A stretch of DNA of 64,000 nucleotides. Origin: Spartobacteria bacterium LR76 (GTDB lineage Bacteria; Verrucomicrobiota; Verrucomicrobiia; Chthoniobacterales; Terrimicrobiaceae). The position numbers and the translations under genes were made by a program. This document shows positions 1 to 64,000 of the stretch, in pieces. The stretch spans positions 434,001 through 498,000 of the forward strand of contig QAYZ01000015.1 in assembly GCA_003054655.1 (NCBI GenBank), in the 5' to 3' direction. Numbering within the stretch: the stretch's first letter is position 1; every line of letters starts with the position of its first letter. A model generated the notes under the pieces. That model was given only the letters and a program-made list of their open reading frames with translations. It did not search any database and was not told the DNA's origin.

Positions 1-399
1 CTCGGTGCCGCAGGCGTAGATGTTGATGGAGTAGCTGCGGTTCCAATCCGCGTTCGGACCGACCGCACGAAGGGAAGCCGGGCAGCTCAGCGTAGTGGGT
101 CCCTTCTGGTTTAGCATCGTGTCCCGATATCCCAGGTAGGGCAGGATGGAGCCATCGTGATTTTCGCTGGGGTATCGCCAATACATCGCATCCGGCATCG
201 CGCCGCCGTGATCGTTGATCCAGCCAAGGCTGGCCGAGGCAAGATTTCTCAGCCGGGAGGCGCACTGCGCCTGATCAGCGTTGGCGCGAACGCCATTCCA
301 TGCAGGCAGGGCAAGGGAAGCCAGTATGCCGATGATACCGATGGCAACGAGGAGCTCGACGAGGCTCCAGGCGGAAGGGTGACTGCGGTGGTGTTTCAT
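1..399 (-). CDS. Prepilin-like protein with N-terminal methylation motif (partial, cut by window edge)
   Basis: The reading frame starts with ATG at 399 and runs off the left edge, so only the first 133 residues are visible. A short basic N-terminus (MKHHRSHPSAW) is followed by SLVELLVAIGIIGILASLAL, a typical type IV pilin/pseudopilin hydrophobic helix with the conserved Glu at position +5 of the mature protein. The prepilin site is atypical because a Trp precedes the usual cleavage region. The visible globular part resembles the DUF1559-type pseudopilin-like proteins that are abundant in Verrucomicrobiota and Planctomycetota. It lies 20 bp downstream of the beta-helix gene on the same strand and is probably the last visible gene of that operon. 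The role in export or surface structures is inferred only. Confidence 0.8.
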   Translation of the reverse strand, partial: MKHHRSHPSAWSLVELLVAIGIIGILASLALPAWNGVRANADQAQCASRLRNLASASLGWINDHGGAMPDAMYWRYPSENHDGSILPYLGYRDTMLNQKGPTTLSCPASLRAVGPNADWNRSYSINIYACGTE

Positions 400-419
400 G
401 GGGGAATGAAATGATGAGG

Positions 420-2306
420 TTACTCGCGCGGTCCTGTTTCCGGCATTTTCCAGGGTCGTCCATTCAATCCTGCACCCACCGTGCCGATCTCCGCAGCACC
501 GGGAAATGCCGCGGCGGCGGAGGGCACTCCCGTGCCCGGCAGGTCCTTCCAGGGCGCACCTTCCAGGATGGCCTCGACATTATCCGACATCGCGGCAATC
601 CACGCTGCGCTGGATTCGGAAAAGACGGTGCCGTCCGCTCCGGCAAACACCTGTCCCCGCACGCCCCCTTCCGGAGCATAGGCCCAGGCATTGTGAGAAA
701 AGGCAATACCTCCACCGAGATCCTCCTCCTGGCGGGAGAATCCCGCAGCGACACTCACGTTATTGACGAAGCGAAAATTCTCAAACTTCCGCTCCGGCGG
801 CTGCACCCGGGTCAGGAACTCTCCGCCCGGAAAGAAAACCGTGTTGTTAAAGACGACCACCCCATCGCCGGGCGCACGCACGACATCCCGGGAAACATCT
901 TTCATATGGCTGTTCCAAGGCGCCTCCCAATTCTGGCTGCTCGCACCCGCCTTGAACCATCCGGGCGTCCAGTCGCTGACCGCGGTGATGAGTTGATTGA
1001 GAGCAAGGTCGCTCTGGACCACATTGTCATAGATATAGACCGATCCCGGCCAGGGCTCGCCACCCAGCGGCTGCCAGGAAAAGGGCTCGACGACATTGAA
1101 GATGTAGTTTCCGTAAATCTTCATGCCAAAGGCATGATCCTCGCTCTCGACCGCATTGTCGACCAGCCTCTCCAGCCGGTTGTGCGCCACCACCAGGCCC
1201 TTGCTCCAGCGAATGGCCCAGGTGGAAAGGCCTTCAAACGCATCATGGATATCGTTGTTGCGCACAATCCAGTCGGACCCCACGAGATTGCAGATCCCGG
1301 TCTCGTAGGTCTTGTTGTTGCCTGCGCCATTACCCTTGCGCGACCACCAGAAAAGAGGGAATTTCTTCTCGGCCACCGAAACGCGACCCGCCTTCCTGAG
1401 TTCCAGCAACTCGATCATGTCATCATAGGCTGGATATTGACTATAGTCAGAGAACTCCACGGTCACGCGATTGGAGGTCACCGATGGGTCGGCAGACTCG
1501 CGCCGACCGGAAACCCCCGCGCGGCAGCCGAGAAACCACGAGTTTCGTACCACCACATCGCTTCCGTCGACGTACACGCCAGCGTATCCCGGCGTCTCAA
1601 ATGTGAACCCGTCGACAACGACATGCAGAGGCCTGTTGCCGCGCAAGCCGAGATTGAAGAACAGGGGGCCGTCGTAATTGTTCCCCGCCGAGCCTCCGCC
1701 CGTCCGCGGTCCCGCACTGATCAGGTGGTCCGCCGGATTCGGCGAGCCATACTTGCCCGAGGCATGCAAACGGACGTAGAGCATTTGCTCCTTCTCGTTG
1801 TAATAGTAGCCGTGCCGCGGACCAGGGTTCCCATCCAGGCCGACAAAGGCTTTGAGGGCCTCGAGGGAGGCGTACGGCTGAAGATCCACGCCGGAATACA
1901 GGATGCGGCAGGTGGGACGCGCCATCGGAGCGCGATAAAGACCCAGGCTCTCGTCAACCAGCGTCCAGGGCACAGCGCCCTTCCGAAGAGCCGGTTCGGC
2001 ATTGGTGATGACCACGGCGTTCTTCTTGCGGCTCGCCGCCTGAATCGTGATCGGGCGACCGGGCTCGCCGGCGATGTGGAGTTCGACAGGGCCCTCATAG
2101 ACCCCCTCGGCCACCGTGATGACATCGCCCGGGCCAGCGCGACGAGCGGCCTCCTGGATCGTAGCCAGCGCGTGCTCCGCATCAGGAGAACGTCCATCGT
2201 AAGAATCACTCCCCTTCTTCCCATCCACGTAATAGACATCCGCGCGGGCCGCAAAAGGCACGCAGCAGAACCAAACCAGCAGAAGGGTGACAGGGGGGAT
2301 TCTCAC
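420..2306 (-). CDS. Exported right-handed parallel beta-helix protein
   Basis: A 628-residue protein starting with GTG at 2306, preceded by an AAGGGA ribosome-binding site about six bases upstream. Residues 1-22 form a signal peptide ending in AARA. Residues 23-90 match the start of a DUF1565-type pectate-lyase-like fold (YYVDGKKGSDSYDG, then PGDVITVAEGVYEG). The middle, roughly residues 200-480, has the short repeating Asn/Val-rich turns of a parallel beta-helix, such as VVRNSWFLGCRAG and VVAHNRLERLVDNAVES. Such proteins usually bind or cleave polysaccharides, but no catalytic residues can be assigned here, so the substrate is unknown. It lies between a LamG-like PEP-CTERM gene and a prepilin-like gene on the same strand, suggesting an operon for surface carbohydrate work under the divergent GntR/LacI-type regulator. 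Confidence 0.85.
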   Translation of the reverse strand: MRIPPVTLLLVWFCCVPFAARADVYYVDGKKGSDSYDGRSPDAEHALATIQEAARRAGPGDVITVAEGVYEGPVELHIAGEPGRPITIQAASRKKNAVVITNAEPALRKGAVPWTLVDESLGLYRAPMARPTCRILYSGVDLQPYASLEALKAFVGLDGNPGPRHGYYYNEKEQMLYVRLHASGKYGSPNPADHLISAGPRTGGGSAGNNYDGPLFFNLGLRGNRPLHVVVDGFTFETPGYAGVYVDGSDVVVRNSWFLGCRAGVSGRRESADPSVTSNRVTVEFSDYSQYPAYDDMIELLELRKAGRVSVAEKKFPLFWWSRKGNGAGNNKTYETGICNLVGSDWIVRNNDIHDAFEGLSTWAIRWSKGLVVAHNRLERLVDNAVESEDHAFGMKIYGNYIFNVVEPFSWQPLGGEPWPGSVYIYDNVVQSDLALNQLITAVSDWTPGWFKAGASSQNWEAPWNSHMKDVSRDVVRAPGDGVVVFNNTVFFPGGEFLTRVQPPERKFENFRFVNNVSVAAGFSRQEEDLGGGIAFSHNAWAYAPEGGVRGQVFAGADGTVFSESSAAWIAAMSDNVEAILEGAPWKDLPGTGVPSAAAAFPGAAEIGTVGAGLNGRPWKMPETGPRE

Positions 2307-2342
2307 GACGGGTCCCTTGGTAAGCTTCGTTTCCAGAAATGC

Positions 2343-3215
2343 TCAGCGAGCGCGTGACAGGCGAAGGATCATCGCCAGCGAAGCACCTCCCATCATCAAC
2401 ATGCTGATGCTGCGAGGTTCCGGCACCGCGGAAAGAGTGCGGATCTGGTCATCGGAAAGATAGCTGTTCCACACCGCAGCAGACTCGATCAACGTGCCAT
2501 TGGGAACGAGATAGGAACTGCCTGCGCCACCGTTGTTGATCGATCCAACCTGGAAATAACCTGATCCGATGCTGTTGGAGGTGCTGATGGACGCCGGAAC
2601 ATTTGTGGTTGTTTCCATTGAATCCAGCAGCGTTCCCGTCATGGGATCATAGAGATCGATGCGCAGAACGTTCGAGGGATCGAATCGCATGGAGATATCG
2701 TACCATGAGGAGGCTTGCAGCGCGTACGACGTAGCACTCGTCAGTTGGGTGTCGTAGGTCGTACCGTCAGCAGACAAGTACCCCTGCAGCCGCCCGTTTG
2801 TCATTTGCAGAGAGATCCCGCGCTGGCTGTTGACAGGCCGGCTCCGCGTCATGAACGCCACCGTTCCGGCGGGAATGCTCCCCAGATTCACCCGCAGCCA
2901 GAGCGTTTGCGCTCCGCCGATTCTCAGGCTGGGGGAGTTGCTCTTCAGGACATTGGTTCCGTCAAATGCCACCGCCTGGGTGCCGGCATTCACCGCCTTG
3001 ATCCCGGAAACAGGATTAAACGCGGGAACAATGGTCGGACTCATCCCGGTCGTGGTTCCGGAAACATCCGCGAGATTGATCGAGTGGGTGCCGTCCAGAT
3101 TTCCTTCGAAACCCCAGTAGGCCACCGCGTCATCAAGTAAAGTCGCCCCCTGCAGTGAACCAAAGCCGATTAAAAGGAGAGGGAGAACAATGAAAGAAGA
3201 AATCGCTCTTTTCAT
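2343..3215 (-). CDS. LamG-like domain protein with PEP-CTERM sorting signal
   Basis: About 290 residues from the ATG at 3215. An in-frame TTG 36 bases further upstream is possible, but the ATG places a clean signal peptide (MKRAISSFIVLPLLLIGFGS) at the N-terminus. The body (AVAYWGFEGNLDGTHS near the start, then alternating beta-strand patterns) is that of a LamG/concanavalin-like jelly roll. The C-terminus has VPEPRS, a hydrophobic helix and a basic tail (LRLSRAR), the PEP-CTERM signal recognised by exosortase. It is therefore predicted to be exported and processed at the envelope. It is the first gene of the leftward exported-protein operon. No ligand can be named. Confidence 0.82.
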   Translation of the reverse strand: MKRAISSFIVLPLLLIGFGSLQGATLLDDAVAYWGFEGNLDGTHSINLADVSGTTTGMSPTIVPAFNPVSGIKAVNAGTQAVAFDGTNVLKSNSPSLRIGGAQTLWLRVNLGSIPAGTVAFMTRSRPVNSQRGISLQMTNGRLQGYLSADGTTYDTQLTSATSYALQASSWYDISMRFDPSNVLRIDLYDPMTGTLLDSMETTTNVPASISTSNSIGSGYFQVGSINNGGAGSSYLVPNGTLIESAAVWNSYLSDDQIRTLSAVPEPRSISMLMMGGASLAMILRLSRAR

Positions 3216-3251
3216 GCCGGAGAAGGTAAGAACGGATTTAAGCTTAATCAA

Positions 3252-3273
3252 TATTGAATTGCGTTTTTCAATA
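3252..3273. promoter_or_regulatory. Dyad TATTGAA-N8-TTCAATA, candidate operator
   Basis: A perfect inverted repeat with 7-bp arms and an 8-bp spacer lies in the 81-bp gap between the divergent PEP-CTERM gene and the GntR/LacI-type regulator. A second short palindrome, TATCGATA, follows at 3281-3288, just before the regulator start. The position suggests an operator read by the adjacent regulator for both directions. This is inferred from position and symmetry only. Confidence 0.45.
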
Positions 3274-3296
3274 CAAAGTGTATCGATATTCCAAGA

Positions 3297-4349
3297 ATGA
3301 GCGCTTCTTCCCGAGTCACCGATTTACTCCGCCATAAAGCCCTTTCTCAGGCACCAGGAGAAAAGCTGCCCTCCGTAAGAGCGTTGATGAACCGCTACGA
3401 CACCAGCCTGCATTCCATCAATCAAGCTCTGCGCCAACTCGAGGCCGAGGGATTGATCACGACCAAAAAAGGCAGCGGCATCTTTATCAATCCTCAGAAA
3501 GGTGTGCGCTATATCGAGCTGCATCGCCCGCAATACCCCTCGCCCACGATGGACGTGAAGGAGATTTCCCTCGATCGGGCTGTCTCCCAGGCGGGATGGA
3601 AACTCATCATCAAGAGGCAGCCGGTGAATGGCGATGATCCGGATATCCGTCCTCATGTCAGGACCTGCGCCCACGTGGTCATGCCAACGATCATCGAATC
3701 CAATCCCGGATTTTTCAAAGAGATCGCCTCGCAATCCTCTCCCATCCTGGCCTATGGCCGGTCGGCCGGGCCTTTCCAACTCGACTATGTCACCGGAGAT
3801 GACCACAGGTACATGAGCCTGCTGGTGAAGCATCTGCTGAGCCTGGGCCACCGTCATCTGGCTCTCCTGGAGAATGAACCGCCGTTTTTTTCGATCACGC
3901 AGCGGAGCGAGATTTTCCTGAATCTCGTAGATCTCTTTGACCTGCCCAAGCCCGTGGTCATCCCCTGCCATACGAAGCCTGGAGAAAGCAGCCTCCACCG
4001 CGCGTATGGAGGCCTGAAGGAGCACCTGTCATCAAACAAAGGGAAACCGGCATTCACCGCCCTGATCAGCGCCAGTTCGGCAGGCGTCATCGGAGCGCTG
4101 CGGGCATTTCATGAGACCGGAATCCGCGTGCCCAGAGATTGCAGCCTGGCCTCATTCGGCCTGGAATCCAGCAATGCCCTCCTTGTCCCCTCCATCACCG
4201 AAGTCGGCGTGACGGATGACGATTGGGGTCTGGGAGCGGTGCAGGTGCTCGCTCAGCGGTTCGCCGATCCCGGCGCCGCCCCCATCGGACTCAAGCTGAC
4301 TCCGGAACTTTTTGTCCGCGAATCGACTGCTCCGCCGCCATCGCATTGA
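3297..4349 (+). CDS. GntR-type winged-helix transcriptional regulator with LacI-like ligand-binding domain
   Basis: A 350-residue protein. Residues 1-70 form a GntR winged helix (LPSVRALMNRYDTSLHSI, then LRQLEAEGLITTKKGSGIFI). Residues 75-345 look like a LacI/periplasmic-binding-fold sensor (SLLVKHLLSLGHRHLALLEN; ALISASSAGVIGALRAFHETG; VPRDCSLASFG). This architecture is expected to sense a sugar and to be cytoplasmic. It is divergent from the exported-protein operon, with a dyad in between, so local control is the simplest reading. The ribosome-binding site is weak. The ligand is unknown, but the beta-helix and LamG-like neighbours point to a polysaccharide-derived sugar. Confidence 0.88.
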   Translation: MSASSRVTDLLRHKALSQAPGEKLPSVRALMNRYDTSLHSINQALRQLEAEGLITTKKGSGIFINPQKGVRYIELHRPQYPSPTMDVKEISLDRAVSQAGWKLIIKRQPVNGDDPDIRPHVRTCAHVVMPTIIESNPGFFKEIASQSSPILAYGRSAGPFQLDYVTGDDHRYMSLLVKHLLSLGHRHLALLENEPPFFSITQRSEIFLNLVDLFDLPKPVVIPCHTKPGESSLHRAYGGLKEHLSSNKGKPAFTALISASSAGVIGALRAFHETGIRVPRDCSLASFGLESSNALLVPSITEVGVTDDDWGLGAVQVLAQRFADPGAAPIGLKLTPELFVRESTAPPPSH

Positions 4350-4410
4350 TCAATAACGCGTAAAGAGTTCCCAAATCCTCGCAAGCGCGAAAACTCTGGG
4401 GCCTTCCCAT

Positions 4411-4647
4411 CTACGCCGCGTGCTTTCTCAGGGGAATGATATTCGGGAACGAGGAAGCGGGGTTCTCCGTGCCCTTGAGCCCCGCCAGCTCAACCTGCCG
4501 CCGGGTACGAATCTCGAGCTGTTCGAGATCCTCCTCCCATTGACTGATCTCCCGCTCGGATTCCCGCACGTATTGCGCGAGCTTCCGCCGTTCCTCGATA
4601 AGGTGCCGTTGATACATCCCGGCCAGAAAACGATGCCATGCTTTCAC
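4411..4647 (-). CDS. Small charged coiled-coil protein, unknown function
   Basis: 78 residues from a GTG start with a perfect GGAGGT ribosome-binding site eight bases upstream, which is the main evidence that it is real. Residues 12-58 are rich in Glu, Arg, Lys and Gln with heptad-like spacing (LIEERRKLAQYVRESEREIS), indicating a helical coiled coil. There is no signal peptide or membrane segment. It lies 81 bp downstream of lpxA in the same direction and may be the last gene of the lpxC-fabZ/lpxA operon. I do not recognise the family. Confidence 0.65.
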   Translation of the reverse strand: MKAWHRFLAGMYQRHLIEERRKLAQYVRESEREISQWEEDLEQLEIRTRRQVELAGLKGTENPASSFPNIIPLRKHAA

Positions 4648-4655
4648 TGGTATTT

Positions 4656-4661
4656 ACCTCC
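4656..4661 (-). promoter_or_regulatory. Strong ribosome-binding site (GGAGGT) for the small coiled-coil gene
   Basis: GGAGGT on the minus strand, with an 8-base spacer to the GTG at 4647. It fixes the start of the 78-residue protein and supports its being translated. Confidence 0.7.
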
Positions 4662-4728
4662 GTCGCGAAAGAATCGGTTCCCTCGCCAAGACCGGATTGC
4701 CTGAGGCGGCTATCGGGGCCTGAGGATT

Positions 4729-5502
4729 TCAGCGAACGATGCCGCGCTTGCTGGCTTCAACGAAAGTCAGCAGATGCTCGAGATGGGCGTTCGTCGGCAA
4801 CTGTTCGCGAATGGATTCGCAGGCCTGCTTCACGTTGAGATTCGAGCGGCAAAGCAGGCGAAAGGCCTCGCGCAGAGTGCGAATCTCCTCCGCCGCGAAC
4901 TCGCGCCGCTCCATCCCGACCTGGTTGATCCCGCGAAGCTCCGCCGGATTGCCATCGGCGATCATATACGGGGCGACATCCTGCACGATCTTGGTGCATC
5001 CCCCGACGATGGCATGGCGGCCGATGCGGCAAAACTGATGCACTCCGCTCAGCCCGCCAATGACCACATGATCCTCGACGATGACATGCCCGGCGAGCGT
5101 GCCATTGTTGGAGAAGATCACATGATCGCCCACCGTGCAGTCGTGCGCGACGTGGGCGTAGGCGAGGAAGTTATTGTGGCTGCCCACGACCGTCTTGCTG
5201 CCGGGCGCGGTGCCGCGGTTGACGGTGCAAAATTCGCGAAAGGAATTGTCGTTGCCGATCTCGAGATAGGTCGGCTCGCCGACATACTTTAGATCCTGGC
5301 TGCGCTGGCCGATCGATGTGTAGGGGTAAAAGCGATTGCGCGCGCCGATGGTCGTCGGCCCCGCGATGGTGACGTGATTGGCCAGCACGCATTCATCACC
5401 GAGCGTCACGTCTGCGCCGATGACACAATACGGCCCGATCTCCACCCCGGCGCCGATGCGGGCCGAGGCGTCAATGATTGCGGTCGGATGAATGCCGGCC
5501 AT
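4729..5502 (-). CDS. lpxA: UDP-N-acetylglucosamine acyltransferase LpxA
   Basis: 257 residues from the ATG at 5502 (MAGIHPTAIIDASARIGAGV). An upstream in-frame extension has no family match. LpxA adds the 3-hydroxyacyl chain from acyl-ACP to UDP-GlcNAc, the first step of lipid A synthesis, in the cytoplasm. The N-terminal two thirds are hexapeptide repeats of a left-handed beta-helix (IGPYCVIGADVTLGD, IIVxD-like turns). The catalytic-His region AHVAHDCTVGDHV and the GGLSGVHQFCRIGRHAIVGG segment are present, followed by the helical C-terminus. It starts 7 bp after the lpxC-fabZ stop and is co-transcribed with that gene, so consecutive lipid A steps sit together. Confidence 0.96.
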   Translation of the reverse strand: MAGIHPTAIIDASARIGAGVEIGPYCVIGADVTLGDECVLANHVTIAGPTTIGARNRFYPYTSIGQRSQDLKYVGEPTYLEIGNDNSFREFCTVNRGTAPGSKTVVGSHNNFLAYAHVAHDCTVGDHVIFSNNGTLAGHVIVEDHVVIGGLSGVHQFCRIGRHAIVGGCTKIVQDVAPYMIADGNPAELRGINQVGMERREFAAEEIRTLREAFRLLCRSNLNVKQACESIREQLPTNAHLEHLLTFVEASKRGIVR

Positions 5503-5509
5503 CTCGTGA

Positions 5510-6811
5510 TTATTTATCGACCAGACCGAAGAGCAGTTCGCCCTCGGAGACCACCTCACCGTTGACTTCGCAGCGGCAGGCCGCCTTGCCGAGGCGCTTC
5601 TTCGCGCTCAGCATCTCGCAGTGAATGAACAGCGTGTCGCCCGGGAAGACCGGCTTGCGGAATTTCACGGAGTCGGCGCTCATGAAATAGCCGATCTTTC
5701 CGATGTTCTCCGTGCGGCGCATCATCACGACGCTCGCAACCTGGGCCATGGCCTCGACCTGGAGCACGCCCGGCATGACCGGATGGCCTGGGAAGTGACC
5801 CTGGAAATAGGGCTCGTTGATCGTCACCGCCTTCACGCCCACGGCGCGCGTATCCTCGACCAGCTCAATGATGCGGTCGACCATGAGGAAGGGATAACGA
5901 TGCGGCAGGGTGCGCATGATCTCGTTGACGTCGAGCACACCGCCCTCGGCGGCGATCGGCGTGGGAGCCATCGCGACGTAATCGGAGTGGCGCTTGACCA
6001 GCGCACGGGCCAGCTCGGTATTCGGGCCGTGGCCCGGCTTCACCGCGACGATGTGGCCGCGGAGCCTGCGTCCGGAGAGCGCGAGGTCGCCGACGATGTC
6101 GAGGATCTTGTGGCGAACGAATTCATCGGGGAAGCGTAGCGGCTCCTTGCTGAGCACGCTGTCTCCGCGAGCGACGATGGCATTCTCCAGGCTTCCGCCG
6201 CGGATGAGGCCCTTGTCCATGAGCGGCTTCACGTCCTCGTAGAAGACAAACGTGCGGGCCGGGGCGATCTCCTTTTCGTAGAATTCCGGGGTGATCTCGG
6301 CGCTGAGATACTGGGTGAAACGCCCCTCGGGGCCGACCTGCGTACAGGAGACGCGGAATTTCGTGTCCGGCAGGATGGTGAGGATGGAATCGCCCACCTG
6401 CACCGAGATGGGCTCGCGCGGAGTGAAGTAGCTGCGCGGCGCGTCCTGCTCGACGATGCCCGCTTCCTTGATGAGCGCAACAAACGCGGCGGCACTGCCG
6501 TCACCGATGGGCGGCTCGTTGGCGTCCATCTCGATGAGGGCGTTGTCGACGCCGAGACCCGCCAGGGCGGAAATCACGTGCTCGACCGTGTGAATCTTCA
6601 CGCTGCCCTCGACGAGGGTCGTGGCGCGCTCGACTGTCTTGACACTTTCCACCCTGGCGTCGACCACGGGTTCGTCAGGGAGGTCGATGCGCTTGAACTT
6701 ATAGCCATGTCCGACCGGGGCGGGACGGACCGTCAGGGTGACGTTCTCGCCGGTGTGCAGGGCCGTGCCCTTCAGACTGGCAGACGATGCGAGCGTACGT
6801 TGTTTATCCAC
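5510..6811 (-). CDS. lpxC-fabZ: LpxC-FabZ fusion: UDP-3-O-acyl-GlcNAc deacetylase / 3-hydroxyacyl-ACP dehydratase
   Basis: 433 residues with two enzymes in one chain. Residues 1-275 are LpxC, the zinc deacetylase committing to lipid A: HTVEHVISALAGLGVDNALI, PPIGDGSAAAFV, the zinc and catalytic segment RHKILDIVGDLALSGRRLRG, and the His of KPGHGPN are present. Residues 290-433 are FabZ, the hot-dog dehydratase of fatty-acid elongation: HRYPFLMVDR, then GHFPGHPVMPGVLQVEAMAQ with catalytic His and Glu. The two enzymes act on the same 3-hydroxyacyl-ACP pool. The fusion is known from Bacteroidota and relatives. It lies 23 bp downstream of the cyclic-nucleotide-binding gene, apparently in the same operon. 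Confidence 0.96.
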   Translation of the reverse strand: MDKQRTLASSASLKGTALHTGENVTLTVRPAPVGHGYKFKRIDLPDEPVVDARVESVKTVERATTLVEGSVKIHTVEHVISALAGLGVDNALIEMDANEPPIGDGSAAAFVALIKEAGIVEQDAPRSYFTPREPISVQVGDSILTILPDTKFRVSCTQVGPEGRFTQYLSAEITPEFYEKEIAPARTFVFYEDVKPLMDKGLIRGGSLENAIVARGDSVLSKEPLRFPDEFVRHKILDIVGDLALSGRRLRGHIVAVKPGHGPNTELARALVKRHSDYVAMAPTPIAAEGGVLDVNEIMRTLPHRYPFLMVDRIIELVEDTRAVGVKAVTINEPYFQGHFPGHPVMPGVLQVEAMAQVASVVMMRRTENIGKIGYFMSADSVKFRKPVFPGDTLFIHCEMLSAKKRLGKAACRCEVNGEVVSEGELLFGLVDK

Positions 6812-6834
6812 GATAACTAAAAAAGCGGGGTGGC

Positions 6835-7320
6835 TCAGGCCGGATGGCTGAGCAGGTCCATGTACTTCCTATGACCGACCCGCAGGCGGGCGACCAGAGC
6901 CCGGCCGATCGAGGCCAGGAGATGAATGGCGGCTCCGGGCTGGAGACCGGCCAGCACGCCCAGGGTCATGCGAGTGATGCAGAGCAGTTCGCAATCCTCC
7001 AGAGCCGTGACATCAGCAGTGCGCGGACCATCATCGACGAGGGCGACCTCCCCAAAGAAATCGCCTGCCTTCAGGACCGCCAGCTCCACCTCCCCCTCTG
7101 GAGAAGGCACGGTCACGCGAGCCGAGCCTCGCAGGATGACATACATGCAATACCCCTCGTCGCCGTAGCTCACGATTTTGGCCCCGGCGGCGAACTGCTC
7201 GCGGGAGCTCTGGTGCAAAAGCGTCTGGAGCTCGTCGCGGTTGAGTTCCGCGAAAAGCGTAAGCTTCGCCCAAAGCGCGTCGTCGCAACTCGGGCAATGA
7301 CTATCAGAGGATTTTTCCAT
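6835..7320 (-). CDS. Cyclic-nucleotide-binding-domain protein
   Basis: 161 residues from the ATG at 7320, which overlaps the last 17 bases of the ABC ATPase gene. Residues 25-140 are a CRP/cAMP-binding-type beta-roll: [57 protein letters not shown] with the phosphate-binding-cassette motif FGEVAL, and [17 protein letters not shown]. No DNA-binding helix-turn-helix follows, so it is a stand-alone sensor domain rather than a CRP-type regulator. The translational overlap suggests work with the ATPase. Ligand (cAMP, cGMP or none) is unknown. Confidence 0.85.
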
Positions 7321-7966
7321 CGAGCATCCGGATGTGGAGCGGAGCCAGAGCGGCCAGCTCACTGCTGTGGGTGACAATAATCATCGTAACGATTTTTTGG
7401 GAAGCAATCTTTAGGAGGGTGTCCGTCACGCGGGCGGCGTTCTCGCTGTCGAGATTGCCGGTTGGCTCGTCCGCCAAGAGCAGCCGGGGCTGCCCCGCGA
7501 GGGCCCGGGCGATGGCCACGCGCTGCATTTCCCCCCCGCTCAATTGATGGGGAAAATGCCCCAGCCGCTTCGTGAGGCCGACCAGATCGACCATTTCCTC
7601 GGCACGAGGCCGAGCCTTTTTGGCTGGTTCGCCACGCAGCAGCAGCGGCAGCTCGACATTTTCCTCCACGGTCATCGAGGGGAGCAAGTTAAAGAACTGG
7701 AACACGATACCGAGATCGTGACGCCGGTAGGCGGTCAGTTGGGCATCCGTTGCCGTATGAAGAGGAAGGTCGCCGACCCAGAGCTCCCCGGAGTCTGGCT
7801 TGTCCAGGCCACCCAGGATGTTGAGCAGCGTGCTCTTCCCGCAGCCGCTCGGCCCGGTCACGGAGGCAAATTCTCCGGTGGGAACCTCCAGGTTGACGGC
7901 ATCCAGCGCCTTCACGGCGGCTCCTTCACGGGAATAGATTCGGGTGATGTCCTGGAGTCGGATCAT
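7304..7966 (-). CDS. ABC transporter ATP-binding protein, LolD/MacB type
   Basis: 220 residues from the ATG at 7966 ([20 protein letters not shown]). Walker A is GPSGCGKST, the Q-loop is [23 protein letters not shown], the signature is [15 protein letters not shown] and Walker B is [14 protein letters not shown], followed by the H-loop VTHS. The pattern matches the LolD/MacB/FtsE-type subfamily, which works with FtsX-like permeases in lipoprotein release or peptide export. No permease gene lies nearby: the next gene is a cyclic-nucleotide-binding protein whose start overlaps this stop. It is divergent, by 28 bp, from the rluA-type gene. Confidence 0.9.
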
Positions 7967-7994
7967 GGTAAGGTGACTACCTTGCCGCGTGGCC

Positions 7995-8723
7995 ATGCAG
8001 AATCAAGCCGACTTCCACATCCTGGGTGAAACCGCCGACTATCTGGCGGTCGACAAACCCGCCGGCCTGCTGGTTCACCCCTCGAAGCCCGGAGGGCCGC
8101 GCACCCTCTGGGACGGCCTGCGCGACCTGCTCGGCTACGAACTCGCCGCCGGCGGGCAGATTTCCATCATCAACCGCCTCGACCGCGAGACCAGCGGCGT
8201 CGTGATCGTGGCCAAGAGCGCCGAAGCCGCCCGCACCGCCGGGATCGCCATGCAACGGCGCGAGATGAAGAAACGCTACCTTGCTCTCGTCTTTGGCTGG
8301 CCGGAGTGGGAGGGAATCACCATAGACACACCGATCTGCCGCCGCGGCGAGGTGGAGAACTCCATCGTCTGGCTGGAACGCATGACGCACCCCACGGGAC
8401 AGCCTGCCGTGACCCGCTTCCGGGTCCTGGAGCGCCACGTGCGAAACGGTGAGCCATTTACCCTGCTGGAGGCTGAGCCCCTCACCGGCCGAACCCACCA
8501 GATCCGCGTCCACGCCGCTTCGCTGGGGTTCCCGGTCATCGGGGACAAACTCTACGCCCGGGGCCGCGACAAATACCTGCGCTTCATCGACGAGGGCTGG
8601 ACGGATGCCCTGGCCGCTGATCTCTGGCTGCCCCGGCATGCCCTGCACTGCACGCGCATGGTTTTCGGGGACCATATCTGGGACGCCCCGCTACCCGAGG
8701 ATCTCGCCGCTCTTACCAGATGA
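7995..8723 (+). CDS. RluA-family RNA pseudouridine synthase
   Basis: About 242 residues; a GTG at 7989 is an alternative start two codons earlier. The catalytic motif INRLDRETSGVVIVAK has the conserved Asp, preceded by YLAVDKPAGLLVHPS. The C-terminal PLTGRTHQIRVHAASLGFPVIGDKLY block is typical of the family. There is no N-terminal S4 domain, as in the RluA/TruC branch, so the target may be rRNA or tRNA but cannot be fixed from sequence. It converges on the amidase gene, with 11 bp of 3' overlap. Confidence 0.92.
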   Translation: MQNQADFHILGETADYLAVDKPAGLLVHPSKPGGPRTLWDGLRDLLGYELAAGGQISIINRLDRETSGVVIVAKSAEAARTAGIAMQRREMKKRYLALVFGWPEWEGITIDTPICRRGEVENSIVWLERMTHPTGQPAVTRFRVLERHVRNGEPFTLLEAEPLTGRTHQIRVHAASLGFPVIGDKLYARGRDKYLRFIDEGWTDALAADLWLPRHALHCTRMVFGDHIWDAPLPEDLAALTR

Positions 8724-9378
8724 TGCGCCCCTGGCGCTCTTTTGTAATACCCCAGGCGATCTCCTCGGCGAGTTTCTGCCGTACGGCAGCGGTCTGCACG
8801 TAGCGATTATCGGAGGGATTCGAGAGGAACCCGAGTTCGCAGAGTACCGCAGGACGACGGTTGTTGCGCAGCACGTAGTAGTTGTTGCGCTTTACCCCTC
8901 GATTAACCGTGGGATAGACCGACTTGATCTCCTGGAGAATGTTTGCCGCCAGCCGCCCCGACCGCGAGGAGTAGTAATAGACCTCGATGCCCTGCGGCTT
9001 GCGCTTCGGAGCCCAGTTGTAGTGGATGCTCACAAAGATGGAGTCATTCTTGCGGTTGGAAATCGCCGTGCGTCCGCCGAGCGGGACAAAGTAATCCGCG
9101 TTGCGCGTCTCGATGACGTTGAATCCCTGCTTGCGCAACTCGATGGCCAGCCGTCGCGCGGTATCGAGGGCTAGCACTTTCTCGGGTTGCCCGCCGACTG
9201 ACTTGGCCCCCATGTCGTGGCCTCCGTGGCCCGCGTCAACGATGACAGTATGAAAATTTCCCGCGCCCGTCATGTAGGCGGGACCGGCGCAGCCTCCGAA
9301 AAAGAGAAGAATCGACAATCCGACGGTGAGACAAAACCAGGTTCTGATGGTTGTGAGTCGGTTGCGCGTGGATTCCAT
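8713..9378 (-). CDS. N-acetylmuramoyl-L-alanine amidase (Amidase_3), lipoprotein-like
   Basis: 221 residues from the ATG at 9378. Residues 10-30 form a hydrophobic signal ending in LLFFGGC, a plausible lipobox, so the enzyme is probably anchored in the envelope. The zinc amidase domain spans residues 42-215: VIVDAGHGGHD (zinc His), SIHYN (zinc His) and AVLCELGFLSNPSDN (catalytic Glu). It cleaves the bond between MurNAc and the stem peptide in cell-wall turnover or daughter-cell separation. It is divergent from hisF across about 110 bp. Confidence 0.92.
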   Translation of the reverse strand: MESTRNRLTTIRTWFCLTVGLSILLFFGGCAGPAYMTGAGNFHTVIVDAGHGGHDMGAKSVGGQPEKVLALDTARRLAIELRKQGFNVIETRNADYFVPLGGRTAISNRKNDSIFVSIHYNWAPKRKPQGIEVYYYSSRSGRLAANILQEIKSVYPTVNRGVKRNNYYVLRNNRRPAVLCELGFLSNPSDNRYVQTAAVRQKLAEEIAWGITKERQGRIIW

Positions 9379-9489
9379 TTTACATCGCCCGTGTTCTGGT
9401 TCTCCAGAACGTGCGCAACGTAAAGGACTCACCGAGCAAAGCAACAATTTAGTCTCGCGTCAGGCCTCGTCCCGGGCGATGGGTAAAGC

Positions 9490-10248
9490 ATGCTGGCCAA
9501 ACGAATCATCCCCTGCCTCGACGTCACCGATGGACGCGTGGTGAAGGGCACGAAATTCCTCGAACTGCGGGACGCCGGAGATCCGGTCGAGTGCGCCCGC
9601 GCCTATGATTCGCAGGGCGCCGACGAACTCGTCTTTCTCGACATCACAGCCTCCAGCGACGGCCGTGCTACCATGGTCGATGTCGTCTCGCGCACGGCAG
9701 AGCAGTGCTTCATGCCCCTCACCGTGGGCGGAGGCATCCGCACCGTGGAGGATGTGCGCACCATGCTCATGGCGGGCGCGGACAAGGTCAGCATGAATAC
9801 AGCCGCCATTCACAATCCGCAGCTTGTGGCTGACGCGGCGAACTATTTCGGCTCCCAGGCCATCGTGGTTGCGATCGACGCGAAACAGGACGGCCCCGGC
9901 AAGTGGCGGGTTTATACCCATGGCGGACGCCGTCCCACCGAACTCGACGCCGTCGAATGGGCCGCCGAGGTGGCGCGTCTCGGCGCGGGAGAAATCCTCC
10001 TTACCAGCATGGATGCCGATGGCACCTGCGACGGCTATGATATCGGGCTGAACGCCGCCGTGAGCGAGCGTGTGAGCATCCCGGTCATCGCCAGCGGAGG
10101 CGCGGGTACGCTTGACCACCTTACCGAGGTGCTCGACAAGGGCCGGGCCGACGCCGTGCTCGCCGCCAGCATCTTTCACTTTGGCAAGTACACCATTCAC
10201 CAGGCCAAGGAACACCTCGCCTCCCATGGCGTGCCGGTGCGTCTTTGA
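9490..10248 (+). CDS. hisF: Imidazole glycerol phosphate synthase cyclase subunit HisF
   Basis: 252 residues, a full-length (beta/alpha)8 barrel. The N-terminus [20 protein letters not shown] carries the first catalytic Asp; IVVAIDAKQ carries the second. Phosphate-binding motifs [11 protein letters not shown] and ASGGAG are present. With HisH it converts PRFAR and ammonia to imidazole glycerol phosphate and AICAR in histidine synthesis. No other his gene is in the window, so the pathway is dispersed. The Fur-like regulator follows after 39 bp. Confidence 0.96.
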
Positions 10249-10287
10249 AGGTTTGAGAAATCCGCCGGGGTGGATTACAGGTAACCG

Positions 10288-10773
10288 ATGAGCGATTGCG
10301 CACATACCTTTACCGTCGACTCGATCCTCGACCGCTTGCGCGGGGAAGGAATGCGCGTGACAGGTAGCCGCAGGGGCATCCTGGAGGTGCTCTTTGAGGC
10401 GGGACGTCCGCTTTCGCTCCAGGAGATCCAGGATGAAGCCGCTGCACGCGGCGAGGGACCGGACTATGCGACGGTCTTTCGCATGATCACGCTGCTGGAG
10501 CGCCTGCACATCGTCCACAAGGTCAATCTCCAGCGCTCGTGCAGCTACTACGAACTGCACGACCCCACCAAACACTACGACCACATCGTCTGCACCGAGT
10601 GCGGCAAGGTCGTTCTCCTCGATCTCCCCTGCCCTCTGGTCGAAGTCGAGCGCTTCATCGCCGAGCGGTATGGATTCCAGAGTCTCCGACACTCGCTCCA
10701 GTTCTTCGGCAAGTGTCCCGAGTGCATCAGCGGGGCGCCGAAGCCTGAGGAGCAACCAGCGGTCGCAGAATAG
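10288..10773 (+). CDS. Fur-family metal-responsive repressor
   Basis: 161 residues. The winged-helix DNA-binding half (residues 5-85) includes RVTGSRRGILEVL and GPDYATVFRMITLLERLHIV. The metal-binding half has HDPTKHYDHIVCTECGKVVLLD and a final CPEC, giving the two CxxC pairs of the structural zinc. The family includes Fur, Zur and PerR; the sequence alone does not separate them. It follows hisF by 39 bp and its last 47 bp overlap the convergent DoxX/MauE-like gene. Confidence 0.92.
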   Translation: MSDCAHTFTVDSILDRLRGEGMRVTGSRRGILEVLFEAGRPLSLQEIQDEAAARGEGPDYATVFRMITLLERLHIVHKVNLQRSCSYYELHDPTKHYDHIVCTECGKVVLLDLPCPLVEVERFIAERYGFQSLRHSLQFFGKCPECISGAPKPEEQPAVAE

Positions 10774-11200
10774 CCCGCCAGCTCCCTGGGAAGACCAGCA
10801 CCACCACGCTGCCCGCCGCGAGCAAGACATCTCGCCGCATGGCCCACGCCATTTTCTCCGCCGAGGGAGCGGTATCCTCCGTGCCGAAGCATCCGCACGA
10901 TACGATGATCTGGTTCGAGAGGGCCCAGCCGATCACGTAGCAAAACAGGATGCTCAGCCCGAGGATGAGCGCCGCCCCGATGCGCGGCAGGCCAAAGATG
11001 ATGAACAGCCCGGCCAGGAGTTCCGTGTATGGCAGGAGCAAAGCGATCCAGTCGTAGGCCTCCGGGGGCACAAAGGTAAACGGCATGAGGGTAAGGGCAA
11101 ACGACTCGGTCGCCATCGCCTTGATCCCGCCCGCGTAGAGAAACACGCTTCCCAGAGCGATGCGGAGAAGGAGAAGAAGGATATTCGCGGAGTACTTCAC
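10727..11200 (-). CDS. DoxX/MauE-like integral membrane protein
   Basis: 157 residues with four predicted membrane helices at about residues 5-25, 47-70, 75-95 and 122-142. The features LRIALGSVFLYAGGIKA, PYTELLAGLFIIFGL and a CGCFG motif after the third helix fit the MauE/DoxX-type family, members of which act in disulfide or quinone redox. The CGC pair could be redox active (inference). The ATG overlaps the folP stop (ATGA), so the two are translationally coupled. The 3' end overlaps the convergent Fur-like gene. Confidence 0.8.
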   Translation of the reverse strand: MKYSANILLLLLRIALGSVFLYAGGIKAMATESFALTLMPFTFVPPEAYDWIALLLPYTELLAGLFIIFGLPRIGAALILGLSILFCYVIGWALSNQIIVSCGCFGTEDTAPSAEKMAWAMRRDVLLAAGSVVVLVFPGSWRAILRPLVAPQASAPR

Positions 11201-12069
11201 GCGGCACCCTCACAAATCTGACGCACCGTCGTGATCACACGGTAGGCCATGTCGACATTGTGGATGCGGAACAACCCTGCTCCGCGACGCATTCCCGCCA
11301 CGACGCACGCCGCCGTCCCCGCGTCGCGCTCGGGCGGATTCGTGATGCCCAGCACCTTGCCGATCACGCTTTTTCGCGAGACTGGCAGCAAAACCGGTCG
11401 CCCGAAGCGCCCGAGAAAGGCCGCCTCGCGGTAAACCCGCAGGTTGTCCGGCACCTGCTTGGCGAAGTCGATCCCCGGATCGAGCAGGATGGCGTCGCGG
11501 GATACCCCGGCCCTCACCGCCCGGGCGATGCGATCCTCAAAAAACTCGCCCATTTCCGCGATGACGTCGCGGTACTGGATGTGCTTATGCGAGACTTTTG
11601 GCTCTCCCATGGTGTGCATGATGAGAAGGGCCGCGCCGTATCTGGCACAAAGTGCGGCATTCCGGTCATCCGGCAGGCCGCTCATGTCGTTCAGGATGTC
11701 GCCGCCGAGTTCCAGGGCAGGTCCGGCCACCTCCGACCGCCAGGTATTGAGAGAAAGGAGGGGTGGAAAAACCTGCTCGTCGTCGCGAGGGGCAACTTCG
11801 CGGGAAACCTCACCGAAGTCCCTGATAAAAGGCGCGATACGCTCCAGCTCCTCCTCGGGGGTGATGGCCTCGCGATTCGTGCGGGCGCTCTCGCCGCCCA
11901 CGTCGATGATATCTGCTCCCAACCGCACCAGCTCGCGGGCTTTTTCCACCGCCCAGGCCTGATCGACCCGCCCGTCCCCGGAAAACGAGTCGTGATTGAT
12001 ATTGAGGATGCCCATAATGAGGGGCCGCCGGGGAAAACGAATGCGGCGATCGCGGGCTGTCAGTTCCAT
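11197..12069 (-). CDS. folP: Dihydropteroate synthase FolP
   Basis: About 290 residues from the ATG at 12069 (MELTARDRRIRF); an in-frame ATG at 12108 would add 13 residues. DHPS joins p-aminobenzoate to the pterin pyrophosphate in folate synthesis. Visible landmarks are LIMGILNINHDSFSGDGR, GADIIDVGGESARTN, DILNDMSG, DPGIDFAKQ, and PVLLPVSRKSVIG near residue 230. The usual NVTPDSFSDGG and GESTRPG loops are altered here, so the pABA/sulfonamide-facing loops are divergent. It is divergent from pta and coupled to the downstream DoxX/MauE-like gene by ATGA. Confidence 0.92.
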   Translation of the reverse strand: MELTARDRRIRFPRRPLIMGILNINHDSFSGDGRVDQAWAVEKARELVRLGADIIDVGGESARTNREAITPEEELERIAPFIRDFGEVSREVAPRDDEQVFPPLLSLNTWRSEVAGPALELGGDILNDMSGLPDDRNAALCARYGAALLIMHTMGEPKVSHKHIQYRDVIAEMGEFFEDRIARAVRAGVSRDAILLDPGIDFAKQVPDNLRVYREAAFLGRFGRPVLLPVSRKSVIGKVLGITNPPERDAGTAACVVAGMRRGAGLFRIHNVDMAYRVITTVRQICEGAA

Positions 12070-12113
12070 CTTGTTTGCATTCTCTCCCAGCGTGGGGTGT
12101 ACTGGCAACAGCC

Positions 12114-13154
12114 ATGAGTTTTATTGATTCGGTTTTCGCCAAACTGAAAAGGCACCCGAAACGCATCGTTTTCCCGGATGGCGACGATCCCCGGGTCGTG
12201 CGTGCCTGCCATGCTTTCTACGAAAAAGATGCCGGTATCCCAATCCTGATCGGCAAGCGCGATGTCATCGAGCGGATCGCCCTCACGGAAAAGGTGAGCC
12301 TCGATCACGTGGCCATCGTCAATCCCGAGACGGCGAGCGAAATGCCGACCTTCTGCGAGCGCCTTGAGAAGCTTGAGCGTTACAAGAAGATGGGCATCAA
12401 CGACGCCCGCGCGCTGCTTTCCAATCCGAACTACTTCGCCGCGATGATGCTCCAGCACGGCCAGGCCGACGCCCTCGTCGGCGGCGTGCATAGCTACTCC
12501 GGTTCGCTCCTGCGACCGCTGATCCAACTGGTGAAGCCCCTGCCCCACGCCCCGCTCATCTCGGGCTGTATGATTGCCGAGGTGGACGAGCGTTTCGGCG
12601 ACGGCGGCGTACTTTTCCTCGCCGACTGCGGCGTGGTGCCCGATCCCAACATGGAGCAACTCGCCTCCATCGCGGTGCAGACCGGCCTCGTCGCGCGCCA
12701 GGTCTTTGGCCAGCGCCCGCGCGTGGCCCTGCTGAGCTTCTCGACCAAGGGCAGCGCCCGCACTCCTTCCACGGAGAAGGTGGCTGGCGCGGTGGTGATC
12801 GCCCGCAAGCTGGCAGACGAGCTCGGTGTGGAAATCGCCGTCGATGGCGAAATGCAGGCAGATGCCGCACTCATCCCCGAGGTCGCTTCGAAGAAGATGG
12901 AAGCCAGCCTCGTCGGAGGACAGGCCAACGTGCTCATCTTCCCCGACCTGAACAGCGGCAACATCGCCGCCAAGCTCATCCAGCACCTCGGCGGAGCCCG
13001 GGTGTATGGACAAATCCTGCTCGGCCTTTCCCGCCCGGCGGCGGACCTTTCCCGCGGTGCCACCGTGGAGGAAATCGTCTCGGTCGCCGCAGTCGTCGGC
13101 CTTCAGGCCATCGAATACCGCAAGCTGTATCCGGCGGAGGAACCTGCCGCGTAA
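12114..13154 (+). CDS. pta: Phosphate acetyltransferase, catalytic domain only
   Basis: 346 residues starting at the ATG at 12114 (MSFIDSVFAKLKRHPKRIVF). It covers the PTA_PTB domain: IVFPDGDDPRVVRACHAF, GMxxHGQADALVGG-like AMMLQHGQADALVGGVHSY, LLSFSTKGSA, EIAVDGEMQADAALIPEVA and VLIFPDLNSGNIAAKL. It interconverts acetyl-CoA and acetyl phosphate. The short size is that of Methanosarcina/Bacillus-type Pta. The next gene starts directly after the stop and encodes the domain that long Pta proteins carry at the N-terminus, so the pair looks like a split long Pta. No ackA is in the window. Confidence 0.94.
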   Translation: MSFIDSVFAKLKRHPKRIVFPDGDDPRVVRACHAFYEKDAGIPILIGKRDVIERIALTEKVSLDHVAIVNPETASEMPTFCERLEKLERYKKMGINDARALLSNPNYFAAMMLQHGQADALVGGVHSYSGSLLRPLIQLVKPLPHAPLISGCMIAEVDERFGDGGVLFLADCGVVPDPNMEQLASIAVQTGLVARQVFGQRPRVALLSFSTKGSARTPSTEKVAGAVVIARKLADELGVEIAVDGEMQADAALIPEVASKKMEASLVGGQANVLIFPDLNSGNIAAKLIQHLGGARVYGQILLGLSRPAADLSRGATVEEIVSVAAVVGLQAIEYRKLYPAEEPAA

Positions 13155-14297
13155 ATGTCGCAGTTGATCAATGCCGTCACACCCCGGCTCTTCATCGCCG
13201 CGACGGAACAAAATACCGGAAAGACCACCACCGCCGTCGGCCTCTACGCCGAGCTGCGCAAGACCTTTGAGCGCATCGGCTTCATCAAACCGGTGGGCCA
13301 GCGGTTTGTGGACGTCGAGGGCAAGCAGATCGACGAGGACAGCGTGCTCATCCGCGACACCTTCGGCACCCAGGTGCCGATCGAGGACATGAGTCCGATC
13401 GCGGTCGAGCCGATGTTCACCCGGCGGTACATCAACCACGCCAACAACGAAGCCCTCACGCGCCGCATCCAGCATTCCTTTGACCGGGCGGCGTGGGAAA
13501 AGGATTTCGCCCTCATCGAGGGCACCGGCCACGCCGGAGTGGGCAGCGTCTTTGACCTGTCCAATGCCCGCGTCGCCCGCATCCTCAACAGCAAGGTGCT
13601 CCTCATCACCCCGGGCGGTATCGGTCGTCCCATCGACGAAGGAGCGCTGAATGCCGCGCTCTTCGAGAAGGAGGGCGTCGAGGTCATTGGCGTCGTGATG
13701 AACAAGGTGCTGCCCGATCGGCTGGAGTCCATCGAGGAAATCGCCCGGCGCGGGTTTGGCCGCCTCGGGTTGGAGCTTCTCGGCGTGCTGCCCGAAGAGG
13801 AAATCCTCATGCAGCCCACGCTCCAGCAGGTCTGCGAACATATCGGGGGTGAGACGTATCATGGGTCGGAATTCGCCCGCAACCGCGTCACTTACACCAT
13901 GATCGGGGCAATGAGCTCAGCCAATCTGTTCCGCAACGTGATCCCTGGCACCCTCCTCGTGGTCCCCGGCGACCGGGAGGATGTCGTCCTGGCAGCCGTT
14001 TCGCGCTCGCTGGAGAGCGATGGAGGGCCATTCTGCGGCGTCGTCCTCTCCGACAATCTGAAGCCCAATGATCGCCTGCTGGAGATCATGAAGGACGCCC
14101 CACTTCCCGTAATCGGCTCCAAGCGAAATAGTTATAGCATCGCGAGTCGCATTCACTCCATGACGGTTAAGACGCTGCCTGGGGATACGGAAAAGATTTC
14201 CCGCATCCAGAATCTCGTCAGCGAGTACGTAGACGTCCCCCGTATCCTGGAGAAACTGGGGATCAAGGGTTCCTCGAGTTCCTCCGCAATCCATTGA
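13155..14297 (+). CDS. BioD-like P-loop plus DRTGG-domain protein (detached Pta N-terminal half)
   Basis: 380 residues. Residues 8-210 resemble a dethiobiotin-synthetase-type P-loop domain (LFIAATEQNTGKTTTAVGLY; DFALIEGTGHAGVGSVFDLSNARVAR; GVVMNKVLPDRLESI). Residues 220-330 match a DRTGG-type domain (LFRNVIPGTLLVVPGDREDVVLAA, PFCGVVLSDNLKPN). In long Pta enzymes these domains precede the catalytic domain and have regulatory roles. Here the gene begins with zero spacing after pta, implying coupled translation and a two-subunit enzyme (inference). Confidence 0.85.
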   Translation: MSQLINAVTPRLFIAATEQNTGKTTTAVGLYAELRKTFERIGFIKPVGQRFVDVEGKQIDEDSVLIRDTFGTQVPIEDMSPIAVEPMFTRRYINHANNEALTRRIQHSFDRAAWEKDFALIEGTGHAGVGSVFDLSNARVARILNSKVLLITPGGIGRPIDEGALNAALFEKEGVEVIGVVMNKVLPDRLESIEEIARRGFGRLGLELLGVLPEEEILMQPTLQQVCEHIGGETYHGSEFARNRVTYTMIGAMSSANLFRNVIPGTLLVVPGDREDVVLAAVSRSLESDGGPFCGVVLSDNLKPNDRLLEIMKDAPLPVIGSKRNSYSIASRIHSMTVKTLPGDTEKISRIQNLVSEYVDVPRILEKLGIKGSSSSSAIH

Positions 14298-14331
14298 CAG
14301 CGGCACGAGGGTTGCTTGTAATGCCACCCCT

Positions 14332-15621
14332 ATGAGGTTTCCGCTGCCACTGACGGCGAAGATTGCAGGCTATATCATCGGGAAAAAGCTGCGGGGAGTG
14401 GACAAGTTCGCGACTGTTTTGCAGTTGGAACCCCTCCATACGTGCAACCTGACGTGCACTGGCTGCGGTCGTATTCGCGAATATTCGACATCGCTCAAGG
14501 ACGTAATGAGCCTGGAAGACTGCCTCGGAGCCGCCGAGGAGTGCGGAGCGCCGATGATCTCCATCTGCGGCGGGGAACCGCTCATCTATCCCCACATCGA
14601 GAAGCTCGTGGAAGGTCTGCTGGGGCAGGGCCGCATTGTCTATATCTGCACAAACGGCATCTTCATGCGCAAAAAAATGCGCGAGTGGCTCGCCAGCGAG
14701 TACACGCAAAACAAGGACGCCGTGGAGGCGTACCTCCAGAAGCTCACGAGCGAGGATCTGATCACCCCGGCCCATGCCGAGGAGGTGCGCAACCCGAAGA
14801 ACCCGCCGAGCAGCCATGTCATCCGCCCCAGCGGCTGGATGTACTGGAACGTCCACCTCGACGGCCTCGAGCGTACCCACGACCTCATCGTGGAGCGCGA
14901 GGGCGTCTTCAAAGAGTGCATCGCCGCCATCCGCATGGCCAAAATCCTCGGGTATCAGGTCGCGACGAACACGACGATCTACAAGGAAACCGACATGGCC
15001 GAGATCGAGCAGATGTACGATTACCTCTCCTGGCTCGATGTCGACGGCCACACCATCTCGCCCGGCTACGACTACGACTCGGCCAAGGAGGACATGCGCA
15101 AGCGCCTCAATCTCGAACCCGAGAATTTCTTCCTCACCCGTGCGGCGACCAATGAGAAGTTCCGGGACATTCGCTCCTGGGGGGAGAAGTACACGCTCTT
15201 CGGCACGCCGATCTATTTCGATTTCCTCGCTGGCACTAGGGATCTGACCTGCTCGGCCTGGGCGATTCCCACCCGCAACATCCGGGGTTGGAAGGCTCCC
15301 TGCTACCTGATGACCGACGGGCATTACTCCAGTTACCAGGAGTTGCTCACCAAGACCGATTGGGAGAAATACGGCGTCGTCGATGGCGTGGCTCGCGACA
15401 AGCGGTGCGAAAACTGCATGGTGCATTGCGGCTACGAGCCCAGCGCCACCCTCGGCAAGTGCGCCCAGCCCGGCGACACGTGGAAGAACATCAAGTTTAA
15501 CTTCGGCCCCAAGCCGCCTCGCCGCCTGGAGGGCGCAACGGTCCAGGCCTTCACTGGCGTGACCGCAGGCAACGGACACAAGACCGGCCGACCGCAGAAG
15601 GAAGCCCAAACCGCAGCATGA
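14332..15621 (+). CDS. hpnH: Adenosyl-hopene transferase HpnH (radical SAM)
   Basis: 429 residues. The [4Fe-4S]/SAM motif is CNLTCTGCGR at about residue 37, with the GGEP motif SICGGEPLIYPHIEKLVEG. The HpnH-type segments YICTNGIFM, HLDGLERTHDLIVEREGVF, ISPGYDYDSAK, FDFLAGTRDLTCSAWAIPTR and CENCMVHCGYEPSA are all present. The enzyme attaches 5'-deoxyadenosine to diploptene, the first step to bacteriohopanepolyols. It is longer than typical HpnH (about 340-390): an insertion of about 45 residues lies around residues 118-162, and there is a C-terminal extension. Its stop overlaps the shc start (ATGA), which supports the assignment. Confidence 0.93.
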   Translation: MRFPLPLTAKIAGYIIGKKLRGVDKFATVLQLEPLHTCNLTCTGCGRIREYSTSLKDVMSLEDCLGAAEECGAPMISICGGEPLIYPHIEKLVEGLLGQGRIVYICTNGIFMRKKMREWLASEYTQNKDAVEAYLQKLTSEDLITPAHAEEVRNPKNPPSSHVIRPSGWMYWNVHLDGLERTHDLIVEREGVFKECIAAIRMAKILGYQVATNTTIYKETDMAEIEQMYDYLSWLDVDGHTISPGYDYDSAKEDMRKRLNLEPENFFLTRAATNEKFRDIRSWGEKYTLFGTPIYFDFLAGTRDLTCSAWAIPTRNIRGWKAPCYLMTDGHYSSYQELLTKTDWEKYGVVDGVARDKRCENCMVHCGYEPSATLGKCAQPGDTWKNIKFNFGPKPPRRLEGATVQAFTGVTAGNGHKTGRPQKEAQTAA

Positions 15622-17570
15622 CCCCACTCGCCCGCCCCGTGTTCCCCTTCGAATCTCCTGAACTCACACTGCTCGCCGAACCCAAGTCGGTCGAGGAGTC
15701 CATCACGAAGGCTCAAGGGAACCTGCTGCGCCAGCAGCGGGCGGACGGACACTGGGAGGCCGAGCTTCTCGTCGACAGCACGCTGTGCTCGGACTACGTG
15801 CTCTACATGCACTGGGCCGACCGGGTCGACGAAGACCTCCAGCGCAAGTGCATCGCCCATATTCGCCGCCGCCAGTTAAGCGACGGCGGATGGAACATCT
15901 TCATCAACGGCCCGAGCGAGATCAACGCCTCGGTGAAGGCTTACTTTGCCCTCAAGCTCGCCGGCCATTCACCAAACGCTCCCTGGATGCGCGAGGCTCG
16001 CGCAAACATCCTGCGCCTCGGCGGCATCCCCGCCACCAACACGTACGCGAAGCTTTATCTCGCCCTCCTCGGCCAGTTCCCGTGGAAGTACGTGCCGACG
16101 ATCCCGCCGGAGATTTTCCTCTTCCCGCAGTGGTTCTTCTTCAACCTCTCAGAGATGTCCTCGTGGACGCGCCCGATCCTCGCGCCGCTCACGATCCTGA
16201 ACCACTTCAAGCCCACGCGCACGCTCCCGGCGGAGTTCCAGCTCCATGAGCTGTATCCGGCGGGCCTGGAGAACACCGACCTGTCGCTCAAGAAGGAGCC
16301 TCGCTTCTGGGCCTGGCGCAATTTCTTCCTGCGCTGCGACCAACTGCTGAAGATTTACAATAATCTCCCATTCCATCCGCTCCGGCAGCACGCGCTGAAG
16401 GTCGCGGAACAGTGGATGACCGAGCGCATGGGCGAAGGCAGCGAGGGACTCGCCGCCATCTTCCCGTCGATGCTCAATGCCATGATGGCGCTCAAGGTGC
16501 TCGGCTACAAAGACGACCACCCGCTCGTGCAAAAGGCCGACCGCGATTTCGCCGGGCTGTTCGTCGATGACCCGGAGGATTTCCGCATCCAGCCCTGCCT
16601 GTCTCCCGTATGGGATACCGCCATCACCACCATTGCATTGGCGGAGTCCGGAGTTCCCGGCACTGACGAGGCGATGCAGCACGCCGCCCAATGGCTGGAG
16701 GACCGCGAGGTGCGATTCGTCGGCGACTGGGCGCAGCGCGTGCACGGCATCGAGCCGAGCGGCTGGGCCTTCGAGCACGACAATAAATATTACCCCGACA
16801 CCGACGACACGATGATGGTGCTCATGGCACTGCGTCATGTCCCGGCGAAGGACAAGGCAAAACGCGACGAGCAGTTTCAGCGCGCGCTCAAGTGGCTCCT
16901 CGCCTTCCAGTGCGACGACGGCGGCTGGGCGGCGTTTGACAAGGACGTGACCGCCCGCTGGCTCGAGCACGTGCCCTTTGCCGACCACAACGCCATCCTC
17001 GACCCGACCTGCAGCGACCTCACGGCCCGCGTGCTCGAACTGCTCGGCTACATCGGCTACGACCGCGAGAGCATGGTGGTGAAGCGCGCCGTCGCCATGC
17101 TGCGCCGTACGCAGGAAACCGACGGTTCCTGGTATGGACGCTGGGGCGTGAACTATCTCTACGGCACCTGGCAGGTCCTGCGCGGGCTGGCCGCCATCGG
17201 CGAGAACATGGATCAGGAGTGGATTCGCCGCGGCCGTGACTGGCTGGAGAGCTGCCAGAACGAGGACGGCGGCTGGGGCGAGACCTGCGAATCGTACAAT
17301 TTCCCGGCGCTGAAGGGCCGCGGACCAAGCACCGCCAGCCAGACGGCCTGGGCGCTCATGGGCCTGTGCGCCTGCGGCGATGCCTCACGCGAATCCATCG
17401 AGCGCGGCGTGGCGTACCTCACGCGGACGCAGGAGGCGGATGGTTCCTGGACGGAGGACTACACGACCGGCACCGGATTCCCGTGCGTCTTCTACCTCAA
17501 GTACGAGATGTACCGGCAGCACTTCCCGCTGCTCGCCCTGGCGACATACCAGCAGATGGTGCAGCGCTGA
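15618..17570 (+). CDS. shc: Squalene-hopene cyclase
   Basis: 650 residues, normal family length. The protonating DXDD motif appears as PDTDDTMMVLMAL at about residue 395. Several QW repeats are visible (QRADGHWEAELL, QCDDGGWAAFD, QETDGSWYGRWGVNYLYGTW, QNEDGGWGETCESY, QEADGSWTEDYTTGTGFP). It cyclises squalene to hopene at the cytoplasmic membrane. It is translationally coupled to hpnH, so cyclisation and the first side-chain step are co-expressed. Squalene-synthesis genes are not in the window. Confidence 0.97.
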   Translation: MTPLARPVFPFESPELTLLAEPKSVEESITKAQGNLLRQQRADGHWEAELLVDSTLCSDYVLYMHWADRVDEDLQRKCIAHIRRRQLSDGGWNIFINGPSEINASVKAYFALKLAGHSPNAPWMREARANILRLGGIPATNTYAKLYLALLGQFPWKYVPTIPPEIFLFPQWFFFNLSEMSSWTRPILAPLTILNHFKPTRTLPAEFQLHELYPAGLENTDLSLKKEPRFWAWRNFFLRCDQLLKIYNNLPFHPLRQHALKVAEQWMTERMGEGSEGLAAIFPSMLNAMMALKVLGYKDDHPLVQKADRDFAGLFVDDPEDFRIQPCLSPVWDTAITTIALAESGVPGTDEAMQHAAQWLEDREVRFVGDWAQRVHGIEPSGWAFEHDNKYYPDTDDTMMVLMALRHVPAKDKAKRDEQFQRALKWLLAFQCDDGGWAAFDKDVTARWLEHVPFADHNAILDPTCSDLTARVLELLGYIGYDRESMVVKRAVAMLRRTQETDGSWYGRWGVNYLYGTWQVLRGLAAIGENMDQEWIRRGRDWLESCQNEDGGWGETCESYNFPALKGRGPSTASQTAWALMGLCACGDASRESIERGVAYLTRTQEADGSWTEDYTTGTGFPCVFYLKYEMYRQHFPLLALATYQQMVQR

Positions 17571-17576
17571 CGCCGC

Positions 17577-19010
17577 CTACTGCTCAGGGCTCATCAGGGC
17601 CGACAGGCGGCAGCGCAGGCGGAAGAAGAAGCTATTGCCCTCAAACTTTGCCTTCAGGTCCTCCTCGATGCTGCGGGCAAAGTCGGCCTCGAACATCTTC
17701 TCCACATCCTTCGCGAATCGCTGATCCTCGACGGCGGCGGCCAGTTCGAAGTTCAGCATGAAGGAGCGGTAGTCGAAATTCACCGAACCCACGATCGCCA
17801 CCTCGCTATCCGCGAGCATGACCTTCTGATGCATGAAGCCCGGCTGGTAGCGCCAGATACGCACGCCCGCCTCGTGCATCATGGGATAGAAGGTGAACGC
17901 AGAAAGCCACGGCAGCGTGTGGTCGATGCCCTGCGGCAGGATGATGCGCACATCCACGCCTCGCAGGGCGGCATGAGCCAGCGCGGAGCGCAGCGCCGGA
18001 TCGGGGACAAAGTACGGGCTGGCGATCCAAAGCCGCTCGCGCACGTCGTGAATGATCTCGCAGATGACGGCGGACGAGACATTCCATACCTCCGCCGGGC
18101 CGGACGCAAAAGGCAATACCCGCTCGTCGCCCACTACCCGGGGACGGATCGGGATTTTCGGCACCTCGCCGCCCGAGGCATAGCGCCAGTCCTCGGCAAA
18201 GGACACCTGGAGGGACTGCACCGCTGGCCCCTCGATCTTCATGTGCGTGTCGCGCCAGGCCCCGAGCGGGCCGAGGCCCATATATTCGTCACCCGCGTTC
18301 AAGCCGCCAATGAAGGCGGTGTGCCCATCGACCACGACCAGCTTGCGGTGATTGCGGAAATTCACCTGAAACCGGCGGCCCATCTGGCGATTGGTCACAA
18401 AAGATCTCACCGGCACGCCGCCAGCCTCCAACTCCTCGACAAACGACTCGGGCAGGCCCTTCGCGCCGACAGAGTCATAAAGCAGCCAGCACTTGACCCC
18501 CCGGCCCGAGGCAGCGAGGAGGCGGTCTTTCAATCCCCGCCCAACCCCGTCGTCGTGAACGATGTAAAACTGAACGATGACATAATCCTGCGCGCCTTCA
18601 ATCGCCGCATAAATCGCGTCGAATGTCTCCTTGCCGTCGACGAGAAGTTTTGTGCGATTGCCATGTGTGACCGGAAAATGGCGCAAATCCTCGCCCAGCC
18701 GCTCGGCGTCCCGGTATTTTCCGGAAAAGTGCGCCCGGAAGGGAATCATCGCCTCGCGCGTGGCGGTCATGAAATCATCCAGTTCCTTGCACTTTCCCGT
18801 CCCCGCCCGCACGTAGCCGGAGAAGCGGGATTCCCCAAAGATGAGAAACATCGGCACGGCGATGTAGGGCAGGACCAGCAGCGACAGCCCCCAGGCAATC
18901 GACGCCTGCGGGGTGCGGGAAATCATCACCGCCTGGATGGCGAAGTAGATGCCCGCCGCCTGGAAAGCAAACGTCACCAGGGAAACAATGATGGCGATCA
19001 GTTCTAACAT
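17577..19010 (-). CDS. cls: Cardiolipin synthase (phospholipase D family)
   Basis: 477 residues. Two N-terminal membrane helices at about residues 4-28 and 38-58 anchor the enzyme. Both HKD motifs are present: NHRKLVVVDGHTAFIGGLN (about residue 220) and HQKVMLADSEVAIVGSVNFD (about residue 395). It condenses two phosphatidylglycerol molecules, or PG and PE, to cardiolipin at the inner membrane. The start overlaps the upstream YkgJ-like stop by 7 bp. It converges with shc, with only 6 bp between the two stops. Confidence 0.95.
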   Translation of the reverse strand: MLELIAIIVSLVTFAFQAAGIYFAIQAVMISRTPQASIAWGLSLLVLPYIAVPMFLIFGESRFSGYVRAGTGKCKELDDFMTATREAMIPFRAHFSGKYRDAERLGEDLRHFPVTHGNRTKLLVDGKETFDAIYAAIEGAQDYVIVQFYIVHDDGVGRGLKDRLLAASGRGVKCWLLYDSVGAKGLPESFVEELEAGGVPVRSFVTNRQMGRRFQVNFRNHRKLVVVDGHTAFIGGLNAGDEYMGLGPLGAWRDTHMKIEGPAVQSLQVSFAEDWRYASGGEVPKIPIRPRVVGDERVLPFASGPAEVWNVSSAVICEIIHDVRERLWIASPYFVPDPALRSALAHAALRGVDVRIILPQGIDHTLPWLSAFTFYPMMHEAGVRIWRYQPGFMHQKVMLADSEVAIVGSVNFDYRSFMLNFELAAAVEDQRFAKDVEKMFEADFARSIEEDLKAKFEGNSFFFRLRCRLSALMSPEQ

Positions 19011-19360
19011 ACCGGCGCAGGTACCTCTATCGCTTCACAGACATCTCGCCAACCCGGGAAATTCCAGACGTTGGGAAAACCTTTGCACTGGTAAGGCTTC
19101 GCCTCCTGGATGCGGCAGTCGCGGCCCTCGAGAAAAATGCACTCTCCCGTGGGCTTGTCGATCAGCGCCAATCCATCCCGGGCAGGCCGCAGGCGGGTGT
19201 ACTGCTGGACGAACTCATACTCGCTCAGCCCCAGATACGCCGCGATGTCGCGGATGTCCGCATCGCCCAATTTCACAAAACCGGGCCAACGACAGCAGTT
19301 TGTGCAGCGCTGGCAGGCGTAGTAGACCTTGGGAGCAGGAGAATCAGGCGCTTCGGACAT
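19004..19360 (-). CDS. YkgJ-family cysteine-cluster protein
   Basis: 118 residues with the cysteine layout of the YkgJ/CxxCxxCC family: CQRCTNCCRWPGFVKL at residues 16-31, then ECIFLEGRDCRI and PYQCKGFPNVW. These cysteines are expected to bind zinc or an iron-sulfur cluster. No biochemical role is established for the family. The gene overlaps the cardiolipin synthase start by 7 bp, so the two are co-translated. Confidence 0.85.
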   Translation of the reverse strand: MSEAPDSPAPKVYYACQRCTNCCRWPGFVKLGDADIRDIAAYLGLSEYEFVQQYTRLRPARDGLALIDKPTGECIFLEGRDCRIQEAKPYQCKGFPNVWNFPGWRDVCEAIEVPAPVC

Positions 19361-19453
19361 CGTCGCCGCACACCATAAATTCTTTTTCTTTTCTGGCCAG
19401 CGCGCATCTCTTCTTGCGAATAGGTCTCAAGTGCATAGAATGGAATCACGACC

Positions 19454-19870
19454 ATGTGTTCCAGTCTCCAACTTGCAGGGTATCCCGCCAAGACGTGGCG
19501 TCATGACGCCGCCGGGATCGTGGAGGAACTTTTCCGCACCACCTCGCCGGAATACTGGGACATGCTGATCGACCTCCGGCAGGAGCTGCTGCATGGCCGG
19601 AACTGGAACACGACGTTTGACCTGTTCCTGAAGTGCCGACTGGCGCTGGAGACCCAGCACTATCTCCCCTTTTACCGCCTGCGGAACCTCCTCGCGGGCA
19701 GCTTGCGCCTGGAGGCTCACGGCGAGGACATCGGGCTGGCCCGCATCCTGCGCCGGAAGCATCGCTCGCTGGCGGACATCCGCCGCCACATCACGCGCGA
19801 TCTCTTTGAGCATGAGCTGGTCGAGTCTCTCGATCATCCGCTGAAGCTCGAAGTCGTCGAGCGGATCTAG
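19454..19870 (+). CDS. Conserved-looking helical protein of unknown function
   Basis: 138 residues starting at ATG 19454. It is rich in charged helices (EYWDMLIDLRQELLHGRNW, ILRRKHRSLADIRRHITRDL) with no signal peptide, membrane helix or known motif. The coding pattern looks genuine, and it ends 22 bp before a strong bidirectional terminator shared with fumC on the other strand. I do not recognise the family. Confidence 0.65.
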   Translation: MCSSLQLAGYPAKTWRHDAAGIVEELFRTTSPEYWDMLIDLRQELLHGRNWNTTFDLFLKCRLALETQHYLPFYRLRNLLAGSLRLEAHGEDIGLARILRRKHRSLADIRRHITRDLFEHELVESLDHPLKLEVVERI

Positions 19871-19892
19871 TTTTTAAAACTCTTTGCCCACA

Positions 19893-19922
19893 AAAAAGGC
19901 CGGTGTTTCCACCGGCCTTTTT
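19893..19922. terminator. Bidirectional intrinsic terminator
   Basis: Inverted repeat AAAAAGGCCGGTG / CACCGGCCTTTTT with a four-base loop: an 8-bp G+C-rich core stem flanked by A and T tracts. It can therefore end transcription both from the 138-residue-protein gene (plus) and from the fumC-ending leftward run (minus). Confidence 0.92.
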
Positions 19923-19945
19923 GATTTTCGGGAGTCTCGATCCGC

Positions 19946-21361
19946 TTACGGATGGGTCATTTCCTCGGCCTTCACCCATTCGGCGAACTGCTCGGGAGTG
20001 ACGTGTCCCAGGGCTACGGCGGCCTCCAGGAGACTGGAGCCGTCCTTGTGCGCCTTCTTGGCGATCTGGGCGGACTTGTCGTAACCGATGTGCGGGTTGA
20101 GCGCGGTGACGAGCATCAGCGAGTTCTTCACGTACTCGGCGATGCGCTCGCGGTTCGGCTCGATGCCCACGGCGCAATGCTCATCAAAGGAGATGAAGCC
20201 ATCAGCGAGGAGACGGACGGAGTTGAGGAAGTTGAAGACGATGACGGGCTTGAAGACGTTCAGCTCGAAGTTGCCCTGCGAGCTGGCGACGCCGATGGCG
20301 GTGTCGTTGCCGATGACCTGCACGGCGATCATGGTGATCGCTTCGCACTGGGTCGGGTTCACCTTGCCCGGCATGATCGAGGAACCCGGCTCGTTCTCCG
20401 GGATGGTGAGCTCACCGAGGCCGCAACGCGGGCCGGAAGCCAGCCAGCGAACGTCGTTGGCGATCTTCATGGCGGAACAGGCGAGCGATTTGACCGCGCC
20501 GCTGGCGAAGACGAATTCGTTGTGCGAGGAGAGCGCAGCAAACTTGTTCGCCGCCGAGACGAACGGCAGGCCGGTGAGTTGGGCGATGTACTTCGCCGCA
20601 ACCTCGCCGAAGCGCGGATGGCTGTTCAGGCCGGTGCCGACGGCGGTGCCGCCGATGGCGAGCTTGTAAAGGCCAGCCTGAGCATCCTCGACGCGCTTGA
20701 TGTCATCATCGAGAAGGGTGACGTAGCCGGAGAATTCCTGGCCGAGCGTGAGCGGAGTGGCGTCCTGCAGGTGGGTACGACCGATCTTGACGATGCTGTC
20801 GAACTCCTTGGCCTTCTTGTCGAGCGTATCGCGCAGGCGGCGGGCGGCAGGCAGGAGTTTCTCATGCACCTGCACGGCGGAGGCGATGCTCATCGCGGTC
20901 GGGAAGGTGTCATTCGACGACTGCGACATGTTCACGTCGTCATTCGGATGGACCGGCTTCTTGGAACCGAGAACGCCGCCGGCGATTTCAATCGCGCGGT
21001 TCGAGATGACCTCGTTGGCGTTCATGTTGCTCTGGGTGCCGCTGCCGGTCTGCCAGATGCGCAGCGGGAAGTGGTCGTCCAGCTTGCCCGCGATGACTTC
21101 ATCGGCGGCCTGCACGATGAGCTTGGTCTTTTCGTCGGAAAGCTTGCCGAGCTCATTATTAGCCAGGGCGCAGGCTTTTTTCAGGATGCCGAGCGCGCGG
21201 ATCAATTCCGGCGGTTTCACGTCATTGCCGATATTGAAATGGATGAGGGACCGGGCGGTCTGCGCGCCCCAGTAGCGATCGTGCGGTACGGAGATCTGGC
21301 CCATGGTGTCGGTCTCGACACGGTGGGTTTCACTCGGAGAGAGAGGTACGTTTGTGCTCAC
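19946..21361 (-). CDS. fumC: Fumarate hydratase, class II
   Basis: 471 residues from a GTG start. It shows [20 protein letters not shown], the fumarase segment [34 protein letters not shown], and the superfamily signature [11 protein letters not shown] near residue 325. It interconverts fumarate and malate in the TCA cycle and needs no iron-sulfur cluster. It is the last gene of a leftward run from avtA and ends at the strong terminator at 19893-19922. Confidence 0.97.
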
Positions 21362-21414
21362 GGGCCATGACGATACCCGGTGCTCAGCGAGGACGCAAGA
21401 AACCCCGCCAAATA

Positions 21415-22068
21415 TTAGCGAATGTAATAGTACGGGTTGGGTAATTTGACCGCCGTGCGGGCGTATCCACCCTCCAGATCGCTAAATTGGTCACCCATGT
21501 TCAGGACAATGACCTGCCCGGCCTCGGTCAGCTTGCGCCGTACGCCGGACTTGAAGGGGACAATGGAGGGCTGGCTGTAGTTGTCCGGCTTGAGAAAGAG
21601 TCCGCTCCAGCCGGTGAGGCCGGCCGCCTTGAGCTGGCGCACGGTATCCACACGCAGCGACTCCACACGCCCGGAGATGAGATAGATGGGAATCCCGGCT
21701 GCCCGGGCTTTGTCGTAAATCGCCTTGGTCGGAGCGAGGGCGGGATCGGAATGCGTCCTTACCCAGGCAAAGAAGGTATCGACCTGGAAGCCGAACCCCT
21801 TGGCCGTGAGATACTCCCAGTTGCTCAGCAACGTTTCATCAATATCGAAGACGACCGCCATTTGCTGGCGTGGCTGTGTGCTGGCGATCGCGCGATCGAG
21901 GGCGGCTTCTCCACGCCGCGCCGCCTGCGCAAAGCACCTCTCATAGTCCCCCGAGTCGTGCCAGCCGACGAGCTGCTGCTTGTACAGCCCGAGATTGGGA
22001 CGGGGTTCACACGGGGCGCACCCGGCGAAAACCGCGGCCAGACTGACTACGACCAGCAGACGTCTCAC
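21415..22068 (-). CDS. HAD-superfamily class B-type acid phosphatase, lipoprotein
   Basis: 217 residues from a GTG at 22068 with a GGGAG ribosome-binding site. The N-terminus is a lipoprotein signal ([17 protein letters not shown]). The HAD nucleophile motif is [16 protein letters not shown] (DxDxT), the second motif is IYLISGR and the acidic motif is [12 protein letters not shown]. This matches the e(P4)/class B acid phosphatases that dephosphorylate nucleotides or other phosphomonoesters outside the cytoplasm. It follows the TPR gene by 14 bp in the same direction. Confidence 0.88.
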
Positions 22069-22082
22069 GGGAACTCCCCGGA

Positions 22083-23483
22083 CTAGGAGCCGTAGGAACC
22101 CTCCACGCGCTCGGCCACATCGCGGAAGCTGTAGTCGACCTCGTAGATTTCCTTCATGCACTCGATGCACTTGTCGGCCTGACCCATTTTCTCGTAAACG
22201 AGGCCCAGCTTGTAAGTGATCTCCTTCTTCGTAGCGTCCATCTGGTAGAGTTCGCTCTTGGCCTTCTCAAGGATCTTCGAGGCGAGGTCGAACATCCCGC
22301 GGCCCATGTAGCACTCGCCGAGGAGGCTCATGGCGCGCAGGCGCACACTGGGATTCTGCTGGGCGCGCTGGAGTTCCTGGATGGCGTCCTTGTAGTTGCC
22401 GGTGGCAACCAGGATCTCGCCAAGCTCGAAGCGAAGCATGAGATCGGTCGGGTTGCGCTCCACGCGTTTTTGGGCCTCCTCAAGCAGAAGACTGGCCCGC
22501 TGGCGCTTGATATCTTCCAACTGGGCGGCGTACTCGGCGGCCTCGGGCGTACCGCCATTGGCGGCGAGATACTCCTCGTAACCGGCGATGGAGACATCGT
22601 ACTGCTTGATCCTGAGGTCGCTGAGCTTGCGCACCAGCGAGGAATCTGATCCGGCCGTGAGCTCGACGGCGTAATTGTACCAGTTTACCGCGGACTCGAG
22701 GTCGTCCTTTTGCTCGTACATCTCCGCGATGCGGCGGGAGACATCGACATTCGAGGGGTCCTGCTCGACGCGGGCATGCAGGTCGGCGAGGAGATTGTCG
22801 ATCATCTCATCACTGCGTACGACGCGATTCTGCTGCTCAAGGGCGACAGCCTCGTCCTTGTTGCGGATGAGGTCGCGGTAGGTCGTCTCCTCCTTTTCCC
22901 AACCGCCACGCTGCATGGAGGCGGCGGCGGAGGCGTCCTTGCCACCCTTCACGGCGGCAAGGTCATTGGGGGTCACCTGGATGATCTTGTTGTAAATATC
23001 GACGGCCTTGTGAGGCTGGCCCGTGGTCATGAGGAGCTTGGCCAGCTCGTGCATCGTCTTGGTATCCTTGGGATTGCCTGCGATGATGGTCTCGAGGGCA
23101 AACTCCGCCACCTCAGGCATACTGGCTGCGAGCGCGGCATCCTTGAGGAGTTGGTTGGCCGCTGGATTGTGCGGCTCGTTTTCCAACGTCTTCTCAATGG
23201 TATCGAGCGCGGCCACCGGATCCTTCTTGATCAGGCTCTGGACCTTGATCGAATTGAAGGAGGCTCCGGAAAGCCCGCCAAGAAGGCTCTTTTTTCCGGC
23301 GGATTTGGCTACCGCAGCCTTGCGAACGAGCTGGCGGCCGACGAGGAAATTGGGACAGGCTTTGAGAACGCCCTGCAGTAGTTGAATCGCGTACCCGTAG
23401 TTTCGCAATTCCATGGCACTCATAGCCTTAAGCCATGGAGCGCGTTGAGCTTCGGGAAGTTCTTTTTCAGTGATTACGGGCAT
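22083..23483 (-). CDS. Tetratricopeptide-repeat protein
   Basis: 466 residues made almost wholly of TPR-like helix pairs: AFALETIIAGNPKDTKTMHELAKLL region, SAVNWYNYAVELTAGSDSS, LMLRFELGEILVATGNYKDA, LGECYMGRGMFDLASKILEKA and YKLGLVYEKMGQADKCIEC. There is no signal peptide, so it is probably a cytoplasmic scaffold. A poorly conserved stretch around residues 170-220 is rich in charged residues. The partner is unknown. It lies between a small membrane protein and the acid phosphatase gene in a leftward operon. Confidence 0.85.
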   Translation of the reverse strand: MPVITEKELPEAQRAPWLKAMSAMELRNYGYAIQLLQGVLKACPNFLVGRQLVRKAAVAKSAGKKSLLGGLSGASFNSIKVQSLIKKDPVAALDTIEKTLENEPHNPAANQLLKDAALAASMPEVAEFALETIIAGNPKDTKTMHELAKLLMTTGQPHKAVDIYNKIIQVTPNDLAAVKGGKDASAAASMQRGGWEKEETTYRDLIRNKDEAVALEQQNRVVRSDEMIDNLLADLHARVEQDPSNVDVSRRIAEMYEQKDDLESAVNWYNYAVELTAGSDSSLVRKLSDLRIKQYDVSIAGYEEYLAANGGTPEAAEYAAQLEDIKRQRASLLLEEAQKRVERNPTDLMLRFELGEILVATGNYKDAIQELQRAQQNPSVRLRAMSLLGECYMGRGMFDLASKILEKAKSELYQMDATKKEITYKLGLVYEKMGQADKCIECMKEIYEVDYSFRDVAERVEGSYGS

Positions 23484-23509
23484 AGGTCGGGGTGAACGAA
23501 CGGGTGCGG

Positions 23510-23710
23510 TTAAGGGGTAGGAGCCTGCGAGGTCGGCGCAGCCTGGGCCTTCCCACTTCCTTGACTATTAACAAACTCCGTCAGCGATTTCCACTCTGTT
23601 GCAGCACCTTGGGCAAAATCAGTCGTTCCGTGCTCGTAAAGAACGACGAACCCGAAGGTGAAAATGGCCAGCAGGGCAACTCGAAGCAGCAGGGCAAGCA
23701 GGGACATCAT
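23510..23710 (-). CDS. Small single-span membrane protein, unknown function
   Basis: 66 residues: a hydrophobic helix at residues 2-24 (MSLLALLLRVALLAIFTFGF) followed by a short polar tail rich in Ala, Gln, Ser and Pro. Its ATG overlaps the stop of the aldose-epimerase-like gene (ATGA), and it is followed by the TPR gene after 26 bp, which supports a real, co-translated gene. It could assist a membrane complex, but nothing identifies it. Confidence 0.65.
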   Translation of the reverse strand: MMSLLALLLRVALLAIFTFGFVVLYEHGTTDFAQGAATEWKSLTEFVNSQGSGKAQAAPTSQAPTP

Positions 23711-24627
23711 GACAGGATGGCAGGTAGGATGGTGAAGGATCGGCGCAGGCTCGTTCCGGGGGCGATGACCTGGATGCCGGGTTTGTTTTCAAATGCTGTG
23801 GGGGGATTGGAATCCGGGAGGCCCCAACAAGGTTCGACGCAGAGAAATGGGTGCATGTCGCTCCAAAGCGTCACATACGGAGCCTCGGAGAAATCGAGGG
23901 AAACCCGGCGGCCGCTGGCGGGGTCGTCGATGACAAAGGTGCGCTCCGCCACGCCCTCAAGGCCCAGGATGTAGGAACCCTCCAGGTCGGCGGCAGGAAA
24001 CGGCGACTCGCCTCCCGCGTGCTCGATCGTCTGGATTTCTCCACTGAGAAAATTCCCCGGTGCCATGTGACGGGCATAAACCCCGGGTGGCAGAAGGAGT
24101 TTCGCGGTGAGCGGAGAACTGACGGCAAAGCCGGGATGCAGGCCGAAGCTGACGTGGGCGTCGCTCGCCGGCTCCTCGTTAAGGAAAGTGAACTCCACCG
24201 TCACGCCTCGCCCGGACAGCGAGTAGGTCAGGTCGAGGGAGACACGGAGCGGATAAAAATCCTGCGGCACGCGATCCGCCGGAACGTGATAGGTGAGCGA
24301 ATTTTCGCCCACCGTGGGCGCGTCGAAGTCGAAAGCCCGGAGGAACCCGTGATTGCCTCCTTTGATGAGGTGCCCGCGGTAGTTGGATTGCTCCTTCCAG
24401 AGACGGTGGAGGTAGTATCCCATCACGGTGGCGTGATTGGCCCAGCCGCTCTCCGGTTTGGCCGTCTCGCCATCGCGATAGAGGAATCCCTTCCACTCGC
24501 CCGAGGGGGCCTTGGCGGCGAGGCTGACCATCTCGGCACCCTTGCGATTGACTGCGATCTTGAACTGGTCGCCAGTCAGGATGTCCAGAGTCACGCCGTC
24601 GGAGACGCTTTCGGAGTAGTCAGCCAT
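23707..24627 (-). CDS. Aldose 1-epimerase-like (galactose mutarotase fold) protein
   Basis: 306 residues from the ATG at 24627 (MADYSESVSDGVTLDI); upstream in-frame sequence has no family match. The all-beta galactose-mutarotase fold is suggested by HGFLRAFDFD (catalytic-His region), VSFGLHPGFAV (second His), FLNEEPASDAH and the acidic VEPCWGLPDS motif. Such enzymes interconvert anomers of hexoses or hexose-6-phosphates in the cytoplasm. It lies 49 bp downstream of avtA and is coupled to the small membrane protein by ATGA. Confidence 0.85.
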   Translation of the reverse strand: MADYSESVSDGVTLDILTGDQFKIAVNRKGAEMVSLAAKAPSGEWKGFLYRDGETAKPESGWANHATVMGYYLHRLWKEQSNYRGHLIKGGNHGFLRAFDFDAPTVGENSLTYHVPADRVPQDFYPLRVSLDLTYSLSGRGVTVEFTFLNEEPASDAHVSFGLHPGFAVSSPLTAKLLLPPGVYARHMAPGNFLSGEIQTIEHAGGESPFPAADLEGSYILGLEGVAERTFVIDDPASGRRVSLDFSEAPYVTLWSDMHPFLCVEPCWGLPDSNPPTAFENKPGIQVIAPGTSLRRSFTILPAILS

Positions 24628-24676
24628 GGAGGGGATGCAAGCATGTTGCGCCCCGGAGATCAAACACTGCAATGCC

Positions 24677-25939
24677 CTACTCTCCACGATAAGCCTCAGC
24701 CACGGTACGGGCGAGGATCCCGATGCCCTCGCGTACGACGTGGTCCTCCATGGCAAAGCTGAGGCGGATGCACTCGTGAGCGTGCCGCCAGTCGGGGGGC
24801 ATCCCTACCGCAAAGTAATGACCGGGAACGATCAACACCCCGCGCTCCTTCAAGCGCACGTAGAGTTCCTCCGCCGAGATCGGCAGCCCCCGGAACCAGA
24901 GCCAGAGGAACAACGCCCCCTCGCTCGCATGCACATGGTAGTCGAGCGAGTCGTCGAAATATTCGTCGACCCAGCCGAGCGCCTGCCGGGATTTGGCCTC
25001 GTAATATGGGCGGATCACCTCGCGGCTCAGGCGGAGGATTTCCCCGCTTTCCATGATCGGACGCACGAGCGTCTGGCCGATGTTGCCATTGGCGAGGCCG
25101 ACGACGGCATTGAGGGAGCTCACCGCCCGGATGATCTCGGGCCGGGCCACGATCACCGCTGTGCGGGTGCCGGGCAGGCCGAGCTTCGACAGGCTGAGGG
25201 TAAGAATGATGTTTTCGTTCCAGATCGGGCGCACATCGCGAAAGATGATGCCGGGGAAGGGCGCGCCGTAGGCATTGTCGATGATGAGCGGGATGCCCGC
25301 CTCGCGCGCAATGCTATCGAGACGAAGGATTTCCTCGTCGGTAAGGACATTGCCCGAGGGATTCGTCGGGCGAGACAGGCAGATCGCCCCGGTGCGATCA
25401 CTGATCGGGAGCCGGGCAAAATCGATGCGATATTTGAATCGATGATCCGGCAGGAACTCGATATCCGGCTCGGCCGACTCGAACAGCCCGGGCGCGATCC
25501 CCTGGTTCGCGTACCCGATATACTCGGGCGCAAGCGGCAGGAGGACGGTGCGCTTTTCCTCCGCGAACTGGCCGGCAAGGAGGTTGAAAAGATAGAAAAA
25601 CGCCGTCTGGCCGCCAGCCGTCACAACCACGTTCTCCCGGGTCACGGGCCAGCCGTACTCGCGCTCCAGCAATCCCGCCACGGCGTCGCGAAAGGCGCTA
25701 TTGCCCGCCGGAGGGTCGTAATTTGCCAGCATCCGGTCGTAGGCTCCGCCATCAGCGAGGAGGTCGGACATGCGATGTCTCCACACCTCCTGCACGGCGG
25801 GAATATGCGCGGGATTCCCCCCGCCCAGCATCCGCATCGTCCCGCGGGCATCGGCGAGAGCGTGCCCGAGGTCGTCCATCAGTTCTTCAATACCGCTGCC
25901 GGAGGCTAGCGCGCGGCCGAATTCCGATTTTTCCAACAC
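24677..25939 (-). CDS. avtA: Valine-pyruvate aminotransferase
   Basis: 420 residues from a GTG start; an in-frame stop closes the frame shortly upstream, so this is the best start. The PLP-dependent fold type I pattern is clear: GGGNPAHIPAVQEVWRHRM, VVVTAGGQTAFFYLFNLLAG, CLSRPTNPSGNVLTDEEI, IDNAYGAPFPGI, and the PLP-lysine in TLSLSKLGLPGTRTAV. AvtA transfers amino groups between valine or alanine and keto acids. Related class I aminotransferases cannot be fully excluded. It heads the leftward run towards fumC and is divergent from thiH. Confidence 0.9.
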   Translation of the reverse strand: MLEKSEFGRALASGSGIEELMDDLGHALADARGTMRMLGGGNPAHIPAVQEVWRHRMSDLLADGGAYDRMLANYDPPAGNSAFRDAVAGLLEREYGWPVTRENVVVTAGGQTAFFYLFNLLAGQFAEEKRTVLLPLAPEYIGYANQGIAPGLFESAEPDIEFLPDHRFKYRIDFARLPISDRTGAICLSRPTNPSGNVLTDEEILRLDSIAREAGIPLIIDNAYGAPFPGIIFRDVRPIWNENIILTLSLSKLGLPGTRTAVIVARPEIIRAVSSLNAVVGLANGNIGQTLVRPIMESGEILRLSREVIRPYYEAKSRQALGWVDEYFDDSLDYHVHASEGALFLWLWFRGLPISAEELYVRLKERGVLIVPGHYFAVGMPPDWRHAHECIRLSFAMEDHVVREGIGILARTVAEAYRGE

Positions 25940-26029
25940 CCGACGGATGCTGCCAGCGACGAGCTCCGGGAGAAACAGAAAAAAGTTTCCGTTTTAGCCT
26001 GAGCTGATTTGCCGTATTTTGGAAATTCC

Positions 26030-27145
26030 ATGACGTTCTCAGAAACATACGCCGCGGGTGAGTGCTTGAAGTCCCCGCTGGTGCAGCGTTTTGCGCGGCT
26101 CATCGAGCCCTGCAGCGACGCCACCATCCAAAGGATGGCCCGGGAGTCCTCCGCCCTCACCCGCCGTCACTTTGGAAAGACGATGCGTTTGTTCGCACCG
26201 ATCTACCTCTCGAATGAGTGTATCAACTCCTGCTCGTATTGCGGATTTTCGCGCGAAAACGCCATTCTGCGCGTTACGCTTGAGCTTGAGGAAACCGCCC
26301 GTGAGGCCGATCACCTCGTCAAGGAAGGCTACCGCAACATCCTGCTCGTCGCGGGCGAACATCCGAAATTCGTCTCCGGGGATTATCTCCTCCGCACCAT
26401 CGAACGCCTGCGCCCCATGGTGCCCAGCCTGTCCCTGGAGGTCGCCCCGATGGAGACCGAGGAATACGCTCCGCTCGTGAAAGCCGGAGCCGACGGCCTG
26501 GTGGTTTATCAGGAGACGTATCACGCCGAGACCTATCGCGAGATGCACCTGACCGGGCCGAAGAAAGATTACGCGTGGCGGCTGGATTGCCCAGAGCGTG
26601 CGTATGCCGCGGGATTCCGCCGCATCGGCATCGGTGCGCTTTTCGGCCTCTGGAAGTGGCAGGAGGAGGCCATCGCGCTGGCCGCCCATCTCGAGCACCT
26701 GCAAAAGAACTGCTGGAAGTCCCAGCTCACCGTCAGCATGCCGCGCCTGCGTCCGGCGGCGGGGGAATTCCAGCCCCGCTACATCCTGCCGGATCGCGAA
26801 TTCATCCAGGTGATGTGCGCGCTTCGCCTCTGTTTCCCGCATGTCGGCATCGTCCTGAGCACGCGGGAAATGCCCGAGCTGCGCGATGCCATCGCTCCGC
26901 TCGGCGTGACCATGATGAGCGCGGGCAGCCACACCGAACCCGGCGGCTACACCGGCCAGGGCAAGGACAAGCTGCACCAGACCGTGCGCGGCAAGGCCCA
27001 GGAACCGACTGGTGGTGAAAGAGCCGAGGAGCAATTTGCGATCTCCGACGCCCGGTCCACCGCCGAGGTCGCCGCCCGCCTGCGCGAACTCGGCCTGGAG
27101 CCCGTCTGGAAGGACTGGGACCCCGCCATCCTCAACGCCGCGTGA
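26030..27145 (+). CDS. thiH: 2-iminoacetate synthase ThiH (radical SAM)
   Basis: 371 residues from the ATG at 26030; a TTG at 26009 is an alternative start. The radical SAM motif CINSCSYCGF is near residue 68, followed by GYRNILLVAGEHP and APMETEEYAPLVKAGADGLVVYQETYH. ThiH cleaves tyrosine to dehydroglycine (2-iminoacetate), used for the thiazole of thiamine. The thiS start overlaps its stop (GTGA), which confirms the pathway. Other thi genes (thiG, thiF, thiE) are absent from the window. Confidence 0.94.
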   Translation: MTFSETYAAGECLKSPLVQRFARLIEPCSDATIQRMARESSALTRRHFGKTMRLFAPIYLSNECINSCSYCGFSRENAILRVTLELEETAREADHLVKEGYRNILLVAGEHPKFVSGDYLLRTIERLRPMVPSLSLEVAPMETEEYAPLVKAGADGLVVYQETYHAETYREMHLTGPKKDYAWRLDCPERAYAAGFRRIGIGALFGLWKWQEEAIALAAHLEHLQKNCWKSQLTVSMPRLRPAAGEFQPRYILPDREFIQVMCALRLCFPHVGIVLSTREMPELRDAIAPLGVTMMSAGSHTEPGGYTGQGKDKLHQTVRGKAQEPTGGERAEEQFAISDARSTAEVAARLRELGLEPVWKDWDPAILNAA

Positions 27146-27342
27146 AAACGGTAACCGTCAACGGTCAGCCGCGCGAGGTCGCAGCCTCGACGGCGGCGGA
27201 ACTAGTCGAGGAACTCGGTCTCCCCGCCCCCACCGTGCTGGTGGAGATCAACGGCAAGGCGCTCCACCGCTCCGAGTGGCCCACGGAGGCAATCTCCGAG
27301 GGCGGTGTGATCGAAATCCTGCGCGTCAGCGCGGGCGGCTAG
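27142..27342 (+). CDS. thiS: Sulfur carrier protein ThiS
   Basis: 66 residues with the ubiquitin-like beta-grasp pattern and the required C-terminal diglycine (RVSAGG). ThiS is adenylated and thiocarboxylated at that glycine and delivers sulfur to the thiazole ring. The GTG start overlaps the thiH stop. Its stop overlaps the stop of the convergent large PEP-CTERM gene by four bases. Confidence 0.93.
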   Translation: MKTVTVNGQPREVAASTAAELVEELGLPAPTVLVEINGKALHRSEWPTEAISEGGVIEILRVSAGG

Positions 27343-29756
27343 GCTGACTTGTCCTTTCGCACCCCCCGCCGGAAAACCACCACGGCCAGAAGACCCGCCG
27401 CGACGAGGAATACCGCTCCCGGCTCCGGCACAGCCGTGTAGACGAGATTCAGGTTCGTGCCATCCAGCTCGACCGACCAGGAACTGCGGGGATCGAATTC
27501 ATTGAGAAAGCCTGTGGTGTCGACGAAGAACGCCATGGGATCAAACCCTTCGATGCCACCCGCCACGCTGGCGAGCGTGAACACATAGCGGGCGAAGGGT
27601 TCCTCGAGCCCCGCCGCCTGCCCGGCCTGAAGGTCTGCCCCCAGCGTAAGCACCCGAATCGTAAACGGGTCGGCATCCGTGGCAGAAAGCGTCAACACAC
27701 CGGAAACTGACACGGTGTCGTAGCCAATGCCCGCTGCTGCGGAGGCATCGGCGAGTTCCCATTCAAAAACACTGCCGCCTGCCCACGCAGCGGTTCCAGC
27801 CGAGAGCATGCCCGGGCTGTTGCCGGGAGCGAGCACACCTCCACTCTTGACGATCAGGTCCGCCACGTCGCCCGTACCACGCACCGCCGCGCCGCTCTTC
27901 ACCATGACCGTACCGGAGAATGTCGCGCCCGTCGTATTGACCGCGCCTCCGGACTCGACGTCGACATTTCCTCCGATCGTACCGGAGTAATTCGCCAACC
28001 CGGAAACCTTATGCGTCCCGGAGTAATTCGTCGCACCGCTGAGAGTGCCACTTTTGAGGATGATCGTATTGCCAATCCCGTATCCCGCGAGGTTCAACGT
28101 TCCTCCGTCCACCTCCACCGCCCCTGTACCGAACGCCCCGGCGTGACCAGCGACCAGGCTGCCCCGCCAGACGTAGGTGCCGCCGGAGTAGGTGTTGGAG
28201 GCATTCAGCGTCTGGCTGCCATCCCCGTCCTGAGTCAAGGAGCCCTCCCCGCTGATCTGTCCGGAGAAGGTATGACTGCCCACTGAGGCGATCTTTAGGC
28301 TGGCGGAACCCATCAGCACTGTCCCCTCGCCCTCCAACCCGGCAATGGTCTGATCGAAATTGTTGAGATTTACCGCCGCACCCGAGAGCACCTTGATCGC
28401 GGCATTGGGGCTAAAGACATCGACCGCCATCGCCTTAATCGTGCCTTCTTCGGCCGCGAGGCGTCCGGTGAAGGTGTTGGCGGCATACCAGTTCATCGAC
28501 GCCGCACCCTTTTTCACCACCTCACCCGTTCCCTCGATGGAACCAGCCCAGATGTTCGTCACCCGGTTGAGATTCGTCAGCGTGGCTCCGCCCAGCTTAA
28601 GGACACCCGACTCGAATTGACCACTTCGAGAGTTATAGGAATCCAGATCACCGACGGTCTGGTCGTGCCCATTCAGATCGATCGTCGCCCCGCCGTTAAG
28701 GAACACTGCCGATGCTTCGCTCAGCGCTCCGGCTGCATCGGTCTTAAGGATTCCTCCTCGAACGATGGTGTTGCCCGAATGGCTGCTCGCTCCGCTCAGG
28801 CTGAAAGCCCCCGAACCTTCCTTGATGAAACCTCCGCTGCCGGTGAATGCCCCGCTGTACGAGGTGGACTTATCCTCGCCCCCCACTGTCAGCGTCACGC
28901 TTTGACCTTCGGAGTTGGAAAGGGCGATATCCGATGCGCCGCTAAACGCGCCAAAAGTTAAGACCGTAATCTCTGATCCAAAGATCGCCGTTCCGCCATT
29001 GGCCGTGAAGGTGGCTTGAGCGAGGGCATTTTCGTGTTCGATAACAACATTGCCTTGCTCGGCGATGAGTTCTCCGGTGAAGGAATTTTCCTGCGTAAGC
29101 CTCAGGTTCCCGGCTCCGGCCTTCGCAAAGCTGCCACTTCCGGTGATCTCGCTTCGTATGGAAAGGAGGCTGTCGTTTTTGATCCTCGATCCTTCGCCCG
29201 TAACGAGAAAGCCTCGAATGGAAGTTCCCTGATAGCGATAGTCAGTATTCAACTGTCCGCCGCTCAGAGTGAGCGGCCCGGTGCCAAACACACCCTCGTT
29301 ATCGGCGCTTACCGTACCTCCAGCGATATCAAACCCTCCTGTGTACGAATATTCCGAAATAAAATCGCTGGCACCCAGACGCACTCCATTTCCGGTGATG
29401 TGAACTGTACCTCCCGTTAACCGGATGCCTCCATCCCCCTCGATGGCACCTTGAAAATATCCCCGTGCGTAGACATTGAGCGTGGCGCCTCCGAAGAGGG
29501 AAATGATATGATAAGTTCCCGAGGCGGTTTCGGGATCGCGGAAGCCATGGTCGACCCAGTCCATTGAAGAGTCGCCATAGAACTTGTAGCCGACCTTGAG
29601 GGTATGTATGCCGCCAGTATTGTCCCCACAAAAGATTCCGTCCTCGGGCGAGGGAATGCACTCGTCGTCCGAGGCAAGCACAGCCTGCCAGGGCAAGGCC
29701 ATCGCCATCAAAACACCCGTCAGAAGAAACCGAAATTTGTGCAGCAGGAACGTCAT
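27339..29756 (-). CDS. Autotransporter-associated beta-strand repeat protein with PEP-CTERM signal
   Basis: 805 residues from the ATG at 29756, which gives a signal peptide (MTFLLHKFRFLLTGVLMAM through AVLAS). Four copies of the autotransporter-associated repeat are visible at roughly residues 206, 315, 410 and 510, for example GSGSFAKAGAGNLRLTQENS and GEGSLTQDGDGSQTLNASNT. The C-terminus carries VPEPGAVFLVAAGLLAVVVF plus basic residues, the PEP-CTERM signal, and no outer-membrane beta-barrel. It is therefore predicted to be a surface or exopolymer-associated beta-helix protein handled by exosortase rather than a self-translocating autotransporter. Its function is unknown. Confidence 0.88.
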   Translation of the reverse strand: MTFLLHKFRFLLTGVLMAMALPWQAVLASDDECIPSPEDGIFCGDNTGGIHTLKVGYKFYGDSSMDWVDHGFRDPETASGTYHIISLFGGATLNVYARGYFQGAIEGDGGIRLTGGTVHITGNGVRLGASDFISEYSYTGGFDIAGGTVSADNEGVFGTGPLTLSGGQLNTDYRYQGTSIRGFLVTGEGSRIKNDSLLSIRSEITGSGSFAKAGAGNLRLTQENSFTGELIAEQGNVVIEHENALAQATFTANGGTAIFGSEITVLTFGAFSGASDIALSNSEGQSVTLTVGGEDKSTSYSGAFTGSGGFIKEGSGAFSLSGASSHSGNTIVRGGILKTDAAGALSEASAVFLNGGATIDLNGHDQTVGDLDSYNSRSGQFESGVLKLGGATLTNLNRVTNIWAGSIEGTGEVVKKGAASMNWYAANTFTGRLAAEEGTIKAMAVDVFSPNAAIKVLSGAAVNLNNFDQTIAGLEGEGTVLMGSASLKIASVGSHTFSGQISGEGSLTQDGDGSQTLNASNTYSGGTYVWRGSLVAGHAGAFGTGAVEVDGGTLNLAGYGIGNTIILKSGTLSGATNYSGTHKVSGLANYSGTIGGNVDVESGGAVNTTGATFSGTVMVKSGAAVRGTGDVADLIVKSGGVLAPGNSPGMLSAGTAAWAGGSVFEWELADASAAAGIGYDTVSVSGVLTLSATDADPFTIRVLTLGADLQAGQAAGLEEPFARYVFTLASVAGGIEGFDPMAFFVDTTGFLNEFDPRSSWSVELDGTNLNLVYTAVPEPGAVFLVAAGLLAVVVFRRGVRKDKSA

Positions 29757-29891
29757 GTACGCCAAAAACGGACAGGCTGTACGGTTGTTCCCGCCGAACT
29801 GCAAAGCCCGAATCGCCCAACGGCATCCTCTGTCGCCAGACAGCATCTCCACGGTCTTGGCAGCAGTCAAAACAGAGGACAAAATGACCGC

Positions 29892-30377
29892 ATGCGATCG
29901 TTTGGAATATTTCTTCTAGGGTGCCTTTGCATCCTTTCCGTCCAGGGGGCAGAATATCCTGCGATCGGGGAGGATATCTATGATGCCCAGGCGGACGGGC
30001 AGGTGCAGATCGATGATGCCGTGCGAGGGGCCGCCATGGAGCACAAATTCGTCGTCGTGATTTTTGGAGCGAACTACTGCAAAGGTTGCCGGGCGCTGGA
30101 GTCGCTGCTCCAGACCGATCCCGAACTTTCGACTCTCGCCCGGAACCGCTTTGTCGTCGTCCACATTGATGCCAACAAGTTCAAGAACCGCAACGCCGAG
30201 GTAAAGGAGCGGTACTACCCGGGATTTCCCGGGGTGCCCAGCGCCATCGTACTGGACTCTGCGGGCGTGAAGCTGGCAGAGAAAAGCGGACGGGAATGGA
30301 CCACCACAGACAAAAAGGCTTTTGATCCCGAGAAAATCCGTACTTCCTTTCAAGAATGGGCAAGCCTGCTTCCCTGA
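29892..30377 (+). CDS. Exported thioredoxin-fold protein with CKGC active site
   Basis: 161 residues from the ATG at 29892; AGAGGA upstream is a possible ribosome-binding site. Residues 1-20 are a signal peptide (MRSFGIFLLGCLCILSVQGA). A thioredoxin fold follows: KFVVVIFGANYCKGCRALE has a CxxC (CKGC) at the expected place, and GFPGVPSAIVLD carries the cis-Pro. It is probably periplasmic and redox active, of the DsbD-C-terminal/YyaL-like type (inference). The next gene starts inside its last 22 bases. Confidence 0.82.
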   Translation: MRSFGIFLLGCLCILSVQGAEYPAIGEDIYDAQADGQVQIDDAVRGAAMEHKFVVVIFGANYCKGCRALESLLQTDPELSTLARNRFVVVHIDANKFKNRNAEVKERYYPGFPGVPSAIVLDSAGVKLAEKSGREWTTTDKKAFDPEKIRTSFQEWASLLP

Positions 30378-31294
30378 AAAAATCTCCCGCGCCGAAATCC
30401 GTCGCAATTCAGCCACTCTCGGAAAGCCTGCTTTATCGCGTTGCGCAATGTCTCCTGGCGGCTCCGGTAAAGACCGCTCCCGCCGAGGCGCTTGCGCTGC
30501 TGGCACCGCGCTTCGAGGCTGACCGTGTATGGCTCATCCGGCTCGATGAAGGGTTGCAGAACTTCTGGGTATCCTATGAATGGTGCGCCGAGGGTGTACT
30601 GCCATGCCTGCCCGACATGCCGGGCGTTCCCACCGCGCTGATCGCCCATCCGCTACGAAGTTTCACCAAAGGCCAGATCGTCATCCTGGACGACATCGAG
30701 AAACTCCCGCCCGACGCCCAGCCGCTGAAAGAAGAGATGCGCCGCGAAGGAAATTTCGCCACGGCCGGGGCACCGATCTTTCGCGATGGGAGACTCGTCG
30801 CCCTCATCGGCCTCGACGATACCCGCAAGGTCCACGCCTGGACGCCCGAGGAAATGGAGGAACTCCGCCTCCTCGGCGATCTGATTTTCACCGCCGCCGA
30901 GCGCGCCATCGAAGCCGCCTCAGCCGCTCCGGCTGATCCACCGCCGCCGGAACCCAACGGCTGCTACGTGCGCACAGGCAACTGCCACGTTCAGGCCAGA
31001 TGGAATGAAATCATCCTGATTTCAGCCGATGGCGACCATTCCCGCGTACGCCTAGAGGGGGGTAGAGAATTTTTTGAGCTCAAGGCCCTGTCCGCGTGGG
31101 AAGCGATGCTTCCCGCCAATCGTTTTACCCGCGTTCACCGCTCTCACATCATAAATTGGTCCCATGTACGCCGCCTGCTCCGCACCTCCGGCGGTCGCTG
31201 GACACTCGAGGCCGCCCACGCACCGCCCGTACCAGTGGGGCGCTCGTACCAAGCTGAGGTGCGAAAACACATCAATCTGCGAGCCATTAGCTAA
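30356..31294 (+). CDS. GAF-LytTR one-component transcriptional regulator
   Basis: 312 residues. Residues 25-185 form a GAF-like sensor (RVAQCLLAAPVKTAPAEALALL; GAPIFRDGRLVALIGLDD; LRLLGDLIFTAAERAIEA). After a Pro-rich linker, residues 210-305 are a LytTR DNA-binding domain (EIILISADGDHSRVRLEGG; RFTRVHRSHIINWSHVRRLL; PVPVGRSYQAEV). The ligand is unknown. The gene overlaps the thioredoxin-like gene by 22 bp in the same direction, so redox or a related signal is a possible input (inference). It ends 3 bp before the convergent TPR-type gene. Confidence 0.88.
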   Translation: MGKPASLKKSPAPKSVAIQPLSESLLYRVAQCLLAAPVKTAPAEALALLAPRFEADRVWLIRLDEGLQNFWVSYEWCAEGVLPCLPDMPGVPTALIAHPLRSFTKGQIVILDDIEKLPPDAQPLKEEMRREGNFATAGAPIFRDGRLVALIGLDDTRKVHAWTPEEMEELRLLGDLIFTAAERAIEAASAAPADPPPPEPNGCYVRTGNCHVQARWNEIILISADGDHSRVRLEGGREFFELKALSAWEAMLPANRFTRVHRSHIINWSHVRRLLRTSGGRWTLEAAHAPPVPVGRSYQAEVRKHINLRAIS

Positions 31295-31297
31295 CAG

Positions 31298-33799
31298 CTA
31301 CTCCGCCCGGGCGACGTAGTCGCCCATGTCGACACCGAAGCGGCGACCGTCCACCTCGGGATTCAGCTCCGAGTATTTCTGGCCGTCCCAGACGACGATC
31401 TTCATCTTTGGATCAGTCGTCAACGAGCGCACGAGACCGTACTGGCTAAAGTTCTCCGTGCGATAGCCATCGAGCGCGACGATGACCATGCCCTGCTTGA
31501 GTCCTTTGCCTTCGAGGAAGGCGCTGGTCTCACGGATGGCAACGCCTTTCTGCGGCGACCCGGAAAACGAAGTCAAAGCAACCTCCTGAAGTCCACCAGG
31601 GAAAATGGACCCGATAAGCTCATTGTAACGCGCCTCATCCACGTACTGCGGCGCGCTTTTCCTCATGCGAGCCAGAAGGGCTGTCTCTTCGACGAACTTT
31701 CCATCATTATAGCGTTCATCGCATTTTTTGGCGTAATCCAAGGCCCCCTTCCAATCGCCAGTTGCCTCGCAAAGCCAGATGCGCGCCTGGAGACCTCCAT
31801 AAGAAAATGTCTCCGCCGCGTCAGATGCGACCTGCTCGGCGGTCGCTGTCTCTCCCTTGCCCTGGAGATACTTCACCAGCCAGAGGGCGTTATTGGCCAC
31901 ACGCACACGATCCCTCGCCTTCTCGAAGCCGAGCAGGTAATACTGGGCGGCCTTTTCTGAATCCCCGCGTTTCTGGAAATACCAGGCCAGATCGAGATAC
32001 TCATCCGGGTCGATTTCCGCGATGCGAAGCGAGATTTTCTCATACGCCTCCGGCTGGGAGTTGTAAGCGCTCGCCAACCTCCTCATGGCCATGAGCCGGT
32101 AGCCGAGGATATCGGCCATGTTTTTCTCCAGCAGCTCCGGCTTGAGATTCTCGTAGGTCGATCCGTTCTCGAGATAGGCCAGGTGGCGGCTGATGAAATA
32201 CAGATATGGCGCGCGATCATGGAGTTCCGTGATCCAGGCCTTGTCCGACTCATCACCCACGCCGATGTCGTAAAGGCGGCTATCCGCCTCGAAAGCGGTG
32301 CCGGAAGGTATCTCCGGGCGATACCAGCGATGAAAATCCGGCACGTTGGTGCGCACCTCATTGCCATCCTCATCCCGACGGAGGGAAGCCCACAGGCATG
32401 GGGTCACCGTCTCGGGCTGATCGCGGATGATCGTGCGCAAGGGCTCATTCAGCGCCTCGTAACGCTGAGGGTCGCGCTCAATCGCGCGCTCGAGAAATGG
32501 CTTGTAGCGCAGAGACGGGAGCTGACCGGTGACAAAGCCCTTCACTTCCGTTGCACCATCCTTGACGCCCCAGGAATCGTTTAAGAAAGCATAGAGCACG
32601 TTCAGGCTCTGCATCAGATTGCGCTGTTGATAGCCAGCCAGCAGGTTGCGCCCGGCCACGTTGATCACCAAACTGCCATCATCCATTCCCGCTACCGGAG
32701 ACCCTTCCGGCGTGTCGAGATATTGCCTGATCCATTCCGTGGAATTCTCCTGGGGCTCGAGGCCGAAGCTTTTCGCCGCGACGGCGATCTCCCGCAGCTC
32801 AGGTTTGAGGACTGGCTTGGAGAACATATGTCCGCCACTGACGGAGAGATCCGTTTCATTGGCGATGCGGCAGTACTCGAGATCCAGTTGCTCCTGCTGG
32901 AGGGACCTGAGAAAATCCAAGCCCGCCATTTCATTGACGGCAAAAGTCAGAGCGCGGAAATACTCGTGCTTTAGAGCCGGACTGCCCATTTCCGCTGCGG
33001 AACGACCAGACCGCCAGTCCATCGTATTGCGGAGACGAATGATTTCCTTCCAGTCCGCCAGCTTTCCCTGGGCAGGCAGATTGACGGCGAGAGCAGCGGT
33101 CTGCTGGCCGCACAGGGTGAGGCGCATGGCCTCGGCGATCTTCATCTCCGGTGAGTCCTTCGACGCGCCGAGAGCCTCAGCCGCCGCCAGGAACGCCGTC
33201 ATGCGATTGAGGGCGGGGCGGATGTCGCGAAACTTTCCAGAATGGTCGTTAAAGGCAATCGCACCGCTCAGGATTGCAGCCTGGAGGTAGCCTTCCGGGG
33301 AGCCGGGATGAGCCTGCAAAAAGTCGGAGATACGGCGATTCTCCCCGAGATAAACCTCAATGCCGGGAGAGAGGAGCTTGGTCAGGAGACCCTCCGCAGT
33401 CTGATTTGACAATGCGGCATCCGGCGTCGGGAGCATCAGCTTCGCCCAGCCGAGATAAGTTTCGGGATTCCACACGCCAGTCTGCCCGACCGGCAAAGGA
33501 GCATTCGCTCCCAGGCAGGAGACTTCGTAATGGCCCTGCGAGGGATAAGCCAGCACCACCTCCTGCGCCTTTTCCTTGCGAGCGAGTGCTCCCAGATCGG
33601 CCAGGACCTGGCTGATCGACCTTACGGTCCATCCCTCCTCGGTGCGCATCAACCGGGCCTCGTCCCGAACTACCGGAGCTCCTGTATTCACCACAACCGT
33701 CGAGGCGCTTTGCTCGACATAGTAATAATATCCGAAGGCGACGATGAGTCCAAAGACGGCCGAAACCGCGACGCAAGTGGTGACAGGTGAGACTTTCAC
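31298..33799 (-). CDS. Large membrane-anchored TPR-like protein with possible C-terminal PDZ-like domain
   Basis: 833 residues. One N-terminal membrane helix (residues 8-27, VAVSAVFGLIVAFGYYYYVE) anchors an extracytoplasmic body. TPR-like helices are visible around residues 590-700 (EYLDLAWYFQKRGDSEKAAQYY; NALWLVKYLQGKGETATAEQ). The last ~90 residues (VAIRETSAFLEGKGLKQGMVIVALDGYRTE) resemble a PDZ domain without the protease. I do not recognise the family. No enzymatic motif was seen; a scaffold role is the simplest inference. Confidence 0.72.
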   Translation of the reverse strand: MKVSPVTTCVAVSAVFGLIVAFGYYYYVEQSASTVVVNTGAPVVRDEARLMRTEEGWTVRSISQVLADLGALARKEKAQEVVLAYPSQGHYEVSCLGANAPLPVGQTGVWNPETYLGWAKLMLPTPDAALSNQTAEGLLTKLLSPGIEVYLGENRRISDFLQAHPGSPEGYLQAAILSGAIAFNDHSGKFRDIRPALNRMTAFLAAAEALGASKDSPEMKIAEAMRLTLCGQQTAALAVNLPAQGKLADWKEIIRLRNTMDWRSGRSAAEMGSPALKHEYFRALTFAVNEMAGLDFLRSLQQEQLDLEYCRIANETDLSVSGGHMFSKPVLKPELREIAVAAKSFGLEPQENSTEWIRQYLDTPEGSPVAGMDDGSLVINVAGRNLLAGYQQRNLMQSLNVLYAFLNDSWGVKDGATEVKGFVTGQLPSLRYKPFLERAIERDPQRYEALNEPLRTIIRDQPETVTPCLWASLRRDEDGNEVRTNVPDFHRWYRPEIPSGTAFEADSRLYDIGVGDESDKAWITELHDRAPYLYFISRHLAYLENGSTYENLKPELLEKNMADILGYRLMAMRRLASAYNSQPEAYEKISLRIAEIDPDEYLDLAWYFQKRGDSEKAAQYYLLGFEKARDRVRVANNALWLVKYLQGKGETATAEQVASDAAETFSYGGLQARIWLCEATGDWKGALDYAKKCDERYNDGKFVEETALLARMRKSAPQYVDEARYNELIGSIFPGGLQEVALTSFSGSPQKGVAIRETSAFLEGKGLKQGMVIVALDGYRTENFSQYGLVRSLTTDPKMKIVVWDGQKYSELNPEVDGRRFGVDMGDYVARAE

Positions 33800-33928
33800 T
33801 GGAGCACGCTAAGTGCCGTCACCTTGTCCATGGCTCCGCACCGCGTAAAGGCAAATCACCAGCATAAGCAAAGATCAGGCGTGCACAACCGGTCGCCTCC
33901 TCCAGGCTTGGCAAACAAGAGGAAAAAC

Positions 33929-35113
33929 TTAGCGTTCGTCGCCGAGCGCAGACTTGAGCCGGGCGATCGTAGCGAGCGCCTCGTCGACCGGGCCAAGCAC
34001 GCAGACGTGGCCCATCTTGCGGCCGGGACGCGCCTCGGCCTTGCCGTAGAGATGCAGCTTGGCCTTCGGCTCGGAAAGCACGATATCCCAGCGCGGCTCG
34101 CCATCTTTCCAGAGGTGGCCGAGGATGTTCCACATCACCACAGGCGTAAGCAGCTCGGGGGAACCCAGCGGCAGGCCGCAGACCGCGCGAAGCTGCTGCT
34201 CGAACTGACTCGTGGCGCAGGCGTCGAAGGTGTAGTGGCCGGAATTATGCGGGCGCGGAGCGAGTTCGTTGACGACGAGCTGTCCGTCACGGGTCAGGAA
34301 AAACTCCACCGCCAGCAGGCCGACCACGTCGAGCGCGACGGCGATTTCCCGGGCGAGCTTTTCCGCCGCCTGGGCGGTCTCGGGCGAAAACCGCCCGGGG
34401 ACAATCGAAAGATCGAGGATGTGATGGGTGTGGATGTTCTCGGACGGTGGAAAGGACACAGCCACGCCATCCACCCCGCGAGCCACGACGACGGATAGCT
34501 CCAGCTCAAAGGGAACCCATGCCTCCAGCACACCGCGGGGAGCTCCGAAGTTCTCCCAGAGCTGCGCAGGATCGACCGGGCCGTTGAGTTTCACCTGACC
34601 CTTGCCATCGTAGCCGAAATCCGCCGTCTTCAACACGGAAGGCGTGCCGATCTCGCTGATTGCCGCCGCAAGGGATTCCGCGGAATCCACCACGCGGAAC
34701 TCCGCATGCGGGAAGCCGTTCTGGCGCAGGAAGGTCTTTTCGCGCTCGCGATTCTGGCAGATATGGAGCACTTCGCCGCGCGGACGCACCGGGCAGATCG
34801 CCTCGACCGCCTGCACCGCGCTGAGCGGGATGTTTTCAAACTCAAAGGAAATCGCATCCACCCCGGAGGCAAACCGGGCCAGCGCCTCGGTATCCGTGAA
34901 CGAAGCCGTCACCTCGACATCGCTGATCTGGCCCGCCGGGCTGTCTGGATTCGGCTCAAAAGCATGCACCCTGTACCCCATCCGCCGGGCGGCGATGCCA
35001 AACATGCGCCCGAGCTGGCCTCCGCCGAGGATTCCGACGGTGCTGCCGGGGTTGATGGAATTCCTTTTCGCCGGAGCATCGGCTCGGCTAGGGTGCTCGT
35101 TCTCGTTCTGCAT
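33929..35113 (-). CDS. purK: 5-(carboxyamino)imidazole ribonucleotide synthase PurK
   Basis: 394 residues from the ATG at 35113. The N-terminal Rossmann-like PreATP-grasp domain starts TVGILGGGQLGRM at about residue 25. The ATP-grasp region has VLKTADFGYDGKGQVKL, EAWVPFELELSVVVAR, and EFFLTRDGQLVVNELAPRPHNSGHYT. PurK forms N5-CAIR from AIR, ATP and bicarbonate in purine synthesis. The start codon overlaps the oppositely oriented lpxL-waaF start by two bases. A 24-residue N-terminal extension is unusual. Confidence 0.95.
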   Translation of the reverse strand: MQNENEHPSRADAPAKRNSINPGSTVGILGGGQLGRMFGIAARRMGYRVHAFEPNPDSPAGQISDVEVTASFTDTEALARFASGVDAISFEFENIPLSAVQAVEAICPVRPRGEVLHICQNREREKTFLRQNGFPHAEFRVVDSAESLAAAISEIGTPSVLKTADFGYDGKGQVKLNGPVDPAQLWENFGAPRGVLEAWVPFELELSVVVARGVDGVAVSFPPSENIHTHHILDLSIVPGRFSPETAQAAEKLAREIAVALDVVGLLAVEFFLTRDGQLVVNELAPRPHNSGHYTFDACATSQFEQQLRAVCGLPLGSPELLTPVVMWNILGHLWKDGEPRWDIVLSEPKAKLHLYGKAEARPGRKMGHVCVLGPVDEALATIARLKSALGDER

Positions 35114-37013
35114 GGTTGACCGTATTACGTACTTTCTGGCGCTGGGCATCATCTCGGTAATCCGATGTCTGCCACTCGGCGCGGCCTTTGTTCTCGGCCA
35201 GTCGCTCGGGGCGCTGCTGTGGGCCATCCTGCCCAGCTATCGGCGGCTCGCAAGGGAAAATCTCACCCGCGTCTTTGGCGGGGAGAAAACCCCGGCGGAA
35301 ATCCGGGCGTTGACGTTCAAGCACTTCACCACCCTCGGGGCCAACAGCGTCTGCGCCCTGAACATCGCCGGGGCCTCGCCAAAGGTGATCGCCAAGGCCG
35401 CCTGGATCTCCCACCCCGAGCGCCTCCAGCGGCACCTCGCCTCTGGACGCCCCGCCGTCATCGCCATCAACCACATCGGCAACTGGGAGCTTTACGCCCA
35501 GATGGTGTTCATGATGCCGGAGATCAAGTTTGGCACGGTCTACCAGGCGTTGCGCAACAAACCGCTCGACGATCTGATCAACCAGGACCGCCGCCGCCTC
35601 GGAGTGGCGACTTTTGACCGCAAGCGGGGCTTCAACGAAGCCATCGCCCTCCTGCGCCAGCCCGGCGTGGTCGGCGTGCTGGTCGATCAGAATGCCGGCG
35701 ATGGCGGCATTTTCATGCCGTTCTTCAACCGCCTGAGCTCCACCTCGCCGCTCGCGGCCACGCTGGCTATCCGCACGGAGGCCGCCGTGGTGCCGATCGC
35801 GATCTTTACCGAGGGCTTCGCCAAATGGCGCGTCGAGATCAGCGAGGAGGTGCCCTACGATCCGGCCCAGCCCGAGCAGCTCACTCTCGACATCAACAAG
35901 GCGCTCGAGCGGCAGATCCGCGAGTCGCCCGCCGACTGGTTCTGGGTCCACAACCGCTGGAAAACCCCGCTCCCGCACTTCCTCACCGTCACGCAAAAGC
36001 GCGGCGTGTACCTGCCCGAGGGCGAGAAGGAGAAGCTGAAGCCCTTCCGCATCGTCGTACGCTCGCCGAACTGGCTGGGCGACGCCGTGATGAGCTTCCG
36101 CGCCGCCCGCGCCTTCAAGCTCGGCCGTCCCGACGCCCAACTCGCCATCCTCACCCCCGCCAAGCTGGCCGGGCTGTGGAAACTCGTGCCCGAGGTGGAT
36201 GAGATCATTCCCTTTGAGCCCAGGGAGTCCATTTTCTCCGTGGCGAAGAAAATCCGGGGCCGCTTCGATGTGGCCGTGCTGTTTCCGAATTCGCTCCGCA
36301 GCGCGCTCGAAGCGTGGCTGGCAGGCATCCCGCGCCGGTTCGGCTACCGCGGGCACCACCGCGAGTATTTCCTCAACCAGATCCCCTCCGAGAAAAAGAA
36401 GAAGAAAAAGAAGGTGGCTCCCAAGCCCGAGCATCACGCGGATCGGTACTTCACGCTGGCCGAGAAGTGCGGCGGCGTCGAACCCCCGCCCCTTCCCCGG
36501 CGCAGCCGTCCGGCTACCGGCAAGCCCGTCATCGGCATCTGCCCCGGCGCGGAGTACGGCCCCGCCAAGCGCTGGCCCGCCGAGAGCTTTCGCAAGACGA
36601 TGGACCTGGTCTCGGCGAAGCTGGACTGCAAATGGGTGATCCTCGGCGTCGCGGCGGACCAGCCCATCGCCGCAGAGATCATCGCGGGATTCCCCGGCGA
36701 GGTGGAGGATTTGACCGGCAAGACGTCTCTCGACGGCCTCGTGGAAAGACTGGAAACGCTGACCGCTCTGGTCACCAACGACACAGGAACGATGCACCTG
36801 GCCGATTTCCTCGGGGTGCCGCTCGTCTCGGTCTTTGGCTCCACGGAACCCGACCTCACCGGCCCGCGCAACGAAAAGAGCATCGTGATCCGGCACCGCG
36901 TCGAGTGCAGCCCATGCTTCCTGCGCGATTGTCCGGTGGATTTCCGCTGCATGGCCGCCGTGACCCCGGAAGAAGTCTCCAGCCGCGTGCTGGAGCTGGT
37001 AAATGGGCAGTGA
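35112..37013 (+). CDS. LpxL-type lipid A acyltransferase fused to WaaF-type heptosyltransferase II
   Basis: 633 residues. Residues 1-285 match the LpxL/HtrB lysophospholipid acyltransferase family: an N-terminal membrane helix, NHIGNWELYAQMVFM (the H-x4-E motif), VGVLVDQNAGDGGIFM and WFWVHNRWK. Residues 312-633 match ADP-heptose:LPS heptosyltransferase II: VVRSPNWLGDAVMSFRAARA, GICPGAEYGPAKRWP and TNDTGTMHLADFLGVPLVSV. A run of seven lysines interrupts the second half near residue 430. Both activities act on lipid A-core, so the fusion joins late acylation and inner-core heptose addition. It overlaps tRNA-Val at the 3' end and purK at the 5' end. Confidence 0.93.
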   Translation: MVDRITYFLALGIISVIRCLPLGAAFVLGQSLGALLWAILPSYRRLARENLTRVFGGEKTPAEIRALTFKHFTTLGANSVCALNIAGASPKVIAKAAWISHPERLQRHLASGRPAVIAINHIGNWELYAQMVFMMPEIKFGTVYQALRNKPLDDLINQDRRRLGVATFDRKRGFNEAIALLRQPGVVGVLVDQNAGDGGIFMPFFNRLSSTSPLAATLAIRTEAAVVPIAIFTEGFAKWRVEISEEVPYDPAQPEQLTLDINKALERQIRESPADWFWVHNRWKTPLPHFLTVTQKRGVYLPEGEKEKLKPFRIVVRSPNWLGDAVMSFRAARAFKLGRPDAQLAILTPAKLAGLWKLVPEVDEIIPFEPRESIFSVAKKIRGRFDVAVLFPNSLRSALEAWLAGIPRRFGYRGHHREYFLNQIPSEKKKKKKKVAPKPEHHADRYFTLAEKCGGVEPPPLPRRSRPATGKPVIGICPGAEYGPAKRWPAESFRKTMDLVSAKLDCKWVILGVAADQPIAAEIIAGFPGEVEDLTGKTSLDGLVERLETLTALVTNDTGTMHLADFLGVPLVSVFGSTEPDLTGPRNEKSIVIRHRVECSPCFLRDCPVDFRCMAAVTPEEVSSRVLELVNGQ

Positions 37014-37075
37014 GGGGATCGAACCCCCGACCAATAGTGTGTAAGACTACCGCTCTACCGCTGAGCTAACTGCCC
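37004..37075 (-). tRNA. tRNA-Val (UAC anticodon)
   Basis: A 72-nt cloverleaf on the minus strand. The acceptor stem is GGGCAGT/ACTGCCC with discriminator A; the D arm has GCTCAGCGGTAGAGC; the anticodon loop CTTACAC gives anticodon UAC; the T arm has GGTTCGATCC. CCA is not encoded. Its last 10 nt overlap the end of the lpxL-waaF coding sequence on the plus strand. Confidence 0.96.
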
Positions 37076-37519
37076 GAAGAAAAGGACAGCGGGGTTTCTT
37101 TCGGAGTCCCGCCGAGTGAGAAAATAAATCACCCTGTCCGTGCAAAGGCAAGCGCAACACGAAAAATAGCCGAGCAAACATACCCGGCGCTTCCCGGCCG
37201 CAGCCGGACTCACATCCCGTGCCAACACGTTGGAGCCAGACGTATTGTTCCTTCAAGATTCGATTTCCGGAGAGATGCCCTCTTGCGCCTCTTTGATCAT
37301 TCGAGCGACATCGGCTTAACCCGCTGTAAACACCTCGTGAGCTTCCCCCGGTGATCGGGCCAGAGCAGAGCCGAGGATCGGCTTCGAAAAGGAATACCGA
37401 TTCCGATCGGGGGGGTCTTAATCATGAATTTATTTCATGATTTCCATAAAGAGATATCGTGCTCATAGTCGGTCGACTGCTGGTCTTTGAGAGCCATTGA
37501 GGTACTTCCAATCAAAGAT
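37076..37519. other. 444-bp gene-free stretch: porin promoter region with dyad operator
   Basis: No credible gene is seen here on either strand. Between tRNA-Val and the porin it holds the strong dyad at 37421-37443. A weaker inverted GATCGG/CCGATC pair lies at 37376-37381 and 37404-37409. Promoter elements for both the tRNA (leftward) and the porin (rightward) must lie here, but none is convincing by eye. Confidence 0.6.
37421..37443. promoter_or_regulatory. Dyad operator AATCATGAA-N5-TTCATGATT upstream of the porin
   Basis: A perfect inverted repeat with 9-bp arms and a 5-bp spacer, ending 76 bp before the likely porin start. Its core, TCATGAA-N5-TTCATGA, is repeated exactly in the LysR/nas intergenic region at 56437-56455. 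It is therefore a candidate binding site for the LysR regulator encoded there. Confidence 0.6.
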
Positions 37520-38953
37520 ATGGAAGATATAAACGCAAAAATGGCGACTCCGTTCATGAACACCTTTCATCAGGCATGCATGGCCGCGCTCATGGTTATC
37601 TTTATTTCCACAGCGGGCACGGCGCGCGGACAAAATAAGATAATTCCTCAATGGGACGGGAAATATGCCTCGGGCGACTGGTTGGGAGTCCGAAGCCTGC
37701 TAAATGACAGAGGATTGGTTTTCGGCATCGAATGGAAGGCCAACCTCCTCGGGATCGTCGATGGCGGCTTGCAGCAGCGTGGAGGGTTTGACGAGGAGTG
37801 GAAATTCCGAGGCACCCTTGACCTCGCAAAAATGACAGGCTGGGAACCGCTAAATGGTTTGAGTCTCTTTGCGGATGTGCGGTGGCGCGATGGAGACGGC
37901 ATCAATAAATACTCTGGTGCCAGTCCGATGTTCGGCCCCAGCACGTTCCAGGGCGGAAAGCAGTGGCGCTTTCTCAATGCCTACGCGACCTACACGACGC
38001 CGGAGATGCTCGGAATCAAAGATTTCCTCACCCTTTCCGGAGGCTGGCAGAATCCCTCGGACATTTTCATCAAGCAGCCCGAGTCGAAATTTTTCGTTAA
38101 CAACACCTTTAACTCGGGCCGGGGCATCAGTGCCAATGGCATTCCGTGGGGCGGCAGTTACTCGGCCTGGGGAGGCTATGCCAAGGTGAAGCCGGCCGAT
38201 TGGGCGTATGTGCAATCCGGCCTCTATCTGGCGGTGCCAAATGCCACCAACACCCGCAATCACGGCTTGTACTTCGCAGGTTATCGGATCAATCCGGAGT
38301 TGAATGGCTTGTACTGGCTCACGGAGGCGGGAGTGACGCCGAAACTCGGCAACTCCGCGCTGCCGGGTCGCTATGCTGCCGGGTTCATCTACTGGGGAGT
38401 GGAGAATACCGCCTTCCTCGGAGAGCGTTATGATCAGAAAGTCCTCTTCTACTGGCAGGCGGACCAGATGCTTTTTCGCGAACCGTCGCGTGTCCCGACA
38501 TCCCCCGTTCTCGGAAAAGGGTCCTCTGACGGAAAGGCGGCCATTGATGGCAAGTCGCTGACGACTCCCGCCTCTCCCGAGAAGCCCAAGCTCAACGAAC
38601 AGGGGCTCTATTTCTTCAGCCTTTTCAACTACGCGCCTTCCTTCAACAACACGCTGCCCTTCTATTTTCAGACCGGGCTCATCTACAAAGGTCTCCTCCC
38701 GTACAGGGATAATGATCAACTCGGCGTGGCCCTCGCCTACGGCAACTACAGCTATGACAAGATCGTCGCAGAAGATAATCGCGGCATAGATACCCACCAA
38801 ACCTATGAGGCCGTGCTGGAGTTTGACTACAGGATCCAGATCACCCAATGGGCTTATGCCCAGCCGCTGGTCCAGTACATCATTCGGCCCAGTGGTACCG
38901 GGCTTGTCCAGAACGACACGATCCTCGGTCTTCAGCTCGGAGTGATTTTTTAA
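37520..38953 (+). CDS. OprB-family outer-membrane porin
   Basis: About 477 residues from the ATG at 37520. ATGs at 37541 and 37556 are possible, the last giving the cleanest signal peptide (MNTFHQACMAALMVIFISTA). The mature protein starts with the OprB pattern (GDWLGVRSLLNDRGLVFGIEW) and has alternating beta-strands, ending LGLQLGVIF, a C-terminal aromatic typical of outer-membrane barrels. OprB proteins usually admit carbohydrates. Here the gene sits next to zwf and shares an operator with the nas operon, so nitrate or another anion is a possible substrate (inference). Confidence 0.88.
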   Translation: MEDINAKMATPFMNTFHQACMAALMVIFISTAGTARGQNKIIPQWDGKYASGDWLGVRSLLNDRGLVFGIEWKANLLGIVDGGLQQRGGFDEEWKFRGTLDLAKMTGWEPLNGLSLFADVRWRDGDGINKYSGASPMFGPSTFQGGKQWRFLNAYATYTTPEMLGIKDFLTLSGGWQNPSDIFIKQPESKFFVNNTFNSGRGISANGIPWGGSYSAWGGYAKVKPADWAYVQSGLYLAVPNATNTRNHGLYFAGYRINPELNGLYWLTEAGVTPKLGNSALPGRYAAGFIYWGVENTAFLGERYDQKVLFYWQADQMLFREPSRVPTSPVLGKGSSDGKAAIDGKSLTTPASPEKPKLNEQGLYFFSLFNYAPSFNNTLPFYFQTGLIYKGLLPYRDNDQLGVALAYGNYSYDKIVAEDNRGIDTHQTYEAVLEFDYRIQITQWAYAQPLVQYIIRPSGTGLVQNDTILGLQLGVIF

Positions 38954-38958
38954 TCCCT

Positions 38959-40458
38959 ATGTCCGTGCTCGCAGGCCGCATCTCGCCGGAACCGTGCTCG
39001 CTGGTGATCTTTGGAGCCACCGGAGATCTGACTCATCGCAAACTCATCCCGGCGCTTTACAATCTGACCGTGGAAAACGCGCTGCCTCCGGAGTTTTCCG
39101 TGATCGGATTCGCCCGTCGGGAGAAATCCGACGTCATCTTTCGTTCCGAGCTGGAGGCTTCCGTCCGAAAGTACTCCCGGCAGGGAGTGAACGACGGCTC
39201 CTGGGCGGAATTTGCCTCATCAATTTTCTATCATCGGAGCGAGTTCGATAACGAAGCCGGATATCTCGCTCTCGCGGAACGATTGAAGGACCTCGATCAC
39301 GAGCGGGGCACCCGCGGAAACCGGCTGTTTTATCTCTCTGCGGGGCCGGACCAGTTCGAAACCATTCTCCGCCACCTCGAAGCGAGCGGATTAAAAAAGG
39401 CAGCCGAAGGAAGCTGGGCTCGCGTGATCGTCGAGAAACCCTTCGGCACCGATCTCGCCAGCGCGCAAAAGCTCAATGCGCTGGTGGAGGAGGTTTTCCC
39501 GGAGTCCGCCACCTATCGGATCGATCACTATCTCGGAAAGGAAACCGCGCAGAACATCATGGCTCTAAGGTTCGCCAACTCCGTCTTCGAGCAACTATGG
39601 AACTCGCGCTACATCGACCATATCCAGATCACTGCAAGCGAACCGCTTGGAGTGGAGGGTCGGGCAGGATATTATGACAAATCCGGCGCAATGCGGGACA
39701 TGGTGCAGAATCATCTCCTGCAACTCCTCTGTCTGGCTGCCATGGAGCCGCCCGTCGGCCTCGATGCGGATGCCATCCGGGATGAAAAGGTCAAGGTTTT
39801 GAAATCGTTGCGTCGCATCGGCGGCGACGACGTGAAAAGACAGATTGTCCGGGCGCAGTACAATGCGGGAACAGTGCAGGGACGGCGGGTACCAGCCTAC
39901 CGGGACGAAAAGGATATCGACCCCGATTCAGGCACGGAAACCTACGTGGCGCTGCAACTGAATGTCGACAACTGGCGCTGGGCAGGCGTGCCGTTCTTCA
40001 TGCGAGTCGGCAAGCGACTGGCCAAGAGCGGCACCCAGATTTCGCTCCATTTCCGGGAGTCGCCTCCCGTGCTGTTCAACGCTGCGGGCGATACGAAGGA
40101 CAATGTCCTCGTCATTCGCATCCAGCCGGATGAGGGAATAACTCTGCACATGAATGCAAAGCTCCCGGGCAACACCTCGCACCTGCATCCGGTGCGCATG
40201 GATTTTCACTATCATACGACCTTTGAGCGGGCGAATCCGGAAGCCTATGAGCGTCTCCTGCTGGACGCCATGAGCGGGGACGCAACGCTATTCGCCCGCC
40301 GGGATGAGGTGGAAGAGGCGTGGAAATTTGTCGACGATATTCGCGAGGCTTGGGAGGCAAACGATGCCGATCTTGCGTTTTATCCGGCGGGAACCGCTGG
40401 TCCTTCCGAAGCGGATGATCTTATTCGCCGATTTGGTTTTGAATGGCGCGATATCTAG
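38959..40458 (+). CDS. zwf: Glucose-6-phosphate 1-dehydrogenase
   Basis: 499 residues from the ATG at 38959, 5 bp after the porin stop. The coenzyme motif SLVIFGATGDLTHRKLIPAL is at residues 14-33, the active-site motif RIDHYLGKETAQNIM near residue 190, and VIVEKPFGTDL precedes it. It oxidises glucose-6-phosphate to 6-phosphogluconolactone, producing NADPH. The porin-zwf pair and the shared operator suggest that the NADPH supports the nearby flavoprotein/nitrite reductase. A general glucose-uptake unit is an alternative. Confidence 0.96.
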   Translation: MSVLAGRISPEPCSLVIFGATGDLTHRKLIPALYNLTVENALPPEFSVIGFARREKSDVIFRSELEASVRKYSRQGVNDGSWAEFASSIFYHRSEFDNEAGYLALAERLKDLDHERGTRGNRLFYLSAGPDQFETILRHLEASGLKKAAEGSWARVIVEKPFGTDLASAQKLNALVEEVFPESATYRIDHYLGKETAQNIMALRFANSVFEQLWNSRYIDHIQITASEPLGVEGRAGYYDKSGAMRDMVQNHLLQLLCLAAMEPPVGLDADAIRDEKVKVLKSLRRIGGDDVKRQIVRAQYNAGTVQGRRVPAYRDEKDIDPDSGTETYVALQLNVDNWRWAGVPFFMRVGKRLAKSGTQISLHFRESPPVLFNAAGDTKDNVLVIRIQPDEGITLHMNAKLPGNTSHLHPVRMDFHYHTTFERANPEAYERLLLDAMSGDATLFARRDEVEEAWKFVDDIREAWEANDADLAFYPAGTAGPSEADDLIRRFGFEWRDI

Positions 40459-40943
40459 CTGGCCTGGTCGAGTTCATGCCCGAGATGCCTCAGCCCCTCG
40501 CGCAGGGCTGGAACGAGCGGCGGGAGGCACTGGGAGATGGATCGTGGGTTCCCGGGAAGATTGAGAATAATCGTGCGTCCGCGTATCCCTGCGAGAGCCC
40601 GGGAGAGAATCGCGGTGGGAACGGTTGGAAACGAGAGCATTCGCATGGCCTCGCCGAAACCGGGTAATTCCTTCTCCACGACATCGCGGGTCGCTTCCGG
40701 CGTGACATCACGCACCGACGGCCCGGTGCCGCCGGTGGTAATCACCAGGGGAAGCTTGAGGTCGTCACAGAATTCCCGCAAGGCCGTGGCGAGCATCTGT
40801 CTTTCGTCAGGAAATACGCGGGCGACAAATTCCACTGGCTTTCCCCACGCAGAGGAAAAGACCCTCTCGATCTCAGGGCCGCTCAAATCCTCATACACGC
40901 CCGCACTGGCGCGATCGCTCAGGGTGACACGGCCGACGATCAT
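40455..40943 (-). CDS. mogA: Molybdopterin adenylyltransferase (MogA/MoaB family)
   Basis: 162 residues. MoCF-type motifs are present: LPLVITTGGTGPSVRDVTPEAT and NLPGNPRSISQCLPPLVPAL. It adenylates molybdopterin before molybdenum insertion by MoeA. The start overlaps the moaC stop (ATGA). It is the last gene of the leftward Moco operon and overlaps the convergent zwf stop by four bases. MogA and MoaB are close paralogues, so the symbol is a best guess. Confidence 0.92.
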   Translation of the reverse strand: MIVGRVTLSDRASAGVYEDLSGPEIERVFSSAWGKPVEFVARVFPDERQMLATALREFCDDLKLPLVITTGGTGPSVRDVTPEATRDVVEKELPGFGEAMRMLSFPTVPTAILSRALAGIRGRTIILNLPGNPRSISQCLPPLVPALREGLRHLGHELDQAS

Positions 40944-41389
40944 TCCTTGACCTTCTCTGTCACGCGCGTTTCCCCGATCACCATTCCCTTATCCACGGCT
41001 TTCATCATGTCATAGAGCGTGAGGGCTGCGACAGATGCTCCGGTGAGCGCCTCCATTTCGACCCCAGTGCGGGAAGTCGTCGATACCGTGCACCGGGTCT
41101 CGACAAAGTCAGCCGTTACCTGAAATTCCACTGCCACCTGATCGAGGGGCAGTTGATGGCAGAGCGGGATGAGCGTGGAAGTCATCTTGGCCGCCTGGAT
41201 CGCAGCGATGCGCGCAACGGCAAGCACGTCGCCTTTGGGCAGGGCCTGGGCTCGTAACGCCTCGATCGTCGCTGGGGCGCAAAACAAGCGGCTCACCGCG
41301 GTGGCGCGGCGGCGCTGCGCGGGCTTTGCTCCGACGTCCACCATGCGGGCTTCCCCGTGTGCGTCGAGGTGCGAGAATTTTCGGTCCAT
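40940..41389 (-). CDS. moaC: Cyclic pyranopterin monophosphate synthase MoaC
   Basis: 149 residues from the ATG at 41389 (MDRKFSHLDAHGEARMVDVG). Family blocks KGDVLAVARIAAIQAAKMT, TLIPLCHQLPLDQV, and TGVEMEALTGASVAALTLYDMMKAVDK are all present. With MoaA it makes cyclic pyranopterin monophosphate, the first step of Moco synthesis. It lies between moeA and mogA and is coupled to mogA by ATGA. Confidence 0.97.
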   Translation of the reverse strand: MDRKFSHLDAHGEARMVDVGAKPAQRRRATAVSRLFCAPATIEALRAQALPKGDVLAVARIAAIQAAKMTSTLIPLCHQLPLDQVAVEFQVTADFVETRCTVSTTSRTGVEMEALTGASVAALTLYDMMKAVDKGMVIGETRVTEKVKE

Positions 41390-41399
41390 CCCGAGGAGC

Positions 41400-42566
41400 C
41401 TACGAGGCGCTGACGATTTCAACAAGGCTCCCTGCGCGTGGAGACTCATTGGGCCGGATGCGGATGAGAGCATTCACCCCGAGAAGAGCCGAAAGATGTC
41501 CCGAGTCCAGCCAGGCCTGAGCTCTTACCTCTCCGCCGCCTGCGAGGGCCGGCCAATAGGTCTCTCTCTCATCAGGCACGAGCGCTGCACCCTCGCAAAG
41601 ATGGGCAAATATCATGGAAGGGATGTCCCATTGACCCAGCCGCCGCAGGATTCGGCTGACAAAAAGGTGGAACGTCACGAAGTGCGACACAGGATTTCCG
41701 GGCAGACCGACAGCCACCTGGTGCCCCCGCGTACCAAATAAGAACGGTTTGCCCGGCCGGCAGTTGACGGATCGGGAAAGAATGGCAAATCCGAGCCGCG
41801 TCAGGATTTCCGCCGTACGATCATACCGGCCTCCGCTGGAGCCCCCGGAAATCAAAAGCAAGTCGGCGTCACAAAATCCCGGTCCCTCGCATGCCATCAA
41901 CGCCGCCTCAAGACTCTCGTCGACATGCTGGTTTCCCACATAGGCAACGCCCATCTGCTCGGCCAAGGCTCGAATCAAGGGGCCATTCGTATTTCGGATC
42001 TGGCCGTGGGCGAGAGCCTCGGAAATCCCCACGATTTCGCGCCCCGTAGTCAGGTGCGCCACTCGCGGTCGGGGCACGACCAAAGGAGTGCTCTCCCCCA
42101 CCGCAGCAAGTACCGCGATCTCTGCGGGCGAAAGCATGGTCAAACCCGGAACCAGAATATCGCCGCGACGGGTGGCGCTTCCCCGGCGTCGCACAAATCC
42201 GTGCGGAGTGGAGAGTTCAAGGAGGATCTTGCCGTCGCGCTCCAAGATATCCTCCTGTTTGACCACCACGACCTCTTTCGGCAAGGCGGAGCCAGTGTAC
42301 ACTCGTGAGGCATGTCCAGGACTGATGCCACCAGAGGGAGGCTCTCCCGGCAGGATCTCATGCGAAATCGTCAGCCAACCCGGACCTGCGCCCTCCTGCA
42401 CGGCAAAGCCATCCATGGCGGAACGGTCAAAGGCAGGTTCATCCTCCCGCGCTGCGACATCCCCCCTGAGCCTCAGTCCACGGCATTCTTCAAGGGGAAT
42501 CCTGCGGGCGGGAAGGGGCAATACCTTCTCGTCAATTAACTCCAGCAGCCCGTCGACACTCAGCAT
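41400..42566 (-). CDS. moeA: Molybdopterin molybdenumtransferase MoeA
   Basis: 388 residues. Signatures include EPAFDRSAMDGFAVQ, TGSALPKEVVVVKQED, RPRVAHLTTGREIVG, and VGLPGNPVSHFVTFHLFV. It inserts molybdate into adenylated molybdopterin. The normally well-kept SGGVSVGDYD loop reads SGGSSGGRYD here, a notable change that leaves the trailing Asp. The start overlaps the moaE stop by 7 bp, and moaC follows after 10 bp. Confidence 0.95.
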   Translation of the reverse strand: MLSVDGLLELIDEKVLPLPARRIPLEECRGLRLRGDVAAREDEPAFDRSAMDGFAVQEGAGPGWLTISHEILPGEPPSGGISPGHASRVYTGSALPKEVVVVKQEDILERDGKILLELSTPHGFVRRRGSATRRGDILVPGLTMLSPAEIAVLAAVGESTPLVVPRPRVAHLTTGREIVGISEALAHGQIRNTNGPLIRALAEQMGVAYVGNQHVDESLEAALMACEGPGFCDADLLLISGGSSGGRYDRTAEILTRLGFAILSRSVNCRPGKPFLFGTRGHQVAVGLPGNPVSHFVTFHLFVSRILRRLGQWDIPSMIFAHLCEGAALVPDERETYWPALAGGGEVRAQAWLDSGHLSALLGVNALIRIRPNESPRAGSLVEIVSAS

Positions 42567-42946
42567 GACACCGCACCCACTTTCCAGATCGGGACATCCT
42601 TTTTCAGCCGATCCATAAAGGCCGACAACAAGCCAAAGCCCTCCTGCCGATGCCGGGAGAGAACGCCCACATAAATGGCGGCGTCTCCTACAGGAACGAA
42701 ACCGTGACGGTGAATTACCATCACCTTCCGGCAGGGAAAACTTTCCCTGAGTTCACCAAGAATCCTTCGAATTTCCTTCTCCGCCATGTCTGCATAAATT
42801 TCGTAATTGAGACCCGCGATCCGCTCACCGGCCTCTTCCTGCCGGATAATGCCATAGAACTCCGCCAGCGCACCATCGTTGCCCTCGACACCAAAACTCA
42901 CCGGGCGAGGGACGGCTTCCGTAAGAAATGTGACGATGATTTCCAT
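42560..42946 (-). CDS. moaE: Molybdopterin synthase catalytic subunit MoaE
   Basis: 128 residues. The family pattern GALAEFYGIIRQ, then GLNYEIYADMAEKEI, HRHGFVPVGDAAIYVGVLSRHR and the lysine-bearing KKDVPIWKVG is present. With MoaD thiocarboxylate it converts cyclic pyranopterin monophosphate to molybdopterin. It follows moaD by 4 bp and overlaps moeA by 7 bp. Confidence 0.95.
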   Translation of the reverse strand: MEIIVTFLTEAVPRPVSFGVEGNDGALAEFYGIIRQEEAGERIAGLNYEIYADMAEKEIRRILGELRESFPCRKVMVIHRHGFVPVGDAAIYVGVLSRHRQEGFGLLSAFMDRLKKDVPIWKVGAVSC

Positions 42947-42950
42947 CTCA

Positions 42951-43193
42951 TTAGCCTCCCGACACAGGCGGTATCACCGCGATCTCATCCTCCGTGCCAA
43001 AGGTTTCGCCGTCTGACAGGTAATGGCCATTTCGCGCCAGTCGTGCACCAGCCTGGACTGAGCCAAGATCGGGAAATGTGCATACCAGCCAGTCCCACAA
43101 GATTCCGGCAGTCTCCCCCCCTTGGTTGCGCCATTCGATTTCCCCGCAGCCAGCGGCGTCCCTTGCCTGGGCGAAAAAGAGAATCCTCGACAT
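42951..43193 (-). CDS. moaD: Molybdopterin synthase sulfur carrier subunit MoaD
   Basis: 80 residues with the beta-grasp fold of ThiS/MoaD proteins, ending in the diglycine VIPPVSGG needed for thiocarboxylation. It is flanked by moaA (3 bp upstream) and moaE (4 bp downstream). Although sequence similarity in this small family is weak, the ending and context fix the call. Confidence 0.93.
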   Translation of the reverse strand: MSRILFFAQARDAAGCGEIEWRNQGGETAGILWDWLVCTFPDLGSVQAGARLARNGHYLSDGETFGTEDEIAVIPPVSGG

Positions 43194-43196
43194 TCG

Positions 43197-44165
43197 TCAG
43201 CCTCCGATAGCTGTCATGGGGCGGCCGGGTTCATAGCAGCCGGAAAACTCGTGATTCTCCGGTTTATTCAAGATGGCCTCTCGCACGCTTTCCAAAAGAT
43301 CGCCATCCCTGCGAAGTGCGGGCATGAGATCGATCTCGCCATGCCTGCCCAGACAGGGGCGCAGTTTGCCGTCAGCGGTAAGTCGCAGCTTGTTACAAGT
43401 CCCGCAGAAATCGGGAGTGGTGAGTGCACCGATAAAGCCGACCCGCCCTCCCGTGGCCTCCACCCGGTAATAGCGCGCCGGGCCATGGCCGGGCCGGTAG
43501 GACGGTTCCGGCACCAGTTCCCCGTACTCTTCGTCAATCAACTGCTTCGCGTCTCCGATCGGGAAGAAGCTGTCCTCCCGCAAAACATCCTGCCGGGTCA
43601 ACGGCATCAACTCGATGAACCGCAAGGGCATCCCATGTTCTCCAGCAAAGCGGAGCAGCGGGAGAATCTCGGTCTCATTGACTCCGCGCATCAGCACGCA
43701 ATTCAGCTTCACGGTTTCAAAGCCCGCGTCCCGTGCGGCATCAATGCCCTGGAGCACGGCGGAAATGTCTCCGCCGGTAATCTTCCGATAGACCGATGGA
43801 GTGAGCGCATCCAGCGAGATATTTACTGATCGCACGCCGGCCTGCTTGAGCTCTCGTGCGCAGGCTGCGAGCCGGGTGCCATTGGTGGAGATTCCCAAAG
43901 CCTGCACGCCCGTCAGCTCCCAGATGCTTCGCGCAATTTCGACGATATCCGGGCGCAGCAGAGGTTCCCCGCCGGTGAGGCGAAACTTGCGGAATCCCAT
44001 CTCGCACGTGGCGGCAACCACCTGGACGATTTCCTGAGCGGTGAGATGATCCGCCTTGCGAGCCCACCCTTTGTAGCCCTCGGGCATGCAATAGAGGCAT
44101 CGCTCATTGCAGCGGTCGGTCACAGAGATCCGCAGGTAGTCAATGACTCTTCCGTAAGCGTCCAT
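43197..44165 (-). CDS. moaA: GTP 3',8-cyclase MoaA (radical SAM)
   Basis: 322 residues. The N-terminal cluster motif is CNERCLYCMPEGYKGW near residue 19 and the C-terminal cluster cysteines are in FCGTCNKLRLTADGKLRPCL. Both [4Fe-4S] clusters and the C-terminal diglycine (TAIGG) needed by MoaA are present. It cyclises GTP for Moco synthesis. It heads the leftward moa-moe-mog operon and is divergent from the MOSC-mobA pair across 70 bp. Confidence 0.97.
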   Translation of the reverse strand: MDAYGRVIDYLRISVTDRCNERCLYCMPEGYKGWARKADHLTAQEIVQVVAATCEMGFRKFRLTGGEPLLRPDIVEIARSIWELTGVQALGISTNGTRLAACARELKQAGVRSVNISLDALTPSVYRKITGGDISAVLQGIDAARDAGFETVKLNCVLMRGVNETEILPLLRFAGEHGMPLRFIELMPLTRQDVLREDSFFPIGDAKQLIDEEYGELVPEPSYRPGHGPARYYRVEATGGRVGFIGALTTPDFCGTCNKLRLTADGKLRPCLGRHGEIDLMPALRRDGDLLESVREAILNKPENHEFSGCYEPGRPMTAIGG

Positions 44166-44172
44166 CGCAATA

Positions 44173-44208
44173 AAGATTCGTTAACTTTTCACGGGTTGGT
44201 TGAATCTT
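44173..44208. promoter_or_regulatory. Weak inverted repeat AAGATTC-N22-GAATCTT between moaA and MOSC
   Basis: Perfect 7-bp arms in the short divergent promoter region of the Moco genes. The long spacer makes it a weak operator candidate, and it does not match the TCATGAA dyad found at the porin and nas promoters. Confidence 0.25.
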
Positions 44209-44235
44209 CAATCCGACATCGCGTATGCTGTCGCC

Positions 44236-44709
44236 ATGGAAGCCGACTGGTCCATCGTGGGCATTTATATCTCGCCGGGACATAATTATTTCGGTCATCA
44301 CGGGATGAAAGCCGGCACGCACGAGATGATCTCGGTCAGTTCCGTGGAGTGTGTGGCGGGCATGGGGTTGGTCGGTGATCGCTTTTTTGGCTTCAAGGAA
44401 AACTACAAGGGTCAGGTTACCTTCTTTGCCTGGGAAGTATACGATGATCTCTGCCGCAACTTCTCCGTTACGGACAGGAATCCTTCCGTATTCCGGCGCA
44501 ATGTTATTACGCGGGGAGCGGACCTGAACGCGTGGATCGGACGACGGTTTACGCTGCAAGGAATCGAGTTTGAGGGAGTCGCGGAGTGCAGCCCGTGCCA
44601 TTGGATGAACGAAGCCTTTTGCGAAGGAGCTGAGAAGGCTCTCGCCAATCGAGGCGGCTTGCGGGCGAGGATTCTTGGCAACGGCACGCTCTCCCAGACC
44701 GAACGATGA
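44236..44709 (+). CDS. MOSC-domain protein
   Basis: 157 residues from the ATG at 44236 (MEADWSIVGIYISPGHN). It has the MOSC pattern, including GMGLVGDRFFGFKENYKGQVT, FRRNVITRGADLNAWIGRRF and the conserved cysteine in AECSPCHWMNEAF. MOSC domains act in Moco-linked sulfur transfer or in reduction of N-hydroxylated bases. Its stop overlaps the mobA start (ATGA), and the setting inside the Moco cluster supports a cofactor-related role. The exact reaction is not known. Confidence 0.85.
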   Translation: MEADWSIVGIYISPGHNYFGHHGMKAGTHEMISVSSVECVAGMGLVGDRFFGFKENYKGQVTFFAWEVYDDLCRNFSVTDRNPSVFRRNVITRGADLNAWIGRRFTLQGIEFEGVAECSPCHWMNEAFCEGAEKALANRGGLRARILGNGTLSQTER

Positions 44710-45278
44710 TTGACTGTACCGCGGTTCTCGTGTCGGGTGGCAAGTCCTCGCGCATGGGGACAGACAAAGCCTGGCTGGACGTGGGCGGCGTCCCACTGTG
44801 GCAGCATCAGCTCAGGAAACTGCAAGAGTTTGCGAGCGAGGTGATCATCTCCGCCCGGCCGGGGAGATTTGATTCCGTCAATACAGGCTGTCGCGTCATC
44901 CCCGACGAAGTCCCCGACCTCGGCCCCTTGGGCGGACTCGCCTCCGCGTTGCCCGCAGCGACGTTTGAGAAGGTCCTCGTCCTCGCTATTGATATGCCGG
45001 AAATGACGGGCGCCTACCTCGCAGGGCTCGTCGAGATCGCCAGCGGCGAATGCGGCGTGGTTCCTGTCTGGGAGGGTTTTTATCAGGGACTCGCCGCCGT
45101 CTATCCGAGGAAGATCCTGCCGATCGTCATCGAAATCCTCAACGGTACGGATCACTCGCTGCAGCACCTCAATCGAGTGGCGATCGAAAGAGGCGCGATG
45201 CGAACGAAACCCGTTACCATCCAGGAAGCGCCCCTTTTCCGGAACTGGAATCAGCCCGTGGACCCATCTTCCCCCTGA
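44706..45278 (+). CDS. mobA: Molybdenum cofactor guanylyltransferase MobA
   Basis: 190 residues with the nucleotidyltransferase pattern: LVSGGKSSRMGTDKAWL (the GGxSxRMGxDK motif), PDLGPLGGLASAL, and KVLVLAIDMPEM, with the catalytic metal-binding Asp. It transfers GMP to molybdopterin to make MGD, the form used by the NarB/NasA-type nitrate reductase encoded next to it. It is coupled to the MOSC gene by ATGA and converges with the nitrate reductase gene after 13 bp. Confidence 0.92.
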   Translation: MIDCTAVLVSGGKSSRMGTDKAWLDVGGVPLWQHQLRKLQEFASEVIISARPGRFDSVNTGCRVIPDEVPDLGPLGGLASALPAATFEKVLVLAIDMPEMTGAYLAGLVEIASGECGVVPVWEGFYQGLAAVYPRKILPIVIEILNGTDHSLQHLNRVAIERGAMRTKPVTIQEAPLFRNWNQPVDPSSP

Positions 45279-45291
45279 GTTCATCGCGTCG

Positions 45292-47496
45292 TTATTGTCG
45301 GCCGAGGGGGGTGATCGCAACCGCGCAGGCCTTGTAGGATGGCTGGCGGGAATACGTGTCAAAAGCCGGGAAGGTCAGGCGGTTTACCTCGCGATAGTGC
45401 ATGGGAAGAAAGATCTGCCCGGGCTGCACCGTGGAGGTCACGGCAGCCTTGGCGACCAGTTCGCCGCGTCGGGAGGCAATACGCACCGACGAGTGGCGCG
45501 CGATGCCCAGCCTCCGGGCATCATCGACATGGATCTCAACATAACACTCCGCCGGGTAAAGCTTGCGCAGGACATCGGATTTCCCGGTACGGGTATTCGT
45601 ATGCCACTGCGACGATGTGCCGCGCCCGGTCAGAAGCAGGAAGGGATAGTCGATATCAGGGGCTTCCGGCATCGGGGCAGGTTCGTCGAAGAGTATCCGC
45701 GCCCGGTGATCCGGGGTGAAGAACCTCCCATCCTCAAACAGCCGCCTCTCCGCGCCCGGCGGCGTATCCGCAGTAAAGGGCCACTGGATTCCTCCCGCTT
45801 GGTCGATCATCCGATAGTCTTCGATCCCGGTAAATTCGCAGGGCTTTCCCCGAGTGATTTCCTTGAGGATCTGGAAAACCTTCTCCGGCGTCTGCCAGCG
45901 CTCGAACATTTCGGAGCATCCCCAGGAGTGCGCAATGAGTTGAAAGATCGAGAAATCGGAAAGCGCCTGCCCCGGCGCGCGGCGCACTTTCTTGATGACG
46001 CCGATGCGGCGCTCGGAGTTGATCAGGGTGCCATCCTTCTCCCCCCAGCCTGCCGCGGGCAGGATAAGATCGGCGCGCTGCGCTGTCTCGGTAGTGTGAT
46101 ACATGTCCTGCACGACAAGGAAATCCAGCTTGTCGAGGAGGCTATTGAAATCATTGTGGTTGATCCATGAGTGCGCCCCGTTGGTGGCGATCACCCACAG
46201 CGCCTTGATCCTGCCCTCATCGATGCCTCGCAGGATCTGGTCATACGCCATCGAGGACTGCTGCGGAATGGCGTTTTCATCGATCCCGAGAATCGTGGCG
46301 ACCTTCCGCCGATCAGCGGGATCCGAAACATCGTGTCCGCCGAGCAGGCTCGTGATGTTTCCAAAGACCCGCGATCCCATGGCATTGCATTGCCCGGTGA
46401 TGGAGTTGGCTCCCGTTCCCGGGCGGCCAATGTTTCCGGTGATGAGCGCGAGATTGATCAGCGCCTGGGCGGTGCGGGTGCCCTCGTGGCTTTGATTCAC
46501 GCCCATCGTCCACCAGAAGGAAACCCGCTTGCCATCAGCGATCGTCCTGGCAAACCGCCAGAGTTCATCCGCTGCGAGGCCGGTCTCCTGGCAAACCCGC
46601 TCTGTGGTGAATTTCGTGACAAACTCCGCAAACTCGCGAAACCCGGTGGTGTGAGCGTCGATAAACGGCCGATCAATCCACCCGCTGGCGATAAGGATAT
46701 TGGCTAATCCATAAAGCAGGACCAGGTCGCTCTTCGGACGGATCGGGTAATGCTGTGTGGCCGCCATCGCGGTTTCCGTCTTGCGAGGATCGACCACGAT
46801 GATCTCGGGGTTTCGCCGATTGCGCATGACACGCTGCCACATGATCGGATGCGCGATGCAGGGATTCGCCCCGACAAACACGAGTACGTCGGACTCCTCG
46901 AAATCGGCATAGGTAAAAGGAGGCGCGTCAAAACCGAACGACTGCTTGTAGGCCACATGAGCAGAGGCCATGCACTGCCTCGTGTTGCTATCGCAATGGA
47001 CGAATCCCATGCCAAATTTGTACAGGCACCCGAGATAGGCCATCTCCTCCGTAGTGATCTGCCCTGTGCTTAGGAAGGCCACCGACTCCGGGCCATGCTC
47101 TTCCTTGATCGCCTTCAACTTCTGGCAGAACACCTCCATGGCTTCCTCCCAGCTTACGGAATCAAGCTTCCCGCCACGCTGCCGACGTAGCATGGGAGCC
47201 ACCGCCCGGTCGGGCGCACTGAGGGGAGTCAAAGCTTCCCAGCCTTTGGGACAGGCCATCCCAAGATTGACCGGATATTCGGAATCGGCGCTGAGGTTGA
47301 TGGCTTCCCCATCCTTCAGGTGAACATTCAGCCCGCATCCCGTTGAGCAGTAGCCGCACACCGTGGTCGTGGTGGCATCCGGCTTGATGCGTACCGGCAC
47401 CTGACCCAGCCCAAACTCGCCCGGGTGGCGGATCAGTTCTTCGGTCAAAGGTCCCTTCCAGGATCGAAGGGTGAAATCAGGAAGTGCAAGTTTCAT
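45292..47496 (-). CDS. Assimilatory nitrate reductase catalytic subunit (NarB/NasA type)
   Basis: 734 residues, the size of cyanobacterial NarB. The N-terminal [4Fe-4S] cysteines are in [13 protein letters not shown] and ACPKGW. Molybdopterin-binding signatures include [54 protein letters not shown] and the C-terminal [21 protein letters not shown]. No twin-arginine signal is seen, so it is cytoplasmic. It lacks the extra [2Fe-2S] domain of some NasA proteins. Its start overlaps the stop of a DmsB-DmsC-like fusion, its probable redox partner. It ends the nas operon. Confidence 0.95.
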
Positions 47497-49091
47497 AGGC
47501 CTCCCGGCATTCGCAGCGCGACCACTGCGGTAAAGAAGATGTATCGCTCAAGGATCTGAGCGGCGCAGGCGCTAAGCAAGGCGATAGCCGCGGGAACCAT
47601 CGCCGCATCGGGAACTGCGATGACGGCCACCCAGCACGCCACGCTGACAGCCAGACAACCCGTTCTCGCGAACGAAACCCTCTTAAGGAGGTGCTCGGTG
47701 ATCAAAGCCGATTCATGGATCGCCGCCCGAGGATGGAGCAACGCCCGACAGTGGACAGCTTTTTCCCAGGCAAACATCCCAAGCTGCACGCAAAGAGCGA
47801 TTCCCGCCGCCGCGCGCAGCATGCTCTGATTTACCGTTTCCGAAGACAACCCGCCGAGAACGAGCGCGACCGGAATGCTGGCCGCTCCCAAGGCAAGGAC
47901 CGCTCCGTAGAAGCGAGGCATCGTCAGGGATGCCTTCCAGAATGCCCGGCGCGTATCGACATAGATCATCGCCGAGGTAAAGACCGCGCCGAGCCCCATC
48001 AAGGATGTCGCGAGGGCGGCGCCCCGGACAAGGCTCGAGCCGGGAAAGAACCAGCCCAGAGAGAGATCAGCCAATACCAGGCCGGGCAGGAGAGAGAACG
48101 CGAGGATCTCCCGGCTCATCCACGAGGTGCGCAAGCCCAGGAAAAAACGCCATGCGCCGACAGGCCTGCCCAGGTGGAAAACAGCGGCAAACAGACCGGC
48201 ATTTAGGAAGACGAAACCCGCACCCGCCAGACCGAGGACCGAATATGGCGCGACTCCGGCAAACTCGAGCACGGACTGGGCCAGAAACTGCCCGACCGCC
48301 AATTGCGTGAGCACAAGCATGACGATCAATGGCCAGTGCGCGTGCTCCAGATGAAGCCGCCCTGCGTCGGCTCCATGCGCGTCGGCCGGGACCGGACGGC
48401 TGGAAACATAGCGTGTGGTCGGCTTGGTGTAGCTCGAGTCGCAGGCTCCCGGCAGGATGGACTGCCCGGGACTCGCGGCCACGGTGACCTCCTCGATGTC
48501 GACCAGCTTGATGGTAATCGCCTCGTGAGGGCACGCCTGCACACAGGCCGGAGCCTCTCCCGCAGCTAGCCGATCGTGGCACATGTCACACTTTCGCACG
48601 ATGCCGAGACGCTCGGAGTATTTCGGCACGCCATAGGGGCATTTCATCGTGCAGTACTGGCAGCCGATGCACTGATCATCGAGGTGACGAACGATGCCGG
48701 TCGACGAGTCCTTCTCGTAGGCCATGACGGGGCATCCCTGAAGACAGCCGGGATCGGCGCAATGGTGGCAGGCCGTGGTGACAGTCTGCTGGTAGGATGT
48801 CTTGGTGCCATGGCTGAAAAGCACCCCGACGTCCCGCCAGGTCTCGTGCTCTTCCAGTCCGTTCAGCGAATGACAGGCACTCACACAGGCCTTGCAGCCG
48901 GTGCATTTGTCGAGATTCACCTCGAAGGAATATTGCTGCCCGGGCGCAGGCTTGCTGAGCGGAATCAGGTCGCGATAGTGCCGGGCCTGCGCCGGGAATG
49001 CCGCAGTCGCATGTTTTTGCGAAAAGCGCTCCACGGCCGTGAGCGACTGCTGCTCGGCAATGAGGCGATCAATGAGGGTAAGTTCACTCAT
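47493..49091 (-). CDS. DmsB-type iron-sulfur protein fused to DmsC-type membrane anchor
   Basis: 532 residues from the ATG at 49091. Residues 55-215 hold four ferredoxin-type cysteine groups: [38 protein letters not shown] and [21 protein letters not shown], enough for four [4Fe-4S] clusters. Residues 250-532 have about eight membrane helices of the DmsC/NrfD-like anchor type. The protein could pass electrons from quinol to the nitrate reductase encoded downstream, whose start it overlaps by four bases. No signal peptide is seen, so the iron-sulfur part should face the cytoplasm. It overlaps nirA by 8 bp. Confidence 0.9.
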
Positions 49092-50811
49092 TGCAAAACA
49101 GGCGCTGAAGCGTATTGACGTCATGCCTTGTCGTGAACTGCTGGAACGTTTCGCCGTTCTCGCGCAACTCAAGATAGACGCCGAGCATCTTTTCCAGCAT
49201 GGGCTTGAGCTCCTCCAGCGGCATGGCTTGAAAAATCTGCCGACCGCAGGCGGCATTCCGGCCAAATCCCCCGCCGACCGTCACGTGATAGGCCTCGCGT
49301 CCATCGCGGGTCTTGGCCCCGAGCAGCCCGATGTCGCCCATATAATGCTGGGCGCAGGAATGCGGGCAGCCCGTCACGTGAATATTCACCGGCTGGTCCA
49401 GTTGGACACGCTTCTCGAGATACTTCGTAATTTCCACGGCATGGGTCTTTGTATCCGTGGCCGCATACTTGCAGTAGCGGCTGCCCGTACAGGCGATCAC
49501 TCCGCTGGCGAGATGCGATTGCGTCGTGGCAAACCCCATGCGCAGCACGGCCTTTTTGACCGTTTCCACATAACCATCGGGAATGTTCGGAATGATGAAG
49601 TTCTGCCAGACCGTGAGCCGGATCTCTCCCGAGCCATAGTTATCTGCGAGTTCCGCGAGGCGAAGGAGTTGCCGGGGCGAGAGCTGACCGACGGGAACGG
49701 ATACTCCGAGATATTGCAGCCCCGGCTGCTTCTGCGGGAACGCGCCCACATGCGAATGCGGCAGATCCTGGGAGGGATATGTCAATTCCCCAGGTTCCAG
49801 AGCAGCTTTTCTTAGCGAATAGCCGAGCACCTTTTCCGTCTCGGCCAGATACTGTTCAAGCGTCCATTTTTCCAACAGGTGCTTCAGGCGCGCGCGCTTG
49901 CGGTCGCTGCGATTTCCATGAGCGATGAATACCCGGACAATGGCCAGTACCACGGAAACGACATCGTCCGGCTTCACCAACACCCCCAGGTCGCGGGCAA
50001 ATGCCTTGTGTCCGGTCGCGCCGCCAAGAACGATGCGAAACATCACCTCGCCGTCCCCGGTCTTCACCGCTTTCACGCCGACATCGTTGGTATCCTCGAC
50101 CGCCCCGATAAGGCCCCCGCCGTCAAATGCGATGTTAAACTTGCGCGGGAGATTATAGAACTCGCGATGCGAGATGATCAGGTCGGCCAATTCATTGATA
50201 TAGGGCCGACAATCGATCAGCTCGTACGGGTCGACGCCCGCGGTGGGGTTGACGGTCAGGTTGCGAATGTTGTCTGCCCCCGCGCCGCGAGTGTGCAGAC
50301 CCACCGATTGAATGCGCCGCAGAACCTCCGGAGTATCCTTGGGCTTGATCAGGCGAATCTGGAAATTCGCGCGCGTCGTGATCTGCACGTAGCCCGTGGT
50401 CAGCTCCGCCGCCGTGCGGGCGATCTCCCGGAGCTGATAGGATTTGACGATTCCTCCCGGGATGCGCAGCCGCGCCATGAAGGCGTCCTTTACCGGTGTA
50501 AGGTAAAAGAGGCCGTTCCATTTGAATCGAAAGACCTCTTCCTTTTCCGGCGCCTTGTTCGCGCGGGCATTCTCGACCAGGCGATAATAGGAATCCAGGG
50601 GATGCTCCTCGTTTTTGATGCGTTCCTCAGCCGTCAGGGTTGGCTCGTCCTCTGGCTCACACGCCGGTTCCGCCACGGCTGCTGCGCCTGCCGGGAAGAG
50701 ATCGGCGAATACGACGGCCCGTTGCTGCACGCCGGAGAAAAATCCCTCGAGATAGTTCTGCTGTTCCTGGTTAAGAGGCTTTCCTTCGATCTCCGTGATG
50801 GGCGCTGGCAT
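49084..50811 (-). CDS. nirA: NirA-family siroheme nitrite (or sulfite) reductase
   Basis: 575 residues. Two ferredoxin-like/siroheme halves are present (TGYVQITTRANFQIRLI; GEIRLTVWQNFIIPNI). The siroheme/[4Fe-4S] cysteines are in ACTGSRYCKYA and TGCPHSCAQHYMGDIG, at about residues 441, 447, 482 and 486. It reduces nitrite to ammonium in the cytoplasm; sulfite reductase is a close relative, but the nitrate context favours nitrite. Residues 13-32 (LNQEQQNYLEGFFSG) resemble the N-terminal helix of the CysJ-type flavoprotein encoded just upstream, suggesting complex formation. It overlaps the DmsBC-like gene by 8 bp. Confidence 0.92.
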   Translation of the reverse strand: MPAPITEIEGKPLNQEQQNYLEGFFSGVQQRAVVFADLFPAGAAAVAEPACEPEDEPTLTAEERIKNEEHPLDSYYRLVENARANKAPEKEEVFRFKWNGLFYLTPVKDAFMARLRIPGGIVKSYQLREIARTAAELTTGYVQITTRANFQIRLIKPKDTPEVLRRIQSVGLHTRGAGADNIRNLTVNPTAGVDPYELIDCRPYINELADLIISHREFYNLPRKFNIAFDGGGLIGAVEDTNDVGVKAVKTGDGEVMFRIVLGGATGHKAFARDLGVLVKPDDVVSVVLAIVRVFIAHGNRSDRKRARLKHLLEKWTLEQYLAETEKVLGYSLRKAALEPGELTYPSQDLPHSHVGAFPQKQPGLQYLGVSVPVGQLSPRQLLRLAELADNYGSGEIRLTVWQNFIIPNIPDGYVETVKKAVLRMGFATTQSHLASGVIACTGSRYCKYAATDTKTHAVEITKYLEKRVQLDQPVNIHVTGCPHSCAQHYMGDIGLLGAKTRDGREAYHVTVGGGFGRNAACGRQIFQAMPLEELKPMLEKMLGVYLELRENGETFQQFTTRHDVNTLQRLFCNE

Positions 50812-50812
50812 A

Positions 50813-52447
50813 TCAGTAGACGTCGCGCAGGTAGCGCTTTTCAGTTTTGAGTTGAGCTATGAAATCCGCCGCACCGTCCGGACTCAGGCCGCCCGCCATC
50901 TCGGCCACGCGATGCAGGGCAGCGTCGACGTCCTTTGCCATACGCTTCGCATCGCCGCAAACGTAGAAGCTCGCGCCATCCTGCAGCCAGGCCCACAACT
51001 CTCCGGCCTGCTCGAGCATGCGATGCTGCACGTAGACCTTCTCCCCCTGATCCCTGGAGAAGGCCAGGTCGAGGCGGGTGAGAGTTCCATCGGCCTGCAT
51101 GGCACGCAGTTCTTCACGATAGAGAAAATCACACTCCGAACGCTGGTCACCGAAGAAGAGCCAGTTCTTGCCCGAGGCTCCGGTCGCACGCCGTTCCTCA
51201 AGAAAGGCCCGGAATGGAGCGATGCCCGTTCCAGGACCAACCATGATCACCGGCCGGGAAAGGTCGGCGGGCAAACGGAAGGAAGGCGACTTGTGAACGA
51301 ACACCGGGACATGTCCCCCGGCATCAACCCGGTCCGCCAGATAGGTCGAGCAAACCCCTTTGATCTGTCGTCCTCCCGCCTCATAGCGCACGATACCCAC
51401 GGTCAGATGCACCTCTCCGGGATGAGCCTTCGGGCTGGAGGAAATGGAGTAAAGCCGGGGCTGGAGCTTGCGCAGCGGAGCGATCACGTCCTCCGCCGCA
51501 GACGCCTTCCCAGGCAATCCCGCCAGGAACGGCTTCAGGTCAAACTTCGAAATCAACGCCTCGCGCAGCGAGAGCTCCGCACTATTGACTACCACCATCT
51601 CCTCTCCGGTGAGACCGGACGTGCAAAGCACCTCGTCCACGAGATCGGGACAGTTGCGCGGCACGACACCGAGGGCATCCCCGGCCTCATACTCGAGACC
51701 GGAACCCGCCAGGGAGATCTCGAAATGACGTGTCTCTTTCGAGGATTCCGGACCATTAAGCAAACGGTTCGTCTTGAGTAGCGCGGGAAACGGGTTGGCT
51801 TTGCTGAAGGTCGGTGTGTCCGCCACGCTCTCTTTCTCCGGCTCCACGACACTGAGAGCCGACGCTGAGCCGCCCTCCAGTCGGGTGAGGAATCCGTCGA
51901 ACCAGGCATTGGCTGCCTCCTCATAGTCGACATCGCATTCCACGCGATCCAGAATGCGCGTGGCGGCCAACTCGGCCAATCGCGTATCGAACTTCCTGCC
52001 CGCTTCACAAAACAGTGTGTAGTTGCGATCTCCCAAAGCCAGCACCGAATAGCTTATCTGCTTGAGACCCGCCGCAGCTTCCCCTTGCAAATATTCCCAG
52101 AAAGACTGTGCGTTATCGGGCATCTCGCCATCACCGTAAGTGCTGGTGATGATTGCGACGCGGGGTTCGGCGGCAAAATCCACGGTGGCGTAGTTTTCCA
52201 TCCCGACCACCTTTGGTTCGTAGCCGCGCTTTTTCGCCTCTTTGGCAAAACGGCGGGCAAGACCCTCCGCCGAACCGGTCTGTGAGCCGTAAAGGAATAG
52301 AAGCGAGCCGCGGGATGGCTCCGCCGCCGCGACCGATGCCGAGGCGGAACTCCCTCCGCTGAAAAGCCCCGCGAGGTAGCCATTAATCCAGGCACGCTGT
52401 TCCGTGGAGAAGGGAGCGGCTTCGGGGATTTGCGGTATCGTGGTCAT
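50813..52447 (-). CDS. CysJ-like FMN/FAD flavoprotein reductase (electron donor)
   Basis: 544 residues. Residues 48-190 are a flavodoxin domain (LLFLYGSQTGSAEGLARRFA; ITSTYGDGEMPDNAQSF; LALGDRNYTLFCEAG). Residues 230-544 form the FAD/NADPH module (PRLYSISSSP, KGVCSTYLADR, MVGPGTGIAPFRAFLEERRA, YVCGDAKRMAKDVDAAL, ending RYLRDVY). It resembles sulfite reductase flavoprotein alpha, which feeds NADPH electrons to a siroheme enzyme. Placed one base before nirA, it probably supplies the nitrite reductase. The N-terminal FSTEQRAWINGYLAGLF matches the CysJ oligomerisation segment. Confidence 0.92.
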   Translation of the reverse strand: MTTIPQIPEAAPFSTEQRAWINGYLAGLFSGGSSASASVAAAEPSRGSLLFLYGSQTGSAEGLARRFAKEAKKRGYEPKVVGMENYATVDFAAEPRVAIITSTYGDGEMPDNAQSFWEYLQGEAAAGLKQISYSVLALGDRNYTLFCEAGRKFDTRLAELAATRILDRVECDVDYEEAANAWFDGFLTRLEGGSASALSVVEPEKESVADTPTFSKANPFPALLKTNRLLNGPESSKETRHFEISLAGSGLEYEAGDALGVVPRNCPDLVDEVLCTSGLTGEEMVVVNSAELSLREALISKFDLKPFLAGLPGKASAAEDVIAPLRKLQPRLYSISSSPKAHPGEVHLTVGIVRYEAGGRQIKGVCSTYLADRVDAGGHVPVFVHKSPSFRLPADLSRPVIMVGPGTGIAPFRAFLEERRATGASGKNWLFFGDQRSECDFLYREELRAMQADGTLTRLDLAFSRDQGEKVYVQHRMLEQAGELWAWLQDGASFYVCGDAKRMAKDVDAALHRVAEMAGGLSPDGAADFIAQLKTEKRYLRDVY

Positions 52448-54078
52448 GACAGGACTTTCCAGAGCAGGACGAGGCAGACCGCCAGCAGGAGCCAGAAGCC
52501 AGCCTTGTAGAAGAGGGTGGGATTTCGAGAAAAGAGCGGCTCAAAGGAATCCGCCGGAGCAGACGCTGGATGCTCCAGGGCAAAGAGCAACTCGGAGAAA
52601 TGTTGAAATCGACGGTCCGAGCGCAGGCTAAGGCACTTGAGGATCACGGCGTCGAGCCAGGGAGGGACATTCGGATTCCACCGGCTTGGCCGCTGAGCTG
52701 GATGAAATATGGGAGTCTGAAATCGCTCAATGCGACCGAACGGCAGACGACCGGTCAGGGCTTCGAATAGCGTCACTCCGATGGCAAATATCTCGGTTCG
52801 CTCGGTCACGACGGCTCCCTCGAATCGCTCTGGAGCCAGATAGGTGGGCGTGCCGGATCTTCCCGTGTCGGTGAAGACCGTCGATGCCAGTCCCAGGTCG
52901 AGCAGTTTAAACTCTTCGCCGTCGGGCGTTCTGACAAAAAGGATGTTCTCCGGCTTGATATCGCCATGGACCAGTTCGTGGCCGAGGAGCCATTGACCAG
53001 CCCGGGAGAGAAACCTGCCAAGCTCTATTGCCTCATCCACTGCCAGCCGCTTGGATTTCAACAGCGCGCTGATGGTCGGGGCATCGACATAGTCCTGCAC
53101 GTAGTAGTAAGCCGCGCCGCTCTCCGGCATCGTCGCGGTGACAAAGTAGGGAGCACGCAGGCGGCAGGCATTCCCGGCCTCACGGGCAAACCTGGCGTGA
53201 AGGTTACCGCTTTCATCGCGTTCCGCCTCGCCGGGCAGGAACTTCAGAACAAATCTCCGGGCTTCCTTTTCCGCCAGCCAGACGTTCTCGTTACCTCCCA
53301 GTGGGCGCAGCAGCTTGAAGCCGTCGATCTCCACGCCCTTGCCCAGAGGCGGGCGGCAGGGACCCGCCGCCAGAGTCCGGCCTTCAGGTTGAGACAGTTC
53401 CTTGACCTCCAGAAGGACGACCGTGAGATCGTCCGCATCAGCGGAGACGTTTTCCTGCAATGCTTCATGGATCAAGGTCCGGGCGGACCCAAACCTGCCT
53501 GCGAGCTTTCCGATCATTCCGATATCCATCAACGCGGGAAGGCCGTCCGAGGTGATCACCACGACGTCGCCTTCGCTCAGATCGGTTTCAAAGTAGTGCC
53601 CGGTGACGGCAGTCCCCATGCCAACGGCGTTCGTCAGCACGTCATTTCCGTCGGCGTTGCGGCACGAATGCGTCTGGCTGAGACAAACCGTATTGCCTTC
53701 TCTCACCAGTAGGATGGGAGAATCGCCGACATTGAACCCGCAGAGCCGGTTCTCATTCACGAATACAGCGGCCAGCGTCGCCTGCATGGAGGGTACTCCA
53801 TCAAGATAAGCACCCTCGCGATAGAGGCTGGCATTTGCCTCATCCACCAGCCGCTCGAAGACCTTTCGTAAAGGCCAGCCATTGGGCCTGGCCTCAAAGC
53901 CTTCGCTGATCAGGCGCACCACGCGCTCCGCAGCGCGAAGCGGGTCTCTCGCTGCGCCCACTCCGTCCGATAGCACACACAGCAGGCCGCCATCCGGCTG
54001 CGGAGAGATGGCAAAGGCATCCTCGCTCCGGCTTTTTCCAGAGGCGGGCAACCCAAAGCTGCTTGAGCGCAATTTCAT
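52444..54078 (-). CDS. PP2C-type phosphatase fused to Ser/Thr protein kinase, with C-terminal membrane helix
   Basis: 544 residues from the ATG at 54078. Residues 1-240 carry PP2C motifs SRSEDAF, CVLSDGVG, GFNVGDSPILLV, VITSDGLPALMD and DADDLTVVLLEV. Residues 260-510 are a kinase-like domain: ATP-lysine in FVLKFLPGE, catalytic loop HGDIKPENILF, LLDLGLAS in place of DFG, then SGTPTYLAPERFEG. The glycine-rich loop is weak (RPLGGNENVWLAE). The last 25 residues are a membrane helix. Such PP2C-kinase fusions occur in nas clusters of other bacteria, where they may regulate nitrate uptake (from memory). It lies between the transporter (5 bp) and the flavoprotein (ATGA). Confidence 0.88.
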   Translation of the reverse strand: MKLRSSSFGLPASGKSRSEDAFAISPQPDGGLLCVLSDGVGAARDPLRAAERVVRLISEGFEARPNGWPLRKVFERLVDEANASLYREGAYLDGVPSMQATLAAVFVNENRLCGFNVGDSPILLVREGNTVCLSQTHSCRNADGNDVLTNAVGMGTAVTGHYFETDLSEGDVVVITSDGLPALMDIGMIGKLAGRFGSARTLIHEALQENVSADADDLTVVLLEVKELSQPEGRTLAAGPCRPPLGKGVEIDGFKLLRPLGGNENVWLAEKEARRFVLKFLPGEAERDESGNLHARFAREAGNACRLRAPYFVTATMPESGAAYYYVQDYVDAPTISALLKSKRLAVDEAIELGRFLSRAGQWLLGHELVHGDIKPENILFVRTPDGEEFKLLDLGLASTVFTDTGRSGTPTYLAPERFEGAVVTERTEIFAIGVTLFEALTGRLPFGRIERFQTPIFHPAQRPSRWNPNVPPWLDAVILKCLSLRSDRRFQHFSELLFALEHPASAPADSFEPLFSRNPTLFYKAGFWLLLAVCLVLLWKVLS

Positions 54079-54083
54079 TCCAG

Positions 54084-55289
54084 TTAAATGCGGGCGTTGC
54101 TGACGGCGCCCCAGGTGCTGCGCCAGCGTGTTTTCACCACCGCCAAGCCGGCAACAGCGATCACGCACAGGCCGGCAAAGATCATGAGGCCGACCATGTA
54201 GCTGCCGGTGAGCCCCTTGGAGTATCCCAGTGAGCTGGCGAGATAAAATCCGCCCACGCCTCCGGCCGCCCCCACGAGTCCAGTCATGACCCCGATGTCC
54301 CGGGCGAAACGTTGAGGCAACAGTTGAAATACCGCGCCATTGGCCATGCCAAGGGCTCCCGATGCGATGAAGAGCGTCGCGAGGTTAAGGTAAAGACTAT
54401 GCGCAAGAGCCGCGCCGACCAAAGCCACCGCAGCCAGGGTATAAAAGGTATAGAGCGAGCGAATGCCGCCGAACCGATCCGCCAGACCGCCGCCCACCGG
54501 CCGGAGCAAGGCGCCCGCCGCCGTACAGATCGCCGCCAGATCGCCAGCATGCACCGGGCTCAGGGAAAACTCGCTCTTGAAGTAGAGCACGTACGAGCTC
54601 GCGAGACCGACAAAGCCGCCGAAGCTGATCAGGTAGTAAAAGCAGAACCAGTGGGAATCACGCTCCTTGAGAAGAGCGATGTAATCCGAGAACTTCTTCC
54701 GTTTCACCTCCACGTTGGCTTCCTTCGAGAAGATCACGTAAACAAAAAAGACGAGCACGGCGGGAATGAGGGCGAGACCAAAGACATTCTGCCAGCCAAA
54801 CGCCGCAGCCAACCGGGGAGCGAACAACGCATCGAGCACCGTTCCGATATTCCCTGCTCCCGCAAGTCCCATGACGAGTCCCTGCATGTTTGGCGGATAC
54901 CAGCGTCCGGCCTGCGGAAGGGCGACGGCAAAGCTGGCTCCTGCAAACCCCAGGATGAATCCCATCAGCAGCGTGGCATGAAAGTCCCGCAATCCAATCA
55001 GCCAGGCGCACACGAGGCCCGCGATCACGATCAACTGCGCAATAATGCCTGTCTTCTTTGCCCCGATATGATCCACCGTGACACCCAGAACAATGCGCAA
55101 CAGAGCGCCCGCTAGGATCGGCACAGCCACCATCAGCCCCTTCTCCTGGGCATTCAATCCGAGAGATTCCCCGATCTGGACGCCCAAAGGACCCAGCAAC
55201 GTCCACACCATGAAGCTTACATCGAAGTAAAGAAACGACGTGATGAGGGTCGGTAGGTGTCCGGAATTTTTCAGTGCGGCGAGGTTCAT
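54084..55289 (-). CDS. NNP-family nitrate/nitrite transporter (MFS)
   Basis: 401 residues with 12 predicted membrane helices. The NarK/NasA-type features FLYFDVSFMVWTLLGPLGV, GFAGASFAVALPQAGRWYPPNMQGLVMGLAGAGNIGT (nitrate-signature-like), and LRPVGGGLADRFGGIR are present. It imports nitrate, and perhaps nitrite, across the inner membrane. Its start overlaps the stop of the nitrate-binding-protein gene (ATGA). It precedes the phosphatase-kinase gene by 5 bp. Confidence 0.94.
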   Translation of the reverse strand: MNLAALKNSGHLPTLITSFLYFDVSFMVWTLLGPLGVQIGESLGLNAQEKGLMVAVPILAGALLRIVLGVTVDHIGAKKTGIIAQLIVIAGLVCAWLIGLRDFHATLLMGFILGFAGASFAVALPQAGRWYPPNMQGLVMGLAGAGNIGTVLDALFAPRLAAAFGWQNVFGLALIPAVLVFFVYVIFSKEANVEVKRKKFSDYIALLKERDSHWFCFYYLISFGGFVGLASSYVLYFKSEFSLSPVHAGDLAAICTAAGALLRPVGGGLADRFGGIRSLYTFYTLAAVALVGAALAHSLYLNLATLFIASGALGMANGAVFQLLPQRFARDIGVMTGLVGAAGGVGGFYLASSLGYSKGLTGSYMVGLMIFAGLCVIAVAGLAVVKTRWRSTWGAVSNARI

Positions 55290-56362
55290 TTGTGTTTCTT
55301 ACGGGTTTCGGTTTTGGCGGGGGCGACCTCAAACATCCGGTCGTGAAAGGCTTCCAGGCAGGATCTCTTCTGCGCGGCATCGAGGTGGAGATTTGCCATG
55401 CCTCCCAGGGCGTCCAGCAGCCACACGGCGCGGTCGCGCGTGGCGCGATTCGCCTCATTGGCATGGAAGTACATGAATGTCGCTGGGTCGGGTTTCAGCC
55501 CATCTCCTTTGAATAAAGGGCCGGTGAGGCCGTTTGCGATCACGTCTCTCTGCACGGGAAAGAGGCTCCTGGAGTGAAAAAGGTCGACCACCGACTCCCG
55601 GCCAGCCTTCGACTCGCAGAACCGGCAGGCTGCGACAACGGCGTCGATCAGGGCCTCATATTCCTCGGATCGAGCGCGAGCCAGGGCGTCATCGGCGATC
55701 AGAACCTTCTCCGGGTGCCTTGCCTCCAGCTCCGCACTCGTCGCCGCGATCCATCCATCGCCTGCGAAAACCGCAGCGGAATTCCACGGCTCTCCCACGC
55801 AAAAGCCATCGATCAGCCCGGCGCGCATATGCTCGCCGACGAGAGGAGGAGGCAATACCGTGACGCGCACGTCGCGATCCGGGTCGATCCCCGCTTTTGT
55901 CAGCCATTTTCTCAGCAAAAACACGTGACTGGAAAAAGGGGAGACCACGGCAAAGGAAGGCTTTCGCGGAGCCTCGCTTTTCAGCAGGAGCCGCAGTGAT
56001 GCACCATCATGCACGCCCTTCTGCCACAAGCGCCTGGAGAGCGTGATGGCGTTTCCCTGAAGGTTCAGAACCACATCGGCCCGGACCGCCCGGGGCCGCG
56101 CATGGGTTCCGCACATGATCGAGAACATCAATCCGCCGGGAGCATGGGCTGCATCCAGCTCGCCATATGCCAGCTTTTCCCGGATGGAGCCCCACCCCAG
56201 CTCTCTCTCCAGGCGTACATCGAGCCCTCTGGATCTGAAGAAACCCTGCTCCTCGGCAACAAGCAGGGGCGCGGCATCCGAGAGGGGAACATAGCCTACC
56301 CGCAACGTGCCGATGCCGGTCCGGGATTCGAACTTCACGGAAGGTTGAAGAGTCGCAGGCAT
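55286..56362 (-). CDS. NasS/NrtA-like nitrate-binding sensor protein
   Basis: 358 residues of the CmpA/NrtA/NasS periplasmic-binding family: TLRVGYVPLSDAAPLLVAEE at the start, GELDAAHAPGGLMFSIMCG, and GLIDGFCVGEPWNSAAV. Unlike ABC transporter binding proteins there is no signal peptide or lipobox, so it is probably a cytoplasmic nitrate sensor like NasS. No ABC permease or NasT (ANTAR) gene lies nearby; a LysR regulator is divergent. It is the first gene of the nas operon, with an AGGAAAG ribosome-binding site. The sensing role is inferred. Confidence 0.85.
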   Translation of the reverse strand: MPATLQPSVKFESRTGIGTLRVGYVPLSDAAPLLVAEEQGFFRSRGLDVRLERELGWGSIREKLAYGELDAAHAPGGLMFSIMCGTHARPRAVRADVVLNLQGNAITLSRRLWQKGVHDGASLRLLLKSEAPRKPSFAVVSPFSSHVFLLRKWLTKAGIDPDRDVRVTVLPPPLVGEHMRAGLIDGFCVGEPWNSAAVFAGDGWIAATSAELEARHPEKVLIADDALARARSEEYEALIDAVVAACRFCESKAGRESVVDLFHSRSLFPVQRDVIANGLTGPLFKGDGLKPDPATFMYFHANEANRATRDRAVWLLDALGGMANLHLDAAQKRSCLEAFHDRMFEVAPAKTETRKKHK

Positions 56363-56406
56363 GGCTTTCCTATAGCACCCTTCCTCGCAGCGAACTCGAT
56401 AAAAAC

Positions 56407-56419
56407 CATGAACATCATG
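56407..56419. promoter_or_regulatory. Second short dyad CATGA-ACA-TCATG in nas/LysR promoter
   Basis: Perfect 5-bp arms, centred 33 bp (about three helix turns) from the stronger dyad at 56437-56455. Two-site arrangements with roughly this spacing are common for LysR-type regulators (recognition and activation sites). Confidence 0.4.
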
Positions 56420-56436
56420 ATTGTTTTTCAGTTATT

Positions 56437-56455
56437 TCATGAATATTATTCATGA
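56437..56455. promoter_or_regulatory. Dyad operator TCATGAA-N5-TTCATGA between nas operon and LysR gene
   Basis: A 19-bp site with perfect 7-bp arms, containing the T-N11-A core of LysR boxes. The same arms and spacer length occur upstream of the porin (37423-37441). It reaches into the start region of the LysR gene, which suggests autoregulation. Confidence 0.65.
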
Positions 56456-57360
56456 TCTCAATGGACTTGGACATCCGACTGCTGCGCATGTTTGCCACTT
56501 TGGCCAGGGTGGGGAGCAAAACCCGTACTGGTGAGATCCTGAATCTCACCCAGTCTGCCGTGAGCCACGGCATGAAGCGGCTGGAGAGCCAGCTCGGGTG
56601 CGCATTGATTTATCAGAAAGGAAAGACCGCCCATCTCACGCCGGAAGGCCGCCATTTTCTTGGGCAGGTCCTCCGGTCGCTGGACGGCCTGGACCGGGCC
56701 GCCGAATCCATCACCGGGCGGGGCGAAATGCGCGCGAAGCTAACCGTGGTGCTGAGCGCCGCCATGGCACAGGAAATACTTGCTCCTGTCTTGCGGGAGT
56801 TTCGGGAATCCTACCCCAATGTTTCCGTGGCGGTGCGCCTTGAGGATTCCCCCGCCGCGATCGCCGAGATCGAGGAAGGCAGGGCCGATCTGGCGATCGC
56901 CATCAGCAGCAACCTTTCTCCCGGACTCAAGGCACATGCCTTGTTCAAGGATGAGCTGTATTTTCTCCATTCCGCCCTTCATCCCTGGGCCGAGAAAACC
57001 TCGCTCACCGCATCCGACCTGAAGGATCAACATTATCTCCTCTACACGCGCAACTCAGAGACCTTTCGCCGCACCGAGGAATATTTCCTCCATAACGGCA
57101 TCCGTCTTTCCTCTTACGTGGAGATTCCCAGCTTCGAGATCATGAAGCAACTCGCCCGCCTGGGCCTGGGCATCGCCATCATGGCCCCGTGGGTCGCCAG
57201 CAAGGAACTCGGCGAAGGCTCGCTCATCGCGCAATCACCACCCCGCGCCAGGATCTCCCGCCAGTGGGTGGTCGTTCATCAGGGCAGCCGCCAGATCCGC
57301 CAGGCTGAACAGACCTTTATCGGGCTTTGCCGGATGGCAACATCCGCCCTGGCCAGGTGA
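56452..57360 (+). CDS. LysR-type transcriptional regulator
   Basis: 302 residues if the ATG at 56452 is used; the ATG at 56461 (MDLDIRLLRMFATLARVGSK) is equally likely because the first ATG lies within the operator. Residues 5-65 are the LysR winged helix (GEILNLTQSAVSHGMKRLES). Residues 90-295 are the substrate-binding fold (LTVVLSAAMAQEILAPVLRE, GRADLAIAISSN). It is divergent from the nas operon, with a dyad operator between them, so it probably controls nitrate assimilation; the inducer is unknown. Confidence 0.93.
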   Translation: MISMDLDIRLLRMFATLARVGSKTRTGEILNLTQSAVSHGMKRLESQLGCALIYQKGKTAHLTPEGRHFLGQVLRSLDGLDRAAESITGRGEMRAKLTVVLSAAMAQEILAPVLREFRESYPNVSVAVRLEDSPAAIAEIEEGRADLAIAISSNLSPGLKAHALFKDELYFLHSALHPWAEKTSLTASDLKDQHYLLYTRNSETFRRTEEYFLHNGIRLSSYVEIPSFEIMKQLARLGLGIAIMAPWVASKELGEGSLIAQSPPRARISRQWVVVHQGSRQIRQAEQTFIGLCRMATSALAR

Positions 57361-57368
57361 TCTCATGG

Positions 57369-57797
57369 TCATCGGCGTACTGCATGCACAGTGATGCCCC
57401 ACGCCTCCTCATGAAGGCAGCCAGCCTCGGGAGCGCCAAACGTCGCCCCCCACTCGATGGGCTCGTAGAATCGATAGCCCCGGCGATTCCAGGCCGGGCC
57501 GCCGCCGCAGATCACGGATGGCGGGTATTTCAGGCGACTCGCTTCATCGAGATTGAGATAATAGACCATCGGGACCAGATCGGCGAACTCGTGGTGAAAC
57601 CACTCCTTGGTGACATCCACGCCGCGCTCCCGCCAATACCCGAGTATTTCCTTCATCGCATCGGCGGTTGCTTCCAGGCTGATCTGATGGAAGGGGTTCT
57701 CCCGAGGGGCAAATACGTCGATGTGGATGGTCCCCGCCTCGGCGATGGGCAGCATCTCAAGCAACTGGTCGATTCGCTTCCGGGCGAGACCGCTCTC
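57369..57797 (-). pseudogene. C-terminal remnant of a glycosidase-like protein
   Basis: An open frame of about 143 codons, closed upstream by TGA at 57798-57800 and with no good start codon or ribosome-binding site. It reads IDQLLEMLPIAEAGTIHIDV, then ILGYWRERGVDVTKEWF, FADLVPMVYYL and HEEAWGITVHAVRR. The pattern looks like part of a TIM-barrel glycosidase (GH101-like is possible), but that is low confidence. Missing N-terminus and the neighbouring dehydrogenase remnant on the other strand point to decay. Confidence 0.45.
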
Positions 57798-57862
57798 TCA
57801 CTCGCGCTTTTTGCAAACAAGGTAGGATTGCTCTCCATCCCACACTCCCGCCTTCTTTAGCG

Positions 57863-58018
57863 CTCGACAATATCGTATTGACTCCCCACATCTCGGGGAG
57901 CATGGGAAATGAGATCACCCGCATGGGCCGGTGGATGGTCGAGGAACTGGTCCGCTTCCTGAACGGCGACACCCTCAGATACAAGATTTCCGAGAGCCAT
58001 CTCACCGCCGCAGCCTGA
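57863..58018 (+). pseudogene. C-terminal remnant of a D-isomer-specific 2-hydroxyacid dehydrogenase
   Basis: 52 codons ending in TGA. The peptide begins LDNIVLTPHISGSMGNEITR and continues RMGRWMVEELVRFLNGDTLR, the unmistakable end of the 2-hydroxyacid dehydrogenase family (catalytic-His motif TPHISG). Nothing upstream in this frame resembles the rest of the enzyme, so the gene has lost its first ~270 codons. It cannot be functional. Confidence 0.75.
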
Positions 58019-58130
58019 GCCTTCCCGGCGGAGAACCGGCACGACATGAGACGGCCGCTATTGAGAGCGCGAAGAGCAGGCTGGTTTTCTGCAGCGCGAA
58101 AACCGGGGCCTTCCCGGGAGAGGGTTTCCC

Positions 58131-58871
58131 TTATCGCGAGCCGTTCCAGTCGCCCTCAAAGCGCTCCTTGCGCCATGAGTTGCCTTCGTCGATGCGGGTG
58201 AGGGTCATGCCTCGTCCGGTAGCGACGTAAGAGTAGCTGCCCGGAGCGCTTTCAAAACGCGTCGCCTCGTTGGCCGAGGTGTCGGTGAAAGTGATGCGGT
58301 TGCCCTCCAGCGTGTAGCGGCCACGGAAGGCCGGGACCGCCATGTCCTCGCCCAGATAGATGGCGTAGGTATTTCCCGGCAGGATGCGCAGTTCGATGGA
58401 ACCCTCGCCCTTCAAGCCGCTGCGCCGCCAGGTGCCAACGATGGCTGGCCACTCGGAAACAGCGATACGGGCGATCTTCCACGATCCATCCTCCCAGATC
58501 CAATCGACCGTCACGCGTTCCTGGATATTGAAGCGCCCCGGAGCATTCGCCGTCATCGTGCTGCGGGTCGCGGCACGGGTGGGCAGGGAATACACCATCT
58601 CGGGCTTGGTGAAGGAGATCGTGTAGGGATCGAGAGCCAGCGCATTCAGGTACGTCGGCACAGTCGCGCCGCGCGGCGAGGCGGGGAGCTGAATGGTCGC
58701 GTTTTTTGAGAACTGCTCGGCAAACTGCTCGTGACGCGTCGAGTTATGGGTCCGGGCCACGGCGGAAAGCCGATCTCCGAGGGAGGTCGGGTCAACCGGG
58801 GGAACCTCAGGTTCGCGGTGGGCACAGGACGCAAGGAGCACCGCTCCCACGAGTACAAAAAATGCGCGCAT
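58131..58871 (-). CDS. Lipoprotein of unknown function
   Basis: 246 residues from the ATG at 58871. The signal ends in the lipobox VLLASC, so it is a lipid-anchored envelope protein. The C-terminal ~100 residues have a lipocalin-like rhythm of beta-strands (VGTWRRSGLKGEGSIELRIL; FRGRYTLEGNRITFTDTS). No family is recognised. A 98-residue protein gene lies 55 bp upstream on the same strand. Confidence 0.75.
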   Translation of the reverse strand: MRAFFVLVGAVLLASCAHREPEVPPVDPTSLGDRLSAVARTHNSTRHEQFAEQFSKNATIQLPASPRGATVPTYLNALALDPYTISFTKPEMVYSLPTRAATRSTMTANAPGRFNIQERVTVDWIWEDGSWKIARIAVSEWPAIVGTWRRSGLKGEGSIELRILPGNTYAIYLGEDMAVPAFRGRYTLEGNRITFTDTSANEATRFESAPGSYSYVATGRGMTLTRIDEGNSWRKERFEGDWNGSR

Positions 58872-58926
58872 GGCGATCTGATAACCGCTCCAAGGCCCGG
58901 AGCAAAGCGAATCCCTCAAAATCTCC

Positions 58927-59223
58927 TTATTCGACCACAGGGATACTCACCGTCACCGCCGGACGAAACGGCGTTCCAGAGGTCTTGGGCGGCTGAATGA
59001 GGCTCAGCGCGATGAACTCGGGATTGATCGGGGAAATGAGACTGTACCCCCCTTTGCCATTGGGGAGCATGGGAGTACCCCAGCGGCTGCGGCATACCAC
59101 TTCATTGGCCAGAATGCGTTCCCCGCGCAGGGTGTGATTGTACATATCCACCTCGGCGGTCGAGGACTGCGTCGTGGTGATGGGCGCGATGTAGGCGCCT
59201 CCGGCGAGAAGAAGAGGAAGCAT
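58927..59223 (-). CDS. Small possibly exported protein, unknown function
   Basis: 98 residues from the ATG at 59223. A short hydrophobic N-terminus (MLPLLLAGGAYIA) could be a weak signal. The rest is polar with no recognised motif. The ribosome-binding site is poor. Its position just upstream of the lipoprotein gene, same strand, supports co-transcription. Confidence 0.55.
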   Translation of the reverse strand: MLPLLLAGGAYIAPITTTQSSTAEVDMYNHTLRGERILANEVVCRSRWGTPMLPNGKGGYSLISPINPEFIALSLIQPPKTSGTPFRPAVTVSIPVVE

Positions 59224-59368
59224 TTTGGGTTAAGGAACTAGTGATCACTGATACCGGCTCGTCCCGCCGAGAGCAAGTGCAATCACCTCCCCGATAAGCG
59301 GCTCGGGAAGAGCTGGTCCCGACGCGGAGCAGGGAGGCACCGGCAGGGGAAATCCAGGCGTGATCCCG

Positions 59369-59402
59369 AAAAAGAAAAGGGCCGGTCTTTTCGACCGGCC
59401 CT
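59369..59402 (-). terminator. Intrinsic terminator after nusG
   Basis: Inverted repeat AGGGCCGGTC / GACCGGCCCT with a five-base loop at 59378-59402. On the minus strand it is followed by TTTTCTTTTT. It lies 26 bp beyond the nusG stop and ends the tuf-secE-nusG operon. Confidence 0.9.
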
Positions 59403-59427
59403 CTCGGGAAAACAAATTGGGAAAATA

Positions 59428-59991
59428 TCAGGCCTTTTCGACCTGCCAGTATTCGAGATCAACCGGGGTCTCACGACCGAAGATGGTAACCGACACGCGC
59501 AACTTGCCGCGCTCGGGATCGATTTCCTCGACGATACCATTCTGGTTCTGGAACGGACCATCGGCCACCTTGACCTTGTCTCCGACTTCGAAGCTGATCT
59601 TGGGCTTGACGGTGTCCTCACGTTCGCGGACCTGGGCCAGCAGACCCTCGACTTCCTTGGTACGCATCGGAGTCGGGCGGTCTTTCGACCCTGCAAATCC
59701 GATGACGCCGTCCGTTTCGCGGACGAAGTACCAGGTCTTGTCGACGAGCTGGTTGTTCTCATCCAGCAGGTGCATGTTGATGATCAGATAGCCGGGAAAG
59801 AACTTGCGAGTGGTCTCGGTCTTCTTGCCGCGCTTGATCTCCTGCACGCGTTCCGTGGGGATGAGAACCTCATACACATAATCGCTCATCTCCTCGAGCT
59901 TGATACGGCGGACGAGATTATCCTGCACCTTCTGCTCCTGTCCGGAGAGAACGTGCACGACATACCATTGGTCTCGGGGTGCGATTGGCAT
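59428..59991 (-). CDS. nusG: Transcription termination/antitermination protein NusG
   Basis: 187 residues. The N-terminal NGN domain reads QWYVVHVLSGQEQKVQDNL and FFPGYLIINMHL. The C-terminal KOW domain has FEVGDKVKVADGPFQNQNG. NusG binds RNA polymerase and Rho and couples transcription to translation. It follows secE by 6 bp, the standard order, and is followed by a strong terminator. Confidence 0.97.
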   Translation of the reverse strand: MPIAPRDQWYVVHVLSGQEQKVQDNLVRRIKLEEMSDYVYEVLIPTERVQEIKRGKKTETTRKFFPGYLIINMHLLDENNQLVDKTWYFVRETDGVIGFAGSKDRPTPMRTKEVEGLLAQVREREDTVKPKISFEVGDKVKVADGPFQNQNGIVEEIDPERGKLRVSVTIFGRETPVDLEYWQVEKA

Positions 59992-59997
59992 GTGTCT

Positions 59998-60213
59998 TTA
60001 CTGTCTGGTCAGGAAACCAACGATGTTAATGAGGAAGAAATCAAAAAGTGCGATGTAGGCGCCCAGGATGACCATCGCGATCAAAACCACCATGGTCGAA
60101 TCCGCCAGCTCTTTGTAGCGTTTGAAACCTTTTTCGTTGAGGTCCCAAGGCCACTGGGCTTTGCCAAGCTCCACACGGACCTCGGCGATAAACTTGCGGA
60201 TCTTACCGATCAT
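59998..60213 (-). CDS. secE: Preprotein translocase subunit SecE
   Basis: 71 residues with a single C-terminal membrane helix (about residues 41-63, MVVLIAMVILGAYIALFDFF) preceded by the amphipathic segment ELGKAQWPWDLNEKGF. This is the minimal bacterial SecE form. The location between tRNA-Trp and nusG is the conserved one. Confidence 0.95.
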   Translation of the reverse strand: MIGKIRKFIAEVRVELGKAQWPWDLNEKGFKRYKELADSTMVVLIAMVILGAYIALFDFFLINIVGFLTRQ

Positions 60214-60256
60214 GAATGGGTACGGATGTAGAAATGTAGGAATAATGCCTTTTGCT

Positions 60257-60329
<73 letters not shown>

Positions 60330-60350
60330 TTGGCAAAAGAGGCGACTAAC

Positions 60351-61535
<1,185 letters not shown>

Positions 61536-61583
61536 CTTAAGGGTTGCGTTTGGTTTGACAGGCGCGTCGTTCTTCAGGGGTGG

Positions 61584-61656
<73 letters not shown>

Positions 61657-61923
61657 GTATAGGGCCTGAGCCATAAAGAACTGGGACGCATCTGCGTTTT
61701 TTGTCCACCTGCAAAAGGGCGTAAAACCCTAACCGTTATCCCGTATTCCGCGGAAACGGCTAGAGCTTCATTCCCCGATTGAAGAGGGACGGAAAACGTA
61801 CCAAACGCGAATTGCCTGTCAAAATGAAAAACACCCCCCGAGTGATATTGCTGCCATGCGATTCCTGAAGAGACCAGTGGAAGTCTGTAAAATTCGGGCT
61901 AAACTCCGCTCTGAGGCCATCTT

Positions 61924-63390
61924 ATGAAACACCCCCTCCTCCTGGCTGCGATCGTCGCGTCGCTGGGATTTTTTCCTCTTCCGGCTCCGGCCCAGACGCA
62001 ATCTCCCGTCACTTTTGACACTTTTTTCCAGGAACTCTCTCCCTATGGGGACTGGATAAACGTCGAAGGATACGGCATGAGCTGGCAGCCGAGGGTGGAT
62101 TCCGACTGGCGTCCCTATGGGGATGGCCGCTGGGCGCAGACCGATGCGGGGTGGACGTGGATGTCGAACGAACCCTGGGGGTGGATCACGTATCACTATG
62201 GGCGCTGGACCACCCTGGAGGACGGGGGGTGGATCTGGGTGCCGGGGTATGAATGGGCTCCGGCCTGGGTTTCCTGGCGGACGAATGACGACTACGTCGG
62301 CTGGGCGCCGCTGCCCCCGGAGGCAGTATGGGAGCCCTCCACAGGGTTCACTGCCTCGGTCGACGTTTCCTACGGGATCGGGGTGCAGGTTTACACCTTC
62401 TGTCCGATCCAATATTTCGGCTGGCCCGCGCTGCGCCCCGTCCTGATGCCGGTGGCGCAAAATGCCACGATTCTCCCGCACACGACCAATGTCACAACAG
62501 TGAGCATGCGCAACAATACGATCTATTGCGGCGGCCCGGACTACGCACAGATCAATCACCGGGGGCAATATGCCGTGCCGCAATATCAGCTTCAGCGGAG
62601 CCAGGCGGCGGGAACATGGCCCGGCACCGGGGAGCAGCAAGCTCTCCTGAAACAGGGGGTGCTGGCGGTGCGCTCCCCCAAGGTATACCCTATCTTTTCC
62701 GCCACGAGCCAGAGGAGTGTGACCACTCAGGTGCCGCGACCTCGGACACAGCCCGACCGGCGGCCCGGTACCCCGCCGGCCCCGGTGGTGCAGGTCACAG
62801 CTCAACCGACCCCTGTCGCCACACAGACAGCCCAGCCCGCCCCGGCGGTTCAAGCTGGACCGATCTACGACGTAACAGTCGGACAGCAACCCGGGCAACT
62901 CCCCGCCTATACGGTCACTGGGGCCCAAGTCGTCTCGCCGCAGCAAAACCCATCGACCGTCCCATCGCCGCAGCCGCAGGCTGGTTATCGCGTCGGCGAC
63001 GCCCCATATCGCCAGCAACAGGCGCAACAAGCGCAGATCGACGCCACGCGCCAGCAACGCCAGGCTCAACAAGAGCAGCCTCCCCAGAGCGAGACCGAAT
63101 CCCGGATCCAGCAGCAGCAGCAACAGTTGCAGGACCGAACCCGCCAGATTCAGGAGGCTCAGCAGGAGCGCATGCGTCAGATCCAGCAAAGCCAGACCGC
63201 GCAACAACAACAAGCGGAAGCGCTTCAGCAGCAGCGGGAGGCCATGCAGCGCCAGCTCCAGCAGCAGCAAGACCGCCAGCGTCAACAACAGCAGTCCCAG
63301 CAACAGCCGCAATCCGGGTCACAATATCAACCGAGATCGCAGCAGACACCGCCGCCGGGAAGCGGATGGAAAACCCTCAATACCCAGTAA
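61924..63390 (+). CDS. DUF6600-like exported protein with Gln-rich tail
   Basis: 488 residues with a signal peptide at 1-24 ending in APAQ, and a GAGG ribosome-binding site seven bases before the ATG. Residues 30-150 are the Trp-rich repeats of DUF6600 (YGDWINVEGYGMSWQPRV; WRPYGDGRWAQTDAGWTW; HYGRWTTLEDGGWIWVPGYE). The last ~170 residues are low complexity, extremely rich in Gln with Pro, Arg and Ser. It should be an envelope or periplasmic protein. Function is unknown. Confidence 0.82.
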   Translation: MKHPLLLAAIVASLGFFPLPAPAQTQSPVTFDTFFQELSPYGDWINVEGYGMSWQPRVDSDWRPYGDGRWAQTDAGWTWMSNEPWGWITYHYGRWTTLEDGGWIWVPGYEWAPAWVSWRTNDDYVGWAPLPPEAVWEPSTGFTASVDVSYGIGVQVYTFCPIQYFGWPALRPVLMPVAQNATILPHTTNVTTVSMRNNTIYCGGPDYAQINHRGQYAVPQYQLQRSQAAGTWPGTGEQQALLKQGVLAVRSPKVYPIFSATSQRSVTTQVPRPRTQPDRRPGTPPAPVVQVTAQPTPVATQTAQPAPAVQAGPIYDVTVGQQPGQLPAYTVTGAQVVSPQQNPSTVPSPQPQAGYRVGDAPYRQQQAQQAQIDATRQQRQAQQEQPPQSETESRIQQQQQQLQDRTRQIQEAQQERMRQIQQSQTAQQQQAEALQQQREAMQRQLQQQQDRQRQQQQSQQQPQSGSQYQPRSQQTPPPGSGWKTLNTQ

Positions 63391-63417
63391 CCCGACGGAA
63401 AACTCCGAGCGGAACCT

Positions 63418-64000
63418 TTAGCGACGGGCGCCGTAGGCGTTGTTGCGGTCGACGAGGAAGAGATTCGCGCCGCGGCGCTGGAGGACGAAGGTGTTGTTGT
63501 CACCGTACTTCGTCCAGGGGCCGGCGGGGACATCTCGGGCCTCGACGAACTTCCAGTCGGTCACATCCTTGTTGCCCATGCCGAGGTAATCGCGCACGGC
63601 GGGCGAGATATCGAGTCCGGCTCCCTGGTTGAGGTTCGGGCGGGGACGATCGTTGCCGAAAACGTACTGGAAATGATCCGTGCGGAACGGACCGCAATCC
63701 TCCCACTGGGCGTAGCAGATGCGGTTGCCGAATCGGATGGCGATCCAGCGGCCCTTGCAAACTGATTTGCCGGGACGCTCAAAGGCCTGCTTGAACCACG
63801 GGATGACCTTGCGGGATTCGGGCTTGGTCGTGCCCCTCGTCACATCGTTGTACGGCAGGGCGACATAAAAGGGATTTTGGCGGGGAACGAACTTGGCCGG
63901 GAGAAAATTGCGGCGGCGGGAGGCATCCGGGTCGTCGTAGCCACCGTAGTTGCGGGCCCACTGCGGGTCCCACGAGCTTTTGTAGTTGGGCACCGGATTG
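63418..64000 (-). CDS. RlpA/double-psi beta-barrel-like protein (partial, cut by window edge)
   Basis: The frame is open to the right edge, so the N-terminus is missing; 194 codons are visible. The segment CKGRWIAIRFGNRICYAQWEDCGPF, then LDISPAVRDYLGM, recalls the DRGPF and IDLSxAA-LGM motifs of RlpA-type double-psi beta-barrels. These act on peptidoglycan in RlpA. The match is by eye and not close, so the call is tentative. It converges on the Gln-rich protein gene with 27 bp between the stops. Confidence 0.6.
   Translation of the reverse strand, partial: NPVPNYKSSWDPQWARNYGGYDDPDASRRRNFLPAKFVPRQNPFYVALPYNDVTRGTTKPESRKVIPWFKQAFERPGKSVCKGRWIAIRFGNRICYAQWEDCGPFRTDHFQYVFGNDRPRPNLNQGAGLDISPAVRDYLGMGNKDVTDWKFVEARDVPAGPWTKYGDNNTFVLQRRGANLFLVDRNNAYGARR

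Follow-up and report, generated by a model that had tools for sequence, protein, structure and literature searches.

A dyad predicted to be a LysR operator at nitrate assimilation genes and at a porin–zwf unit of Spartobacteria bacterium LR76

LysR-type transcriptional regulators (LTTR) bind operators that follow the T-N11-A rule, and the promoters of their targets are usually of the sigma-70 type with −35 and −10 elements. Sigma-54-type promoters carry a −24/−12 consensus (GG-N10-GC, TGGCAC-N5-TTGCW-like) and need an enhancer-binding activator. In nitrate assimilation, the cyanobacterial LysR protein NtcB acts with NtcA, and NasS has NasT as its partner. The accessible text of a verrucomicrobial transcriptome study reports that nas genes are lowly expressed in the media used, mentions several ntrC-family genes and does not name a LysR protein for nitrate (PMC3404531). 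Our literature search, from which subscription journals were mostly excluded, found neither a described nitrate regulator for this bacterial group nor a report of the LysR site described here, of nitrate regulons that include a porin or of a LysR protein at sigma-54 nitrate promoters.

The window analysed here is a stretch of 64,000 nucleotides (C13:434001-498000) in a genome of 4,745,694 bases, 16 contigs and 96 % completeness. It contains a nitrate assimilation (nas) island that shows the general LTTR arrangement: a regulator with HTH_1 and LysR_substrate domains, and an inverted repeat placed between lysR and its divergent target and overlapping the start of the regulator gene. The same repeat stands upstream of an OprB-family porin gene that is followed by zwf. 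Our aim is to describe both sites, their counterparts in related genomes and the regulon that they may define.

The nas island and its dyads

The features of the island are collected in Table 1. The porin start is uncertain, with ATG codons at 37520, 37541 and 37556; the zwf ATG lies 5 bp past the porin stop. An alternative lysR start is the ATG at 56461. The frame of the Fe-S/DmsC-like protein overlaps nirA, and its true start is probably lower. No Pfam match was found for the open frames at 44140-45362, between nasA and moaA. The earlier note placed the porin–zwf unit about 13 kb beyond the end of the nas operon. This is incorrect: the unit abuts the nas cluster, since the minus-strand nas and molybdenum cofactor genes reach 40455 and zwf ends at 40458, with OprB and zwf running toward that end from the side opposite to the minus-strand nas run.

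Two further observations concern the gene map. Homologues of the phosphatase–kinase fusion adjoin narK in seven compared regions (L034, L147, L149, L181, L182, L183 and L194). At 34644-37013 a single frame of 789 residues encodes an apparent fusion of a lipid A acyltransferase with a glycosyltransferase-9 (heptosyltransferase).

Table 1. Coordinates of the dyads, promoter element remnants and genes of the nas island in the window
Feature	Position	Strand	Remarks
Dyad TCATGAA-N5-TTCATGA, porin copy	37422..37440	.	TCATGAATTTATTTCATGA; predicted LysR operator before the porin–zwf unit
−24/−12 element remnant, porin side	37466..37481	+	TAGTCGGTCGACTGCT; 27-bp offset; −12 kept, −24 not; score 6.6 of 11.3
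OprB-family porin gene	37541..38953	+	PF04966, E 6.7e-30, over gathering score
Third dyad copy, one mismatch	37554..37572	.	Within the start of the porin gene
zwf, glucose-6-phosphate dehydrogenase	38959..40458	+	TIGR00871, 661.8 bits
moaA, moaE, moeA, moaC, mog, molybdenum cofactor genes	40455..44165	-	Join the nas run to the zwf end
Molybdopterin nitrate reductase, NasA-like	45292..47496	-	Family searches
Fe-S/DmsC-like protein	47493..49265	-	DmsC match seen in relative L035
NirA-family sirohaem nitrite/sulphite reductase	49084..50811	-	NF007126 over cut-off
CysJ-like NADPH flavoprotein reductase	50813..52447	-	TIGR01931, E 3.6e-181 (below cut-off); NF004859 over cut-off
PP2C phosphatase–Ser/Thr kinase fusion	52444..54168	-	Family search
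NarK-type nitrate/nitrite transporter	54084..55289	-	TIGR00886, E 2.9e-76, below curated cut-off
Nitrate-binding-type protein (NrtC C-terminal/NasS-like)	55286..56362	-	PF13379; first gene of the nas run
−24/−12 element remnant, nas side	56374..56389	-	TGCGAGGAAGGGTGCT; 49-bp offset; −12 kept, −24 degraded; score 7.6 of 11.3
Dyad TCATGAA-N5-TTCATGA, lysR copy	56437..56455	.	TCATGAATATTATTCATGA; overlaps the lysR start codon
lysR, LysR-type regulator	56452..57360	+	PF00126, E 1.7e-16 (HTH_1); PF03466, E 7.2e-44 (LysR_substrate)

The earlier note described two copies of the dyad with the same 7-bp arms and N5 spacer, and both are present in the sequence. The site at the porin is real, one base to the left of the 37423-37441 given there. 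Its core, at 37424-37438, is separated from the ATG at 37541 by 102 bp, while the core of the lysR copy (56439-56453) lies 76 bp upstream of the start codon of the divergent nas run. The further claim that the window holds no other copy stands for exact matches only, as a third copy with one mismatch occurs at 37554-37572. That such sites are unlikely to arise by chance is confirmed by a scan of the window allowing up to two mismatches, which returned 3 matches against 0.20 expected, a number reached by none of 100 dinucleotide shuffles.

The whole-genome scan that had been proposed gave exactly two exact 19-bp matches in 4.75 Mb, both in the nas island, and dozens of unrelated matches did not appear. 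Allowing one mismatch genome-wide adds a single match, the third copy, and a reversed control pattern has no match in the whole genome. The exact long form is absent from all 57 relatives scanned. A protein search matched named relatives that are Verrucomicrobiota and Terrimicrobiaceae assemblies. Its 15-bp core, ATGAA-N5-TTCAT, occurs at seven places in the genome, three of them inside the nas island.

We scored core sites on spacer and flanking bases only, excluding the core arms, using lysR-start sites for training and leaving out the site's own genome; the lysR-start sites themselves score −5.6 to 14.3. The four core matches outside the island score −12 to −18. Their letter strings recur in the congeners G001 and G002, in which no close relative of the window LysR was found; for three of them the surrounding stretch aligns with a congener at 83-84 % with the core kept, and for the fourth, at C10:619054, the agreement is limited to the letters. 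Because they recur in congeners that lack the LysR, three of them in aligned stretches, we rejected these four matches as regulon members. A role as second operator was considered for the third copy (37554-37572), since in G043, a genome of another family, a core match likewise overlaps the porin start. These two sites score −7.29 and −13.18, respectively, below every lysR-start site, and are for that reason not counted as operators; the third copy is probably a chance match in coding sequence. Likewise dismissed was the core site that G043 has upstream of its second zwf (C19); its score of −14.41 is at chance level.

Occurrence of the dyad and of a −24/−12 element in the LysR lineage

To follow the dyad beyond this genome, we searched 213 genomes of the order for the LysR protein and obtained 29 matches with E values up to 1e-45, spread over 28 genomes and including the window's own LysR. 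The core dyad with at most one mismatch is found at 25 of these 29 genes (18 exact, 7 with one mismatch), at −13 to −16 from the projected LysR start. Among the four misses, one gene is cut by a contig end, one carries a doubly mismatched form at that position and two lack the dyad. Less related LysR genes show no such site: none of 25 carries the dyad, the best match having at least two mismatches (one of these genes has just 39 upstream bases). Across the class, 90 of 384 genomes searched have the LysR at E 1e-50, 80 of them lying outside the order. In the best-scoring 26 of those 80, the dyad is exact in 14 and present with at most one mismatch in 23, at −17 to −10 in 22 of the 23 and at −4 in the remaining one (L307). 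For the lineage as a whole, 48 of the 55 LysR genes examined, our own included, have the dyad with at most one mismatch (32 exact and 16 with one mismatch), counts that do not represent independent events because the genomes are related. Residues of the helix-turn-helix, including H39 and C50, are nearly fixed in this LysR group and not in the controls. The prediction that the dyad is the operator of this nitrate-linked LysR is thus well supported by comparative evidence.

We scanned for the exact core in 30 genomes, namely the 28 with the LysR plus G001 and G002. Three of the 28 hold no site; the other 25 hold 95, and the context of all 95 was examined. About one third (32/95) overlap the start of a nas-island gene homologue or stand no more than 400 bp upstream of one: 18 at lysR starts, 5 at narK, 1 at nirA, 3 at nitrate-binding-protein genes, 4 at OprB and 1 at zwf. 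Of two further sites, the one in G066 precedes an Alginate_exp porin gene and the one in G073 a gene that weakly matches nitrate-reductase gamma. The 37 core sites of 15 LysR-less genomes include none near a nas-island homologue, although such genomes may lack nas genes; eight of these 15 have four or more OprB-like matches. Location inside an open frame was discarded as a sign of a chance site, as it fails to divide the sites: 28 of the 32 near nitrate genes and 55 of the 63 others fall in frames of at least 100 codons.

Two genomes deserve separate mention. In G073 (L239 2055-3383) the dyad and a −24/−12 element precede the gene with the weak gamma match, whose 420-residue product is possibly another regulon member. 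In G198, lysR has the dyad, yet no nas homologue was found in the surrounding 35 kb; an OprB-like gene of 717 residues (L142 16240-19485) is convergent to this lysR.

Many of the dyad-bearing promoters share a second element. Toward the nas side, at 48-51 bp from the dyad, the form TGGCAY-N5-NNGCT, or a near form scoring at least 9 of 11.3, is present in 42 of the 48 lysR regions with a dyad (33 of 38 when non-redundant); the element was first seen by eye and then scored on those regions, the cut-off of 9 being chosen after looking. The same criteria pick out 17 of 11,400 shuffles and 58 of 20,000 positions drawn at random from these loci. The 24 control LysR regions all score below 9 (a 25th was too short). 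A cut-off of 8 is unspecific, with 1197 of 4000 random 95-mers reaching it somewhere, so the weight of the element comes from the cut-off of 9 in combination with the fixed offset. The element also occurs in two of the seven lineage regions that lack the dyad, and the six dyad-bearing regions without it are those of G000 (this genome), G043, G198, G086, G039 and G088.

The element is not confined to lysR regions. It stands 39-50 bp from the sites at narK (5/5), binding-protein (3/3), nirA, Alginate_exp and nitrate-reductase-gamma-like genes, two of these sites, both in G066, being near-copies. The narK, nirA and binding-protein sites were outside the first look by eye, and three porin regions were inside it. 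For the remaining core sites, the element is found at 47-52 bp in only 1 of 122 orientations, and in 3 of 122 if the range is widened to 20-79 bp. Taken together, these observations indicate that the lysR/nas element of the lineage fits a sigma-54-dependent promoter. This genome is an exception that counts against our best explanation, as neither of its dyad-linked promoters keeps the −24 half (Table 1); the nas-side element is also lacking in G043 and G198. The G043 porin promoter has TGGCATGCTTGATGCT at a 27-bp offset and the G051 porin promoter a weaker TCGCATCGTCCGTGCT at 48 bp. A general scan for sigma-70 promoters found nothing upstream of the porin of this genome.

The gene divergent from lysR is a frequent neighbour. 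Its product (55286-56362) has as best solved relatives NrtC, a nitrate transporter subunit (E 2e-57), and CmpC. A homologue lies beside lysR in 45 of the 55 loci, our own included. No hydrophobic N-terminus or evident signal peptide was found in the window protein, and none of the 45 homologues passes a crude hydrophobicity threshold for a signal peptide, two distant ones being Tat-like by eye. We consider the protein a candidate free-standing cytosolic nitrate sensor. Among the island proteins that were given family searches, none was named as NasT-like.

Porins and zwf at nitrate clusters

The dyad precedes an OprB porin gene in three genomes: this genome, G043 and G051. In G043, whose LysR and zwf are 71 % and 82 % identical to those of the window, the order is lysR, OprB, zwf, transaldolase (tal), and the core dyad lies 136 bp upstream of the projected porin start and 97 bp before an ATG at L067:16054. 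In G051 (LysR 66 %) the sole exact core site of the genome precedes OprB on a contig other than that of lysR, and the lysR start has a one-mismatch form of the dyad. The porin site of the window scores 5.11, above the window lysR site at 2.31. The corresponding porin sites of G043 and G051 score 0.29 and −2.43, and a few sites without nitrate genes fall in the lower part of the lysR-start range, at about the level of the G051 site. The flank score is no clean divider: 2 of the 32 sites near nitrate genes (the −13.18 and −14.41 sites of G043) score like chance. The earlier note had predicted that the LysR protein controls the porin–zwf unit, and the dyads at lysR starts, at nas genes and at the G043 and G051 porins lend support to that prediction.

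Both partners of the unit have several relatives in this genome, which holds 12 OprB-like matches and three zwf-like genes; G043 likewise has a nas-linked zwf and two others. In a tree, the nas-linked zwf genes of the two genomes form one clade with support of 100/100. A tree of 24 OprB proteins puts the three dyad-bearing porins in two separate places, those of G043 and G051 together (90/88). With zwf in one clade and the porins in two lineages, the porin appears to have been exchanged while the site and its zwf partner were retained. We compared 17 OprB loci and found zwf only at the two that are linked to this LysR (G000 and G043), and not within the 7-16 kb compared at the other 15. The link of a porin–zwf pair to this LysR is therefore seen in two genomes only.

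Other genomes have porins of other families in the same setting. Alginate_exp porins (Pfam) are encoded within the nitrate clusters of G073, G093, G084, G059 and G027, a Porin_5 protein within that of G079, and in G066 an Alginate_exp porin gene is directly behind the dyad. The Alginate_exp family was searched for in G001, G002 and 23 of the 28 LysR-bearing genomes, 25 in all; intact genes turned up in G002 and in 15 of the LysR-bearing set. In 14 of these 15 the distance from such a gene to lysR or to a core dyad is no more than 6 kb, G110 being the exception, and several genomes carry a second copy elsewhere. The G078 cluster has only a stop-interrupted Alginate_exp remnant, between the kinase gene and nirA (about L149 14795-15163; G078:C44:59894-60262). 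With Porin_5 and OprB searched less systematically, a porin belonging to one of the three families was seen at the cluster or next to a dyad in 17 of the 23 LysR genomes; G051, in addition to these 17, has the dyad-bearing OprB, unlinked to the lysR cluster. Among annotated open frames, no cluster porin was seen in G198, G105, G106, G110 and G078. Alginate_exp is absent near lysR in G105, G106 and G110, and from the whole genome in the first two, on whose examined contigs OprB was not found either. The presence of three unrelated outer-membrane families at the same position suggests that the nitrate pathway of these bacteria needs an outer-membrane channel.

A proposed nitrate regulon and its comparison with known systems

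What is seen directly are the sites, their ties to the LysR lineage and to nitrate genes, the repeats at the G043 and G051 porins and the porin–zwf pair. We propose that the dyad is very probably the operator through which the LysR protein regulates its own gene, the nas run and, in trans, the OprB–zwf unit. A LysR dimer, or half a tetramer, would read ATGAA-N5-TTCAT. At 56437-56455 it would regulate the divergent nas run and limit its own synthesis, and at 37422-37440 it would act in trans on OprB–zwf, presumably by activation rather than by repression. The signal would be nitrate, perhaps perceived via the neighbouring cytosolic nitrate-binding-type protein. The induced OprB may then form an extra outer-membrane channel that admits nitrate as its presumed solute, while the dedicated Zwf may supply NADPH to the CysJ-type flavoprotein and the NirA-type nitrite reductase of the island.

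It is conceivable that the dyad is read not by LysR but by another regulator, such as a general nitrogen regulator, acting on both promoters. Most dyad promoters also carry the sigma-54-type element, which implies at least one further protein there, an enhancer-binding activator. We regard this explanation as improbable in view of how closely the dyad tracks the LysR gene, being present at 48 of 55 genes of the lineage and at none of 25 others, and of its nearly fixed position over the lysR start; the lack of sites near nas homologues in the 15 LysR-less genomes (0/37) points the same way, though nas genes may be lacking there. A chance palindrome at the porin, next to an ordinary unit for sugar uptake and oxidation that happens to lie beside the nas island, is more improbable still. 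OprB members are usually sugar porins and zwf encodes a sugar enzyme, the genome has its 12 OprB-like matches, and the −24/−12 element is degraded at the porin promoter. Such a coincidence would have to account for two exact 14-base matches in 4.75 Mb that both fall in the island while the reversed control has none, for the repetition of the dyad at the G043 and G051 porins, for a spacer and flank score equal to the lysR-start level and for the presence of zwf beside OprB solely at the two LysR-linked loci of 17.

Alternatively, LysR may control both promoters while the porin takes up sugar, which would feed Zwf for NADPH during nitrate assimilation. Membership in the OprB family and the pairing with zwf, and with transaldolase in G043, are consistent with this possibility, and we take it seriously while leaning away from it. 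Other genomes place Alginate_exp or Porin_5 channels at this position, and no zwf match was seen in those regions, which argues that the channel as such matters and not sugar; in addition, the dyad-bearing OprB of G051 has no zwf within 9 kb. In our judgement the locus most likely represents a nitrate regulon equipped with an outer-membrane channel of its own and, in this genome, with a Zwf dedicated to NADPH production.

For the class as a whole, we advance a broader proposal tentatively, with its chances somewhat short of even. A LysR bound at a fixed 49-50 bp from sigma-54-type promoters would run nitrate assimilation, partnered by a divergently encoded, free-standing cytosolic nitrate-binding protein. 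It would also drive an outer-membrane nitrate channel of its own. Unrelated porins (OprB, Alginate_exp, Porin_5), encoded in the cluster or placed under the dyad, would have taken over this role from one another several times, and in this genome the channel would bring a dedicated Zwf isozyme for NADPH. For a large bacterial group, nitrate assimilation thereby gains an operator and a regulon that can be put to the test, and outer-membrane channels dedicated to nitrate are predicted. If true, a LysR operator at fixed spacing from a sigma-54-type promoter would be an unusual activation geometry. Plants link glucose-6-phosphate dehydrogenase to nitrate assimilation, and a nitrate-controlled Zwf, if true, would be a bacterial parallel.

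Compared with described systems, the locus combines familiar parts in a different arrangement. It shares the layout of the general LTTR pattern and departs from it at the target promoter, which in most relatives is of the sigma-54 −24/−12 type at 48-51 bp from the dyad. Like NtcB, the window LysR is tied to nitrate assimilation, and NtcB chains are among its solved relatives (8h3v, E 3.4e-11), but the closest of these by sequence is a chain of a Rubisco operon regulator (CbbR-type, E 7e-22); our literature search found no report of a porin or zwf in the NtcB regulon. The neighbouring protein resembles NasS and the C-terminal regulatory domain of NrtC/CmpC in having a nitrate-binding-type domain without an evident signal peptide, and differs from them in standing alone, its gene paired with a LysR gene rather than with NasT. 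Finally, the porin matches the OprB carbohydrate-selective family over the cut-off for PF04966 and has a weak match to Porin B of the PDB, whereas its gene adjoins nas genes and has a predicted nitrate-regulator site.
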